From contig JAVTVX010000013.1 in assembly GCA_033439265.1 (NCBI GenBank), forward strand, positions 21,742,500-21,806,499: 64,000 bases of DNA. Direction: 5' to 3'. The stretch comes from Dillenia suffruticosa. Taxonomy: Eukaryota > Streptophyta > Magnoliopsida > Dilleniales > Dilleniaceae. This document shows positions 1 to 64,000 of this stretch, in pieces. A model generated the notes under the pieces. The model was given only the letters and a program-made list of their open reading frames with translations. It had not been told where the DNA came from and ran no database searches. The position numbers and the translations under genes are program-made. Positions within the stretch are counted from its first letter, which is position 1; each line of letters begins with the position of its first letter.

Positions 1-447
1 GACGAAGGGTATTGTCTGTAAGTCTTTGTAGTAGCATGTATCTTGCTCAAAAGAAGAGAATATGTTCCAAACGTCTAGGGAACGGCCAAGAGTTTTAGCT
101 CGAATTTTCACCCAAATGAGTTGAAATCCTTCCAACGTTAAAGGGTCCAAGGTTTTTACAACCAGGAAAGGGTCCAAGGTTTTTACTGTTGCAACACACC
201 TAAGAAACTACTAATGATCCACTTTGCAGCACCATGCATGAGGTTCGGCTTAAATTGCTAGAAGTGCCAAATCTTAGATATGATGAAAACCCGCGATTAT
301 TCTTTTTCGCACAATAAGCTTAGCTTGACCCGACCTAGCTTGGTCGGGCAAAAATTGTAGGCAAGACATCTGGGCCAAGCTTGGCCGGAATTTATTTTTT
401 GTTAGGCCTAGTCTAAACCAGGAGGAGCCTGTTCAGTGCTGAGGTCT

Positions 448-644
448 TTTTTTTTTTTTTTTTTTTATCCCCTGGACTTGGTCTACCGTCAAGTATCCAG
501 AGCTTTATTCCAATTAATTTTGGCCGAGATGTTGTCGGGTCCTAATCAGGAGAAATCTCTCCCAACATCGTTTTTGTCACTACAAAGACTCAAACCCCGA
601 TTTTTAGTGTGGAGTGTTAATGTTCTTCCCACTAGACCATTGGT
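448..644 (-). mobile_element. tRNA-derived SINE, minus orientation
   Basis: The insertion is flanked by a 13-bp direct repeat, AGTGCTGAGGTCT, at 435-447 and 645-657. The T run at 448-466 is the poly(A) tail of an element pointing left. On the minus strand the 5' part carries a box A-like TGGTCTAGTGG and a box B-like GGTTTGAGTC, as expected for a Pol III promoter. It shares its core with the element at 36,180-36,375 and, more weakly, with 7,436-7,636. It would lie inside an intron if the terminal exon proposed at 991-1131 is real. Confidence 0.75.
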
Positions 645-990
645 AGTGCTGAGGTCTATGATGCCCATTGTGATGTGCCTTTTTTTTATCACTAGTATTG
701 GAATTATGTTTCAACTAATTCAATTCTAGCATTTGCTGAAATTCTTATGTAGGAATCGACTCTTCCAGCATAATTATTTCCATTCTCAAATTTTAAATTC
801 AAGATTTTATTATGATATCTAACTTCTCATTTCACTAGGCCGATTGTTCATTAGTTGTGATGTGCTTATATGGGATCATGTGTAAAATGCATTTACCATT
901 ACTCTTAGAACACTAATATTCACGACATTGAATTTATACAGGTTTTGAATTTTCACCACCTCATAATGAATGAGTTTCATGTGATTGTAG

Positions 991-1131
991 AGTCCCAAGG
1001 AAGGCAGTGGAGGATCTACAAGTCAAGCGAGCAACAATGAAGTACTTGTGCAGAATGTAACCAGATACATACGAGAGCTGAAACCTTCTCCAGACTCCAA
1101 TCATTCCACGAACACGAACGACAGAAACTAA
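991..1131 (+). CDS. Possible terminal exon of a gene entering from the left
   Basis: An AG acceptor ending at 990 is followed by 46 open codons and a TAA at 1129-1131. The peptide is hydrophilic, serine- and asparagine-rich, and contains VTRYIRELKPSPD. A GTAAGT donor at 18-23 could end an upstream exon that lies mostly outside the window, and joining at that donor keeps this frame open. A second frame is also open for 23 codons, so the reading frame is not certain. I do not recognise the family. The feature converges on the minus-strand gene that ends at 1721. Confidence 0.3.
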   Translation, partial: SPKEGSGGSTSQASNNEVLVQNVTRYIRELKPSPDSNHSTNTNDRN

Positions 1132-1257
1132 CTGAAGATTGTAGAGGAAGCATGCTATGCATCCAACAAAACCTTAAAACTAATGTTGTGGCGATCTTCA
1201 TAGACAGTTAATATTTTAACTAGATAACTGTAGGCTGAGGACTGTGACCGTCATCAA

Positions 1258-1329
1258 AGGAAATTTTGCTTTCCCGTGTTTTTCTTGTTGTAATGCATCT
1301 TCTTCATGATTTTTCAACTCACAATCACG

Positions 1330-1376
<47 letters not shown>

Positions 1377-1472
1377 TTTTGCTTTCCTGCGTTCTGCCTC
1401 TTGTAATGCTTCTTCATGATTTTTCAACTCACAATCATGTGAGAGAGACAGAGATAGAGAGAGAGAGAGAGG
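1258..1472. repeat. Tandem duplication ending in (GA)n tracts
   Basis: Two copies of a roughly 110-bp unit stand head to tail. Both begin with GGAAATTTTGCTTTCC or a close variant, share ATGATTTTTCAACTCACAATC, and end in a GA microsatellite (1334-1371 and about 1441-1471). The unit lies between the two convergent gene ends. Confidence 0.7.
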
Positions 1473-1720
1473 AAAAGTCCTGAATAGACATTTAAGAACT
1501 AGTGCAGTCGAATCTTACATTTGTATACAGATAATCCACTTATTTGGGAAAATTGGCAAGCAATCTGTGACCAATTTCTAGGTCAAATGCAGTTTGGAAT
1601 CATTCTTCCTCCAGTATATAGGTAGTGCTATTTGAATAACAATGGCCATTCACATTGCCTTGGAAGTATGTCTGTAGTCAATATCCCAACTGTATCAAGT
1701 CTTCCTAGCACCTGCTACTC

Positions 1721-4700
1721 CTATTGGGATCTACACTTCAGCTTCTCAGCTTCAAGCTCTTTTCTTAGGGTTTCCAATTGTTTGACTAAGCCCATGTTTT
1801 CCTGGAAAGTTTGCCACTTGTGAGACGAATATAAACAAAACATACTACCTTAAAATATAAATCATCAATGATCTGCAAGGAGAATAAGGTGAGACACCCA
1901 AAAAAAATTAAAAAATCCATTCTAGCTTTGAAGCAACATCATAAATGATTTCTAGTCAGATAAATAGGAACAAATATTTGTGTAGACATGTTAAAAAAAT
2001 GCTGTAGAGTCTTGACCAGCATAATTACTTTCCGTCTTGTCCAAACTACGTGGAGAATATGAATTGATGATCAAGCATAACAAAGCTGCTGAAAACACAA
2101 TGAAACACGAGCAGCTGGTTCTACAGCAGTACCTTTTGTAGCATTTCTAGCCTTGTGTTTAAACTGGAATCATCCTCCACCTTCTTTAGAGACTGTTTGA
2201 CCTGTAAAAAATGCAGGCTTTCAAAATCCATGGATTGATAGAAGTTCTTTTTGGACAAAAGAAAACATACAACAATAAACTGAGTTTTAATCACAAATTT
2301 TGGGGTCAGACAAAAGAAAACATAAAAAAAATATAGATTCTTTTTTTTTTTTTTTCTGGCTCAGCAAATAGGAAAACTGATCGTACTACTCTGTAGATAT
2401 CCCAGGATTCTCCTGAGCTAAATGACTGAGATAAGAGGGGAAAATGCTTTGTGACAAATTAACTTACCAGGATCTAGTGGAATAACTAGGGCCAGAGTAC
2501 AGATTTTTCTTAAATAAGTTTTATTTTCTGGAAGACATCTAACAGGATAACCAACACACACACACACCCAAAAAAAAAAAAAAAGCAGAAAAGAAGTGCG
2601 CAACGCAAAAAACAGATGAAAACACCTAGTAGAGTGGATTCAGGAGCACTTTTATCATATACAAAAAAAAAAAGGATTTAAGGAGACCATTCTTTTAACC
2701 AAATTACATATCTAACAGATAAAAAAAGCAAGCAAGGATCATATAATGCCAATTTTAAGACCTTAAGACTACTGGTAATGGCATGTCTCCAGACCACACC
2801 GAATCACAGACCTATCAACAAGAAAAAAGGAATTATGCTTTCAGATCCACAAGAAATCCCAAATAAGTTTCTACTAAATTTCCGTCTTAATACAATTTCC
2901 AATAGCCAAAATGATTTTACAATTGTGGACCAGTCACAAGTTAGGAAACAAATGGGTAAATAAAAATCTATAGGAAGCTTTTCTTACAATACCCTGTAGT
3001 TTTTGCCTATTCATTCAGACCACTTCAATGAGTCTTCCAATATTGAGTTCTCACATTCTTTGGACCGCTCTTTAAAATAAGTAGTTGGGACAATGCAAAG
3101 GGATTCCTTTGGTCCGGAAAGCCAGAGTTTAGATTTTGTTCCACGTATAGGAAAATGATAGATGCCCCACAGCACATGGGAAGGGTTGATGTGGCCCTTT
3201 TCCCAGGGGAACGAATTATGGAGAAAGTAAGAAGAGCAAAAATTGTGATGGATATGGATAAAGTTGGTCAGAACAGGAGGCTATGGATTTGGAGAAAAAT
3301 TATGAACCAGTCACAGAGTGTATGTTAGACAGGACAAGGCAGGGGAATAGGACATAAACCCAATATTTCACGGGATGTGGTATTTAAAGGACATATCGCT
3401 GTGCTCTTCTTTGAGAGACTGACCAGGCATGCTGGATAGTAGGATGTGGAGTTGATAATCAAGAAGCTCATGATTTTTATATAAAGTTGTTGTTGAGCTC
3501 ACTAGCATTTGCTCATATGCAAAGAACATGACAGGAAGTATATGTTGGAGACTTATTCAATATATTGGAAAGGCTTGTTAATACTAAGAATACACTTCTA
3601 TTCAACTGCCAGATTTATTCAAACTAGAGTTTATATCCTAATTGAAGGCGAGTCTTGACGCAATGGTTGAGTTGCTCTTTTGGTGACCTTGAGGTCACGG
3701 GTTCAAGGCGTGAAACAGGCTCTTTGCAAAAATGCAAGGGGAAGGCTGTGTACATATACGCCCACCCCCTACCTCCGCATTAAGCTGGGGAGTATTTTGT
3801 GCACCAAATGAGGCTTTTTTAGAGTTTATATCCTAATTATTCTGATTTTCACGATGTTAACTGAAGTTCAACCTTTAAAACATTAGTTGGTGGAAAGAGG
3901 AGCTGACTCCACTTAGGAACCTTTGATCTTTCAGAGCATAGGGACTTGGGAGTACATATATCAGGCTGGAACTGGATGCGGGAAATAAGTCTTGAATTCA
4001 ATCATTAAAGGTAAGTTGTACTTGGTTATGAAAAATCTTTTTCCAGCCCCAGTTAGTCGTGCATGGAACTCCCACACTCACAAAATGGTAAGACTCTGTA
4101 CTGAAACAAAAGTTAGAATCCTTGACATATACAGCTATCAGTTATCATCCACGTCTCTGTCTATCTTCCGGCAAACACTTGAGATAAGAGCCACATATAC
4201 TATACAGTCCACTGAAAACGAGCAGGACAAGAACCTATCTGCTCTTTCACAAAACTCTTGGTTAAGACTTCAAAGGAAAACATAAGGTGTCTTGGAAATT
4301 ATGAAACTAACATATATGAAATATGGAACAAACAACTTGGTGACCAGAAAAAGAATTGCTCTGAAAAGAAACCTCGTTTCAAGGGCAACCTCCTGAAAAG
4401 ATTCAATATATCCTTTCAGTGATTAAGCCACTTGGGCCCTGCAACAGCAACAAAATCCAAATTGCCAATTTCCAACACCCCCTCTTAATTAGAATTTATT
4501 CTAAAAGCATTCTCAATTGCCCTATCTAGTTACAAGATCCTTCACAGTTTCACCAATTTGTTTCTTGAAAACTCAGCAACAATATGCCCATATATTATAT
4601 TTCTACTTTTACAACAGTGCTTCACTAGCTGTAAAAACCTCCATTTCATATTGATAGATCTTCAACTAACTCAATATCCATTTTGTTGAATCTCACTTGC

Positions 4701-6078
4701 ATTTATAGTCTTTTGGTCTTTTCTAGATCATAAAGACACATCGGCCTCTTGAACCAGGTAAAAAGAGTTAAAATTGCCCACATTAAGCTACAACCTAGAG
4801 TTTCAAGCCAGTGTGTAACTTATGAATTTTAAGATGATGATGAATTAAGATTGTCACTAAATCATAGGTGGAAACAGAAAGCAAGTAGAATGCTGCAGAA
4901 TCGCCAATCACTTACTGAAGACTATTTATGTATTTTAACTACAATTCATCAACTTTGTGAAGCAACAAGAATATATATTTGATCTACTTAAAGGTGTCTG
5001 TGACTCAAAAATTTTTGGAGATAGAAAATGTGAAGGATCTAGTAGCCACATTGGATGGACTTTTAAGAGATTATTCTATTCTTTTCCTGACAGAACTCTA
5101 AATTGAGAAAGGGTCTTGGAAATAGTAATTTATAATGTTTAACATTATGGAATCAGCATAGATTAAATAGGTTCTGGTACTTTATGAGATAAGATTTGAT
5201 ATAAACTTAGAATATTGAGAGTGAATCCGCTTATGAACAGTGTTCTGCATTGAACCATGCATGTCACTCTCACTCCTATGATACACAAATACTTCAATAA
5301 ATGAGCCTATCCCTGTCGTGTTGTCCATGTCTGACACATCCTTTGGACTTGCCATGAAACGCCACTCCGTAAGTTAAAATAGTGTAAAATTTGAAATAAT
5401 TTTGTTGCATACCATGCTCATGCTCCATAGCTCCTACTCAAAATGTGTAAGTAATAGAGCATATAGGCCAAAACTAATCAGAAAAAGGCATACCACCGGA
5501 CCATGTATAATCTTGTCTCCAACAAACACCCAATTTTCAAAACCCATTTAACGCCATTAATGTTTTCCTATAACACAAGGTTAATCCGAATCCTTTGTTT
5601 AACCAAGTTTTCTAACAATGATACAAGCCTCACAACATTAACCTAGAAGAAAGTAAAAGAGAGAATTAAGTGAGAAATTAAATAAAATAGAATACCTCAA
5701 TTAGGTCATTCTGGCATTGGGCGGCAATCTCAACCTGTTGATCATACCTGTATCTCCACTCTGCAGATTCATCCATTGCTTCCTTATTAGCTAGGTCAAA
5801 CTCCCTTCTACACTTATGAATCAAAAGTAAGAACACAGAATGTCTCAACAAATTCATCAAATTATGGGGGGGGGGGGAACCTAATTCAGAGAAACAAAAT
5901 TCCAATTTCGATTTCGATTGTGACATATCAGAATTTTACAAATAGTGAGGAGTTACCTAAGAGTGTCTGCGTCGACGGAAGAGATGTTGTAGTCGATGGA
6001 CCATAATCTGACGTACACTGATACTCCCAGAACCATCACCAGAGCTAGAGCTACTAGTACTGGTCTTCTTCCTCCCAT
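1721..6078 (-). CDS. Membrane-anchored coiled-coil protein, 4 exons, 127 aa
   Basis: Coding exons read on the minus strand are 6078-5957, 5807-5696, 2201-2133 and 1801-1721. All junctions are GT-AG, and the total is 384 bp with a TAG stop. Residues 6-24 form one hydrophobic segment after a short GGRR start, so this is probably a single-pass membrane anchor with the rest on one side. Residues from about 41 to the end are charged and helical, with heptad-like spacing in the last two exons (VKQSLKKVEDD, KQLETLRKELEAEK), suggesting a coiled coil. I chose the ATG at 6078. An in-frame ATG at 6213 would translate a (GA)n leader into Arg-Glu repeats. Intron 2 is about 3.5 kb and holds a SINE. I believe plants have similar uncharacterised proteins, but I know no function. 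Confidence 0.82.
3644..3820 (+). mobile_element. Au-SINE-like retroposon
   Basis: An 18-bp target duplication, AGAGTTTATATCCTAATT, lies at 3626-3643 and 3821-3838 and is identical on both sides. The body starts GAAGGCGAGTCTTGACGCAA and contains GGTTGAG (box A region), CACGGGTTCAAGGCGTG (box B), a GCAAAAATGCAAGGGGAAGG core and a short T-run end. That order of motifs matches the Au SINE family of flowering plants as I remember it. It lies in intron 2 of the minus-strand gene, in antisense orientation. The perfect duplication suggests a fairly recent insertion. Confidence 0.85.
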
Positions 6079-6079
6079 T

Positions 6080-6093
<14 letters not shown>

Positions 6094-6117
<24 letters not shown>

Positions 6118-7424
6118 GAAGTGAAAAAGATCATTTTGATGCGACCGAGTATCGAACCGGGGAGAGGAGGACATGCCGGCCACGTTTGGCAGAGGAAATC
6201 CAGTGCGATACATATGATACTGTATCCTGTGGGTTCCTTTGTGATTAATGGCGTGGCGAGAAAATGGCCTTCGGATGAAGAATCTGAAACTAAATCCCGA
6301 TGATGAACGGACAGAGATCAGTGTCGTCCAAAATTTGTTTCGTGTCGTTCAAAACTAAATCCCGCTAAACTACGTTTGGACGTGTGCTTAGGGTTTTGAT
6401 GACTTTGCCAACAGTCTTGGCATATTTGCAACAAGAAACAGGTTTAACTTTGTTTCAATCGAAATTTAGGTCATTGTATTTTGTTAATTCTCTGCCAATT
6501 AGAACGAGGAGAAGAAATTTTTATATATTTTATTAATTATGTAATTAACGTAATCAAACACCACTTTTAGTTTAAACAAAACCCTTTTAAATTCTTCTCT
6601 ATTAACTTATGAATGAACAACAGCGAGATGAAAAACCCTTGAGCCTATAATTTTGCTCAATTGCATCAATCAAATTGGGTTTGCGGCGTAGAAATAATGA
6701 GCACCAAAAACACAATTCGGAATATTCTAAAAACGGACAGCTTACTAATCATAATTTCTCTCTAATTCTATGATTCAAATTCAAATTTCATATAATAAAA
6801 TAAAAAAATACAATAAACCTTAATTTCAATAATTAAGAAGAGATAAATATGAAAATGATAAAAAAAAAAAAAAAGAGCATTCTATCCGGTAAAAAACATT
6901 CTAAAACTCACAAACTCTTAAGATCTCTAAATCCAAAGGGGAGTTAATCTTATCTAACCCAATCTATCTACGAAGACGTTGTTTGATAAGTGAGAGTTAA
7001 TAAAAACATGTTGTGATCATCTGTGGTGGTAGAAAACAAAGAGGTAATTTTTACATTTTTACTATGTGTGAATTTTACGAGACAATGTCACGATATGTGA
7101 CGACACTCCATCACATTTTTCGTTGCGTCTATCATTTCATTAAGATTTTTTCAAAGTTTCATTATCCAGACCTTCTTGCCGAACATGATTTGTCATTTTA
7201 CGTTCTTTGATCTAATGTTCGGCACACAGGATCAAGTACTTTTTCCTTCTTATCCTTGCCCAATGTTTGGCCAAGGCCCATAGATTAACCATAGTTATTC
7301 GCTGAGGTGCATACAGGACATGCCGTACATATATTTGTTTTCTTGTAATGAGGAGGAAAAAAATAAGATTACGCAACTGATCGTATCATGTCAACTGCCT
7401 ATACTGTTACATTTTACATTCTAA
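6094..7424. other. Upstream region of the coiled-coil gene, otherwise featureless
   Basis: A (CT)n tract just left of 6115, which reads GA on the coding strand, lies immediately upstream of the start codon at 6078 and probably belongs to the 5' leader or core promoter. The remaining sequence to 7424 is AT-rich and shows no convincing gene or repeat to me. Confidence 0.5.
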
Positions 7425-7435
7425 GGTTGTTATTT

Positions 7436-7636
7436 TTTTTTTTTTTTGTTATATGGATCTTTTTCAGTATATGGGATTTCATTTCGATTAATTTAGAATC
7501 GATTTGATTGTCGGACTTCCTTTTGAGAGATTTCCTAATATTATTTTTTTCATATCCAGTAAGAATCGAACTTTCGACCTGATTAAGGGACGAAAATATC
7601 CTTACCACCTACGTTAACAAGTATCAATACATTCTG
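7436..7636 (-). mobile_element. tRNA-derived SINE, minus orientation
   Basis: An 11-bp direct repeat, GGTTGTTATTT, flanks the element at 7425-7435 and 7637-7647. The T tract at its left edge is the tail of a leftward element. On the minus strand GTTCGATTC is a good box B. The internal core (GGATTTCATTTCGATTAATTT) resembles the other minus-oriented SINEs in the window. Confidence 0.65.
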
Positions 7637-7647
7637 GGTTGTTATTT

Positions 7648-8688
7648 ATCCATAAAGGTCTCACCCTATTCCCTTTTCTTTTTTAGGGCAACATTTGTAC
7701 GCAAGTCATATGGCTCCCCTTTCTGCGCCGGAAGGAGAGGGGATGAAGCTTTGAAAATTTGGTCCTGGTGCAAAGTGTGAAAAGAATGTTAGGCTTGTAG
7801 GAGAATGCGTGAGTACAGAGAGAGAGAGAGAAGTGGGTAGGATATGGTTGACACACACAGGTGACAAAGGGGGACATGGATTTAACTTGAAGAGTGGTTT
7901 TGGCTGGTTTGTAACTTTCCCACCTACTACTTGGTCCGATTTCCTCCTATCAGTCTTGATCAATCTCTTTTCCAAAAGAAAAGATAATATTGTTATATTT
8001 AAAATTCAAATAAAACTACTTAACTTTGGGTTTCCTTGAAATTATATATACTTTATTTCGTTTTCTTTTATTGGTTCTGATCGATACAATTTGAACTAAT
8101 TATCAGATTTATTAAGAGATGAGCTCTTTGGATAGCTTTTTTTTCCCCAAAAATTTGGTTTAAAAAATTATTCTAAATATAATATCATGTCTTATTTTTT
8201 TTTTATTATTTTGTATATGTTACAATAAGACATACCATTTGCTTTTAAAATGACTTACAAGGGCAAAGATGATCCAAAAAGAAAATTGTCAAATTCTTGC
8301 CTAGCAAATATATATATAAATATCCAATTGTAATCTAGAACTTAAAAAAATACAAATAAAAAATTCCTTTTCCCAACTTCAAACTGTTCAGTGAATCAAC
8401 ATAGCTAAGGTAACAAAAAATTTAACAAGAAAAACAAAATACTAGATTGGAAATGGGATTAAAAATTAACCAAAACACCCAAAAAAGCCAAATTATTTTA
8501 AAGGAAAAGCACTTGAATTAACTTCATCAAAATGGGTTATTAGAGTTAAATAAATATATATATCATGGTAGTGATCTTATGAAGCTCTTGATCACAACCT
8601 TGTTCACAAAAACTTGAACAAAATTAGCAAAATCAAAAAGGAACAATTAACAACATAAGACTAGCGAAGTTATCTGTCTGTCAAGGAA
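7648..8688. other. Intergenic stretch, no gene recognised
   Basis: This is AT-rich sequence with a short GA tract near 7818. Open frames at 7683-7975 on both strands show no domain or splice pattern I can recognise. The right end is probably the 3' UTR of the S40 gene. Confidence 0.5.
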
Positions 8689-9177
8689 TTAATCTTCGAA
8701 GCCAACTTTCTTCCAAATTGCATTTCTAACGCGACTTAAATCTCTTCCTTTCAAAGTCCTACCTATGCCTTCATGAACCGAAAGGGAAGCCGTTCTTGTC
8801 CTAGCCAAGTACTCATGCGGCGGAATCCGGTCCCCTTCATCGTCATCCTCCTCGTCGTTATCATCGTCAACAGCATCAGAACCTCTTCTTCTAGAACTTT
8901 CTCTGGAATTCTCTCTAGGAATCTTCGACCAGTCAGGAATATTTACCGGCAGGGAAGATGATGTCGTAGAGGTTAGAGCAATTTTTTTGGAAAATGAACG
9001 TGATGTTGATATAGGCTTTTTGGATTCTGTTGGGATGACATGTGGAGTGGTGTTTGCGTATATGTCGGACTCGTTGAATTCGAAGGTGGTCTCATCGGAG
9101 GAAACGGTGGTCTGAATTTTTCTTTGATTGGTGCTAAGATAGAGAAAGTTGTGATTGTAGCTCTTCCTGGACGACAT
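8689..9177 (-). CDS. Senescence regulator S40 (DUF584) family protein
   Basis: This is an intronless 162-codon frame. The C-terminal third carries the family signature: [12 protein letters not shown] (residues 75-86), an acidic run (about 101-116), RIPPHEYLA (117-125), [19 protein letters not shown] (133-151) and a terminal WKKVGFED. A shorter N-terminal motif, FEFNESDIY (32-40), corresponds to the family's ESD motif. The family is plant-specific and linked to senescence and stress; some Arabidopsis members are reported to be nuclear. The ATG at 9177 (MSSRKSY) looks more like family starts than the in-frame ATG at 9204, which adds nine residues. A GA-rich leader lies upstream around 9270-9295. 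The molecular activity of the family is not known to me. Confidence 0.93.
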
Positions 9178-9204
9178 TGTTGAAGATGATAATAGGTTGA
9201 TCAA

Positions 9205-9946
9205 TTTTTCTTTTTTTTTTTTCTATGCTGGTATTTTATATGGTGTGGTGGGTATGTGGGGAGGGGGAAGAGAGAGAGAGAGAGTAGAGAGAGAATGAGT
9301 TACGTTGAGCAACTGGAATACTATGGACCCAGTAAGGTGTTTTTATAATGGTTGTGTATTGGATAAGGCTTTTCTTACTCCGCAATGCATTGTCCGAACA
9401 CGTTTGAACACATATCATATTTAATGGCTAGTCATGAGGGAAAAAGGTTTTCTGACGAGGGCTACGCTCTTTTGTTCTTATCATGAACTTCGGACCCCAT
9501 GGACGCGCACGCGTGCACACAGAGAGAGGAGGAGAGATCATTTGTTACGTGTATATTTAAGAAGATCACACCAAAAGGATGGTGCATGAGCTTTAAATTT
9601 TGATGCATGATATTATTAATTAGATGTTACGTATGAATGATCTAGAAATAAATAAGATGACTATTCAAATGAATTTTAGAAATTAATAAAAAAGATAAAT
9701 TTATTAAAATAAAGTGGTTGTGGAGAAATTTATTGAGTTTTCTTTTTTTTTTTTTTTTGGAAAAAAAAGGTAGGGTTATTCAGATATTTAAATTCCTATC
9801 TTGCCCTTATATTTTTTAATAAAAAATTTCAAATCTTGACATTTAAGGATACAATGGAAACTAAAATGCTAATACATTTTGAATAACATAACTCTGCTTT
9901 CTCCATTAATAGTGACAGATATATGTAGTTTGAAATGGGACTTTGT
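9205..9946. other. S40 promoter region and intergenic sequence
   Basis: The (GA)n stretch at about 9270-9295 lies 90-120 bp upstream of the S40 start and probably belongs to its promoter or leader. The rest is AT-rich with no gene visible. Confidence 0.45.
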
Positions 9947-9962
9947 AATATTGCATTTCTAT

Positions 9963-10135
9963 AACTAAACTCTTTTGGATTGAGTAGTCGGACACTCTAT
10001 CCCTTAATCAGAAATCTCAAATTTAAGTTTTCGAAATGACAAAAAAAGATTTGGGAGATCTAAACCCTAAAATGGATTTCACAATACTCGAATCGAATTA
10101 GTCAGACAAAACCAAGATACTAGTGATGAAAAAAA
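9963..10135 (+). mobile_element. SINE, plus orientation
   Basis: A 16-bp direct repeat, AATATTGCATTTCTAT, lies at 9947-9962 and 10136-10151. The element ends in a run of A at about 10129-10137, partly overlapping the right repeat. Its core, including CCCTTAATCAGAAATCTCAAA, is shared with the degraded element near 13,540-13,733 and, inverted, with the element at 7,436. Confidence 0.72.
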
Positions 10136-10151
10136 AATATTGCATTTCTAT

Positions 10152-11090
10152 GCATAGTATGCAATATATTTGAAATTTAGCGGGGAACAATCCCTCATAC
10201 TTGCATTTTAAGTTTAAAAACTAATATATATATATATATCCCATAAAAAATCAAAATTAAGAAATGCAGTGATAGACCTTGAAAGTGTATTTATGTAGTA
10301 GTTGATCTAAATTAATCAGAAAATAAATATACGAGGCAAATGAAAGTTGATCTTCTCCCCTTTTGATATTCTTCAAAAATCTTCACCGGCAGTCCGTGAA
10401 AGAACATAAACTTTTAAATGCCAGTTGTGTTTGTTTCTTGTGAAAAAAGGAAAAAGATTTCATAGGAACATATCTTTTTGAACATATTTTGTTTTTTTTT
10501 TTTAAAAAAAATTAATATGATTGGAAGTATCTAAAATTCATTTCTCCCCATAAAACATTTCCAACGTGTGGAAAGTATGTTAATTTTGTATCCACAGAGA
10601 AAGTATATGACAAATAATACGAAATAAAATAAAAAGAAAATGCTAGGAAGTAATTACAATTAATATATCAATATAATAAATTCCAATGTGTCGAAGAAAA
10701 ATAAGTGAGTATTTATATTTTTGTTGATCCAAAATAATATAATGTTCGATGTTTTTAAATAAAAACTCAATTTTCTTTTCTAGTTAAACCAGAATAACAC
10801 ATTTTTTTCTTAAATAAAATAAATATTGGATGAACTTAAGTAAATAACTCATGTAACATATTATCAAGCTAGTTCCATTAGGCCATTAAAAATGAATTTT
10901 ATCTTATATGATATACTTATTTATAAAGAGATGGAAATGGGAATAATGAATACCAGCTTTTCCTTTGTTAGCAATTTTGGCCTATTCTATTATTCTCAAA
11001 TTTTTTCTTCACTTCTCTCTTTCCCACAAAAAAAAAAAATAATATTTTAAAAAAATTATTTTAGATTTTGAGAGATTTTCATGACATAAG

Positions 11091-11135
<45 letters not shown>

Positions 11136-12006
11136 TTTTATCCTATTGAAATTTTTGTGAAATCAAGGATTCACTTTTTACTAATAAGTTAAAGTGAAAT
11201 TTTGTTTATCAATTTTATTCAAAAATCTCTCTTTTTTTAATAGATTACATGACCAAACTATTTATATAAATTTTAATATTTAATGAAATTAAAATAATAT
11301 ATAAAATAAATAATTTCATAAATAATTTAAAAAATTTAAGGCGATATATTATATTATTTCAACAATTAGCCTACTATATTATTGCATTTTTAGAGAATTA
11401 TACTATATTTATTATACGTAGTATTTTTATAGGATTTTAAATTACCGTTTAATAGTCACGATTTTTTATATATAAAAAAAATAAAACAATAATTATTAGA
11501 CAGTGATTTGGGTGTTGCATTTATATTGCAGGAAAAATGAATTTATGGCTCCAAATATAAAGCGTGCCACGTGGTCCAATCCAATCTCTTTACGCGACTT
11601 CTCGAAATTGGTAGGTACAACTTTAAATCTGACTTAAATGAAGAAAGTGAGGTCCGCAAAACAGTAGTCTCAACCATTGGCAGTTGGATAAGAACTTACG
11701 ATTTCTCGTTAAGAAATTATTCTCCTAATATAATTTACTTTACATTCAAATTAAGAGTTAAAATCGAGATTTTGATTAAAAAATTTAAAATCATATCCTA
11801 TTAAACTGATTGACTATTAATACCCACGTGACAACAGGCAAGGTGAGAAATACTTACACTCAAGGTTTTAATTATTATTTATTTAATTACTTTTGATAAA
11901 TTATATTTTAATTAATTTGATTTTAATAACTATGGTCTGACTCATAGAGCTTTCCTTGGAGAGGAGACGAAGCTGGTGATATGATCCGGCTAGTAGCTAG
12001 CTAATG
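10152..12006. other. AT-rich intergenic DNA with a (CT)n tract
   Basis: I see no gene. The notable element is a CT microsatellite at 11,095-11,132. A short open frame at 11,571-11,804 has no recognisable features. Confidence 0.5.
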
Positions 12007-12019
12007 CACGTTGTCTACA

Positions 12020-12218
12020 CTCACGTCTGATAGTTTAGTTGGTTCAGGAACTGATACCCCTTAACTATGATCAGGAGTTCAATCCCCATGTAAACGAAAA
12101 AATCAGTGTTGGGAGACCTGTCCCTAAATAGGGCCTTGCAAGTGGTCGACGCAAATTAATTGGGACGAAATCCCGAATACTTGATTGATGGTTTAGCCAT
12201 GATACCAAAAAAAAGATA
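12020..12218 (+). mobile_element. tRNA-derived SINE, plus orientation
   Basis: A 13-bp target duplication, CACGTTGTCTACA, lies at 12,007-12,019 and 12,219-12,231. Box A-like TAGTTTAGTTGG and box B-like GAGTTCAATCCCC sit near the 5' end, and an A run ends the element. The body, including TGGGAGACCTGTCCC and a Gly/Thr-rich tail segment, is clearly homologous to the element at 57,495-57,695. Confidence 0.82.
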
Positions 12219-12675
12219 CACGTTGTCTACAACAATTATTAATTAATCACAAATGCCTCAGTCGAGTCCAACTCCAACAGACAACCTTGTAACAAATTCA
12301 ACCTCCCCAATAATGTTGAACACTAATCCAACATTGGCAAACCTATCCTTATCCATTGTGGGATCAAGGAGTGTAGTCTTATAGGTCAAATGTAAGGAGG
12401 CCCCACGAGTCAAAATCACTTTGCCAAACTACAATTCAATTATTAACACAAGTGCGTCTTAAAGCTCCCATACATGTTGTGCAAAGATAAATTCAGATAT
12501 GATTGTGCCAACTCAAAACAACCAATAAGGCACATACTTTATTGCTGTTACACGTAAAACAATATGTAATTGTTGTTACGTAACGGGGTAATTGTACAAA
12601 CGATTGGTGTTCATATGTTTTCCAATAATTGTTTACCAAACATGTATTAAAATAAGACATGATCAAATCAATCAT

Positions 12676-12826
12676 TGTGAGGAGGAAAGATTTAAAATTG
12701 GTTCTCCCTCTGGTTCTATTAATTCTCAATGTTCTTGCTGTCTAGTCCACGTAGTGAACTTGCTGATTGGGTGTGCGCAGCTTGCTCTCTTTGCCAAGAT
12801 AGCTAAGGTTGGTATGTTTGTCAAGA
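12676..12826 (+). pseudogene. Fragment of a CRINKLY4-related TNFR-like region
   Basis: About 150 bp align by eye with the TNFR-like, cysteine-rich part of the receptor kinase gene at roughly 60,905-61,053 in this window. Shared blocks include GTGTGC.CAGCTTGCTCTCTT and TAGTCCA.GTAGTGA. Frame shifts relative to the parent, loss of a conserved Cys codon and an early stop (TAG CTA becomes in-frame TAA after AGC) show that it is not functional. No kinase or repeat domain sequence accompanies it. Confidence 0.7.
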
Positions 12827-13279
12827 AATCTCTCTGAGGAAAGATTTAAAAATTTAATTTTTATTTTGATAAAATTCTTGGGAATCGAACTGCCCCCGAG
12901 GGTGGGACTGACCACCATGCTACAATGACCGTTTGCCTGTCAATGTCGTTAACAAGCTTCCATTGGGTTATGGTTCAGTCGTTTAATCAAAAACTTAGCG
13001 AGCAGACAGAAAACAAACAAAAGTTCAAATTCAAGGAAAACACACGCCTTGCCCGGGATCAAACTCGAGTCTCTTGGTCAAAATAGCTAATGCTGGTATG
13101 TTTGAGGATCAAACTACCCCCGGGGTGGTATTGACCACTTGCTTGTCAATGTCGTTAATTGGCTTCCATTGGGATCCGGTTTGGTCATTAGTCAAACCCG
13201 GATCTCCCACGACAAAGGTTCTCACCACTATACTATAATGACCTCAGACAAGACTTCAACCCCACATTTCATCAAAATT

Positions 13280-13380
13280 GTCATGAATTTGCTGATAAGG
13301 TATGCACAGCTCGCTATCTTGGCCAAGATAGCTAAAGTTGGCATGTTTGTCAAGAAATCTCATTGAGGAAAGAATTAAAA
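13280..13380 (+). pseudogene. Second copy of the TNFR-like fragment
   Basis: This is a second, more diverged copy of the last 90 bp of the fragment at 12,676, about 530 bp downstream, including GCTAAAGTTGGCATGTTTGT and the following GAGGAAAGA. A third sliver lies near 13,073-13,105. Intervening sequence such as CTTGTCAATGTCGTTAA also repeats, so the whole 12.7-13.5 kb block has been duplicated locally. Confidence 0.6.
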
Positions 13381-13539
13381 TTTAATTTTTATTTCCATTA
13401 TTCTTAGGGATTGATCAGCCCTCAAGGGTGGTACTGACAAGATTTCCCATGTGACAGACGGAGATGCTTTCACTATCCGACAACGACCACAACCTAGATT
13501 CCAACTCTACATTTCGTCCAAATAAACATTTTTTTTCAT

Positions 13540-13733
13540 TCAAAGATATGGAGAAAATCAAACTTTTTTGGATTAAATGAATATGTACTCTACTATCTTA
13601 ATCAGAGATCTCAAATTTAAAACCTGAAAATGAGAAAAAAAATTTGAAAAATCCAATTCTTAGAATGAATCCTAAAATGTTCAAATCGAATTAATTGAAT
13701 AAAATCTGGATATCGGTGATAAAACCTAATAAA
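13540..13733 (+). mobile_element. Degraded SINE-like element
   Basis: The core resembles the SINE at 9,963 (ATCTTAATCAGAGATCTCAAA and a later AAATCGAATTAATTGA segment) and the element ends in an A run at about 13,727-13,738. I could not define a target duplication. Confidence 0.45.
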
Positions 13734-13739
13734 AAAAAG

Positions 13740-14640
13740 AGAGATTTTTGCATGAGGCCCAAATTCAAACCACACGGGATGTGGAGGCCGAAATTTCGAT
13801 TCCTAAGGAACCCCCTCTTATGGTTTCTTTCAATGTAACCTTTCGTTTCTTTTTTTTTTTTTTTTTTTTTTGAGGTTATGTAACATTTTATATGATAATT
13901 CATAGTTTGAGATTATATATAATGTACCTCTTTTGTTTACAGAGATTCTTAAATATGGCTAATCTCTAATTTCATTCATACCTTTAATTCAACAGTGTGT
14001 TTCGTTCTTTGCACCTAGTGTCCCCGGAAAAGGGCAAGTAAATGTAATCCAGATACATTGAAATCAGCATATACTTGGCTCTTTAATAAATGCTCGACAG
14101 CCCGTGGTAGAAAATGTCTGGCAAGAACAATGTCATAGGAAATATGCAAAATGTAGGGTCGAAAGCAAGAACATCTAAAATGAAGCAAAATTTCAAATCC
14201 TACAAATTAAAAACCACTACACTAAAGTACCAACAGTATCAAATTCTCAAAGCAAAGGCTTCCGCATTAGGTAAGCATTCAAACAATTTTTCCAAGCACA
14301 TTCTGCTACCAACAACAATATATTCAATGTCCAAAAACAGTGTACTTTAATGGTGTACTACATGATATATCATTTCAAAATGTATTTGCATGTGATGCTT
14401 ATCAATGTATGAGAGACCACCTACCAAAAAAAAAAAAAAAAAATCAATGTTTGAGAGACCAAGTGTAGATATCATTGCAAGTGTAGATATGCACAATGGT
14501 GTGGACTGTGTGCGTGTGCACGCATGAAGAAAAAGACACCACCCTTTACATCATTGGACAGAAGAAAGCATGAATAGGGAGGGAATCAAAACTGGAAGTT
14601 ATAAAACCAATTCGAGTACAGCCATTTTTAGTAACGGCAT
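13740..14640. other. Intergenic stretch, no gene recognised
   Basis: The sequence holds homopolymer T (about 13,852-13,871) and A (about 14,424-14,443) runs and a duplicated GAGAGACCA phrase near 14,390 and 14,450. I see no coding signal. Confidence 0.45.
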
Positions 14641-14659
14641 CAGCAGATAAATTTCTCTC

Positions 14660-15012
14660 AATGCTTAAAGCTATCCATCTCTATAATAAGCAGCCTACAG
14701 TCCACAAGAAGTGATCTAAATTTAGAGGATCTTCATCAATGGGATTAGTAACATTCACTACTGAGAGTTGGACCATAAAACATGAACAGTAAAGAGCAAC
14801 TTCCTCACAAAGCTTAAGAGAGGTTAAATCTCCTCACATCTTTAAGTTATGCATCTCTACAATAAGCTGCCTACGGTCCACACATAAGTCTAGAAGATCA
14901 TCATACGCGGTATTAACAAAGATTCACTGCCAACTGAGAGTCGGCCCATAAAACATAGAAAGTTAGAGAGCGACTTCCTTACAAAAGGCTCCCAAAAGAA
15001 GCTAAATCTCAA
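14660..15012. repeat. Tandem duplication of about 178 bp
   Basis: Two adjacent, diverged copies share CATCTCTA.AATAAGC.GCCTAC, CTGAGAGT.GG.CCATAAAACAT and CGACTTCCT.ACAAA. The offset between matching blocks is close to 178 bp. No gene is apparent. Confidence 0.55.
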
Positions 15013-16312
15013 CAAGAAAATGATTAATCACAAATAAATGTTCAACAAAAGTCATTGTCGCATTAATAACAAGCTGTCCAAAGATTTGACATCTCTAATT
15101 TTATGTCTTAAACTAACTCTGTTATCACGAGAAGGCCAATATGAAACATCTTATGAGTTTATTCTACTGAAAGAACCAAGAAAAAGAAAAATTTTTACCA
15201 GACACATGAAAATTTGTTATATGGTAAGTAGGCAAACATATAACATGTGAAGACTAAAGTTGTCTGCTTCAAGAAAGATGGTTAACCTTGTCTCCTGAAA
15301 AAACACAAAAGAAGAAAAGGAAAAAAAATGGTACCTTGATGATTTAGAAAACCACCTCTTCAGAAGAGTAGGAAACAGAAATGTGAAAACCACAGATCAT
15401 GTCAGAATAAGTCGTGCGATTCTTATCGATGACACAGCCACAAAAGACAAGTGTTTGGCTTCCTCCTGTTTGCTTTATGTTGACAGAAGTAAAAGTAAAT
15501 CCATAGACTAAAGAGAGTTCATATCAACAATTACAAAGTGTGAAGTGAACAACTTTTGCATCTCAACTGAACTTTCCAAGGGAGAAACTTCCAGATTGGA
15601 TGTGCTTTCTCAAGCAAGTTAGGCCATACCAACCCTCACATTTAGTCAATTCCAAATACCAGTTCAGTCAAATTTCCAGCATAGAAAAATAAATGTTGTA
15701 CTCAAAGCAAAGGTACAATATACACATGATGATTAAAATTATAATATCCATAATTTAAGGAACAATAAGAAGGAAAAAAAATGAGACTGTTTCTTCAATA
15801 CCACCAATCAAGGATTCAATATTACAAATCCCATGCATCACTGTTATTAAGTTCATTTCCTTTATAAGACCAAATCAAGACATGGAATTGGTGCAACAAG
15901 AGCAGCACATATCAACTGTATCACACTTTACATCAAAGTCCGTATTGTGACTCAACCCACAGACCATACTGTAGCTATCGACAAAGCACAGAGTTGTGGA
16001 AGATTAGTAATGACTGCAATCCACGAGCAATATCTGATTTCACGTAATGGAGAATTATATACAAGGGTTCACAAGATTTGGGGCACGGCATGAATTTTAA
16101 ACATATAGTGCACAATATTCTCCACATGCACAAAAACCCTTTCTACAAGAGTTTGTGCTTCCTCCTTAATTTCATGATTGAACTCATTGGCTTTCAAGGT
16201 TGTTCCAAATAAAGAAGTTCAATTAAATTCCAATTTCCACTATTTTAGAACCAAGTAGAATATTTGATAATAGTTAAATAAGAACAATTTACCCCATTTG
16301 GTTCCACGCAAT
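15013..16312. other. Intergenic or intronic stretch, no gene recognised
   Basis: The base composition is less AT-extreme than the flanks, so it could be intron or decayed repeat. I found no open frame with domains and no paired splice sites to build on. Confidence 0.4.
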
Positions 16313-16685
16313 GCAGACACAAGCTCAACAATCTTGAGACTGCATTAATGAACGAAAAGTGGAAGTAGGCCCAGTCACAGTTCAGGACTGGAATCAGAAC
16401 ATCCCTCATGGTTACAAAGAAAAGAACCGGAACCAGAACAGCCCTCATGGTTCCAAACCAGAAAATGAAGCTCATAAAAATCTGAATTGCAGACACAAGT
16501 TCAACAATCTTGAGACTGCATTAATGAACAAAAAAAGGAGCCCAGTCATGGTTCAGGACAGGGCCAGAACCACAACTGGACTGCCAATTCCAGCTCCAAA
16601 GAAATAACCTGAATCAGAACGTTCCTCATGGTTCCAAACCAGAAAATGAAGTTTATAAAAATTGAATTTAGCTGTTTTTAATCAC
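16313..16685. repeat. Tandem repeat of about 176-180 bp, two and a partial copy
   Basis: The block starting GCAGACACAAG at 16,313 recurs at 16,489. Both contain CAACAATCTTGAGACTGCAT and the phrases CAGTCA.GGTTCAGGAC and GGTTCCAAACCAGAAAATGA. A third partial copy of the last phrase starts near 16,629. Confidence 0.65.
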
Positions 16686-17539
16686 AATTGACTAAAAAAC
16701 CTTCCAGCTATCCATTTTTTGACCATTAGGATGGGCATTCTGGTCTTTTCCTCCTTTTGAAAACATTCTAATCATCAAGCCCCCCTTTTTTCTGAATTTC
16801 ACAGTTCAAAACCATGAGGAACCGCCATTCGTTCCCCATTCCGGTTCAGCACATTGCAAACCATAACCAAGCTGTGCACTTCATGGCTCTAGTTCAAACC
16901 AGACTGGATTTGAACCAGTCCGGTTCCAGTCAGGTTCACAGGCTGGGTCTAAAGGGAAGCTAGAAAAGATTACCACCGATCAATTTCAACACAACCGTAG
17001 TTTTACAAGTAAAAAGCAGCAAAGACAACCCACTATGAAGACATTGAATTTAAAGATCTCAATAGTAAGAAAAACCATATTATCAAATATAGGGTTTCAT
17101 TTCAATGGCATTTGGGAATGAAATCAAAGGTGTGTGTATGAAACTCTCTGCCTACACTCTACACAATCATCACTTGAAGATTATTTGACAAGAAATGGGA
17201 GAGAACACAGAGTCATCAACGTCAAGAGGCAGGAGTGAAGTCAAAAAACGTAGTTCCATCAAGAAGACTTGCACAGATCACAACAGCATGTTTCATTGGA
17301 GTATAAGAGAGAATTTGGCCAAGGATGGTATGCTCATTACATCTTCAAAGGGTTAAAATAAAGGTTCTTTGTTACAAAATTTGGGGCTTTAATATATTAA
17401 ACATAAACCAAGGATTCCAAGTCAACAATTCAGGTCATATTGCGATGTTACATTTCTTCTCTAGATTCATACCATGGGGTTGATGTCTTTTTTTATCATT
17501 GTAGATATGCAGATGATGCGCAGAAAATTGACACAACTA

Positions 17540-18260
17540 AGAACACATACTATCTATGGTCTGCATGCCCTGAATAAATGCTGATTGATTATGGCTAGCA
17601 CCCTTTCGATCTGTCAGCCAGTACTTTCACTGGTATTTAAGTGCATCACATGAGACTGGCAGGCCTATGTTGTCTTATCACAGGATTAGGTTGAAACTAT
17701 TACCATCTGGTCCTGGGGCCTTTATAACTGCAGTTTCTCATATAGCATTTTAACTTCATTTTCCTCATAAGTTGCTTCAAGAGCTAATCCATCCTTCAAA
17801 GCAGCATTAAAAGACTACCCCATACACAACAGATTTTATCTAACTTTTTCCTCCTTAAATCTTCATATACTGCTGAGCCACTAGATATTTTACTTCTTGT
17901 AGATCAGATATCCTACTCCCATTCTGATGTACCTGTACACAACCCATAAAATTTCTAGCTCTCTTATTCAGCAAACATGGAAATAGAAAGAGTTGTACTC
18001 CCAGCCTTTTTTCTTGTTAGCATCACCTTTAACCAATGACTTTAAATTGGAGTACTTTCTTTGAGAAATTTCTTCATCGGACGTGTTGCCTCATCTTATC
18101 CATCATGAGCCCCCCAGCCTCTTCAATCTTCTACCAATGTTGCCAAAAGGAAAAGGAAAAACAAAAGGGTTGGCTTTCAATCTTTCTACCAATCCATATC
18201 AATCTTCATTCCTCCAACTTTTTACTAACCTTTTTGACTCCAGCTTTTCTTTTCGTTTAT
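17540..18260 (-). mobile_element. Degenerate LINE (non-LTR retrotransposon) remnant
   Basis: Read on the minus strand the sequence shows broken pieces of a plant LINE ORF2. These include a stretch like ARNFMGCVQVHQNGSRISDLQE (upstream of the reverse transcriptase), then LEATYEENEVK, and, one frame away, APGPDG near 17,705-17,725, the family motif at the start of the reverse transcriptase. Several stops and frame shifts interrupt it, so it is inactive. The limits are approximate. Confidence 0.6.
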
Positions 18261-18533
18261 TTTTCACACTCTTCTACTATAAAAGGATTTCCACCTGCAA
18301 AATCAAGTTCATGAAGCCTGCCTTGAGCTGCCACCAACATTAAAAACTCCCTAAGTAACCCCAAATTGGAAGCGTTTAAAATGGAAAAAGGAGATCATTT
18401 GAAAAGTTTAAGGAATTGAAGAGCTATAAGGAAAATTTTGAGAAGCAAAACAACTAGAATGAAAAGTAAAATGTAAAACAAGGAAAAGTGATAGAATAAA
18501 AATGCGAACATTTGAAAATGATGAATGTGCTTG

Positions 18534-18540
<7 letters not shown>

Positions 18541-18589
<49 letters not shown>
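18541..18589. repeat. (GA)n microsatellite
   Basis: An uninterrupted GA dinucleotide tract of about 24 units. It stands at the left edge of the purine-rich array, where similar but shorter GA runs recur inside the array. Confidence 0.95.
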
Positions 18590-18590
<1 letters not shown>

Positions 18591-18591
18591 A

Positions 18592-21500
18592 TTTAAAGAG
18601 AGAAAAAGAGTGAACAGAAACAAAACAAGATCTAGGGTTACTTGCAAGCCAAGCATCCCGTGGAGGAATATGCACTTCTAAAAGATCTTACTATCCCCAG
18701 TCCGGAATTAATTTAGTTTTATGAGATTGTATATCTAATTGAATTGTGGAATAATGAATATGATAATATCCTTCGTGAATTATTAAAAATCAACTAGGCG
18801 AGTTCGCATTTTACATTATCTACATTTAAAAGATTAAAGAGAAAAAGTGATCCAAAAAACTAAAGAAGGAAAAAGAAAAATATTTTCAAAAGAGAAATCA
18901 ATAAAGCAAAAGGGAAATCAATAACATAGATGTAAAGAAGACCATCAAAACATTAATAAATAAAGGCATAGAGGAAATATCCGAATAGAAGATGACAGTG
19001 CCAAAAATCAATTAAATAGTGCGCTTGAGCAATCAGAGGAGAAACCACGAATAAAAAGAATACAAATAAATAAATAAATAAAGGGAAGGTAAAAAAATAA
19101 TTTAAAATGTTGAAAAATAAAAAGAAAAATAGCTAAAATAAGTTCAAATACTGAAAGTAACATAAATAAAAATACAAATCAAAGAGACACGAAACACATC
19201 ACATTCATAAAAGAATAAAATAAGTGAATACAAAAGATAAAAAAGAAAAGTTAAAGAACAAGTTTAGAATTGGAAGAGGAAGAGAAAGCGAGAGAGGGAG
19301 GGAGGGAGGGAGAGAGCATAAATGAAGGAAAAGAATTCAATAGAAGCAAAATATAGAGAGGGTCAATAAGTTGAATATAGAAATTGTAAAAGATTAAATA
19401 GAATAAAAAAGTAAAAATTCAAAGATGGAAAAAAGGTAGGAGGAAAGATATTTCTCTAAAGAGAACCAAAAAGGAAAAAGGGGACTAAGAAAAAATATAC
19501 AAAGAAAGAAAAATAAATAACAAACAATTAATCATAATGGGAGGACTCACCAACAAAAGTGTGAGAAAATAAATGGAGTGAGAGAGAAGCACACAAACCA
19601 CAAATATGAAAGAACAAAAGAAAAGGAAGATTTAAAAGACTAACCAGAAGAAAAAAAAAAACAATTTGAAACCTGGAAGGAAGAAAAAATTATTAAAAAA
19701 AATAGATAATTGAAAGTGCAATATGGAAACAAATTAAAGAGAAATAAAGCAGTTAAGAGGAGACAAAAGGATAAAACAAGAAAAATAAATAAAAAAATGA
19801 AAATACAAAAGAATAGAGAAGACAATAAAGACGGAGTGTGAATTTAGAAGAAAGAAAGAGATAATCAAAAGTAAAAGAAGGAAACAAGTTAAATTATAAA
19901 TGAGTCAAAGGCAAGTAAAAATCATTAAAAATTCAGTACAGTTAAATACAAAAACATGAAAGAGATGGAAAAGGACAAATTAAAAGAATTGAAAATGGAG
20001 AAACAAAAAACAAAGCAGCGTAATAGGGAAAATAAGAAAGGAGAGATTAAAAAATTAAAAAAACTGATAACAAAATAAATAGGGAATAAGGATATTAATA
20101 CTGAACGGGATTATCAATGTAAAAGCAAAATAAAATAAATAATGATAAATCAAAATATGGACAAAAAATTTAAAAGAAAACAAGCACATAGAACATAAAA
20201 AACAAAATAAAAGAAGAGAAAAGGTATAAAGCAAGAAGCAAAAATGAAATTGAAATGTTGAAAAAGGTGAAAGAAGTCATTTAAAATGTTAAAGTATTAA
20301 AACAACAACAATGCAACAAAACAAAGAGAGAGAAAAAAAGTTAACAGGGAAATATGACATAAGTAAATGCATAAATAAATAAATAAAAGACAAAAAAAAA
20401 TGAATTTGAAACTTAGAGAGAGAGAGAGAGAGCATCTAAAGTAATGGGGAAGAGTTGAAGGGAAGCAAAATATGAAATGCGTTCAAAACAAGGTAAATTA
20501 AGAGAAATAAAATATTGAAAGACCGAAGAGAAGACAAGAAGCAAGTTTTCAAAATTTGGAAAAGGAAAATAATAAAATATATTTTCTAAGGAAAAAGCAA
20601 TGAAAACAGAAAGGGGAATAAGAAAAATAAATCAAAGAGAAATAAAACAATTAAAAAGAAACAAAAAGGTAAAACCAAATTAAAATAACATATGAAAAGG
20701 CAAAAGATAAGATAAGACAGTAACGAAAGGAATGTGAATTTAGAAGAAGAGAAAAGATCATCAAAAGTAAAAGAATCATAAATGAGTCAAGAAAATGAAA
20801 ATCATTGAAAATTCAATACAACGAAATACTAAAACATTAAAGAGAAGAGAAATAGCAAGTTAAAAGAATTGAAAAATAATAAGTATAAAAAAAAAAAAGC
20901 AAGGGAACAAGGAAAATAAGAAAACAGAAGAATTAAAAAAGTGAAAAATTGAGTACAAAAAACATATTAATACTTTGCCAGACAAAATTATCAAAATAAA
21001 ATAAAATAAAATAAAGATAATCAAAATATATACAAAAAATTTTAAAGAAAAAAGCACATAGAACATAAAGAACAAAATCAAAGGAGAAAAAACACAAAGG
21101 GGTAGCAAAAATAAAATTAAAAGGTTGAAAGAGGAGAAGAAGTCATTAAAAATGTTAAAGTATTAAAACAACAAGAAGGCAACAAAACAAAGAGTAAGAA
21201 AATGAGTTAACTGTAAAAGAAAAGGTATAACAAGGAAATTTTTTTTAAAAAAAATGACATAAGGAAACGCATAAATAAATAGATAAAGTATAAGATGAAT
21301 TAGTAGTTCGAAACCGAGAGTAAGAGGGAAAGAGAGGACATTCAAAGTAACGGGGAAGAGTTGAAGAGAACCAAAACATGGAGTGCAGTCAAGACCATGT
21401 AAATTAAGGGAAATAAAAAATTGAAAGACCGAAAAGAAAACAAGAAACAAGTTTGGTATAAATACAATGATAAAAATGAGCATAAAACAATTAAGAAAAA

Positions 21501-23530
21501 TAAGGATAATGGTATAAAAAAAATTAAGAAATAAGGGCATCAAGAAAATACTAGAATGAAAGGACCAAGAAATGTCAAGAGAAAAATATGAAGCATGGAG
21601 AGAACCAACCAAAGCATGGAGAAAAATAAGCACATAAAAAGAGATCAAAGAAAGAAAAAATGCAAAAATCAGGGGGACGCAAAACACACTTAGAAAAGAA
21701 TGCAAATAAATAAATAAATAAATAAAAGTAAGGCAAAAAATAATTTGAAATGTTGAAAAAAAAAAGAAAAATAACTAAATTAAGTTCACGTATTGAAAGA
21801 CTATAAATAAAAATACAAATCAAAGTGCAATGAATCACATAACATCAATAAAAGAATAAAAGTGAATACAAAAAATCAAAAAGAAAAATTAAAGAACGAT
21901 AAAAGAATAGAAGTGAATACAAAAAATCAAAAAGAAAAATTAAAGAACGGGTTTAGAATTGGAGGAGGAAGAGAAAGCAAGAGAGGGAGGGAGAGAGAGC
22001 ACAAATGAAGGAAAAGAATTAAATAAAAGCAAAATATAGAGTGGACCAATAAGCTGAATATAGAGATTGTAAAAGATTAAATAGAATAAAAAAGCAAAAG
22101 TTCAAAGATGGAAAAAAGTAAGAGGAAAGATATTTTTCTAAAGAGAACCAAAAAAGGAAAAAAGGGACTAAGAAAAAAAATACAAAGAAAGAAAAATAAG
22201 TAACAAACAATTAATACCAAAGGAAGGACTCGCTAACAAAAGTGAAATGAAAAAATAAATGGAGCCAGAGAAGAGGACACAAAGCATGGATGTGAAAGAA
22301 TAAAAGAATAGGAAGATTCAAAGTACAATATGGAAGGAAGAAACCTGGAAGGAAGAAAAATTATTAAAAAAAAACATAGATAATTGAAAAGTGCAATATC
22401 ATACTAAATTAAAGAGGAGTAAAACAATTAAGAGGAGACAAAAAGGTAAAACAAGAAAAAAATAAAATAAAATATGAAAATACAAAAAATTAGAGGAGAC
22501 GATAAAGAGGGAGTGTGAATTTAAAAGAACGAAGAGAGAGAGAGATCATCAAAACTAAAAGAAGGAAAAAAGTTAAATCATAAATGAGTCCAAAACAACT
22601 AAATCTTTGAAAATTCAATACAAAGAAATACTAAAACATGAAAGAGAGAAAAAAGATCAAGTTAAAAGAATTGAAAAGGGAGAAATGAAAAACAAAATCA
22701 AAAAGAAAGCAAGGGAACAAGGGGGAAAGAGATTAAAAAAGTAAAAAATTGAGTACAAAATGAAATTGAAATGTTGAAAAAGGAGAAAGAAGCCATTAAA
22801 AACGTAAGTATTAACAGGACAACAAGGCAACAAAATAAAGAGAAATAAAATAAATTAACAGGGAAAGAAAAGGTATAACAAGTTAAAACAAATAAAAACG
22901 ACTTAAGTAAATGCATAAATAAATATATAAAGTACAAGATGAATGGGTTTCAAAACCGAAAGACAGTGAGAGCATTTAAAGTAATAGGGAGAGTTGAAAA
23001 GAAACAAGATATGGCAGGCGGTCATAGCAATGTAAATTGAGGGAAAGAAAATATAGAAAACCGAAAAGAAGACGAGGAAGTTTAAAAAAGTTGAAAAAGG
23101 AAAATGATAAAGATGAGCATAAAACAATTAAGAAAAATAAGGATAATGATACAAAGAAAAAAACAATTAAGAAATAACGAATTCAAAAAAATACTATAAT
23201 GAAAGGACCAAGAAATTTCAAAAGAAGAATATGAAGCATGGAGAGAACCAAACAAAGCATGGAGAAAAATAAAATAAGCGCATAAAAAGAGATCAAAGAA
23301 GAAAAAAATGCAAAAATCAGGAGGGCATAAAACACTTTGAAATGTGGAAGGAGGGAAAAATGTTAAAAATTTTGAAGCATTGAAAGTACAACAAAGAGAC
23401 AAAAAAAGTGGCATGTAAAGAGAAGATAAAACAAGAATAAAATAAACAAAAGAGTAAAATAAGTAAATACAAAAATATTAAAGGAGAACCTAAGAAACGA
23501 GTGCTCATGTGAGAGTGGGAGAGTAAAAGA
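18592..23530. repeat. Purine-biased tandem array, unit near 895 bp
   Basis: For about 5 kb the plus strand is roughly three quarters A and G, with C especially rare (a hand count of one 60-base line gave 46 purines). Blocks recur in order. TCAAAAGTAAAAGAA or a one-base variant starts at 19,864, 20,761 and 22,549, giving offsets of 897 and 1,788. The block around TTTAGAATTGGA recurs near 19,267 and 21,955, about three units apart. GA-rich block heads followed by AAAG.AA.GGGAAGAGTTGAA lie near 20,430, 21,345 and 22,970. ATGAAAGGACCAAGAAAT occurs at 21,556 and 23,199. The units are diverged and carry indels. Minus-strand open frames here are made of Phe, Leu, Ser and Ile and look like a composition effect. 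I see no gene. Confidence 0.75.
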
Positions 23531-23559
23531 GCATATATATATATGCTTGAGATCCAAAA

Positions 23560-25227
23560 CTACTTAATAAAATTTTCTCATTATCTAATTCACAAACCTA
23601 AGGTTTATTTGGATGTGGAGGGATTTAAGGTTATGGAATGGATTTGAAAATCCAAAGTCAAAATTCCTTATTAAGGTCAGAAAGGATTTGAAATGTAAGA
23701 AATTATAATATGTTCTGCTAACTTTGTAGAGATATTTAGAGGCATAAAGAACCCAATTAAAATCAAAATCCTCGGTTGACAGGATTTTGTAAAACAGCCA
23801 ATTTTCAACCTAGAAGTCATACTCTTGCCTCACCTTTCCGGCGACCACTTACATCTCGACCTCTTTTTTTTTCCTCACTTTTCTGGCAACCATTATCCGT
23901 GAAGGTGTGAGAATCACCACCATTATTTCCACAATTTTCCTCATCATCAAGCACTAACTACAAAACCCCAAAACCCTATCCTAAACCACCATCTCCATTG
24001 CCATCATGATCACCATGATGGCAGCCACAAGCCTCTATTTCCATAATGGCTACAAGCCTTCTTTAGTTCTTCTCCTTCAGCCTATCTCTTACCCTAATAT
24101 ACCACCACCAATCAGCAGCATCACAATCCCAACAAAACCTCTTTCCCTTTTCTACATTTCTCTCATTACAATTTCTCATTCTCAACCAAAAAACTCCCAC
24201 ACACTTAATTATGTCCCTTAATTTAAAACAATCTTTCTCTTTTGATTTAGGGTAGAGAATTGGCCCTGATTTCATCTCACATAGCTCTTTATGCTTTTTC
24301 TTTTATGGTCTTTATGCTCTTTCTATGATCGTTTGATGGATTTTGTTTTGCCAAAAAATTGTGCAATTTTATAATAGCAACAAACTTACAAAATTCATCC
24401 TAAAATTCCGAACACAAAATTCACTAATTTGTGGAGTTCAAAATGTCATTCATTTCAAAATTCATATGATTTTAAATTAAAACCCACAAAACCACTTAAT
24501 TTTTAGAAAAAATTCATCAAACTTCCTAATTTGAATCTATCGTGCTTTGTGAAGTGATGATGGGTGTGGAAACAGAGAAGGAAACTTCAGCCAATTGAAT
24601 GAAAACTTAATATCATATCCTTGAAAGGTTCAAACACGTTACAACCAATAAACAATGAATCTTTGTGCAACAAAGCATCAAGGAATCTTCGGTTGATCTA
24701 GAATTCTGTGAAACAAAATCACTTATTTTTTCGAGCACATAAGCTGAGGATAATGTATAGAAAATACAATTATATTACTTAGAGCGTCAATTTCTTAGAG
24801 TAATAACATTAATCCCAAAAATTGGACAGTGAAAAGACAAGTATCAAATTAATGACTCCAAAGCATGATATCATTAAAATGTAAGACCGACAAATAAAGG
24901 ATTGAAGAGAAATGCCTATATAACTAAAGGTGCCGTAGATACATTGTAAATTATTCTAGTTCACAATAATGATATCTCTCAAATACATGCATCAAACCAA
25001 TCCTAATCATGAAGAAACAAACCATGCATATAAACAATTTGGGGGACATGCATAGATCAACTAATATTCTTTTTCAAAAACCATTAGACGTTCTGGGGTT
25101 TCAAACCACCCAAAAAGAACGGATTCATGGCCATTGGGGGCCATTTATACTGAAATGGCAGCATCTTAAGAATGTAAGAAAATAGATCAATAAATACAAG
25201 GAAAAGAACCTTAACCCTAGAAGAGAC
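23560..25227. other. Intergenic stretch, no gene recognised
   Basis: Strand bias returns to normal here. A short open frame at 24,006-24,221 and its antisense partner show no family features or splice context. I find no repeat link to the rest of the window. Confidence 0.4.
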
Positions 25228-28010
25228 AAACCTTTGAATCTTTTCTTCATTGAATCCATCTTTTCCATTTAAGAACCAGACTTTCCACTTCCTTATTTTG
25301 AAACCCTAGTCGAACCCCACCCCCACCCCTAAAAAAGAAAAGTCAAGAATGTTAGAAAACAGACCAACAAACTCAACAATCAAATAATAGAAACAACATA
25401 AAACTGATCGTTTACTTGGGGAGAAGAAACAAACCATCAAAATATTGAAAGCTTCTCGTGATGAAATGGATCTTTTTACCCCCTTCCGTCAAAACCCTAA
25501 CCAATAAAGATTTCGTGAGAGTTAAAAAAAAGAACAAGAAACACAAAAACTAAAAGAATGAATAACAAACCAACCCAAATCGTAACCCCAACCAAGAGTT
25601 TAAAATCATTCGCCAGAGGGGGAGAGAAAAGAATTGAATTATGAAATATCACGACGATGTTGGAGAGACAGAGATAGGAGGAAAAGATAGGGAGAGTGGG
25701 ATATTGGACGCTTTTCTTCATCGAATCTTTTCTCAGCCTCAGAATCTTTTCTTTATTGAATCCATTTTTTCTGTCCAAGAACCAAACCTTCCACTTGCTT
25801 ATTTTGAAACCCTAGTCGAACCTCACCCCCAACCCCAACCCCAAAAAAGAAAAGTCAAGAATGTTAAAAAACAGACCAAGAAACTCAAAAATCAAATAAT
25901 AAAAACAAGATTTCGTGACCAACCCTTCGTCAAAACCCTAACAAAGATTTCGTGAGAGATAGAAAGAAAAACAAGAAACACAGAAACCAAACGAATCAAT
26001 AAGAAACCGGCCCGAATCATAACCCTAACCAAGGGTTTAAAATCGTTCGCTAAAGGGAAAGAGAAAAGAATTAAAATATGAAATATCATGGCGATGCTGA
26101 AGAGAGACGGAGGGGGGAGAAGATAGAGAGAGTGCAGAGAGATAGGATTTAAAACAGAGAAATGTAGAGAAATCGAAAAAGAAAGAGAAATTAGAGAGAA
26201 GTGACCGATACGCAATAGGAAAATTAATAATAATATAAATATAATAATAAAAATACAATTCATACTTAAATATAATTATAATAATAAAAATTTAAACATA
26301 ATAATAAAAAAGCCATTATAGAAAATAATTAAAATTATAAATTTTGCATGAATATAGTTAAAAATATCAATTATGAAATATCAACTTAATAACTTTATAT
26401 TGAAAATGACTTAAAAATATTTTTTAAAAAATATTAATTTTAGGGGATTAAAAGTATAATTAATCTCTAATTTTGAGTTAATAATAAATTCTTTCCGATA
26501 AAGTGTGTTTTATCAAGGTATTTTTTTAACAATTAAAACTATTGATCATTAGAATAATTCTATTTTTAATACTATGGTAAGGTTTGGCAGAAACTTAGCA
26601 TTAGCAGAAACTTAGCATTATATAATGCTAAGTTTCTGCCAAATCTTACCGTAATATTAAAAATAGAATTATTCTAATAATCAATAGTTTTAATTGTTAA
26701 AAAAAAATACTTTGATATAACAGAAAGAATTTATTATTAACTCCAAATTAGAGATTGATTATACTTTTAATCCCCAAAAATTAAAAGTTTTTCAAAATAT
26801 TTTTAAGTCATTTTTAATATAAAATTATTAAATTGATATTCCATAATTGATATTTTTAGCTCTATTCATTCAAAATTTATAATTTTAATTGTTTTCCATA
26901 ATGGCTTTTATTATTATGTTCAATTCAAGTATGAATTATATTTTTATTATTATAAGTATATTTAAACATGAATTGTATTTTTATTATTATAATTATATTA
27001 TTATTAATATTCATTTTGCGTATCCGTCACTTCTCTCTATTTTCTATGCCTTTTTCAATTTCTTTCTACTTCTCTATTTTAAATTCTATCCCTCTGCACT
27101 ATCTCCTCTCTCTTTCTCTCTCTCCCCCAATCTTCTCTCTACTTCTCTATTTTAAATTCTATCCCTCTGCACTCTCTCCTCTATCTCTCTCTCTCTCCCC
27201 CCACTCCTCACCCCTCCCTCCGTCTCTCTCCAACATCGCCATGATATTTCATACTTTAATTCTTTTCTCTCCCCTTGTGGTGAACAATTTTAAACCCTTG
27301 GTTAGGGTTACGATTCGAACCGATTTCTTATTCATTCGTTTGGTTTCTATATTTTTTATTCTTCTTTCTATCTCTCATGAAATCTTTCTTCGCTGGTTAG
27401 GGTTTTGACGGAAGGGCTGGTCACGAAATCTTGTTTCTATTATTTGATTTTTGAGTTTTTTAGTCTGTTTTCTAACATTCTTGATATTTCTTTTATGGGG
27501 GTAGGGGGTAGGGGGTGGGGGTGGGGGTGGACTAAGGTTTCAAAATAAGCAAGTGGAAGGTCAGGTACTAGAACGAAAAAAATGGATTCAATGAATAAAA
27601 AGATTTTGAGGTTAAGAAAAGATTCGATGAAGAAAAGCATCCAATATCTCGCTCTCAGCCCATCTTCTCCTCCTCTCTATGTCTCTCAAACATCACCATG
27701 ATATTTCATAATTCAATTTTTTTCTCCCCCTCTGGCGAACGATTTTAAACTCTTGATTGGGGTTACAATTCGGCCTGGTTTGTTATTCATTCGTTTGATT
27801 TCTGTGTTTCTTTTTCTTTTTTCTACCTCTTACGAAACTTTTCTTGGTTAGGGTTTTGACGGAAGGGGGTAAAAAGATCCATTTTATCAAGAGAAGCTTC
27901 CAATATTATGATGGTTCGTTTCTTCTCTTGTAAAGGATCAGTTTTATGTGTTTCTGTTTCTTGATTTTTGAGTTTGTTGGTCTGTTTTCTAACATTCTTG
28001 ACTTTTCTTT
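25228..28010. repeat. Large palindrome (head-to-head inverted repeat)
   Basis: Two arms of about 1.3-1.4 kb meet at 26,621/26,622, where CTTAGCATTA-TA-TAATGCTAAG is perfectly symmetrical with no spacer. Matching segments lie at equal distances on both sides through an AT-rich zone, a CT-rich zone, and blocks carrying GTTAGGGTTTTGACGGAAGG. The left arm has an extra 16-17 bp near the centre. The right arm has a tandem duplication of about 70 bp at 27,063-27,180. Within each arm the GACGGAAGGG block occurs twice. The right arm stops at 28,010 where a truncated V-ATPase G gene begins; the left arm runs on to about 25,228. It contains no credible ORF. Confidence 0.85.
27497..27530 (+). other. G-quadruplex-forming tract
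   Basis: Five runs of five G separated by TA or T, followed by GG, lie on the plus strand inside the right palindrome arm. The left arm carries a shorter C-rich counterpart near 25,825-25,850, so the tract has expanded on one side. Confidence 0.8.
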
Positions 28011-30530
28011 GGATGCTTTTTTATCAGCTTCTCAATTCTAATTATTTTCCATATGATGAGAGAGAGAGAGTTTTACAAAGGGGGGATTAACCTAGAATTG
28101 AAAAATGCACATCTCTTTTCATCCCAACAAAAGAGAGGACCTGCTTTCTTCGTCCCAACAAAGATCATACTCAATGGTCTAAGCAGGATCTCTAGAGAGA
28201 GGACCTACTTTCAAAAGACAGGATTTAACTTTACAATGGCTTCGGAGGCAGAATTCCTTGTGGATTTGGGGTGATCGGGGGAAGGGGGTGGCCTTGGACC
28301 TCAGGGTTAAAACTTACCATAAATTCCATTATATTTCTTGATAACATTCACTCGCACCTTGTGTAAATTATGAAGCAGGATTTCTCTAGAGAGGACCTGC
28401 TTTCAAAGGATCGGATTTAATTTTGCAATGGTTTCAAAGGCAGAATTCATTATGGATTTAAAGTGAAGACGAGGGGCAAGTGTGGCCCGATCCCCCAAAG
28501 CTAGATCTTTCAACAGAAAAAGGGAAAATAATCTCAGGAAGAAATCTGTTGATCTGCTTAAAATAAAAAAATATAAAATAAAAAATAAAAATCACTTCAT
28601 ATGCAGCCATATAAGCTAAATGTGATGGACATTAGCAACAAATCAAAAGGATGAAATCTACAGCAACTTTCCATACGATCAAAGAAATATCAGACCGCAG
28701 ATCATAGATAATCAATTCAAGGACCACATAAAAAGTCCCCCACAATTCCCATCTGGTATGACCTCAAAAGCAAAAGCACAATATGAAGCATAGAAAGTCT
28801 TACCATTTCGGGCAGAATTGACAATACACTGAGCTTCTTGTTCTACAGCTAACAACTGTTGAATTCCACCTTGAGCCCTGTTTGATGCCATTTTTCCTGA
28901 AACTGTCGCACAAGAATCAGATAAGCAAAGTTCATAGCACAAGGATTTGACCAAAGTCATATAGAAAAAAGGCTTCCAAACACCATACAGTGGACAACAA
29001 CTAGACAATCTCAACATCTGTGAGCAGATCAAGTTTAATGGTCCCTGCTGGCATCCTTCCTGTCAAGATCTGTGAGAGATCATATCACTTGCATAACAGC
29101 CAGGGAAGAAGATAGAAATGGTTATGCTGTCAAGAGTTTGGACAAGTTAAAGAATGGTATGATGGAACAAAAAGCTTGGACAATAAAGTGATATCTAAGC
29201 TGATTCCACCCACGAGAAACTGCATTGAGGGGACTTCTACTGGATTCTTTAGATCATTTATCAAAACAAAAAATAAGTATTACCATGAAAAAAATTTACA
29301 CCGACCATACAACACATTTAAGGGACTTCTGCTAGATTTTAAGTTTTCAGGACAAACTAAGACAGAATAGTTGGGCCATGGGCGGGTTCAAGATGGATAA
29401 CATAGAAGAAAATAAATCCAGTCAAGACTGGGGTAGCTTAATCCAAAATTCATCAATATTGAGCATTGCTGATGTGATGTCAGTCCACCTAGGGAAACCC
29501 CTAACCACTTAACCTATTTAACATGGTTTCTTCACTTTGCCCAGCCGCACTCCTGTCGACTGACTGCACATATGGAAACCGTTATTGGGGGTGGATGCTT
29601 GTTTTAGTAGATAGTTTTTTTTTTTTTTTTTTTTTGTCAAATGAAACGCATGTTTTTCCATCCAACTTGTATATGCACCTAACACCAGTACCTAAGTCCA
29701 TGATCCAGGACTTTAGTAGTTTAAATTGTTCCTCCCGATTGTTACCAAGAACACAACACTATATCTAAATTGATTTTGGTTAGTCCATATTATATAACAT
29801 AAATCTAAAGGCTCCAAAATTTCTACTGCAAGATCATCCAACTTTGCATAATTAAAGTACAAATTATTCACATAACTAAACGCACAATTCAATTTCAGTT
29901 CAATACTACAAAATTGGGGCCAAAAATCTCTGGACACAGTAAACCCCAGCCGATTCAAACCAGCGAACGCATGCAAACGATTTATCGAATTCAACAAAAA
30001 ATGACTATTTCATGAGAAAATTACAATGTAATGCCCAACAAAAAAAAATATTGGATAATCTTTAGTCGAACATCGAATAAAGCTCATATTCACCGTATGA
30101 AACACATTAGCATCGATCCACGGATTACCGAATTCCGAAATTCCCATGATGCTTACAAATCAAGGACATAAAAGCCATAAAAATGAGGAGTCCAGCCGAT
30201 CGCGATCGTCAAGTTGATTTATAATAGAAAAAAACGGGAGAGAAAAATAAAGGGTGAGAGATTTTAGGGCTTACAGGAAGATACCAGAAGCGGAGGAGTC
30301 GGCGGTGAACTGAGAGAGAAACGGACCTTCTGATCTCGATCAATTTCACCGAAGAGTGACAGGCGAGAGCGAGACGGACATGTCGGTTAAAAATATGCTC
30401 TCTCCCCCCAATGGTACAGATGCAAACAAAAGGGTTTCCTAGTCTAACTTCTTGGGGATGGTGGGCCACGCCAATCGGCCCAACCCGCGAAGCCCAATTT
30501 GTGAATAAATAAAATAGTAAGTTTTTGAAG
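28011..30530 (-). pseudogene. Truncated V-ATPase subunit G gene, 5' half, inverted copy
   Basis: Promoter, 5' UTR, 5' UTR intron, first coding exon and the start of coding intron 1 are present, homologous to the intact gene at 52.7-55.0 kb. The coding exon is 28,891-28,804, beginning [14 protein letters not shown] and ending at an intact GT donor after VNSARN. Two residues differ from the intact gene. Similarity stops inside intron 1 (CATCC next to 28,011), and exons 2 and 3 are absent, so at most 29 codons plus read-through could be translated. The other truncated copy stops at the same point, so both derive from one truncation. The promoter region with two TGGGC[CT] motifs is retained, so transcription is possible. 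Confidence 0.88.
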
Positions 30531-31420
30531 GGTTTTATTTTAAAAATGATTTCGTAGGCGTTTGAATGATTTTGATTTTTGTTGATTTGTATTTATTTAT
30601 ATTTATTTATTTATAATAATTTATAAATAAAGTATAAGTTTTTTTTTTTTGGAAAAACATAAAATCCCGTAAGTTAAATCAATTTATTTATAAAGAAAAT
30701 AAATTTATCATTACATTAATAAATGGTTTTGGTAAAAAATTAAATAAATATTAGTATAGTTTACTTTAAACTTTTTAAATAGAATTTTTAACACGGGAGA
30801 CATGTCATAATTCAATTTTCAAGTGTCTGACATAAGTTCCTTTGGATGCTAAAATTCCCGGTCGCGTCATGAATATGACTAGAGTCAACTCTAAGGTTTC
30901 ACCTTGATCAAAATCATAAGGAGGAAAAAGAGAAGCCCCTAACAATTCTACCATTATAAACGTTTTATATCATATGTTGATAGAAAAGCTTTTATTAATT
31001 TAATAGCCACCACCTGTTTTATAACCTTGCAAAATTTTTAAATTTTTCTCTTGAAGAGAGAGACCAATAAACTATAATTGAACTAATATTGATGTACTTT
31101 CTTTTGTAAAAATCTCGAATTTGAGACTCATCGTGTAAAAAAAAAATCTAGAGAGGATGAGAGAGGGGCATACATCACATGATACCCAGAGGCCAATGGC
31201 TAGTCTATTAAAGAAAAGAATAGTTAGTGTTTTAGACAGTTTAGTGTCACATTCTTATTTTCAAATTCCGGAGTTTAAATCTCCTTATAACAAAAAATAA
31301 ATAAATAAATAGTCTATAAGGGGCATTGAATAAAGTGAAAGAAAAACATGAGAAGCTGTGTTGGAAAGTCTCTATTCGAAACCTTAATAAAAAGAATGGC
31401 GAGACACACGACACACGACA
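30531..31420. repeat. Shared spacer segment, copy 1 (direct)
   Basis: This segment matches 39,030-39,830 in the same orientation and 33,200-34,150 in reverse. Landmarks are GGGAGACATGTCATAATTCA, CACCTTGATCAAAATCAT and GGCCAATGGCTAGTCTATTA. It sits between the truncated V-ATPase G copy and the first microprotein gene. No open frame is conserved across the copies. Confidence 0.8.
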
Positions 31421-31520
31421 AAAATGAAACTATTACAGATTTAAATTGTCCAACAGTCTATATTCATAGCCTCCGGATCCCAACTGATGTCTTTTATTAG
31501 ATCTCTCTCTCCCCTGCCCC

Positions 31521-31527
31521 TATTTAA
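31521..31527 (+). promoter_or_regulatory. Candidate TATA box of microprotein gene A
   Basis: TATTTAA lies 210 bp upstream of the ATG, directly after a CT-rich stretch. The same box with its flanks stands at 41,140-41,146 before copy B. After the box the phrase CCCTATAGTCAATTATTTT is repeated in both copies. Confidence 0.5.
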
Positions 31528-31730
31528 AGACACCCTATAGTCAATTATTTTCTCTTTCCCTATAGTCAATTATTTTCATCTCAGCTCTCATTCAACCTCG
31601 TCTTAAAGGAAAAGAAACCCTTGTTGATATACAATTCTTCCTACATGCCCTCTCTCTGCCTTCTGAAGCAGGTTGAGAGGTTTATAATTAACACCAACCG
31701 CAATTTTTCTTTATTCGGGGGTACAATAAA

Positions 31731-31889
31731 ATGGCAAAAAAGATTAGAAATATGAAGCAGATGAGAAACTTGAATACATGGATGGCTGTTGCTCCAGCAC
31801 CAATTATTTACCCCTACAAGACATCAAACTCTCCTGGTTTTGAGACCATCACCGAAGACCCAGATGAGGAGTATGATGGAGATTCATAA
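31731..31889 (+). CDS. Acidic-tailed microprotein, copy A (52 aa)
   Basis: A 52-codon frame is intact from ATG to TAA. It has a basic N-terminus (MAKKIRNMKQMR), a central W..VAPAPIIYP.K motif, SNSP, then an acidic end (TEDPDEEYDGDS). It lacks a signal peptide or membrane segment. Copy B at 41,383 is the same length with seven replacements or fewer, and the diverged paralogue at 42,621 keeps the centre and tail, so selection on the protein is plausible. The leader, TATA box and 3' flank are duplicated too, so this is not a processed copy. It lies in the middle of the duplicated block, beside truncated genes, yet is itself unbroken. I do not recognise a named family and assign no function. Confidence 0.65.
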   Translation: MAKKIRNMKQMRNLNTWMAVAPAPIIYPYKTSNSPGFETITEDPDEEYDGDS

Positions 31890-32009
31890 ATCCATAACTC
31901 CGCACTGCTATCCCGCATTTGGATTGCACATGTAGCAGAGGAGATTTTGTAAATTACTAGTGCTTCTACCCCAATTTAAATACATTTTGTACTTTTGTCT
32001 GCACCCTCA

Positions 32010-33060
32010 TTATTTAGTGACGAGGTGGAGTTCGAAAGAAATGTAAGCCATTCACATTAGAACACAATCCCATGGATTAAAAAGATGAGAAGGCTCAAGC
32101 AGAATGGACTTTTTGCTATTTGCATACATAAAATCTTGGAAATCATTTTAATGGACTTCCAAGAAGAACTATATGCAGTTACAAATAATTTCCACCAGAG
32201 AGTCCAATCTAATTCCTATGAAACTTGTAGAAATGTATGCCATTCACAATGGAGCATATCACCAGGATAAAGCTCAAACAACAAGAATGGACTGTTTTTT
32301 CTTTGCACAGATAAAATCCTGAATATCATTTTAAGGGACTTTCAAGAAGAACTATGTGCAGCGAATGATAAAAGAAAAAAATGCAGACAAGTAAACTAGT
32401 ATAAGATCCCAAAATGGAACAATTCTCATTAATTTGCAATTCTATAGACAATACAGAAATAGAATCTAATTCCAATAACTAAATTATTGAGTCAGAATTA
32501 CCTTCTCAATCTATATGATCAAGACCCAACTACAATCAATCTCTGAATCCAATTACACCCGTCAGAAACTTTAAGGAGCTAAAGACTTTGGATACCCCAT
32601 TCAACCAACACCGCCCTGCACATCAAAACAGCCCAATTTTAAAATTTTGTAAAGAGCCTCGGAAGATACTGTTACAAGGAGGCCGATGCAGTCATTGAAG
32701 GCCTCCTTGGCGATGTCTTCTTCTCTGATTTTCCTCGGAGAGAGACCGAGAGGTCCGATTTTGATTGCCAGTGAACTTGCGCCTCCGACTTAAGCTACGA
32801 TTCTGGGTACAGATCAAATTTTTGGTCGCATTGTTATATACAAATAGAGAGAGGTGAATGCGGAGAGGGTCCTAGGGTTTCGGGGATGGAGAAATGAGAT
32901 AGGGTTTCGATGGGATGGGTATTTAGGTAATTGTAGTTTAATATCGTTAAACCTAATCTACTTTATTTTTTTGATTTATAACAATTTTTATTATAAAGTA
33001 TATAATTTTATAAGTAAAAATCAAACTCTTTTTTTTTTTTTTAAGTTTTAAACTATGACA
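32010..33060. repeat. RPL12-bearing segment, inverted copy
   Basis: This is the reverse complement of 40,030-40,845, including flanking GACGAGGTGGAGTTCGAAAG (matching near 40,830-40,850). An open frame of 61 codons at 32,085-32,270 has its twin at 40,598-40,783 because of this duplication. About 240 bp at 32,395-32,633 are present only in this copy. Confidence 0.8.
32650..32831 (-). pseudogene. 60S ribosomal protein L12 pseudogene fragment, left copy
   Basis: Read on the minus strand, the sequence starts ATG CGA CCA AAA at 32,831 and soon shifts frame. It then matches the N-terminal half of plant RPL12: [29 protein letters not shown] and GLLVTV correspond to the family's [37 protein letters not shown]. 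Similarity ends after VTV. Upstream are a TATATAAC-like box and telo-box motifs (TAGGGTTT), as in ribosomal protein promoters, so the copy is genomic rather than processed. A single inserted base near the start and a premature end make it non-functional. Confidence 0.8.
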
Positions 33061-34150
33061 CCAAATTCCCTTATATTAAAATTTTTTAATATATGTAATT
33101 TAATTTTTTGGGGTGAGAAAAAAATCAAAAGTCACAATCGTGTCATAAGCTTTAAATAGCCGAGAAACTAGGGCAGGCGAAGGAGTAGCTCGGTGGACCT
33201 TAGCACAAGTGATTATTCATTTGGAGAATTCAATTTTTCGTTTTTTAAAAACAAAGTTCTTGATTGAGTAACAGCTTTTTACTAAGGATTCGAATTTAGA
33301 CTTTCCAACACAGCTTCTCATATTTCGCTTTCAATACCTCTTTTAGATCAATTATTTATTATTATTATTATTTTATTATAAGGAGGTTGGAACTCAAATC
33401 ACATGACTTGCCTCAAAGATACTAACTATTTATTTCTTTATTAAACTAGCCATTGGCCTTTGTGTATCGTGTGATGTATGCCCCTATCTCTCCATCTTTC
33501 TCTCTCTCTTCTTTTATTTTTTTAACCACATCGTTCGCTTCAAATTTGAAACTTTTATAAAAAGAGAAAGATCAGCGTTAATTGAATTATAGTTCATTGA
33601 TCTCTTTTCAAGAGAAAAATTTAAAGATTTTGTAAGGTTACAAAACAAGTGGTGGCTATTAAATTAAATAATTCTTTTCTATCAACCATATGGTGTAAAA
33701 TGTTTATAATAATAGAATTGCTTGGGGCGTCTCTTTTTCCTCCGTATGATTTTGATCAAGGTGAAACCTTAAAGTTGACTCCAATCATATTCATGACGGG
33801 ACCAGGAATCATAGCATCCAAAGGAACTTATGTCAAACATTTGAAAATTGAATTATGACATGTCTCCCTTATTAAAAATTCTATTTAAAAAGTTAAAAGT
33901 AGACTATATTAATATTTATATAATTTTTTACCAAAACCGATTATTAATCTAAAGATAAATTTATTTTCTTTATAAATAAATTGCTTTTATTTACAGAATT
34001 TTATGTTTTTGCAAAAAAAAAAAAGACACTTATACTTTATTTTTAAATTATTATAAATAAATAAATACAAATAAATACAAATCAATGAAAATCAAAATCA
34101 TTCAAGCGCGTGTGAAATCATTTTAAAAAAATAACTTTCAAATGCCATGA
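33061..34150. repeat. Shared spacer segment, copy 2 (inverted)
   Basis: This is the reverse complement of about 39,030-40,030 and of 30,531-31,420. Together with 32,010-33,060 it makes one inverted duplicate of 39,030-40,845. The stretch from 34,150 to 34,490 is plain AT-rich DNA. Confidence 0.8.
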
Positions 34151-34493
34151 TGAGATTCTACCTTAATTTTTGATATATTTTTTTAAAAAATAAAATATAT
34201 TGATTTATATCAAATATTTTTATGAGGTAATTCTAACTTCCTTTTAAAAACCTTATTGTCTTTGAAATAGTTAACTTAAATTTACACATAGTGCGCAAAA
34301 AAGGTCAAAATTAGTTAAGTAATTTTTGTAAAATTTATAATGGAGTTTAATTTTGAATAAAAAATTAAAATTTATTTATTATTAGTATCAAATTTTGTTA
34401 ATAATTATTAAGTATTATCCGGATATCAACAACACCACAAAATGTGTAATAACGTTTGAAGACTCCAAAATTTTCAAGTTAGATTCCATATAT

Positions 34494-35640
34494 CATAATA
34501 CTAAATTTCTGCTAAATCTTATCATATTATTAAAAATAGAATTATCATAATGATCAATAATTTTAATTGTTAAAAAAATATCTTGATAAAACACACTTTA
34601 TCGGAAAGAATTTATTATTAACTCCAAATTAGAAATTAATTATACTTTTAATCCTCTAAATTAATATTTAAAAAAATATATTTTTAAGTCATTTTTAATA
34701 TAAAATTATTAAGTTGTTATTCCATAATTGATATTTTTAGCTATATTCATATAAAATTTAAAATTTTAATTGTTTTCTATAATGGCTTTTTTATTATTAT
34801 GTTTAATTTAAGTGCGAATTGTATTTTTATTATTATAATTATATTTAAATATGAATTGTATTTTTATTACTATAATTATATTATTCTTAATTTTCCTATT
34901 GCGTATCGTAACCTCTCTCTATTTTCTCTGTCTTTTTCGTTTCTCTCCACTACTCTGTTTTAAATCCTATCCCTCTGTACTCTCTCCCCCCAATCTTCTC
35001 CCCTCTCCATCTCTCTCCAGCATTGCCATGATATTTCATACTTTAATTCTTTTCTCTTCCCCTCTGACGAACGATTTTAAATCTTTGGTTAGGGTTACAA
35101 TTTGGGCCGATTTCTCATTGATCGTTTGGTTTCTGTGTTTTTTGTTTTTCTTTCTATCTTTCACGAAATCTTTGTTAGGGTTTTGACGGAAGGGCTGGTC
35201 ACGAATTCTTGTTTCTATTCTTTAATTTTTGAGTTTCTTGATTTATTTTTTAACATTCTTGACTTTTCTTTTTTGGGGGTGTGGATGTGGTTCGACTAAG
35301 ATTTCAAAATAAACAAGTGGAATGTTTGGTTATTGAATAGAAAAAATGAATTCAATGAAGAAAAAATTCTGAGACTAAGAAAAGATTCGATGAAAAAAAG
35401 CGTGAAATATCTCGCTCTTTCCCCATCTTCTCCTCCTCTCTTTGTGTCTCTCTATCATCGTTGTGATATTTCATAATTCAATTCTTTTCTCTATCCTTCT
35501 AGTGAATGATTTTAAACTATTTATTGGGGTTACAATTCCAGTTAGTTTGTTATTCATTCATTTGGTTTCTGTATTTTTTTGTTCTTTTTTCTAACTCTCG
35601 CAAAATCTTTCTTGATTAAAGTCTTGACAGAAGGGGATAA
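34494..35640 (+). repeat. Half copy of the palindrome arm
   Basis: This segment is collinear with the right palindrome arm from its centre (26,622) to about 27,870. It begins exactly at the symmetry point (ATAATACTAAATTTCTGC against ATAATGCTAAGTTTCTGCC) and runs through the CT-rich zone and both GTTAGGGTTTTGACGGAAGG-type blocks. It ends where a V-ATPase G intron fragment starts. The coincidence suggests the palindrome centre is a true element end. Confidence 0.8.
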
Positions 35641-36168
35641 AAAGAGAGGACCTGCTTTCTTCGTCCCAACAAAGATCCTAGTCAACAATCTAAGCAGGAT
35701 CTCTAGAGAGAGGACCTGATTTCAAAAGATAGGATTTAACTTTACAATGGCTTCAGAGGCAGAATTCCTTGTGGATTTGGGGTGATTGGGGGAAGGGGTG
35801 GCCTTGGACCTCAGGGTTAAAACTTATCATAAATTCCATTATATTTCTTGATAACATTCACTCGCACCTTGTGTAATTTATGAAGCAGGATTTCTAGAGA
35901 GAGGACCTGCTTTCAAAGGATCGGATTTAATTTGCAATGGTTTCAAAGGCAGAATTCATTATGGATTTAAAGACAAGAGGAGGGGCAAGTGTGGCCTGAT
36001 CCCCCAAAGTTAGAACTTTCAACAGAAAAAGGGAAAATAATTCAGGAAGAAATCTGTTGATCTGCTAAAAATTAAAAAAAAAAAAAATCACTTCATATGC
36101 AGCCATATAAGCTAAATGTGATGGACAGTAGCAACAAATCAAAAGGATGAGATCTACAGCAACTTTCC
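35641..36168 (-). pseudogene. V-ATPase subunit G intron 1 fragment, inverted
   Basis: These 530 bp match 28,120-28,676 in the same orientation: coding intron 1 of the subunit G gene, reading leftward. There is no exon. The right end stops at ...CAACTTTCCAT and is joined to the promoter side of another copy, interrupted by the SINE. Confidence 0.75.
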
Positions 36169-36179
36169 ATATTACTTTT

Positions 36180-36375
36180 TTTTTTTTCCTGGATTTGATC
36201 CATTATCGAGTATCCGGAGTTTTGTTTCGAATAATTTTGGTCAAGCTGCTGTCGGGTCCTAATCAGGAGGGAGCTCTCCTAACGTCGTTTTTATTACTAT
36301 TAAGAGTCAAACTCCGATTCTTAATATGAGGTGTTAGTGTCTTTCTCGTTAAACAAACGAAGAGTCGGTACTTTT
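36180..36375 (-). mobile_element. tRNA-derived SINE at a duplication junction
   Basis: A direct repeat, CATATTACTTTT (to within one base at the left edge), lies at 36,168-36,179 and 36,376-36,387. The T run is the tail of a leftward element. The core GTCGGGTCCTAATCAGGAG is identical to the SINE at 448-644. The intact gene has the unfilled site near 52,664-52,680, so this insertion is younger than, or specific to, this copy. Confidence 0.75.
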
Positions 36376-36387
36376 CATATTACTTTT

Positions 36388-38897
36388 GATATTTTCAAAA
36401 ACTTACTATTTTATTTATACACAAATTGGGCTTCGCGGGTTGGGCCAATTGGCGTAGCCCACCACCCACAAGAAGTTAGACTAGGAAACCCTTTTGTTTG
36501 CATCTGTATTATTGGGGGGAGAGAGGCTATTTTTAACAGACGTGTCCGTTTCGCTCTCGCCTGTCACTCTTCGGTGAATTTGCTCGAGATCAGTAGGTCC
36601 GTTTCTCTCTCTGTTCACCTCCGACTCCTCCGCTTCTGGTATCTTCCTGTAAGCCCTAAAATCTCTCACCCTTTATTTTTCTCTCCCGTTTTTTCTCTAT
36701 TATAAATCAACTGGACGATCGCGATTGGCTGGACTCCTCATTTTTATGACATTTAAGTCCTTGATTTGTAAGCATCATGGGAATTTCGGAATTCGGTAAT
36801 CCGTGGATCGATGTTAATGTGTTTCATACGGTGAATATGAGCTTTATTCGATGTTCGACTAAAGTTTATCCAATATATTTTTTTTTGTTGGGCATTATAT
36901 TGTAATTTTCTCATGAAATAGTCTTTTTTTGTTGAATTCGATAAATCGTTTGCATGCGTTTGCTGGTTTGAATCGGCTAGGGTTTACTGTGTCCAGAGAT
37001 TTTTGGCCCCAATTTTGTAGTATTGAACTGAAATTGAATTGTGCATTTAGTTATGTGAATAATTTGTACTTTAATTATGCAAAGTTGGATGATCTTGCAG
37101 TAGAAATTTTGGAGCCTTTAGATTTATGTTATATACTATGGACTAACCAAAATCAATTTAGATATAGTGTTGTGTCCTTGGTAACAATTGGGAGGAACAA
37201 CTACTAAAGTCCTGGCTCATGGACTTAGGTACTGGTGTGAGGTGCATATACAAGTTGGATGGAAAAACATGCGTTTCATTTGAAAAAAAAAAAACAAGCT
37301 ATCTGCTAAAACAAGCATCCACCCCCAATAACAGTTTCCATATGTGCAGTCAGTCGACAGGAGTGCGGCTGGGCAAAGTGAAGAAACCATGTTAAATAGG
37401 TTAAGTGGTTAGGGGTTTCCCTTGGTGGACTGACATCACATCAGCAATGCTCAATATTGATGAATTTTGGATTTAGCTACCCCAGTCTTGACTGGATTTA
37501 TTTTCTTCTATGTTATCCATCTTGAACCCGCTTATGGCCCAACTATTCTGTCTTAGTTTGTCCTGAAAACTTAAAATCCAGCAGAAGTTCCTTAAATGTG
37601 TTCTATGGTCGGTGTAAATTTTTTTCATGGTAATACTTATTTTTTGTTTTGATAAATGATCTAAAGAATCCAGTAGAAGTCCCCTCAATGCAGTTTCTCG
37701 TGGGTCGAATCAGCTTAGATATCACTACATTGTCCAAGCTTTTCGTTCCATCATACCATTCTTTAACTTGTCCAAACTCTTGACAGCATAACCATTTCTA
37801 TCTTCTTCCCTGGCTGTTATGCAAGTGATATGATCTCTCACAGATCTTAACAGGAAGGATGCCAGCAGGGACCATTAAACTTGATCTGCTCACAGATGTT
37901 GAGATTGTCTAGTTGTTGTCCACTGTATGGTGTTTGGAAGCCTTTTTTCTATATGACTTTGGTCAAATCCTTGTGCTGTGAACTTTACTTATCTGATTCT
38001 TGTGCGACATTTTCAGGAAAAATGGCATCAAACAGGGCTCAAGGTGGAATTCAACAGTTGTTAGCTGCAGAACAAGAAGCTCAGTGTCTTGTGAATGCTG
38101 CCCGAAATGGTAAGACTTTTTATGCTTCATATTGTCCTTTTGCTTTTGAGGTCATATCAGATGGGAATTGTGGGGGACTTTTTATGTGGTCCTTGCATTG
38201 TACTATCTATGATCTGCGGTCTGATATTTCTTTGATCGTATGGAAAGTTGCTGTAGATTTCATCCTTTTGATTTGTTGCTACTGTCCATCACATTTAGCT
38301 TATATTGCTGCATATGAAGTGATTTATTTTTATTTTTATTTTTATTTTAAGCAGATCAACAGATTTCTTCCTGAGATTATTTTCCCCTTTTCTGTTGAAA
38401 GATCTCGCTTTGGGGGATCAGGCCACACTTGCCCCTCCTCTTGTCTTTAAATCCATAATGAATTCTGCCTTTGAAACCATTGCAAAATTAAATCCGATCC
38501 TTTGAAAGCAGGTCCTCTCTCTAGAAATCCTGCTTCATAAATTACACAAGGTGCGAGTGAATGTTATCAAGAAATATAATGGAATTTATGGTAAGTTTTA
38601 ACCCTGAGGTCCAAGGCCACCCCCTTCCCCCGATCACCCCAAATCCACAAGGAATTCTGCCTCTGAAGCCATTGTAAAGTTAAATCCTGTCTTTTGAAAG
38701 CAGGTCCTCTCTCTAGAGATCCTGCTTAGACCGTTGAGTATGATCTTTGTTGGGACGAAGAAAGCAGGTCCTCTCTTTTGTTGGGATGAAAAGAGGGTGC
38801 ATTTTTCAATTATAGGTTAATCCCACCTTTGTAAAACTCTCTCTCTCATCATATGGAAAATAATTAGAATTGAGAAGCTGATAAAAAAGCATCCAAA
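36388..38897 (+). pseudogene. Truncated V-ATPase subunit G gene, 5' half, direct copy
   Basis: This copy has the same content as the inverted copy at 28,011-30,530: promoter with TGGGCT/TGGGCC motifs, 5' UTR, UTR intron, first coding exon (38,022-38,109; [14 protein letters not shown], ending VNAARN) and the start of intron 1. Similarity to the intact gene stops at 38,897 within GCATCC. The downstream exons are missing. It carries about 150 bp in intron 1 (38,604-38,755) that the intact gene lacks. An open frame of 189 codons here is exon plus intron read-through and is not a gene product I would predict. Confidence 0.88.
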
Positions 38898-40029
38898 GAA
38901 AAGTCAAGAATGTTAGAAAACAGATCAACAAACTCAAAAATCAAAAAACAGAAATAACGTAAAACTGATCCTTTACAAGAGAAGAAACGAACCATCAAAT
39001 TATTGGAAGCTTCTCTTGATGAAATGGATCTTTTTTGGCAAAAACATAAAATCCCATAAGTAAAATCAATTTATTTATAAAGAAAATAAATTTATCATTA
39101 GATTAATAAATGGTTTTGGAAAAAAATTAAATAAATATTAATATAGTTTACTTTTAACTTAATAGAATTTTTAACAAGGGAGACATGTCATAATTCAATT
39201 TTCAAGTGTGTAACATAAGTTCCTTTGGACGCTACAATTCCCGATCCCGTCGTGAATATGATTGGAGTCAAATTTAAGGTTTCACCTTGATCAAAATCAT
39301 ATGGAGGAAAAAGAAAAGCCTCTAGCAATTCTACTATTATAAACGTTTTATATCATATGGTTGATGGAACAACTTTTATTAATTTAATAGCCACAGCCTG
39401 TTTTGTAACCCTGCAAAATCTTTAATTATTTCTCTTGAAGAGAGAGACCAATAGGTTATAATTTAATTGACATTGATCTTTTTCGCTTTGTAAAAGTTTT
39501 AAGTTTAAGACTTAATATATAAAAAAAGAAAAGAAAAGAAAAAAACAAGAGAGGAAGAGAGAGGGGCATACATCACATGATACCCAAAGGCCAATGGCTA
39601 GTCTATTAAAGAAATAAATAGTTAGTGTCTCCGGCCGGGCAATCTAGTGATCACGTTCTCCTTCTTCAATCCCGTAATTTAAGTTCAAATCTCTTTATAA
39701 CAAAACAAACAATTATAATAAATAATTGGTCTATAAGGGGCATTGAATAAAGTGAAAGCAAAACAAGAAAAGCTGTGTGGGTAAGTCTAGATTCGAATCC
39801 TTAATAAAAAGCAACTGTGCTACTTAGTAAAGAACTTTGATTTTAAGAACCAAAAAATTGGATTCTCCAAACGAATAATCACCTATGCTAAGGTCCACCG
39901 AGCCTACTCTTATGCCTGCCCTAGTTCGGCTATTTAAAGCTTGTGACATGACTGTGGCTATTGATTTTTTCTCGACCCAAAAAATTAAATTACATATATT
40001 AAAAAATTTTAATATAAGGGAATTTAATG
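38898..40029. repeat. Palindrome-arm fragment and spacer segment, copy 3
   Basis: About 130 bp (38,898-39,030) match the inner end of the palindrome arms (25,345-25,480) and are followed without a gap by the spacer segment shared with 30,531-31,420 and, inverted, 33,061-34,150. The junction sits inside a T run. Confidence 0.75.
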
Positions 40030-40845
40030 TAATAATTTAAATCTTTTTCTGAAAAAAAAGAGTTTGATTTTTATTTATAAAATTATATACTTTATAATAA
40101 AAATTGTTATAAATAAAAAAAAAGTAAATGGGTTTAACGATATTAAACTTTACCACTATTACCTAAATACCCCTCCCATCGAAACCCTATCTCATTTTTC
40201 CATCCCCAAAACCCTAGTGCCCTCTCTGCACCCCCTCCTACTTGTATATAACAGTGCGACCAAAATTCGACCTGTACCCAGAATTGTACCTTAAGTTGGT
40301 GGCGCAAGTTCACTGGCAATCAAAATCAGACCTCTCGGTCTCTCTCCGAGGAAAATCAGAGAAGAAGACATCGCCAAGGAGGCCTTCAATGACTGCATCG
40401 GCCTACTTGTAACGGTATCTTCTGAGACTCTCTACAAAATTTTAAAATTGGGTTGTTCCTCGTAACAGTAGTTTACTAGTCTGCATTTATTTTCTTTTAT
40501 CATTCGCCGCACATAGTTCTTCTTGAAAGTCCCTTAAAATGATTTTCAGGATTTTATCTGTGCAAAGAAAAAACAGTCCATTCTTGTTGTTTGAGCTTTA
40601 TCCTGGTGATATGCTCCATTGTGAATGGCATACATTTCTACAAGTTTCATAGTAATTAGATTGGACTCTCTGGTGGAAATTATTTGTAACTGCATATAGT
40701 TCTTCTTGGAAGTCCATTAAAATGATTTCCAAGATTTTATGTATGCAAATAGCAAAAAGTCCATTCTGCTTGAGCCTTCTCATCTTTTAAATCCATGGGA
40801 TTGTGTTCTAATGTGAATGGCTTACATTTCTTTCGAACTCCACCT
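40030..40845. repeat. RPL12-bearing segment, direct copy
   Basis: The inverted partner is 32,010-33,060. It includes a ribosomal-protein-type promoter with AAACCCTA motifs at 40,182-40,189 and 40,208-40,215 and a TATATAA box near 40,244. Confidence 0.8.
40254..40420 (+). pseudogene. 60S ribosomal protein L12 pseudogene fragment, right copy
   Basis: The initiator codon is GTG at 40,254, followed by CGA CCA AAA TTC GAC (RPKFD, as in the family's PPKFD). After a frame shift near 40,295, [19 protein letters not shown] and [19 protein letters not shown] follow. Similarity ends at about 40,417. Compared with the left copy the invariant Gly of KIGPLG has become Arg. It is non-functional. Confidence 0.82.
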
Positions 40846-41139
40846 CGTCCCTCTTCCTTCATAAGTACTTTGTTGTTCCCTTTGGATGGTTTTCCCATTC
40901 TCTTAAATCATAGGGGCAAGCTGTGTCTCAACAATCTAAAGTCTGTAACAGTTTCATTTTTGTCTTGTGTCTCTGTTTTTTATACCACTACTCCCATATA
41001 CGATTTAAATTGAAGGTTTTGCCCAAATTTTGGTTCTTGATTTATCACCACGGCCGCTAAATCTATTTTGGAGACGGACAATTCATGGCCTCTGGATCCC
41101 AACTGATGTCTTTTATTAGATCTCTCTCTCCCCTGCCCC

Positions 41140-41146
41140 TATTTAA
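41140..41146 (+). promoter_or_regulatory. Candidate TATA box of microprotein gene B
   Basis: TATTTAA lies 243 bp upstream of the ATG. The duplicated phrase CCCTATAGTCAATTATTTT follows twice, at about 41,152 and 41,210, with a (CT) insertion between the two that copy A lacks. Confidence 0.5.
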
Positions 41147-41382
41147 AGACACCCTATAGTCAATTATTTTCTCTCTCCCTCTTCTCTCTCTCTCTCTTTA
41201 AAGAAGACCCCCTATAGTCAATTATTTTCATCTCAGCTCTCATTCAACCTCGTCTTAAAGGAAAAGAAACCCTTGTTGATATACAATTCTTCCTACATGC
41301 CCTCTCTCTGCTTTCTGAAGGGGGTGGAGAGGTACATAATTAACACCAACCGCAAATTTTCTTTATTCGGGGTTAAAATAAA

Positions 41383-41541
41383 ATGGCAAAAGAGATTAGA
41401 AATGTGAAGCAGATGAGAAACTGGAATACATGGATGGCTGTTGCTCCAGCACCTATTATTTACCCCTACAAGGTATCAAATTCTCCTGGTCTTGATACTA
41501 TTACCGAAGACCCAGATGAGGAATATGATGGAGATTCATAA
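41383..41541 (+). CDS. Acidic-tailed microprotein, copy B (52 aa)
   Basis: This 52-codon frame is a close copy of gene A, with MAKEIRNVKQMR, W..VAPAPIIYP.K, SNSPGLDTI and the tail TEDPDEEYDGDS. Replacements relative to A are few and mostly conservative (K/E, M/V, L/W, T/V, F/L, E/D). There is no signal peptide, and the tail is strongly acidic. Leader and 3' flank also match A, up to the CTTTTGTCTGC phrase near 41,648. It lies 1.2 kb before the diverged paralogue C in the same orientation, so B and C look like an old tandem pair and A like a later copy. Function unknown to me. Confidence 0.68.
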   Translation: MAKEIRNVKQMRNWNTWMAVAPAPIIYPYKVSNSPGLDTITEDPDEEYDGDS

Positions 41542-42159
41542 ATCCATAAACTCTGCACTGCAATCCTGGATTTGGATTGTACATGTAGCAGAGGAGATTT
41601 TGTAAATGACTAGTGCTTCTACCCCAGTGTAAATACGTTTTGTACTTTTGTCTGCCCCTTTATTTTTTTGGGTGGTTATAATTTGTAAAAATATCATCAT
41701 AAAATGGTCTGAACTGAATTGCTCCCATCTTTTATTATTATTTTAATTCTTATTTATGCTTTCTCTCTCGATTTCATGTAGTAACAAAATTAGGAACATA
41801 TATCAACCCAAAAGCAGAAAAGGATTAAAGGCAGAGAAGTTGAATTTAAATTTCAAAAACAAAATCCCAAAGATTTTGCGTCCCTTAACCCTGTTTTATT
41901 GACACCCCATGTTTAGTCTCTCCTTAATAAAGATGTTTCAACCAATATGTAGGTTGTAGTTATTGCTGACAGAACTTGAAAATTTTAAGAAATTTTTTAA
42001 TAGAAATTTAGATTTTGATAGTATAGGAGCTATGCATTGATGATCTATTATAGGAAACGGATGTTTAAATCTTGTAATAGAACAAAATGAGGAAATTGAT
42101 ATTAAGAGGCATATGTTCCTACTCTTCGCACTCAATATACAGCATTTTCCTCAATATAC

Positions 42160-42215
42160 AGCACAGCCTTTGCACAGGCGACCCGGGTTCGATCTCAGAC
42201 GACGGTAACTTTCAT
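42160..42215 (+). other. tRNA-derived fragment
   Basis: AGCCTTTGCACAGGC resembles an anticodon arm with TGC, and GGGTTCGATCTC a T-arm or box B. The 5' half of a tRNA is missing, so this is probably a tRNA pseudogene piece or SINE remnant, not a working tRNA. Confidence 0.3.
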
Positions 42216-42477
42216 TTTGTTTCTCTACAATTTTAAAATCGCTACTGAAATAAACGGTTTTGGCTATTTTGGTCAAAACCAGTGACCATAGTAAGCACGT
42301 GGCGCACGCGTGTCGTGGGTTCTTGAAACCAAAACCACGAATCAGTCTTTTGTAGACTTCCATGAGGACTTGTGCGTCCTTCCCCTCTGCTGCCACATGG
42401 TTTCCTTGTTCATGCGAAGAAACACACCGTACCATTTTTCAACACATACACGACGTCCTCCCCCACCAACTATCCCT

Positions 42478-42497
42478 CCCCCCCCCCCCCCCCCCCC
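42478..42497 (+). repeat. Poly(C) run of 20
   Basis: An uninterrupted C run lies about 125 bp upstream of the ATG of microprotein gene C, within its likely promoter or leader. Confidence 0.85.
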
Positions 42498-42620
42498 ACA
42501 AAGAAAAAAAGTGAAAATAGCCAAACACTCCTCTAATTTCTTCCAAATTTGACCCTATTCTTCAAATTCTGTCTCATGCTTTCTCGCACAAAAACCTCCT
42601 CAACGTTTCACAATATAGTT

Positions 42621-42755
42621 ATGGAACTGAAGAATTTGATTCCTTGGACTGAGGTTGCTCCAGCACCCATAATTTTCCCTTCTAAGCCCTCTCATTCTCC
42701 TCCACTAGAGACTATCTCCGAGGAGTCCGATGAGGAATGCCATGGTGACTCATAA
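42621..42755 (+). CDS. Acidic-tailed microprotein, paralogue C (44 aa)
   Basis: The 44-codon frame begins MELKNL and has W.EVAPAPIIFPSK, SHSPPLETI, then SEESDEECHGDS. Relative to A and B it lacks eight N-terminal residues but keeps W, VAPAPII, P.K.S.SP, TI.E, DEE and the terminal GDS. An in-frame upstream ATG at 42,549 exists, but the alignment favours 42,621. A CT-rich tract follows the stop. Conservation concentrated in the protein-coding part, while flanks have diverged, is the best evidence in this window that the family is translated. I do not recognise a named domain. Confidence 0.65.
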   Translation: MELKNLIPWTEVAPAPIIFPSKPSHSPPLETISEESDEECHGDS

Positions 42756-42759
42756 ATTT

Positions 42760-44723
42760 CCTTCTCTCTCTCTCTCTCTCTTTCATTTTGGATAGAGTTA
42801 GATTTTGTAAATTTTTGTAATGCAAGATCTCAAATTCCCTGATATGATCTCGTTACCGTTTTCTTTAGAAAAAATATCAGTAGCTTGTTAATTCGTAGCA
42901 ACATCCAATTTTTCATATTGCATACTTATCTTATTTATTAATTTTTTTTTTATGTAAGTTTAACAAATTAATTCTTACGTACTTTAATATGAACTAAATG
43001 TGATTTGGTTCCTCTATTTGTGTTGTTGGGTTATCATGTGCAAATGTTAGTATTAGGTTAGAATAGATACAAAAGCAAATAAACTGAGAGCTCCGTGTTT
43101 AACATTAAACTAAGCAAAAAAGAATATTTATGCAAATTAAATTTTGAAATAAATAAGTATCATAAATATAATTTATGCATCATAATCTACGACTCCAATC
43201 CATCGTACATATTAAAGAGATAAAATAAAACAAGAATATAAAAAATAGATGAATATAGTTGTGATACCGTATCAGTAATATAAAAATATTAAAACCTAAT
43301 TTTCTATTAAATTGAATTTATATAAAAAATACATTATCAAACAGTAATTGATTTGATTTTTAATATATAATATATTTCCTTAAAAAATTATAATTTATTA
43401 ATAATAAATAATATTTTAAGGGATCTTAATGATATTTTAAAATTTTTATTTGCTCTTTTAAAAATACTATTAAAAATAATGCTAAAAAGTTTAAGGGCAG
43501 TTGGGCCCTTTCCCCTTCCCCGCTGGCGTCGCCACCGTTTCCATACAAATAAATGCAGCGCATTGCTTCTTTTTTTTTTTTTTTTAGCATGCATAGAGAT
43601 TCAAATTTGAATATATTATATGGGGAAGAAAAATGTGTTATTTGAGCTCAAACTCGTTTGCAACGCATTGCTTCATTTGGCTTCTGCTGAGCAAAATCGT
43701 GCTCAAAATCCAAAACGAGTTGAGTACAACAAGATGAGGACCAGGATGAGAAGGTAGGGAAGGAAATATTTTCAAAATGGTGACCGTAATTTTTGTTTAT
43801 TGCTTAAAAAAAATAATTTTAATGTAGAATTAGCCACTCTTCGTCTAGCTCATTGCTATTTAACAGCCATTTTCAACTCCACCCGATCAAATTTCATTCA
43901 GAATTTAATCGTGGAATTACCCAAGTTTTTGGTAATCTTGACCATCCATTTGAAAATGGGACCCCAACCAAATGCCATTGCCTAATTTAATCCCCTTTCC
44001 TTTTAACCCCAACTTTTACATGTATTACCATCCGAGCCCATGCTCCTTCAATGTTGCTTTTTAATTTTTATTAATTACCAAATTAAATTCACGAGAAACC
44101 CATATAATTCAAAGCCAGAAAAGAGAAATTGAAGACATGTATGTACGGTAATATTTTAAATTTTTATGTCATGCTTTTGAAGTCCTTAGGAGTTGCAACC
44201 ATGGATCCTGTTCCTGATTTGAGAGGGAGAGGCCAATGAGTATTTTCCTGAAACCCAATGCCTTTTTACGAATTAAAACAAGCATGGACCCATTAAAAAT
44301 AGGAATCAAAATATTGCCAAATTATTAACAAAAATCCCCAAAATTATCGTTTTCAAGAGGAAAGAAAAAAGGAAGAAAGAAATTTGATGGAGCTTGAAGA
44401 TATGTGAAAAATCAAATGCTGCGGACCAAACAGACATGTTAGGAGAAATTGAAAAAATAAATTATAAACTTATAGTGACGAAACTGGGGTAGGCATAGCA
44501 AAAGGCCAGGTGGACCGTCGCAATTAGATATCTTTTAGGGAATTCGCTGCCTTCTTGTGAAAAGTCCAGAAAACCAAGAGCGGTGGGTGAAGAGAGAGGG
44601 TTATTTTTGTAAAATCATTGGAAAAAGTAAATTAAGAAAAAATAATAAAAAGAAACCAACTCTCAATAACTTGAATGGTGAATGACTATCATATTCATAT
44701 TATATAATTGACTCCTTTAATAC

Positions 44724-44763
<40 letters not shown>

Positions 44764-45286
44764 AACATGAAGGGTATGGTCTGTAACACTATCTCGTGTT
44801 AAATCCTTCCCGATCTAGGCCACCTTCCTTCCAAATTTCTTTGTTCAATGAAACAAATTATAAATTGGGGAAAAAAAATAATGTGGCCTACGATATCAAA
44901 CCGCCGACAAATTTTCTGCAACGATTTCAATGTCCCACCATAATCTTAAAAGGACAAAAAATTTCTACATAGGATCTTTGAAATCTGTGTTGTAGTACTT
45001 ATGATTCACATCACTAAATGCACACATGCAAAAATCTCAGTATCAAACCAATAATGTATGCTTACAGATGACGAATTTATCTAATAACATAAATAAGGAA
45101 TTGGGATATAAAATTGCATTGTTATGCTCTCACTCATCAAGGTTGTCCATCTTTCATTACTGGGGGTTATAAGTTGAAATGGGGAGAGAAACGAGTTGGC
45201 ATTGCCATGCAGGAAGTTTAATGATTCGATGTCTTTTAAGCAGCAGTAATTCAATAGCCATAACAAGAAAAGAAAAGGGGTTCTAT
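42760..45286. other. AT-rich intergenic DNA with an LTR-like fragment
   Basis: 43,262-43,385 shares AATATAAAAATATTAAAACC and TTGATTTGATTTTTA.TATA with the sequences near 51,515 and 52,073. A CT microsatellite lies at about 44,729-44,761. I see no gene. Confidence 0.45.
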
Positions 45287-45295
45287 TTGACTATT

Positions 45296-45518
45296 TCTTT
45301 TTTGGTACCATGTCTTGGACACCGTCCGGTATTCAGGGTTTCGCTCCGACTAATTCGAACCGACAGCTGCAGTGGCTCCTGTTCGGAGGGCGGGTCTCCC
45401 AACGGGGAACGTTCCATACACATGAGGGCCAGATATTTTCGATGGGAATCGAATCTCGGTCATATTTAAGAGAACTCAACCCTACATCCAGTTGAGTCAA
45501 CCCACATTGATATTCTAA
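45296..45518 (-). mobile_element. tRNA-derived SINE, minus orientation
   Basis: TTGACTATT lies at 45,287-45,295 and 45,519-45,527. A short T run at the left is the tail. On the minus strand, TTGACTCAACTGG (box A-like) and GATTCGATTCCC (box B) are well placed. It is the better preserved relative of the element at 58,022-58,240 (shared CCGTC.GGTAT.C and TCTCCCAAC.GGGAACG). Confidence 0.8.
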
Positions 45519-45527
45519 TTGACTATT

Positions 45528-47760
45528 GATATTGCCTTAGTCTTAGTACGTCGATCAATGTTTAATTTCTAAGTTTATCACTCTCTTCCCCATCCCCACT
45601 ACGGCCGATCCCTCAACTACTGACCTCTCTTTCCTTTCTTTCACCGTTCATCTTTGCCTTCGTCATGACTCATTCTCCATAATTGGTGACTAAATAATTT
45701 TTTCTTAATTGTATTTTAATTGCCACATAACACTAATGCCAAATCAACAGGTCATGAGATTTAGATTAATCCTAAATGTTTATAGTTTGTAATTTAATTC
45801 CAAGTTCCGCCTAACATGAAACCAATCATTCGAAAAATGAACACAAAATTCCCATATTAGGCTTCCCAATCCACCACTTGAGGACAACCGACCATGAGTT
45901 GGTCATTGATGATTGGAAGCACAGACTCAAAATACAATATATTCCACCTCACGTCCAACACGTAGCAACACTCCCAACCAGTTAATTAATATAGTAAGCG
46001 GATATAACACGCGGCACGATATGAGTGATGGCAAGGATAAAAAAGGAGGAATGAAGTTTGATGGTCGGTGGTGCTTCAACAGTGACCGTCTGTTCTTAAC
46101 AACAAAATACTCGTGCTGTTTTCAAATGTCATTGTCACAAGAACACGTGGCATTTTGAGAGCCACAACTGGTCGTTAGGAAGTGTAGCTTCGGTGATCGT
46201 ACGACGTCGTTCGAGTCTTGTTGATATCTGCAGCATTTTTTGACCAAGAGTAGATTAATTTATTCTCAATCCCCCACTTTTGTTTTTTCTTTTCTTTTTT
46301 TTTTAATAATAAAAATCGATATTCAACCGAAGGGACAAGAGAGGGATGGCATGGTATGGTCAAATAGACAGCTCCATCAAGCCTAGTTTGGCAAGTGAAT
46401 TGGCACAATAATTTCTCCCTAATGTTGGGAAGCAATTTGTAATGTACGAACAATGTGAAATTTGAAAAAACTTAGTTGATTTCATTTTTTAAAATTTTAT
46501 AATATTTTTTAAAATTTTTATTTAAAAGATCTCGATTATTATTATATTAATATATATTTTTTACATTAAAAGCTTATACTTAAATTCAGTTAAGCCAAAC
46601 TCAACTTTCCCGAATTATAATTATGGCTTGGTCTACAATTTTATGGTAATTTAAAATTTAATAGCATTGAGATATTTAGAAATTAAAATAGAATTTAAAT
46701 TCATTTTTGTAATTAATTTTTACTTACAAAATTTTATATATATTTAAAAAAATCATTTACTTTAGCTAAATAAAATAGAAATAAGTCTAAAAAAGGCAGA
46801 GATTTTCTAAATATAGCCTTAAACAGGTTAATCTATGGGAAATTTATGAAAATTACATTTCCCTGCTTTTCGGTAGATTCCACCTCAGCTAGTCTCTTTG
46901 TGCTTGTACCAATTAATCATATTGAGAGAGAGAGAGAGAGAGAGAGAATTTTGTGGTGGAGGAAGAAGAAAAACACTATGATGTGTTTGACAAATGAGTC
47001 TCAAGGACAGCAGGCGCATGTTGGATTGGAGTTGGGGGTTGGTAAGGGTCGTCGTGTGAAGCCAAAAGAGGGCAGAGCGCCACGCCAGAGAAGAAATTTT
47101 TACTCTCCACTTAAGTGCGGGGGCGGTACGCAATCGCACGGTGAGCACAGATGGGATATTTTTTTTTTATCATACTTATTAAAGTAGTTGAAAAGTTACT
47201 TCCTTCCCTTAATTAGATTAGAAATTTGACACTTATTAAATACAAAGAAAATAATATTAGAAAATCTCTCCCTTAAATAAAATTTGATAATTAAATCGAT
47301 TCTGAATTAAGTAGAGTGAAACTTCAAATATCAAAAAGTCTAAGTATCCAAAAAAAAAAAAAAAAGATGGAGATATTTTTTATCCTTTTCATAAAGAAAA
47401 GGGTGCAGGACAGTCAATGTAGTTGGTAAAAGCTTTAACAAGCTTACGAGATACCCAACATATGATTGATACAAAATTACTCTATCAAGGGCAAGAAATA
47501 GAGAAAATTGCAACCACTCACCTTTCATCGTTTACAGGATTTCCTATATTGAAATTTAGTAGAGTGAAGTCATATGGGGGTCCATCAAAGAGAGTATACG
47601 AAAGTTAGAGATGGTGGGGCGGCAAAACCAAGTAATCATCATCAATTATTTTGGCGAAACACAGAAAAAAGGGCTAGTTGAACACTTCTCTTCTGCTACT
47701 CATAAATATCCCCAATCTCTCCTCTCTTTCCCACACGATCCAAACTAGGCTCAACACCCA
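45528..47760. other. Intergenic stretch, no gene recognised
   Basis: The sequence holds a GA tract at about 46,925-46,948 and homopolymer runs. The open frames at 46,846-47,187 and 46,175-46,453 have no convincing family features. The right end becomes the aquaporin promoter, with ATAAATATCC near 47,702. Confidence 0.4.
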
Positions 47761-47761
47761 A

Positions 47762-47764
<3 letters not shown>

Positions 47765-47808
<44 letters not shown>
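47765..47808 (+). repeat. (CT)n tract in the aquaporin 5' leader
   Basis: A (CT)n run ends about 30 bp before the ATG at 47,840, so it is probably transcribed. A second, longer CT/CCCT tract occupies the first 80 bp of intron 1 (about 48,158-48,236). Confidence 0.85.
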
Positions 47809-47839
47809 GTAAGTTCTCAAAGTCTTTTAACAGAAAGTC

Positions 47840-50045
<2,206 letters not shown>

Positions 50046-50362
50046 TGTTCTTTGGGATCAAGTGTGTGGAATGGGTAGAGAGTTGAAAGGGCAAGTGTTA
50101 CTTTTTGTCTTTTGGGAACAATCCAGATGTGAAAAAATGTCTCTGTAGTTATTAACCATCTAAGGATGGGAGTAAGAGTAAGTAGTAGATGAGATTGTTC
50201 CTCGCTTGTTGGGTCTATGTTTTTCCTATCTTTTTCTTTCACCGGCACTAGATTTTTATTGTGTGCCCCCCAAATAGTACCCCGCTTTTTTAAGGGTCTA
50301 TGTTTAAGCATGTATCCTGTATGCTTGTCATCTTTTCAATTTCAATTCAACTAAGTACTTGT

Positions 50363-50403
<41 letters not shown>

Positions 50404-51500
50404 ATTAATACTGATCGAAATACTGTAATTAATGGTAATGAATGAGCTAATAAAGCTTATCTTTCCTATGATTTGCAGTCAGCTTCTTAAGTGGGTATAT
50501 TATGTTGATCCCCTCTTGTTTATGCTGACAAATGGATAGTCAAACTCAGCATTACTTGATCCAATGTTCTACACTTCATTTCTTTTTGATAATTTTTCTT
50601 ATATTTCACAAATAAATAAACCAACTAATCCAGAATGTCCACGTGTCCTCTCTCTCTCTCTCTCTCTCTCTCATATTTTAAGAGGGGAGGTGACCCAACT
50701 TAAGGACATCTTGTCTTTGTGATGTCATGACCAGACCACGGTCGTAGGGTCATGCGAAACTTCATCAGCTTCGTCTTTGTCGTGCTTTAGCATGTGGAAG
50801 GTAATCAAAATGGGTGAGAATTCTAACATTCTTTAGCAAATTTCTAGGAATTGATGGAAAATATAAGGTTTTTTTTTAAAAAAAAATAAGAAAATCAAGA
50901 TCGTATTTCTAAAATTGGTAGAATCTGTTGAGAATATTTGTCAACTTGGAAATTATCATCCAAAATCTTCTAGATACTCCAAAAAAGGGTCGAAAGTATT
51001 GCATTCGTTATCAATTGTTGCCGATGACCAATCACATTCACAATTAAAGAATAAATTTTAATAGGGATAAAATTATTTTAATACAACATATTGGAGACCG
51101 TGAGAAAGAATTTTATAATATATTTTTTTAAAAAAATAAATAATATTATAAAGAATTTTAATAATATTTTAAGACTTTTTATAATAAAATATTATTAAAA
51201 ATATATACATAAAAACGTCTTCTCAAAATTTCAGTAAAGGTGGTTGCTCTTGCTTTCTCCATCTTTTAGCGGCTTTGCAATTGGCTACACGAACCAAAAG
51301 AATTAAGAATTAGATAAACTAAATTCTAAATACCAGTTTATATCAATAAAAAAATTAAAAATTTTAAAAACTGAGTAATTTTGTATTGTTCAACATATAT
51401 TTTAAATAATATAAAAAGATTAAATATATTAATATCGAACTGATATGTAATAATAAAAAAATAAAATAACATAAATATAAAATAGAGATAAACCTGGTTT
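50046..51500. other. Aquaporin 3' UTR and AT-rich intergenic DNA
   Basis: The first few hundred bases are probably 3' UTR. (CT)n tracts occur at about 50,370-50,399 and 50,650-50,672. I see no further gene. Confidence 0.45.
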
Positions 51501-51509
51501 TGATATCAT

Positions 51510-52290
51510 ATTAGACAACATTGGGAGTAATATAAAAATATTAAAACCTAATGCTCCAATGCTTCAGAGTATTAATTACAATATACCGGGTTTATAAAGA
51601 AAAAAAAACCTTATCATTAAAAATATAAAAATAATTATTATAAATATAAAATATAAAAATAAGAAAAATCAAATATATATAAAAATTAAATTAATATTTG
51701 ATTTGATTTTTATATATAAAATATAATATATTATCTATTACCGTCTCAAATTTAATGTAGTATAATAAAATTTATTTGAATTTAAAAAATAAAATCTAGA
51801 TAAAAAATCTAAAATGTTAGGGGGGTGTTTTTGTAACCTTAGGCTAGCTCTAGACTCTGGCTATTTCTCTACCTTTGACTTTAGATCTGGATCTAACTCC
51901 TGGCTCCAGGTTCAGGCAGAATCAAGTTCTAGCACTTGGGTCAAGCTCTTGGCTCCTGGCCCCGACTCTGTTGACTTTGTTTTTGATTAATTTGTTTTTA
52001 GCATTAGTTCTGATCGTTGAAGGCACGTACACGTGCGTGAATAACTCTTTTAGTAAATGGAATTGTGAAAAAATATTAGAAACAATATAAAAATATTAAA
52101 ACTTGATACTCCATTGTTTCGTTGAATTATTATATTATATTGAATTTATATATAAAATTTATTATCATAAATATAGAAATATATATTATAAATATAGAAA
52201 TATAAAAATTTAAAAAATCAAATATATATTCAAATAAACCAATATTTGATTTGATTTTGATACGTAATATATTTTTTAACAAGTAAAATC
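51510..52290. mobile_element. LTR-like direct repeat pair, possible TRIM element
   Basis: Two related segments of about 215-230 bp (51,515-51,740 and 52,073-52,287) flank about 330 bp. Both run from AATATAAAAATATTAAAAC, through a CTCCA.TG.TTC phrase, to ATTTGATTTGATTTT. The second begins near TTAGAA and ends TTAACA, in keeping with an LTR that starts TGTTAGA and ends with its inverse. The middle has no coding capacity. I found no clear primer-binding site or target duplication, so two independent solo copies are also possible. Confidence 0.4.
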
Positions 52291-52696
52291 CAATTTATTT
52301 ACTCTTTAATTGATTTGTTCAATCTTATTATTCTTTAAATTCAAAAATGGCGTAGAACATTCAATTTTGGAATCCACCGTAAACTTGATAGAGCCAGGAA
52401 ACTAGATTGAAACATGGGCCGAAAATCTAGACTCACTTTATGCACTTTTCTCACTTTTTTTGTGGGTAATTATCAATTTTCATTTATTATATTATATCTC
52501 AAATTTTAAATTAATGAGGAATTAAGTAAGAGGTATATATGTATATACATAAAGTAATCCAAAAATACAGATTATTGACTCGAAATCAGTATAGGTTTTA
52601 TTAATCGAATTGAAATAATTTATTTTGCATTTCCATTTTTTCAAGTACCAAATAAATATTTACCATATTATTTTTGATATTTTCAAAAACTTACTA

Positions 52697-52734
52697 TTTT
52701 ATATATACACAAATTGGGCTTCGCGGGTTGGGCC
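52697..52734 (+). promoter_or_regulatory. TATA box and site II motifs of the subunit G promoter
   Basis: TTTTATATATAC (52,697-52,708) is followed by TGGGCT (52,715-52,720) and TGGGCC (52,729-52,734), the TGGGC[CT] site II type common in plant housekeeping promoters. All are kept in the two truncated copies, where the TATA-like box reads TTTTATTTATAC in the right copy. Confidence 0.55.
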
Positions 52735-52899
52735 TATTGGCGTAGCCCACCAACCCCAAGAAGTTAGACAAGGAATCAGATTTTTAACAGACGTGTCCGT
52801 CTCGCTCTCGCCTGTCTCTCTTCGGTGAATTTGATCGAGATCAGAAGGTCCGTTTCTCTCTCAGTTCACCTCCGGCTCCTTCGCTTCTGGTATCTTCCT

Positions 52900-54271
52900 G
52901 TAAGCCCTAAAATCTCTCACCCTTCATTTTTCTCTCCCGTTTTTTCTCTATTATAAATCAAATGGACGATCGCGATTGGCTGGACTCCTCATTTTTATGA
53001 CATTTATGTCCTTGATTTGTAAGCATCATGTGGAATTTCGGAATTCGGTAATCTGTGGATCGATGTTAATGTGTTACATACGGTGAATATTAGCTTTATT
53101 CGATGTCCGACTAAAGATTATCGAATAATTTTTTTTTTCGGCATTACATTGTAATTTTCACATGATATAGTTGTTTTTTGTTGAATTCGATAGCAGAAAA
53201 TCGTTTGCTGGTTTGAATCGGCTAGGGTTTACTGTGTCCAGAGATTTTTGGCCCCAATTTTGTTGTATTGAACTGAAATTGAATTGTGCATTTAGTTATG
53301 TGAATAATTTGTCCTTTAATTACGCGAAGTTGGATGATCTTGCAGTAGAAATTTTGGAGCCTTTAGATTTATGTTATATATTTTGGACTAACCAAAATCA
53401 ATTTAGATATAGTGTTGTGTCCTTGGTTACAATTGGGAGGAACAATTTAAACTACTAAAGTCCTGGATCATGGACTTAGGTACTGGTGTTAGGTGCATAT
53501 ACATGTTGGATGGAAAAACATGCGTTTCATTTGGGGAAAAAAAAAAGCTATCTGCTAAAAACAAATATCCAGCCCTAATAACAGTATCCATATGTGCAGT
53601 CAGTCAGACAGGAGTGTGGACGGCTGGGCAAAGTGAAGAATCCATGTTATATAGGTTAAGTGGTTAGGGTTTCCCTTGGTGGACTGACATCACATTAGCA
53701 ATGCTCAATATTGATGAATTTTGGATTATGCTGCCGCAGTCTTGACTGGATTTATTTTCTTCTATTTTATCCATCTTGAACCTGCCCATGGCCCAACTAT
53801 TCTGTCTTAGTTTGTCCTGAAAACTTAAAATCCAGTAGATGTCACTTAAATATGTTCTATGGACAGTGTAAATTTTTTTCATGGTAATACATATTTTTTG
53901 TTTTGATAAATGAACTAAAGAATCCAGTAGAAGTCCCCTCAATGCAGTTTCTCCGTGGGTGGAGTCAGCTTAGATATCACTGCATTGTCCAAACTTTTTG
54001 TTCCAACATACCATTCTTTAACTTGTCCAAACTCTTGAGAGCATAACCATTTCTATCTTCTTCCCTGGCTGTAATCCAAGTGATATGATCTCTCACAGAT
54101 GTTGACGGGAAGGATGCCAGCAGGGACCATTAAACTTGATCTTCTCACAGATTTTGAGATTGTCATGTTCTTGTCCACTGGATAGTGTTTGGAAGCCTTT
54201 TTTCTATATGACTTTGGTCAAATCCTTGTGCTATGAACTTTACTTATCTGATTCTTGTGCAACAGTTTCAG
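52900..54271 (+). other. 5' UTR intron of the subunit G gene
   Basis: The donor is at CTTCCT|GTAAGC (52,900) and the acceptor at TTTCAG|GAAAAATGG (54,271), six bases before the ATG. The intron is preserved in both truncated copies. It contains an open frame of about 95 codons (53,171-53,458) that stays open in all three. Confidence 0.75.
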
Positions 54272-54276
54272 GAAAA

Positions 54277-55818
54277 ATGGCATCAAACAGGGCTCAAGGT
54301 GGAATTCAACAGTTGCTAGCTGCAGAACAAGAAGCTCAGTGTATTGTCAATGCTGCCCGAAATGGTAAGACTTTCTATGCTTCATATTGTCCTTTTGCTT
54401 TTGAGGTCATATCAGATGGGAATTGTGGGGGACTTTTTATGTGGTCCTTGCATTGTATTATCTATGATCTGCGGTCTGATATTTCTTTGATCGTTTGGAA
54501 AGTTGCTGTAGATTTCATCCTTTTGATTTGTTGCTACTGTCCATCACATTTATCTTATATGGCCGCATATGAAGTGATTTTTTTTTTTTTTTTTTTTAAA
54601 TTTTTAGCAGATCAACAGATTTCTTCCTGAGATTATTTTCCCTTTTTCTGTTGAAAGTTCTAGCTTTGGGGGATCAGGCCACACTTGACCCTCCTCTTGT
54701 CTTTAAATCCATAATGAATTCTGCCTTTGAAACCATTGCCAAAATTAAATCTGATCCTTTGAAAGCAGGTCCTCTCTCTAGAAATCTTGCTTCATAAATT
54801 ACACAAGGTTCAAGTGAATGTTATCAAGAAATATAATGGAATTTATGGTAAGTTTTAACCTTGAGTAGGATCTTTGTTGGGACGAAGAAAGCAGGTCCTC
54901 TCTTTTGTTGGGATGAAAAGAGATATGTATTTTTCAATTATAGGTTAATCCCACCTTTGTAAAACTCTCTCTCTCTCATCATATGGGAAATAATTAGAAT
55001 TGAGAAGCTGATCAAAAAGCATCCATGGCGCATATGTTTATGGTGGTTTCAACTTGTCATGCTTGAGAAAAAGTTGAACTGGATCAGATGTAATTGAGAG
55101 AGCTCTGTTTTTAAAAGAACTTCCGTTTTATCTTCTTTGTATCTGCCACATGTGCAGAGATGCAACTTACTGTTGATTGATCTAATTCGTAAAATGCAAT
55201 CTCAATTGCCAGGTGTTGTTATACCTCACTTGGCCTCTTAAATTGGTAATGCTCTTGAAATGTGATGTCTCAACTGCTTCCATGTTCTTGTGTTTAGAGA
55301 AAATGAACAGGTTGAAGCAAGCTAAAGAGGAGGCAGATAAGGAGGTTGCAGAATTTCGGGCGCAAATGGAGATGGAGTTTCAAAGGAAAGTTGCAGAGGT
55401 AGTTACACTACTCAAAACCTCTGTTTGCTTTTCTGTGTTTAAATAGTAAATGACGAACTATTCCGGTTCAGACTTTTTATGTATTTCATTTTGGGGCTTG
55501 TTTGTTCAGAGTCCAGTCCTCATTTTCCTTAAGATTTTCATAACCTCATTGCAACATTAGAACTTTGGGAAGCACTTGAGTTTCCTTCAAAAACTTTAGC
55601 TTCTCATCTAACTTCTGTAGACTTGTACTTTTTGTCCATTTATTACTAAATTGCCCTTCTACTGTGGTCAACAGAGTAGTGGAGATTCTGGTGCTAATGT
55701 GAAGCGGCTCGAGCATGAGACGGAGGGCAAGATCCAGCACCTGAAATTGGAGGCTTCAAGAATATCTCACGATGTTGCCCACATGCTCCTGAAGCACGTG
55801 ACAAGCGTGAGATACTAA
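54277..55818 (+). CDS. VHA-G: V-type proton ATPase subunit G, intact gene
   Basis: Coding exons 54,277-54,364, 55,298-55,398 and 55,675-55,818 join at GT-AG sites into 110 residues, the length of plant VHA-G. Subunit G forms the peripheral stalk with subunit E and holds the V1 sector against V0 in the proton pump of vacuolar and endomembranes. The N-terminal [14 protein letters not shown], the charged helix [36 protein letters not shown] and the C-terminal LLKHVTSV are diagnostic. The protein is soluble and almost wholly helical. Position 22 is Cys where I recall a basic residue in other plants. The promoter carries site II motifs and there is a long 5' UTR intron. Its 5' half is duplicated at 28.0-30.5 and 36.4-38.9 kb. 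Poly(A) signals (AATAAA) occur near 56,018. Confidence 0.97.
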
Positions 55819-56049
55819 ATCTTTTCCCTGTGGTGGTGTTTGGTGTTGCAACTGCTTAGATTATGATATGTTCTTTTGCCTCCTTTGTCCTGGATTTTTT
55901 AATGCTCCTGTATGCAATGGTTGTGCCTTTTGTATTGATATAATGTTGTAACTCTGATTCTGCACCTCGCAAAATGGGGTTACTGTCCCTTGCCAAAGGT
56001 TTACCTTATTTTGGTCAAATAAAGATACGTGAGTTTTTCCGCAGCTTAC

Positions 56050-57481
56050 ATCTCATCTTCGTGGGATTGCTGAACTGATTGATTCTGTTTTCTTACCATA
56101 CACCCTTGCACGTTTCTTTCTTGTTAACCTTTTAATTGACTACCACTCGCAAGAATTTTGCAGCAAACCAACCGCACCGCCAGCTGCATTATGATCATGG
56201 TGGCCACCATCATTTCATATGGTGGATCATTTGATATGGTGGAGCCCGTGTGTCAGTCCTCGGAGTTGTCTAAAAGTGGGGGTTGAGCATGGAAATCCGA
56301 GAGGAACTGCAAAACTTGTAGTCCAGTTCATCAATCTTTATTTTATATCATTTATGTGTTCATCTAATTAATGATCTATTCTGGGTTTTTCCTAAGGGAG
56401 CTATGTCTTGGTCATGACGTGTCACCAAACCAAATATAAAATTATGAAGTACCTTGATGTACTTTTGATTAGTAGAAAATATGCTCAATAGGAAATTAGC
56501 AAATTACAGGTGGAACCAGCCCGTACAATGATCCCTAGTCCTTACACCCCAGCACAGGCTTGGTGGTCCAGTGACATTGTGGTCTCTTTACTCCTTGAAC
56601 ACAGAAAAGGTTTGCGTCGTGATTTTCATATCTGCCCCATTCTTGCAACAAACTCAAATGAGGTGTCTTTGAATTATGCATTTATATTTGGATCACGTTG
56701 GTGATTGACTTGCCTTGTTCTACGGGGTGTTTGCTTTAGTTTGAGGGGAAACCAAGTCAACAAATCCATTGTCGTGGAATTGAGGTTTGAGAAGATTTAA
56801 CTGCCAAAATAGGGGAAACGACTGCAACCTATTTGGCCTCTGAGCTATCGTCTGCTAGAGAGGGCTGCCATAAATTAAGAGTGATTTCTACACATTCATA
56901 GACTCTCCAACTCTAATAATCTAATTTTAGAATTTTTTATATTATTTTAAAAAAATTTTACTGACCACCTTAGTTTTTATTTCAACATTCATTGGGTGAA
57001 TGGTGAAATAGTACGAGAAATATATGCTGATGAGAAGAGTCAAAAGTGATATAATACCAAAAATACCATTTTTGAGGAGAAACATTTTTTTTTTCCAAAT
57101 CCAATAATTTTATTTTTTACTTTTTATGACAAATCAAATTCTCATCTCCACACCCTGGTCCTCGGATTTGATCCATTCATTAAATAATTTATTGATTGCT
57201 TTCCACATATCACCAAATCTTTTCATGGCGTGAAATTGGTCACAAGTATTGAAAATTTTGCCGATATATCTTAAATTCTAAGAACACATCACATGATGAT
57301 GACAAGGGGACAAGACAGAAATGGAACCCCACTAAAGATTATCATCTATAAATCCCCTAAATAGGCCAACTAGAGACGTATTAAAGTGTCCCATCACGTT
57401 CCCATGCAGTTGCGCTTATGTATGCTTGCCGAAATTTGGCTGCAGCCTTGAGTGAGATTGTGACAAAATTGTTACACAATT
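56050..57481. other. Intergenic stretch, no gene recognised
   Basis: The left end may be subunit G 3' flank. The open frame at 56,510-56,704 has no recognisable features. Confidence 0.4.
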
Positions 57482-57494
57482 AACATTGAGAGAG

Positions 57495-57695
57495 GATCAA
57501 CGTCTCGTCTGAATGGCTTAATTGGTTTGAAAATTGATACCACTTAATTATAATCAGGATTTTGATCTCTCATAGGAATAGAAAAATTAGCACTGGGAGA
57601 CCTATCCCCAAAGTAGGTCTTGTAAGCGGTTGACTTAGATTAGTCGGGATAAAATTTTAGATATCGAATTGGTGACAAAGTTATGGTATAAAAAA
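57495..57695 (+). mobile_element. tRNA-derived SINE, plus orientation
   Basis: AACATTGAGAGAG lies at 57,482-57,494 and 57,696-57,708. The right copy has since expanded into a longer GA tract. The element is the sister of 12,020-12,218: GGCTTAATTGG, then TGGGAGACCTATCCCCAAA, and an A tail. Box B has decayed to GGATTTTGATCTC. Confidence 0.8.
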
Positions 57696-58021
57696 AACAT
57701 TGAGAGAGAGAGAGAGAGAGAGAGTGTATCCACCGGACACCAGAGTTCGGGGACCCACAAAGCCAATGTAAATATAATGACCTTTTAAGGGTAGGGTTCA
57801 CGACAACATGTTAGATAGATTAGTGGACTATTTTTAGGCCAAAATCTGGCAAAATCAACCACAAGATTGCAAAATCCGACCAATCAGAATTTGGTGTTTT
57901 CTTCTCTAATAAGAGAAGGACTAGCTCCAAGTGGTCCAAATTTGATTGAAGCCACGGGAAGGTGCACTGCCTTCAAACCCAAAGATCATTTGACCAAAGT
58001 GATCATAAGGTCATTCTAGAC

Positions 58022-58240
58022 TATTTTTTTTTTTTTTATCATATCTTGGATACCGTCTGGTATCCGAGATTTCATTCTGATTAATTTGAATAGATCACTG
58101 CAGTAGTTTCTTTTAGAGGGTGGATCTCCCAACAGGGAACGCTTCATACACACGAGGGCTCGATATCCTAGTGGGAGTTAAATTTTGATCATATTTAAGG
58201 ATAATCAACTCCATATCTAATTGAGGTAACTCATATTGTT
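58022..58240 (-). mobile_element. tRNA-derived SINE, minus orientation
   Basis: AAGGTCATTCTAGAC at 58,007-58,021 and the same sequence with one mismatch at 58,241-58,255 flank the element. The T run at 58,025-58,038 is the tail. It is homologous to 45,296-45,518. Confidence 0.8.
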
Positions 58241-58255
58241 AAGGTCGTTCTAGAC

Positions 58256-58478
58256 CGTAGGATAAGATGAAAAGTACTTTCCCTTTGATGAGAAAAGGAA
58301 AAAGGAAAGTACCATGTGATTGGTGCATTCCTTGTTGAGAATATCTAGGACATTGAGTAGAAGTACATGTCCTCTAGAAGGGAAATGTGCTTGCAAGTTG
58401 CAAGTTGCCATGGCTTGAGGATTGAGATAGAGGTCTCGTAGGTTGCAAGTGCCCTGGCTTGAGGATTGAGATGAAGGT

Positions 58479-58516
<38 letters not shown>

Positions 58517-58835
58517 TACAGACAAAGTTGATCACTTAACAACAATAGTCTGTCAAACCCACCAAATTAGCCCAGGAGGAAGTTCAATTTTAATCTCGCA
58601 AATTATTAGTAACATTTATAAGTTAATAATTTTATGAATGAGAACTGAATTATTTGCATTAATTAGAGTTGTTTTCCAGTGATAAGACAATAATATCTAT
58701 AGTTCAAATAAATGAAGAGGATTTCATTCCCTAGTTTCCTCTCCATTAATTATCTAGAAAAAAAAATTAATATTGTAGAAATGGAGAATCGTTATGACAT
58801 AAAGAATTACTTTTATTTAAACAAAGTTTGACCAT

Positions 58836-58909
<74 letters not shown>

Positions 58910-59242
58910 GTTTCTGACTTTCTCGTTCAATATAATTTTCTCTCAATCGAGAAAGAGGAAAAATTAACAAGAATTCATTTTAGGAAAATAAGCACGAAGC
59001 TTTAGCAAATGGGTCACTGGCTATTTAATTTAAACGCCAGGTCTATTCATGATAAAAAAGTCAATTTAAACATAGATAGACATAATAGTAATAATTTTTA
59101 ATAGAGTAAATTCGAATCCTTATAGTATTTTCAGAAAAATTATATCTAATCGTGTAATCTTAAAATGTAAATATTTAATAAAAAAACTCCATTTACATGA
59201 CAAATGTCTCTTCTTGTTTCCCCCCCCCCCCAAAAAAAAAAT

Positions 59243-59282
<40 letters not shown>

Positions 59283-59655
59283 GATGTTTCAAAAAGGTTC
59301 TCAACCAGAAGAAGATGACTTGCGCGGAAACAATATTCCGTAAATATGAAAACTTAAAAAGAGAAAAAAAAAAAACAAAAATGTACTAATATATTGCAAC
59401 CTAAACCTAAAATTAAGTATTCACCGACGCAAACAGCGTACATTAAAAATTTCCAATCCTGCACTGTAGCATTGAAGTCAAAGCAAAAAACGTTTCCCAA
59501 TTGACCAGAACCGGCTACGTTACCCAATCAGAGATTAGAGTGAAAAATACGAGGAAAATTAAGCAGTAACTACTTCCAGTACTTCCAAGGTTTCCAACGG
59601 TCCTAAAAACAACAAAACCCAAAAATTAAAAAATTGCAAAAATTAAACAGCAGAA
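58256..59655. other. Intergenic DNA with several microsatellites
   Basis: CT repeat at about 58,482-58,510, GA repeat at 58,841-58,907 (over 30 units), C run near 59,221-59,231, and a compound (AT)n(GT)n tract at about 59,244-59,281. No gene is visible until the receptor kinase leader. Confidence 0.6.
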
Positions 59656-59829
59656 ATGGCGACACCCACGTTCCATCCTCATCAGCATTCAGCTCAGCAG
59701 CAGAAACAACAGATCCCCAACTTGAGCTTCACAGACCACAACGCCACCACCACCAGAAAGGCTTTATCTTTCTCATCACTCATGACACTTTTGACTCAAA
59801 CTAAACAAACCAATAAAAATTCACACTAA
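59656..59829 (+). CDS. Upstream ORF (57 aa) in the receptor kinase leader
   Basis: An ATG at 59,656 opens 57 codons, and its TAA ends at 59,829, one base before the kinase ATG at 59,831. The peptide is His/Gln/Thr-rich (MATPTFHPHQHSAQQQ). If the transcript starts upstream it would act as a uORF and could lower kinase translation. The transcription start is unknown, and I do not recognise the peptide. Confidence 0.35.
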   Translation: MATPTFHPHQHSAQQQKQQIPNLSFTDHNATTTRKALSFSSLMTLLTQTKQTNKNSH

Positions 59830-59830
59830 A

Positions 59831-62125
59831 ATGTCATCCGGGTATCTTCGATTACCACTTTTTTTGCTTTTAATTCACTTAATTTTGAATTTGGCATCTG
59901 GTTTTGGATCAATGGGTCCGATTTCTGCTGCATTTGGGAAAAATGGGTTTTTCTGTGCTATTGATGCGAGTGGGAGACAGGAGGTGATTTGTTGGGGTAA
60001 GAACAATTCTATGTCTAGCACTAATGCTGCATTATTTGGTGATATTCCTGCAATGTTTGCTCTCACCGGCGGTGATGGATTTATGTGTGGCATTTTAGCA
60101 AACACTTCGACTGTGTATTGCTGGGATTTGCTTGGATCAAATAATGAGGTTCTTGTTCCTGATATTTATAGAAACACAGCTTACTCACATGTGGCTGCTG
60201 GTAAAAGCCATGTTTGTGCTATTAGAGGGTCTTATTTTTTGGAAAATGATTGGGGTACTATTGATTGTTGGGAAATTGTTAGAAGATCTAATAGTAGTTT
60301 GAGTTCTCTAGCAAGTAGTTCATATTACGATGAGTCTATTACTAATCTTGCGTTCAGAAAGGTCGTCTCTGGTGATGGTTTTAGTTGTGGTGGTGTTAAA
60401 GACAGGGGTTTAGTTTGTTGGGGTCCTGAGGCTACTATTTTGGGAGTTTCAGGTGCATCTGAAGATTTTGTGAGTTTGGCTTCAGGTATGGAATCTGTTT
60501 GTGGAATTTCTGGGGCTTCTGGTGAGGTTAAGTGTTGGGGTGAGAACCAATCATTCATCGGGAGTCCAGTTGGAAACCGGTTTGTGTCTTTGGCTGCGGG
60601 TGCTGAGCATTTTTGTGGGATCCGAGAGGATAACCATGGGATTGAGTGTTGGGGGCATTTTAATACTTCTGCCGTTCCGAAGGGTTCTGGGTTTATGGCA
60701 ATTGCTTCCTCTGATGTTACTACTTGTGGTATTAGGGAAGATGACTTGGTGCTAGACTGTTGGTTTGTCAATGTGATGTCAACACCTGATTATGATCCTC
60801 CGTTGCAGCTGTGCAGTCCAGGTCTATGTACCTCGAGCTCCTGTGCAGAAGGGAAGTATGCCTTCAATGCAAGCACTCTTAGCGAGACAGATTTGACAAG
60901 TTTGTGTGTGAGGAAAGATTTGAAAATTTGTTCTCCTTGTGGTTCTAATTGTTCTGAAGGATTCTTCCTGTCTAGTCCATGTAGTGAGAATGCTGATAGG
61001 GTGTGCACAGCTTGCTCTCTTTGCCAAAATAGCTCATGTTGGGATGTTTGTCAGCTTCAATCAACACCTGTGAGCCATAAAAGGCATGAGCTAGAGTTGC
61101 AAAGATTTGTTCTCATTGTTGGTTCCTTAGCCTTAGGTTTGTTATTGCTGCTAATTAGCCGGTATCTTCTTCCATGTATGATAAGTAGAAGAAAGGAGGA
61201 AGGAACGAAAAAATCATTTGCTTCATGCATTGGGAAAGTGGAGTCTGAGAGGGACATAAATGCTGATCCACTTCCTCCTCTGTCAGTGACCCCATGTATT
61301 GGGACAGCCCAAGTTTTTCGACTGTCAGAACTGAAGGATGCAACTAATGGTTTCAAGGAGTTCAATGAGCTTGGGAGGGGAAGCTATGGCTTTGTTTACA
61401 AGGCTGTCCTTGCAGATGGGCGGCAGGTTGCTGTTAAGAGAGCAAATGCAGCCACCATAATCCACACCAATAGCCGGGACTTTGAAATGGAGCTGGAAGT
61501 CCTTTGCAACCTCAGGCATGGCAATATTGTAAACTTATTGGGATACTGCTCAGAGATGGGGGAAAGGTTGCTTGTTTACGAGTATATGCCCCATGGAACA
61601 CTTCATGACCACCTTCACAGTGGGCTTTCTCCACTGAATTGGAGCCTGAGGTTGAAGATCGCAATGCAGGCTGCAAAGGGGCTTGAGTTTCTTCACAAGG
61701 AACAAGTGCCACCTCTTGTCCACAGGGATGTTAAAACTTCTAACATTCTGTTGGACTCTGATTGGGGGGCGAGGATTGCAGATTTTGGACTTCTTTGTCC
61801 AAATGAGAGAGAACTAAGTGGAGGCATAAGGACAGATGTTTACAGTTTTGGGATTGTATTGCTGGAGATTTTAAGTGGAAGAAAGGCTTATGACAGGGAT
61901 TACACACCTCCAAGCATAGTTGAGTGGGCAGTGCCACTAATTAGACATGGAAAGGCAGCTGCAACCATAGATCGAAATGTGGCTCTTCCAAAAAATGTTG
62001 AACCCCTTCTTAAACTTGCAGATATTGCAGAGCTTACTCTGAGGGAAAATCCAAGTGAGCATCCTAGTATGTTGGATGTGGCTACTTGGTTGGAGCAAAT
62101 TTTGAAAGAAGGGCTCATATTATAG
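59831..62125 (+). CDS. CRINKLY4-related receptor-like kinase (CCR1/CCR2-like)
   Basis: An intronless 764-codon gene. Residues 1-24 are a signal peptide. Seven crinkly (RCC1-like) repeats at 36-312 each hold a C[GA]I...CWG-type pair. A Cys-rich TNFR-like region spans 328-407, followed by a membrane segment at 426-447 and a kinase domain at about 505-757. In the kinase, the glycine loop is GRGSYG (515-520), with Lys536, Glu554, HRDVKTSN (631-638) and DFG (651-653). Between DFG and DVYSFG (669) only 15 residues remain: the activation loop with the GT.GY.DPEY segment is missing. From memory, Arabidopsis CRINKLY4-related proteins CRR1 and CRR2 have a comparable deletion, so this is probably their orthologue and a weak or dead kinase that acts as a signalling partner at the plasma membrane. 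The ligand is unknown. A uORF precedes the gene. Confidence 0.93.
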   Translation: MSSGYLRLPLFLLLIHLILNLASGFGSMGPISAAFGKNGFFCAIDASGRQEVICWGKNNSMSSTNAALFGDIPAMFALTGGDGFMCGILANTSTVYCWDLLGSNNEVLVPDIYRNTAYSHVAAGKSHVCAIRGSYFLENDWGTIDCWEIVRRSNSSLSSLASSSYYDESITNLAFRKVVSGDGFSCGGVKDRGLVCWGPEATILGVSGASEDFVSLASGMESVCGISGASGEVKCWGENQSFIGSPVGNRFVSLAAGAEHFCGIREDNHGIECWGHFNTSAVPKGSGFMAIASSDVTTCGIREDDLVLDCWFVNVMSTPDYDPPLQLCSPGLCTSSSCAEGKYAFNASTLSETDLTSLCVRKDLKICSPCGSNCSEGFFLSSPCSENADRVCTACSLCQNSSCWDVCQLQSTPVSHKRHELELQRFVLIVGSLALGLLLLLISRYLLPCMISRRKEEGTKKSFASCIGKVESERDINADPLPPLSVTPCIGTAQVFRLSELKDATNGFKEFNELGRGSYGFVYKAVLADGRQVAVKRANAATIIHTNSRDFEMELEVLCNLRHGNIVNLLGYCSEMGERLLVYEYMPHGTLHDHLHSGLSPLNWSLRLKIAMQAAKGLEFLHKEQVPPLVHRDVKTSNILLDSDWGARIADFGLLCPNERELSGGIRTDVYSFGIVLLEILSGRKAYDRDYTPPSIVEWAVPLIRHGKAAATIDRNVALPKNVEPLLKLADIAELTLRENPSEHPSMLDVATWLEQILKEGLIL

Positions 62126-64000
62126 CAATTCACAAACAATAATTGGAGATTGAACTGATGGACATTTCAAATGAAATGCAACCAACAATTAAGTAGGTAC
62201 AATTCTTCAGAAACTGTATATTAGCCATGAGCTTCTTGTACATTATGTTGTTTGCATCTTCCTTTTCTCTCTCTTGTATAATTATTGAAATGCTCAAATT
62301 TTCTCCATCAATTGGATGTACCATTGCAAATTCTTTTCTCTTTTTCAATTGTCAATGTATATTGGATTGGATGTTTAAAGATAAAGGTACCTCTTCTGTA
62401 AACATCTGGTAACTTGACCCCTTTTCTTTTCTAAGCTTTCTTTTTATACATATTGATGGCCTGAAAAATTAGTTCTCTACACTTCGATGTGTTTTCATGA
62501 TTCCCCATTTCTAACAGCTAGCCTTGCAATGACTTCAACTCTCCTAAGAAGATGTCCAAACTGGCCTGCCTTTTCTGTAGCTGTGAATATTTGAGCATCC
62601 ATTCTTGCAGGTGCATTTTTTTCCCTTGAAGACTTCCTGATCTTTGCATCTTAATTCTCTTTATGGGTTGTTCCAAAGTCCTAGGAAGTTGCTTTTCATT
62701 GTAATAATTTTTGGTCGATACCAAAATGAGGTAGGGAGATTAAACTTGTACATCCAAGAATTCTGGGTGATCATAATCCTGATAATTTTGCGTGAGGTAA
62801 GAGTTCTAGGGACTGTCTGGTCTACTTTGTTGAGTAACACATGTTTTACGATTAAGCTTGCTTTCGAGTGCAGGAACAGCACATCTGAGTAAGTTTAGAG
62901 ATGCCATGTTGGATGAGTCACACATTCAGCTTCTGAGGTAATGGGATCTTTTTAGAGTCCCTCCTTAGATTGAACTTGTCCTTCAACTTTTGTGATGACG
63001 TCCATTGCAAACTACAATAACTGAATATTTGAACTCATCTTTGATCAATACAAACAATTAAACATGTGGTAGAGGAAAATGTTAACTGTATGCTGGATCT
63101 TGAAATTATTAGAAGTCATAGAATATGAGACTCTTCATTTAGTTATTTCTATCCTGAATAAATCTTTTCTTACCTATGATTTTAAGGATGCAACAAGTAT
63201 TACAGGTTTGCTGCTGAAGATAATTATTTTATATCACTGTGAACATAGATCAATAACTCTTTTCCACCTCTTTTTGTAGGTTTCTTTTTTTTTGGGGGGG
63301 GGGGAGTTGGCTATTCCTACAAATTTTTCAGCCAGGAGGACCAGTTCTGATGACAATCAGAGAACCTGTTACTGTTATTTCTTTATGGTTTCTTGTTACA
63401 AGTATTAAGAGTTCCATTAAATTGACAGTGAAATTTCCTGATGTATACTCCTTTTCCAAGCTATAACTGCATTTGTCACAGCATATTAGGCTTTTGGGCT
63501 TTCTGACATGTAGCTTGTTTTTGTTGTTTGTGAATACATGATATGCTTATGGAAGTATGATGTACAAAACAGCGGTAAGGATGCTTCAGTTCTTGTGGAT
63601 GTTCTATAATGTTCTCCTACCCTTTTCATTTTCCTCTAAGTAATTATTGTATATTAACTTTTATTATTACTTAAAATTTTCTGAATCCAAGAAAATTTTC
63701 TTATGTTCTTTTAAAGTCATTCTCATTCTGTCTTAGGAGTTAACCAGTTCATTTCATTAGAGTTGTGTGAGCATCTGCAGAAGCTGGCATGCCGAATTCT
63801 CTCCAAGGTAGTCCTAATCGCTCCTATTAAAATTGTCCAGACTTGCTTAAAGACATTCAGAATGCATAAGATACTGGTTGTATTATAAGATTAGATAGAT
63901 GATTTCTTAAGTGAATGCTGCAATAAATTAGTTACAAAGGTTTAATTTTTGTATGGCCTTACTAGCTATTCTTGCTTCTATTTTGTGTTTGTTTTATATA
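62126..64000 (+). other. Receptor kinase 3' flank with two possible exons
   Basis: Two short stretches look like internal exons of a plus-strand transcript. 62,874-62,937 (GTGCAG|...CTGAG|GTAATG) is open as TAHLSKFRDAMLDESHIQLL. 63,737-63,807 (TCTTAG|...CCAAG|GTAGTC) is open as VNQFISLELCEHLQKLACRI. Their phases do not join directly, so an exon between them or a different frame is needed. I do not recognise the protein. A run of G at about 63,294-63,304 lies between them. The first 100-300 bp are probably the kinase 3' UTR. Confidence 0.25.

Follow-up and report, generated by a model that had tools for sequence, protein, structure and literature searches.

A microprotein family of Dillenia suffruticosa with a conserved candidate docking motif for PP2A-B'

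Three short frames, here named A, B and C, were examined in the window (the whole stretch of 64,000 nucleotides of Dillenia suffruticosa DNA that was analysed) and were found to belong to a larger family, the members of which are probably small docking adaptors or competitors of PP2A-B', some of them membrane-anchored. The best-kept part of the family would be an LxxIxE dock for B56 (plant B') set in a flexible acidic tail. This motif is expected to lie in the groove of B' with its L or F and its I in two hydrophobic pockets and its E in a basic pocket. Docking would be assisted by the acidic residues found at positions 2 and 7 of the motif. The soluble members, which are presumably expressed, could link PP2A-B' with another partner, which a W-x-E-V-A-P block would hold, or else occupy the groove and exclude other substrates, and the ten paralogues of class IV may bring PP2A-B' to a membrane.

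The three frames and their genomic family

ORFs of 52, 52 and 44 codons are present where the original prediction had placed them (Table 1), and the motif that it described, W..VAPAPII[FY]P.K.S.SP.[LF][ED]TI.E..DEE..GDS, is common to all three, with 24 invariant columns in their alignment. Within the window, tblastn connected C with both A and B at E values no higher than 4e-13. The next-best hit obtained with any of these queries had E 0.1, and the similarity is far above chance. An in-frame ATG lies upstream of C at 42576 and would extend it to 59 aa; the 44-residue start, though unproven, is judged the likelier because L006, a paralogue of C, has no ATG at the matching site. An upstream ORF overlapping the starts of A and B was given no role, since it is absent from the related locus L004.

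Table 1. Frames and sequence blocks of the three family members in the window
Feature	Position	Strand	Basis or remark
Microprotein A, class I, 52 aa	31731..31889	+	ORF and alignment of A, B, C
A: W-M-A-V-A-P-A-P block, residues 17-24	31779..31802	+	A21-P22 invariant in 18/18
A: LxxIxE motif FETITE, residues 37-42	31839..31856	+	sole member with F at position 1
Microprotein B, class I, 52 aa	41383..41541	+	ORF and alignment of A, B, C
B: W-M-A-V-A-P-A-P block, residues 17-24	41431..41454	+	alignment
B: LxxIxE motif LDTITE, residues 37-42	41491..41508	+	alignment
Microprotein C, class II, 44 aa	42621..42755	+	ORF and alignment of A, B, C
C: W-T-E-V-A-P-A-P block, residues 9-16	42645..42668	+	alignment
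C: LxxIxE motif LETISE, residues 29-34	42705..42722	+	alignment

The family had been predicted to have three members, a number that proved too low, with at least 18 genes and one fragment in the same 596 Mb genome. These genes comprise four A/B-like members (class I), two C-like members (class II), two members of a third soluble class (class III) and ten members of 70-83 residues with a hydrophobic stretch at the end (class IV). Excluded from the counts were the fragment, L014 on contig C15, which holds part of the motif, and the loci L017-L023 and L027-L053, which overlap or repeat loci already counted. A basic start, proposed as a family trait, is not constant, as the class III proteins begin with MAKEVLNVEPW or MAKEVLNIKPW. 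The proposed expansion did take place, but mostly outside the window (C12, C31, C35, C10), with paralogue arrays on C12 and C31 and copies on C10; local gain is apparent only for A versus B.

All ten class IV members possess a single hydrophobic stretch near the C-terminus, with a Kyte-Doolittle mean over 17 residues of 2.09-2.82 and 4-17 residues following the stretch, compared with peaks of 0.22-1.15 in the other eight members. Judged by this profile, the ten proteins are likely to be membrane-anchored.

The conserved tail and the B56 pocket

Only A21, P22, S32, P35, I40 and E42 are invariant across the 18 members, and column 37 holds L in 17 of them; copy A has F there, the weaker residue at motif position 1. 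Together L37, I40 and E42 form LxxIxE, the docking motif for PP2A-B56. All 18 members fit P-x-[LF]xxIxE and the consensus [LMFI]xx[ILV]xE, and all are acidic at motif positions 2 and 7. The published binding rule, which asks for enough D/E/S/T minus K/R at motif positions 2, 7, 8 and 9 (PMC5586252), was passed by 18 of 18, with L016 at the limit (score 1, need 1). It should be noted that the motif is short and was named after the alignment had been seen, with 1-12% of shuffled sequences passing the same rule depending on the member, and that the 18 members do not represent 18 independent gains of the motif because they share descent. Among six class representatives the residues at columns 37, 40 and 42 are identical with silent change saturated, while pN is 0.41 at the other shared columns. 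An AlphaFold model of B alone gave a helix at residues 2-19 followed by coil, at low confidence (pLDDT about 60). The original prediction of a peptide that binds a partner through its tail gains support and a more definite form, in that the tail holds a candidate PP2A-B56 docking motif.

The corresponding pocket is present in the host. Seven pocket residues listed for B56gamma (S173, H187, Y190, R197, I227, S230 and H243; PMC4930772) are identical in all 13 of the B56 stretches in the genome that cover them; the fourteenth, L070, lacks the pocket region and was left out. Other pocket positions are conservative or variable, with R188 kept in 12 of 13, K240, I231, E226, A236 and T184 in 11 of 13 each, and D180 replaced by E in all 13.

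The tail could instead bind some other partner, such as a kinase, a ligase or another scaffold, and only resemble LxxIxE, a reading considered unlikely. S32 and the A-P pair are no less invariant than the motif core, and LxxIxE leaves them unexplained; S32, P35, T39 and A21-P22 are all kept as well as the three core residues without being required by it, and the SP ahead of the motif in 15 of the 18 members is a possible kinase site. Against this, the variation at motif positions 1, 2, 4, 6 and 7 fits the rules of B56. A D-box (RxxL), as proposed for PADRE proteins (PMC7272662), was rejected for the tail, as it fits only the two of 18 members with R at column 34.

Selection and duplication

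Selection on the protein, as originally predicted, is supported by dN/dS and by alignments that keep the frame. Six duplicate pairs pooled gave dN/dS 0.53 (binomial p 0.0014 in a simple count test), with single pairs at 0.38-0.68, so that at the level of pairs selection appears moderate, and B versus C gave 0.17 at dS 1.6. In five of seven pairs the coding part is gap-free while the flanks are gapped. For some pairs the similarity of the flanks almost reaches that of the coding part (86% against 89% for B and L004). A versus B, with 7 replacement and 5 silent changes, says little on selection by itself because the 88% identity extends across about 550 bp including both flanks.

A rival reading is that the copies were carried along by a repeat or mobile element, with no protein under selection. 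The region from 28 to 41 kb of the window is a large imperfect inverted duplication, and the A stretch with its flanks has a copy on C10 and fragments on C15. The DNA matches found in the genome, however, number only seven, as a lower bound. On C35 the counterparts of B and C stand in the same order, their starts 1.37 kb apart against 1.24 kb in the window, and next to them lies a sequence that matches the window's kinase at 91%. Together with the dN/dS values below 1 and the kept frame, this makes a passenger origin very improbable. Least probable of all is that the frames are conserved upstream ORFs controlling a longer downstream protein: their size suits that class, yet none of the 18 loci showed a same-strand, ATG-started, unspliced ORF of at least 100 codons in the 1.38-1.50 kb downstream (the longest had 79 codons, and the one of 73 at L006 runs off its stretch), and ten members have a hydrophobic C-terminus of their own.

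Likeness to known systems

Searches with A, B and C returned no family in Pfam and one weak match each in the PDB sequences, none meaningful. Scans with their alignment gave 66 pattern-matching stretches in viral contigs and 139 in prokaryotic contigs with no relative among them, as expected for a plant gene. In the literature searched, the peptide VAPAPII and its variants were not found, SPxLETI strings and EVAPAPL had only an unrelated mention, and LETIxEE strings occurred in soybean DUF4228 only. No paper was found that combines microprotein, PP2A, plant and LxxIxE, and none of the matches listed for microprotein, PP2A and Arabidopsis concerned such a family by title. Hertz 2016 is said to contain a list of 107 Arabidopsis LxxIxE proteins, and the microprotein family may be on it.

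Judged by consensus and charge rule, the family resembles docking proteins of the BubR1 type. In the papers cited, known LxxIxE proteins such as BubR1 are larger regulators, whereas the microproteins are little more than the motif. A close wording of the motif in animals is that of Tantalus (PF15386; PRR14, PRR14L and Drosophila Tantalus), with the core [L/F]ETIFE(E); according to PMC7272351, PRR14 Tantalus binds B56alpha via [L/F]ETIFE and mutants on either side abolish binding. Class III carries LETIFEE. Two of the 18 members touch the Tantalus profile, and residues 22-42 of L016 gave the best score among the proteins listed, 19.2 bits where the curated cut-off asks for 32.8; no protein of the genome passed this cut-off (genome-wide E 2.07), and membership of Tantalus was rejected. 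The microproteins further differ by the W-x-E-V-A-P block and, in ten, the anchor. The likeness is best described as a resemblance in docking code, with common descent being conjectural only.

A similar tail, P-x-LETI[FS]EE, is shared with the PADRE/DUF4228 proteins (PF14009; C-terminal WRPxLxxIxE), two of which in the same genome end in KPLLETIFEE (KKPLLETIFEEPVCSR), and in soybean the motif reads KSRVWKPSLETISEE (PMC8166234). The N-terminal domain of PADRE proteins is missing from the microproteins, and membership was rejected as no member of the 18 matched the profile. It is tentatively suggested, with slightly less than even confidence, that a dedicated plant microprotein family, soluble and anchored, sets the location and substrate access of PP2A-B', and that P-x-LETIxEE arose separately in animal Tantalus/PRR14, plant PADRE and the microproteins.

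Little is known of how PP2A-B' is directed to its substrates in plants. One review notes that BRI1 and BZR1, which are among its targets, do not appear in lists of LxxIxE proteins, and that the motif may sit on a separate scaffold protein (PMC10418862). A family of nearly the motif alone, with ten of 18 members apparently anchored, would be a natural PP2A-B' scaffold or inhibitor. If the docking role is correct, it would suggest that PADRE proteins, a stress-induced family, carry a PP2A-B' dock in their so far unexplained C-terminal motif; Arabidopsis B' delta is a predicted partner of the PADRE/DUF4228 protein AT1G21010 (PMC6942412).

Size and classes of the microprotein family

The frames A, B and C were confirmed in the window (see table), and their three-way alignment contained 24 invariant columns, far above chance. 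When the window was searched with all three, the next-best stretch beyond them was no better than E 0.1. The family was found to be larger than the three members of the original prediction, with at least 18 in the genome. A search of the assembly (G000; one species, 596 Mb in 37 contigs, including the window) with B returned 16 places, comprising 15 members and one fragment (L014, contig C15). Queries from class III and from the putatively membrane-anchored class IV each returned 18 places, the identical 18 genes with A, B and C among them; the count of at least 18 refers to the best-scoring candidates of this search.

Class I (52 aa) consists of A, B, L002 (C10) and L004 (C35), class II of C and L006 (C35; 44 and 46 aa) and class III of L015 and L016 (both C10; 50 and 55 aa). 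Class IV has ten genes of 70–83 aa, half of them on C12 and half on C31; all carry a hydrophobic segment close to the C-terminus, with a 17-residue mean hydrophobicity of 2.09–2.82 against peaks of 0.22–1.15 in the remaining eight members. In a maximum-likelihood tree a single branch separates each class from the rest; support was strong for class III (100/99) and weak for class IV (64/81). In L008 the C-terminal portion differs from that of its relatives.

Features discussed, in the window unless a contig is named
Feature	Coordinates	Strand	Remarks
Microprotein frame A	31731-31889	+	
Microprotein frame B	41383-41541	+	
Microprotein frame C	42621-42755	+	
uORF at A	31645-31755		
uORF at B	41297-41407		
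Inverted duplication	28113-40852		Large, imperfect; arms reach 918 nt at 97%
V-ATPase G first exon	28712-29062	-	Third copy, by eye
V-ATPase G first exon	37851-38450	+	Weak Pfam match, below cut-off
V-ATPase G first exon	54106-54630		Weak Pfam match, below cut-off
Senescence regulator, S40/DUF584 type	8692-9222	-	Pfam E 3e-38
Aquaporin (MIP) exons	47831-49223		Pfam E 2e-34 for second exon
Receptor-like kinase	59795-62125		RCC1-type repeats, TNFR-like region; 776 stop-free codons
PADRE tail L054	C37:4293484-4293540	-	
PADRE tail L055	C29:7477538-7477576	+	

A conserved LxxIxE motif

Six of the 44 alignment columns with residues in 16 or more members show no variation (A21, P22, S32, P35, I40 and E42), and L37 and T39 are each kept in 17 of 18 members; the sole exceptions are F at 37 in copy A and P at 39 in L006. 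L37-x-x-I40-x-E42 constitutes LxxIxE, the short motif which docks into the groove of B56 (plant B'), a regulatory subunit of PP2A. The published consensus reads [LMFI]xx[ILV]xE; acidic or phosphorylated residues are preferred at positions 2, 7, 8 and 9, and a counting rule has been set out (PMC5586252; PMC10970375). Positions 2 and 7, counted from L37, are E or D in all members, and all 18 satisfy the rule (L016 barely), as do 1–12% of shuffled sequences, depending on the member; the stricter P-x-[LF]xxIxE occurs in 0.06–1.2% of the shuffled sequences. The chance that three motif columns rank among the eight best kept is 0.004, the columns having been named after the alignment was seen.

The codon-level evidence for the motif is stronger. 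At columns 37, 40 and 42, six class representatives, compared in 15 pairs, carry identical residues while silent change is saturated (pS 1.16), and the four replacement steps in the count (pN 0.04) must be intermediates between synonymous codons; pN for the other shared columns is 0.41. In six duplicate pairs dN/dS was 0 at the three core codons (two silent changes only), 0.30 in columns 35–43 and 0.56 elsewhere.

In the structure reported for B56gamma with BubR1, L, I and E each occupy a pocket; replacing any of these residues, or H187 or R197 of B56, with alanine renders binding undetectable (PMC4930772). Of 28 B56 matches in the genome, 14 were long or N-terminal stretches, 13 of which span the pocket. 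S173, H187, Y190, R197, I227, S230 and H243 are identical in all 13, R188 is kept in 12, and T184, E226, I231, A236 and K240 in 11 each; the D180 position is E in all 13.

Selection on the coding frames

The predicted selection on the protein was supported. For B–C dN/dS was 0.17; the A–B comparison was weak (5 silent, 7 replacement changes). Six pooled duplicate pairs carry 46.8 silent against 95.2 replacement changes; their dN/dS is 0.53 (individual pairs 0.38–0.68), and a binomial test that ignores transition bias gives p 0.0014. The near-copy pair L009/L010 shows 0 silent and 3 replacement changes. The coding part is gap-free in five of seven pairs, the exceptions being L015/L016 (11 gap positions) and L008/L011 (5). 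The 150-bp flank bins contain 4–111 gap positions. Identity was higher in coding sequence than in flank bins in all seven, by a small margin in some: 89% against 75–86% for B/L004, and for C/L006 84% against upstream and downstream values of 83% and 61%. A 36-codon uORF overlaps the starts of A and B; it stops before the frame start in L002 and there is none in L004.

Relationship to Tantalus and PADRE proteins

The novelty of the family was judged from Pfam and text searches of the literature. The only Pfam family touched by the 18 members was Tantalus (PF15386), in two of them and below the cut-off (best E 0.0012); genome-wide, the best Tantalus match was itself one of the 18 members, though only at E 2.07. 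The Tantalus domain of human PRR14 is reported to bind B56alpha via FETIFE(E), as demonstrated by mutants on both sides (PMC7272351), and the class III motif is LETIFEE. We read this likeness as one docking code, not descent.

The next Tantalus matches (E 9.4 and 9.5) were two PADRE/DUF4228 proteins (PF14009, Pfam E 1e-34), both terminating in KKPLLETIFEEPVCSR. The C-terminal WRPXLXXIXE of the PADRE family has been described as conserved and interpreted as a D-box, in an account of the motif that does not name PP2A (PMC7272662). By its pattern, it is the PP2A-B56 docking consensus. For two Arabidopsis members of the PADRE family, a protein–protein interaction analysis named PP2A subunits as possible partners, B' delta for AT1G21010 and PP2AA3 for AT1G29195; its account of these partners draws no connection to the PADRE motif (PMC6942412). 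These data provide independent, though indirect, support for the same motif working with plant B'.

Possible roles

A second block, W-x-E-V-A-P, lies approximately 13–15 residues N-terminal of LxxIxE, with A21-P22 invariant and E19 in 15 of 18 members, and may hold a second partner. Soluble members could bridge PP2A-B' to such a partner or compete for the groove, and class IV could bring PP2A-B' to a membrane. The low-confidence AlphaFold model of B (mean pLDDT 66) shows residues 2–19 as a helix and the remainder as coil.

Genomic context

The partners of B and C on C35, L004 and L006, lie in the same order (start-to-start 1.37 kb versus 1.24 kb in the window). The receptor kinase at the window end has a 91% match on C35, approximately 19 kb from L004/L006, and a B56 gene pair lies on C13 and C35, approximately 0.56 and 0.58 Mb from the microprotein loci. 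C13 and C35 are therefore likely to be duplicated segments, and array order suggests that C12 and C31 are too.

Copy A adjoins a rearranged inverted duplication; a V-ATPase subunit G-like exon is present in both of its sides. An aquaporin and a senescence regulator gene were also identified in the window. The kinase, which we take to be CRINKLY4-related, was matched on C35 over the part searched.
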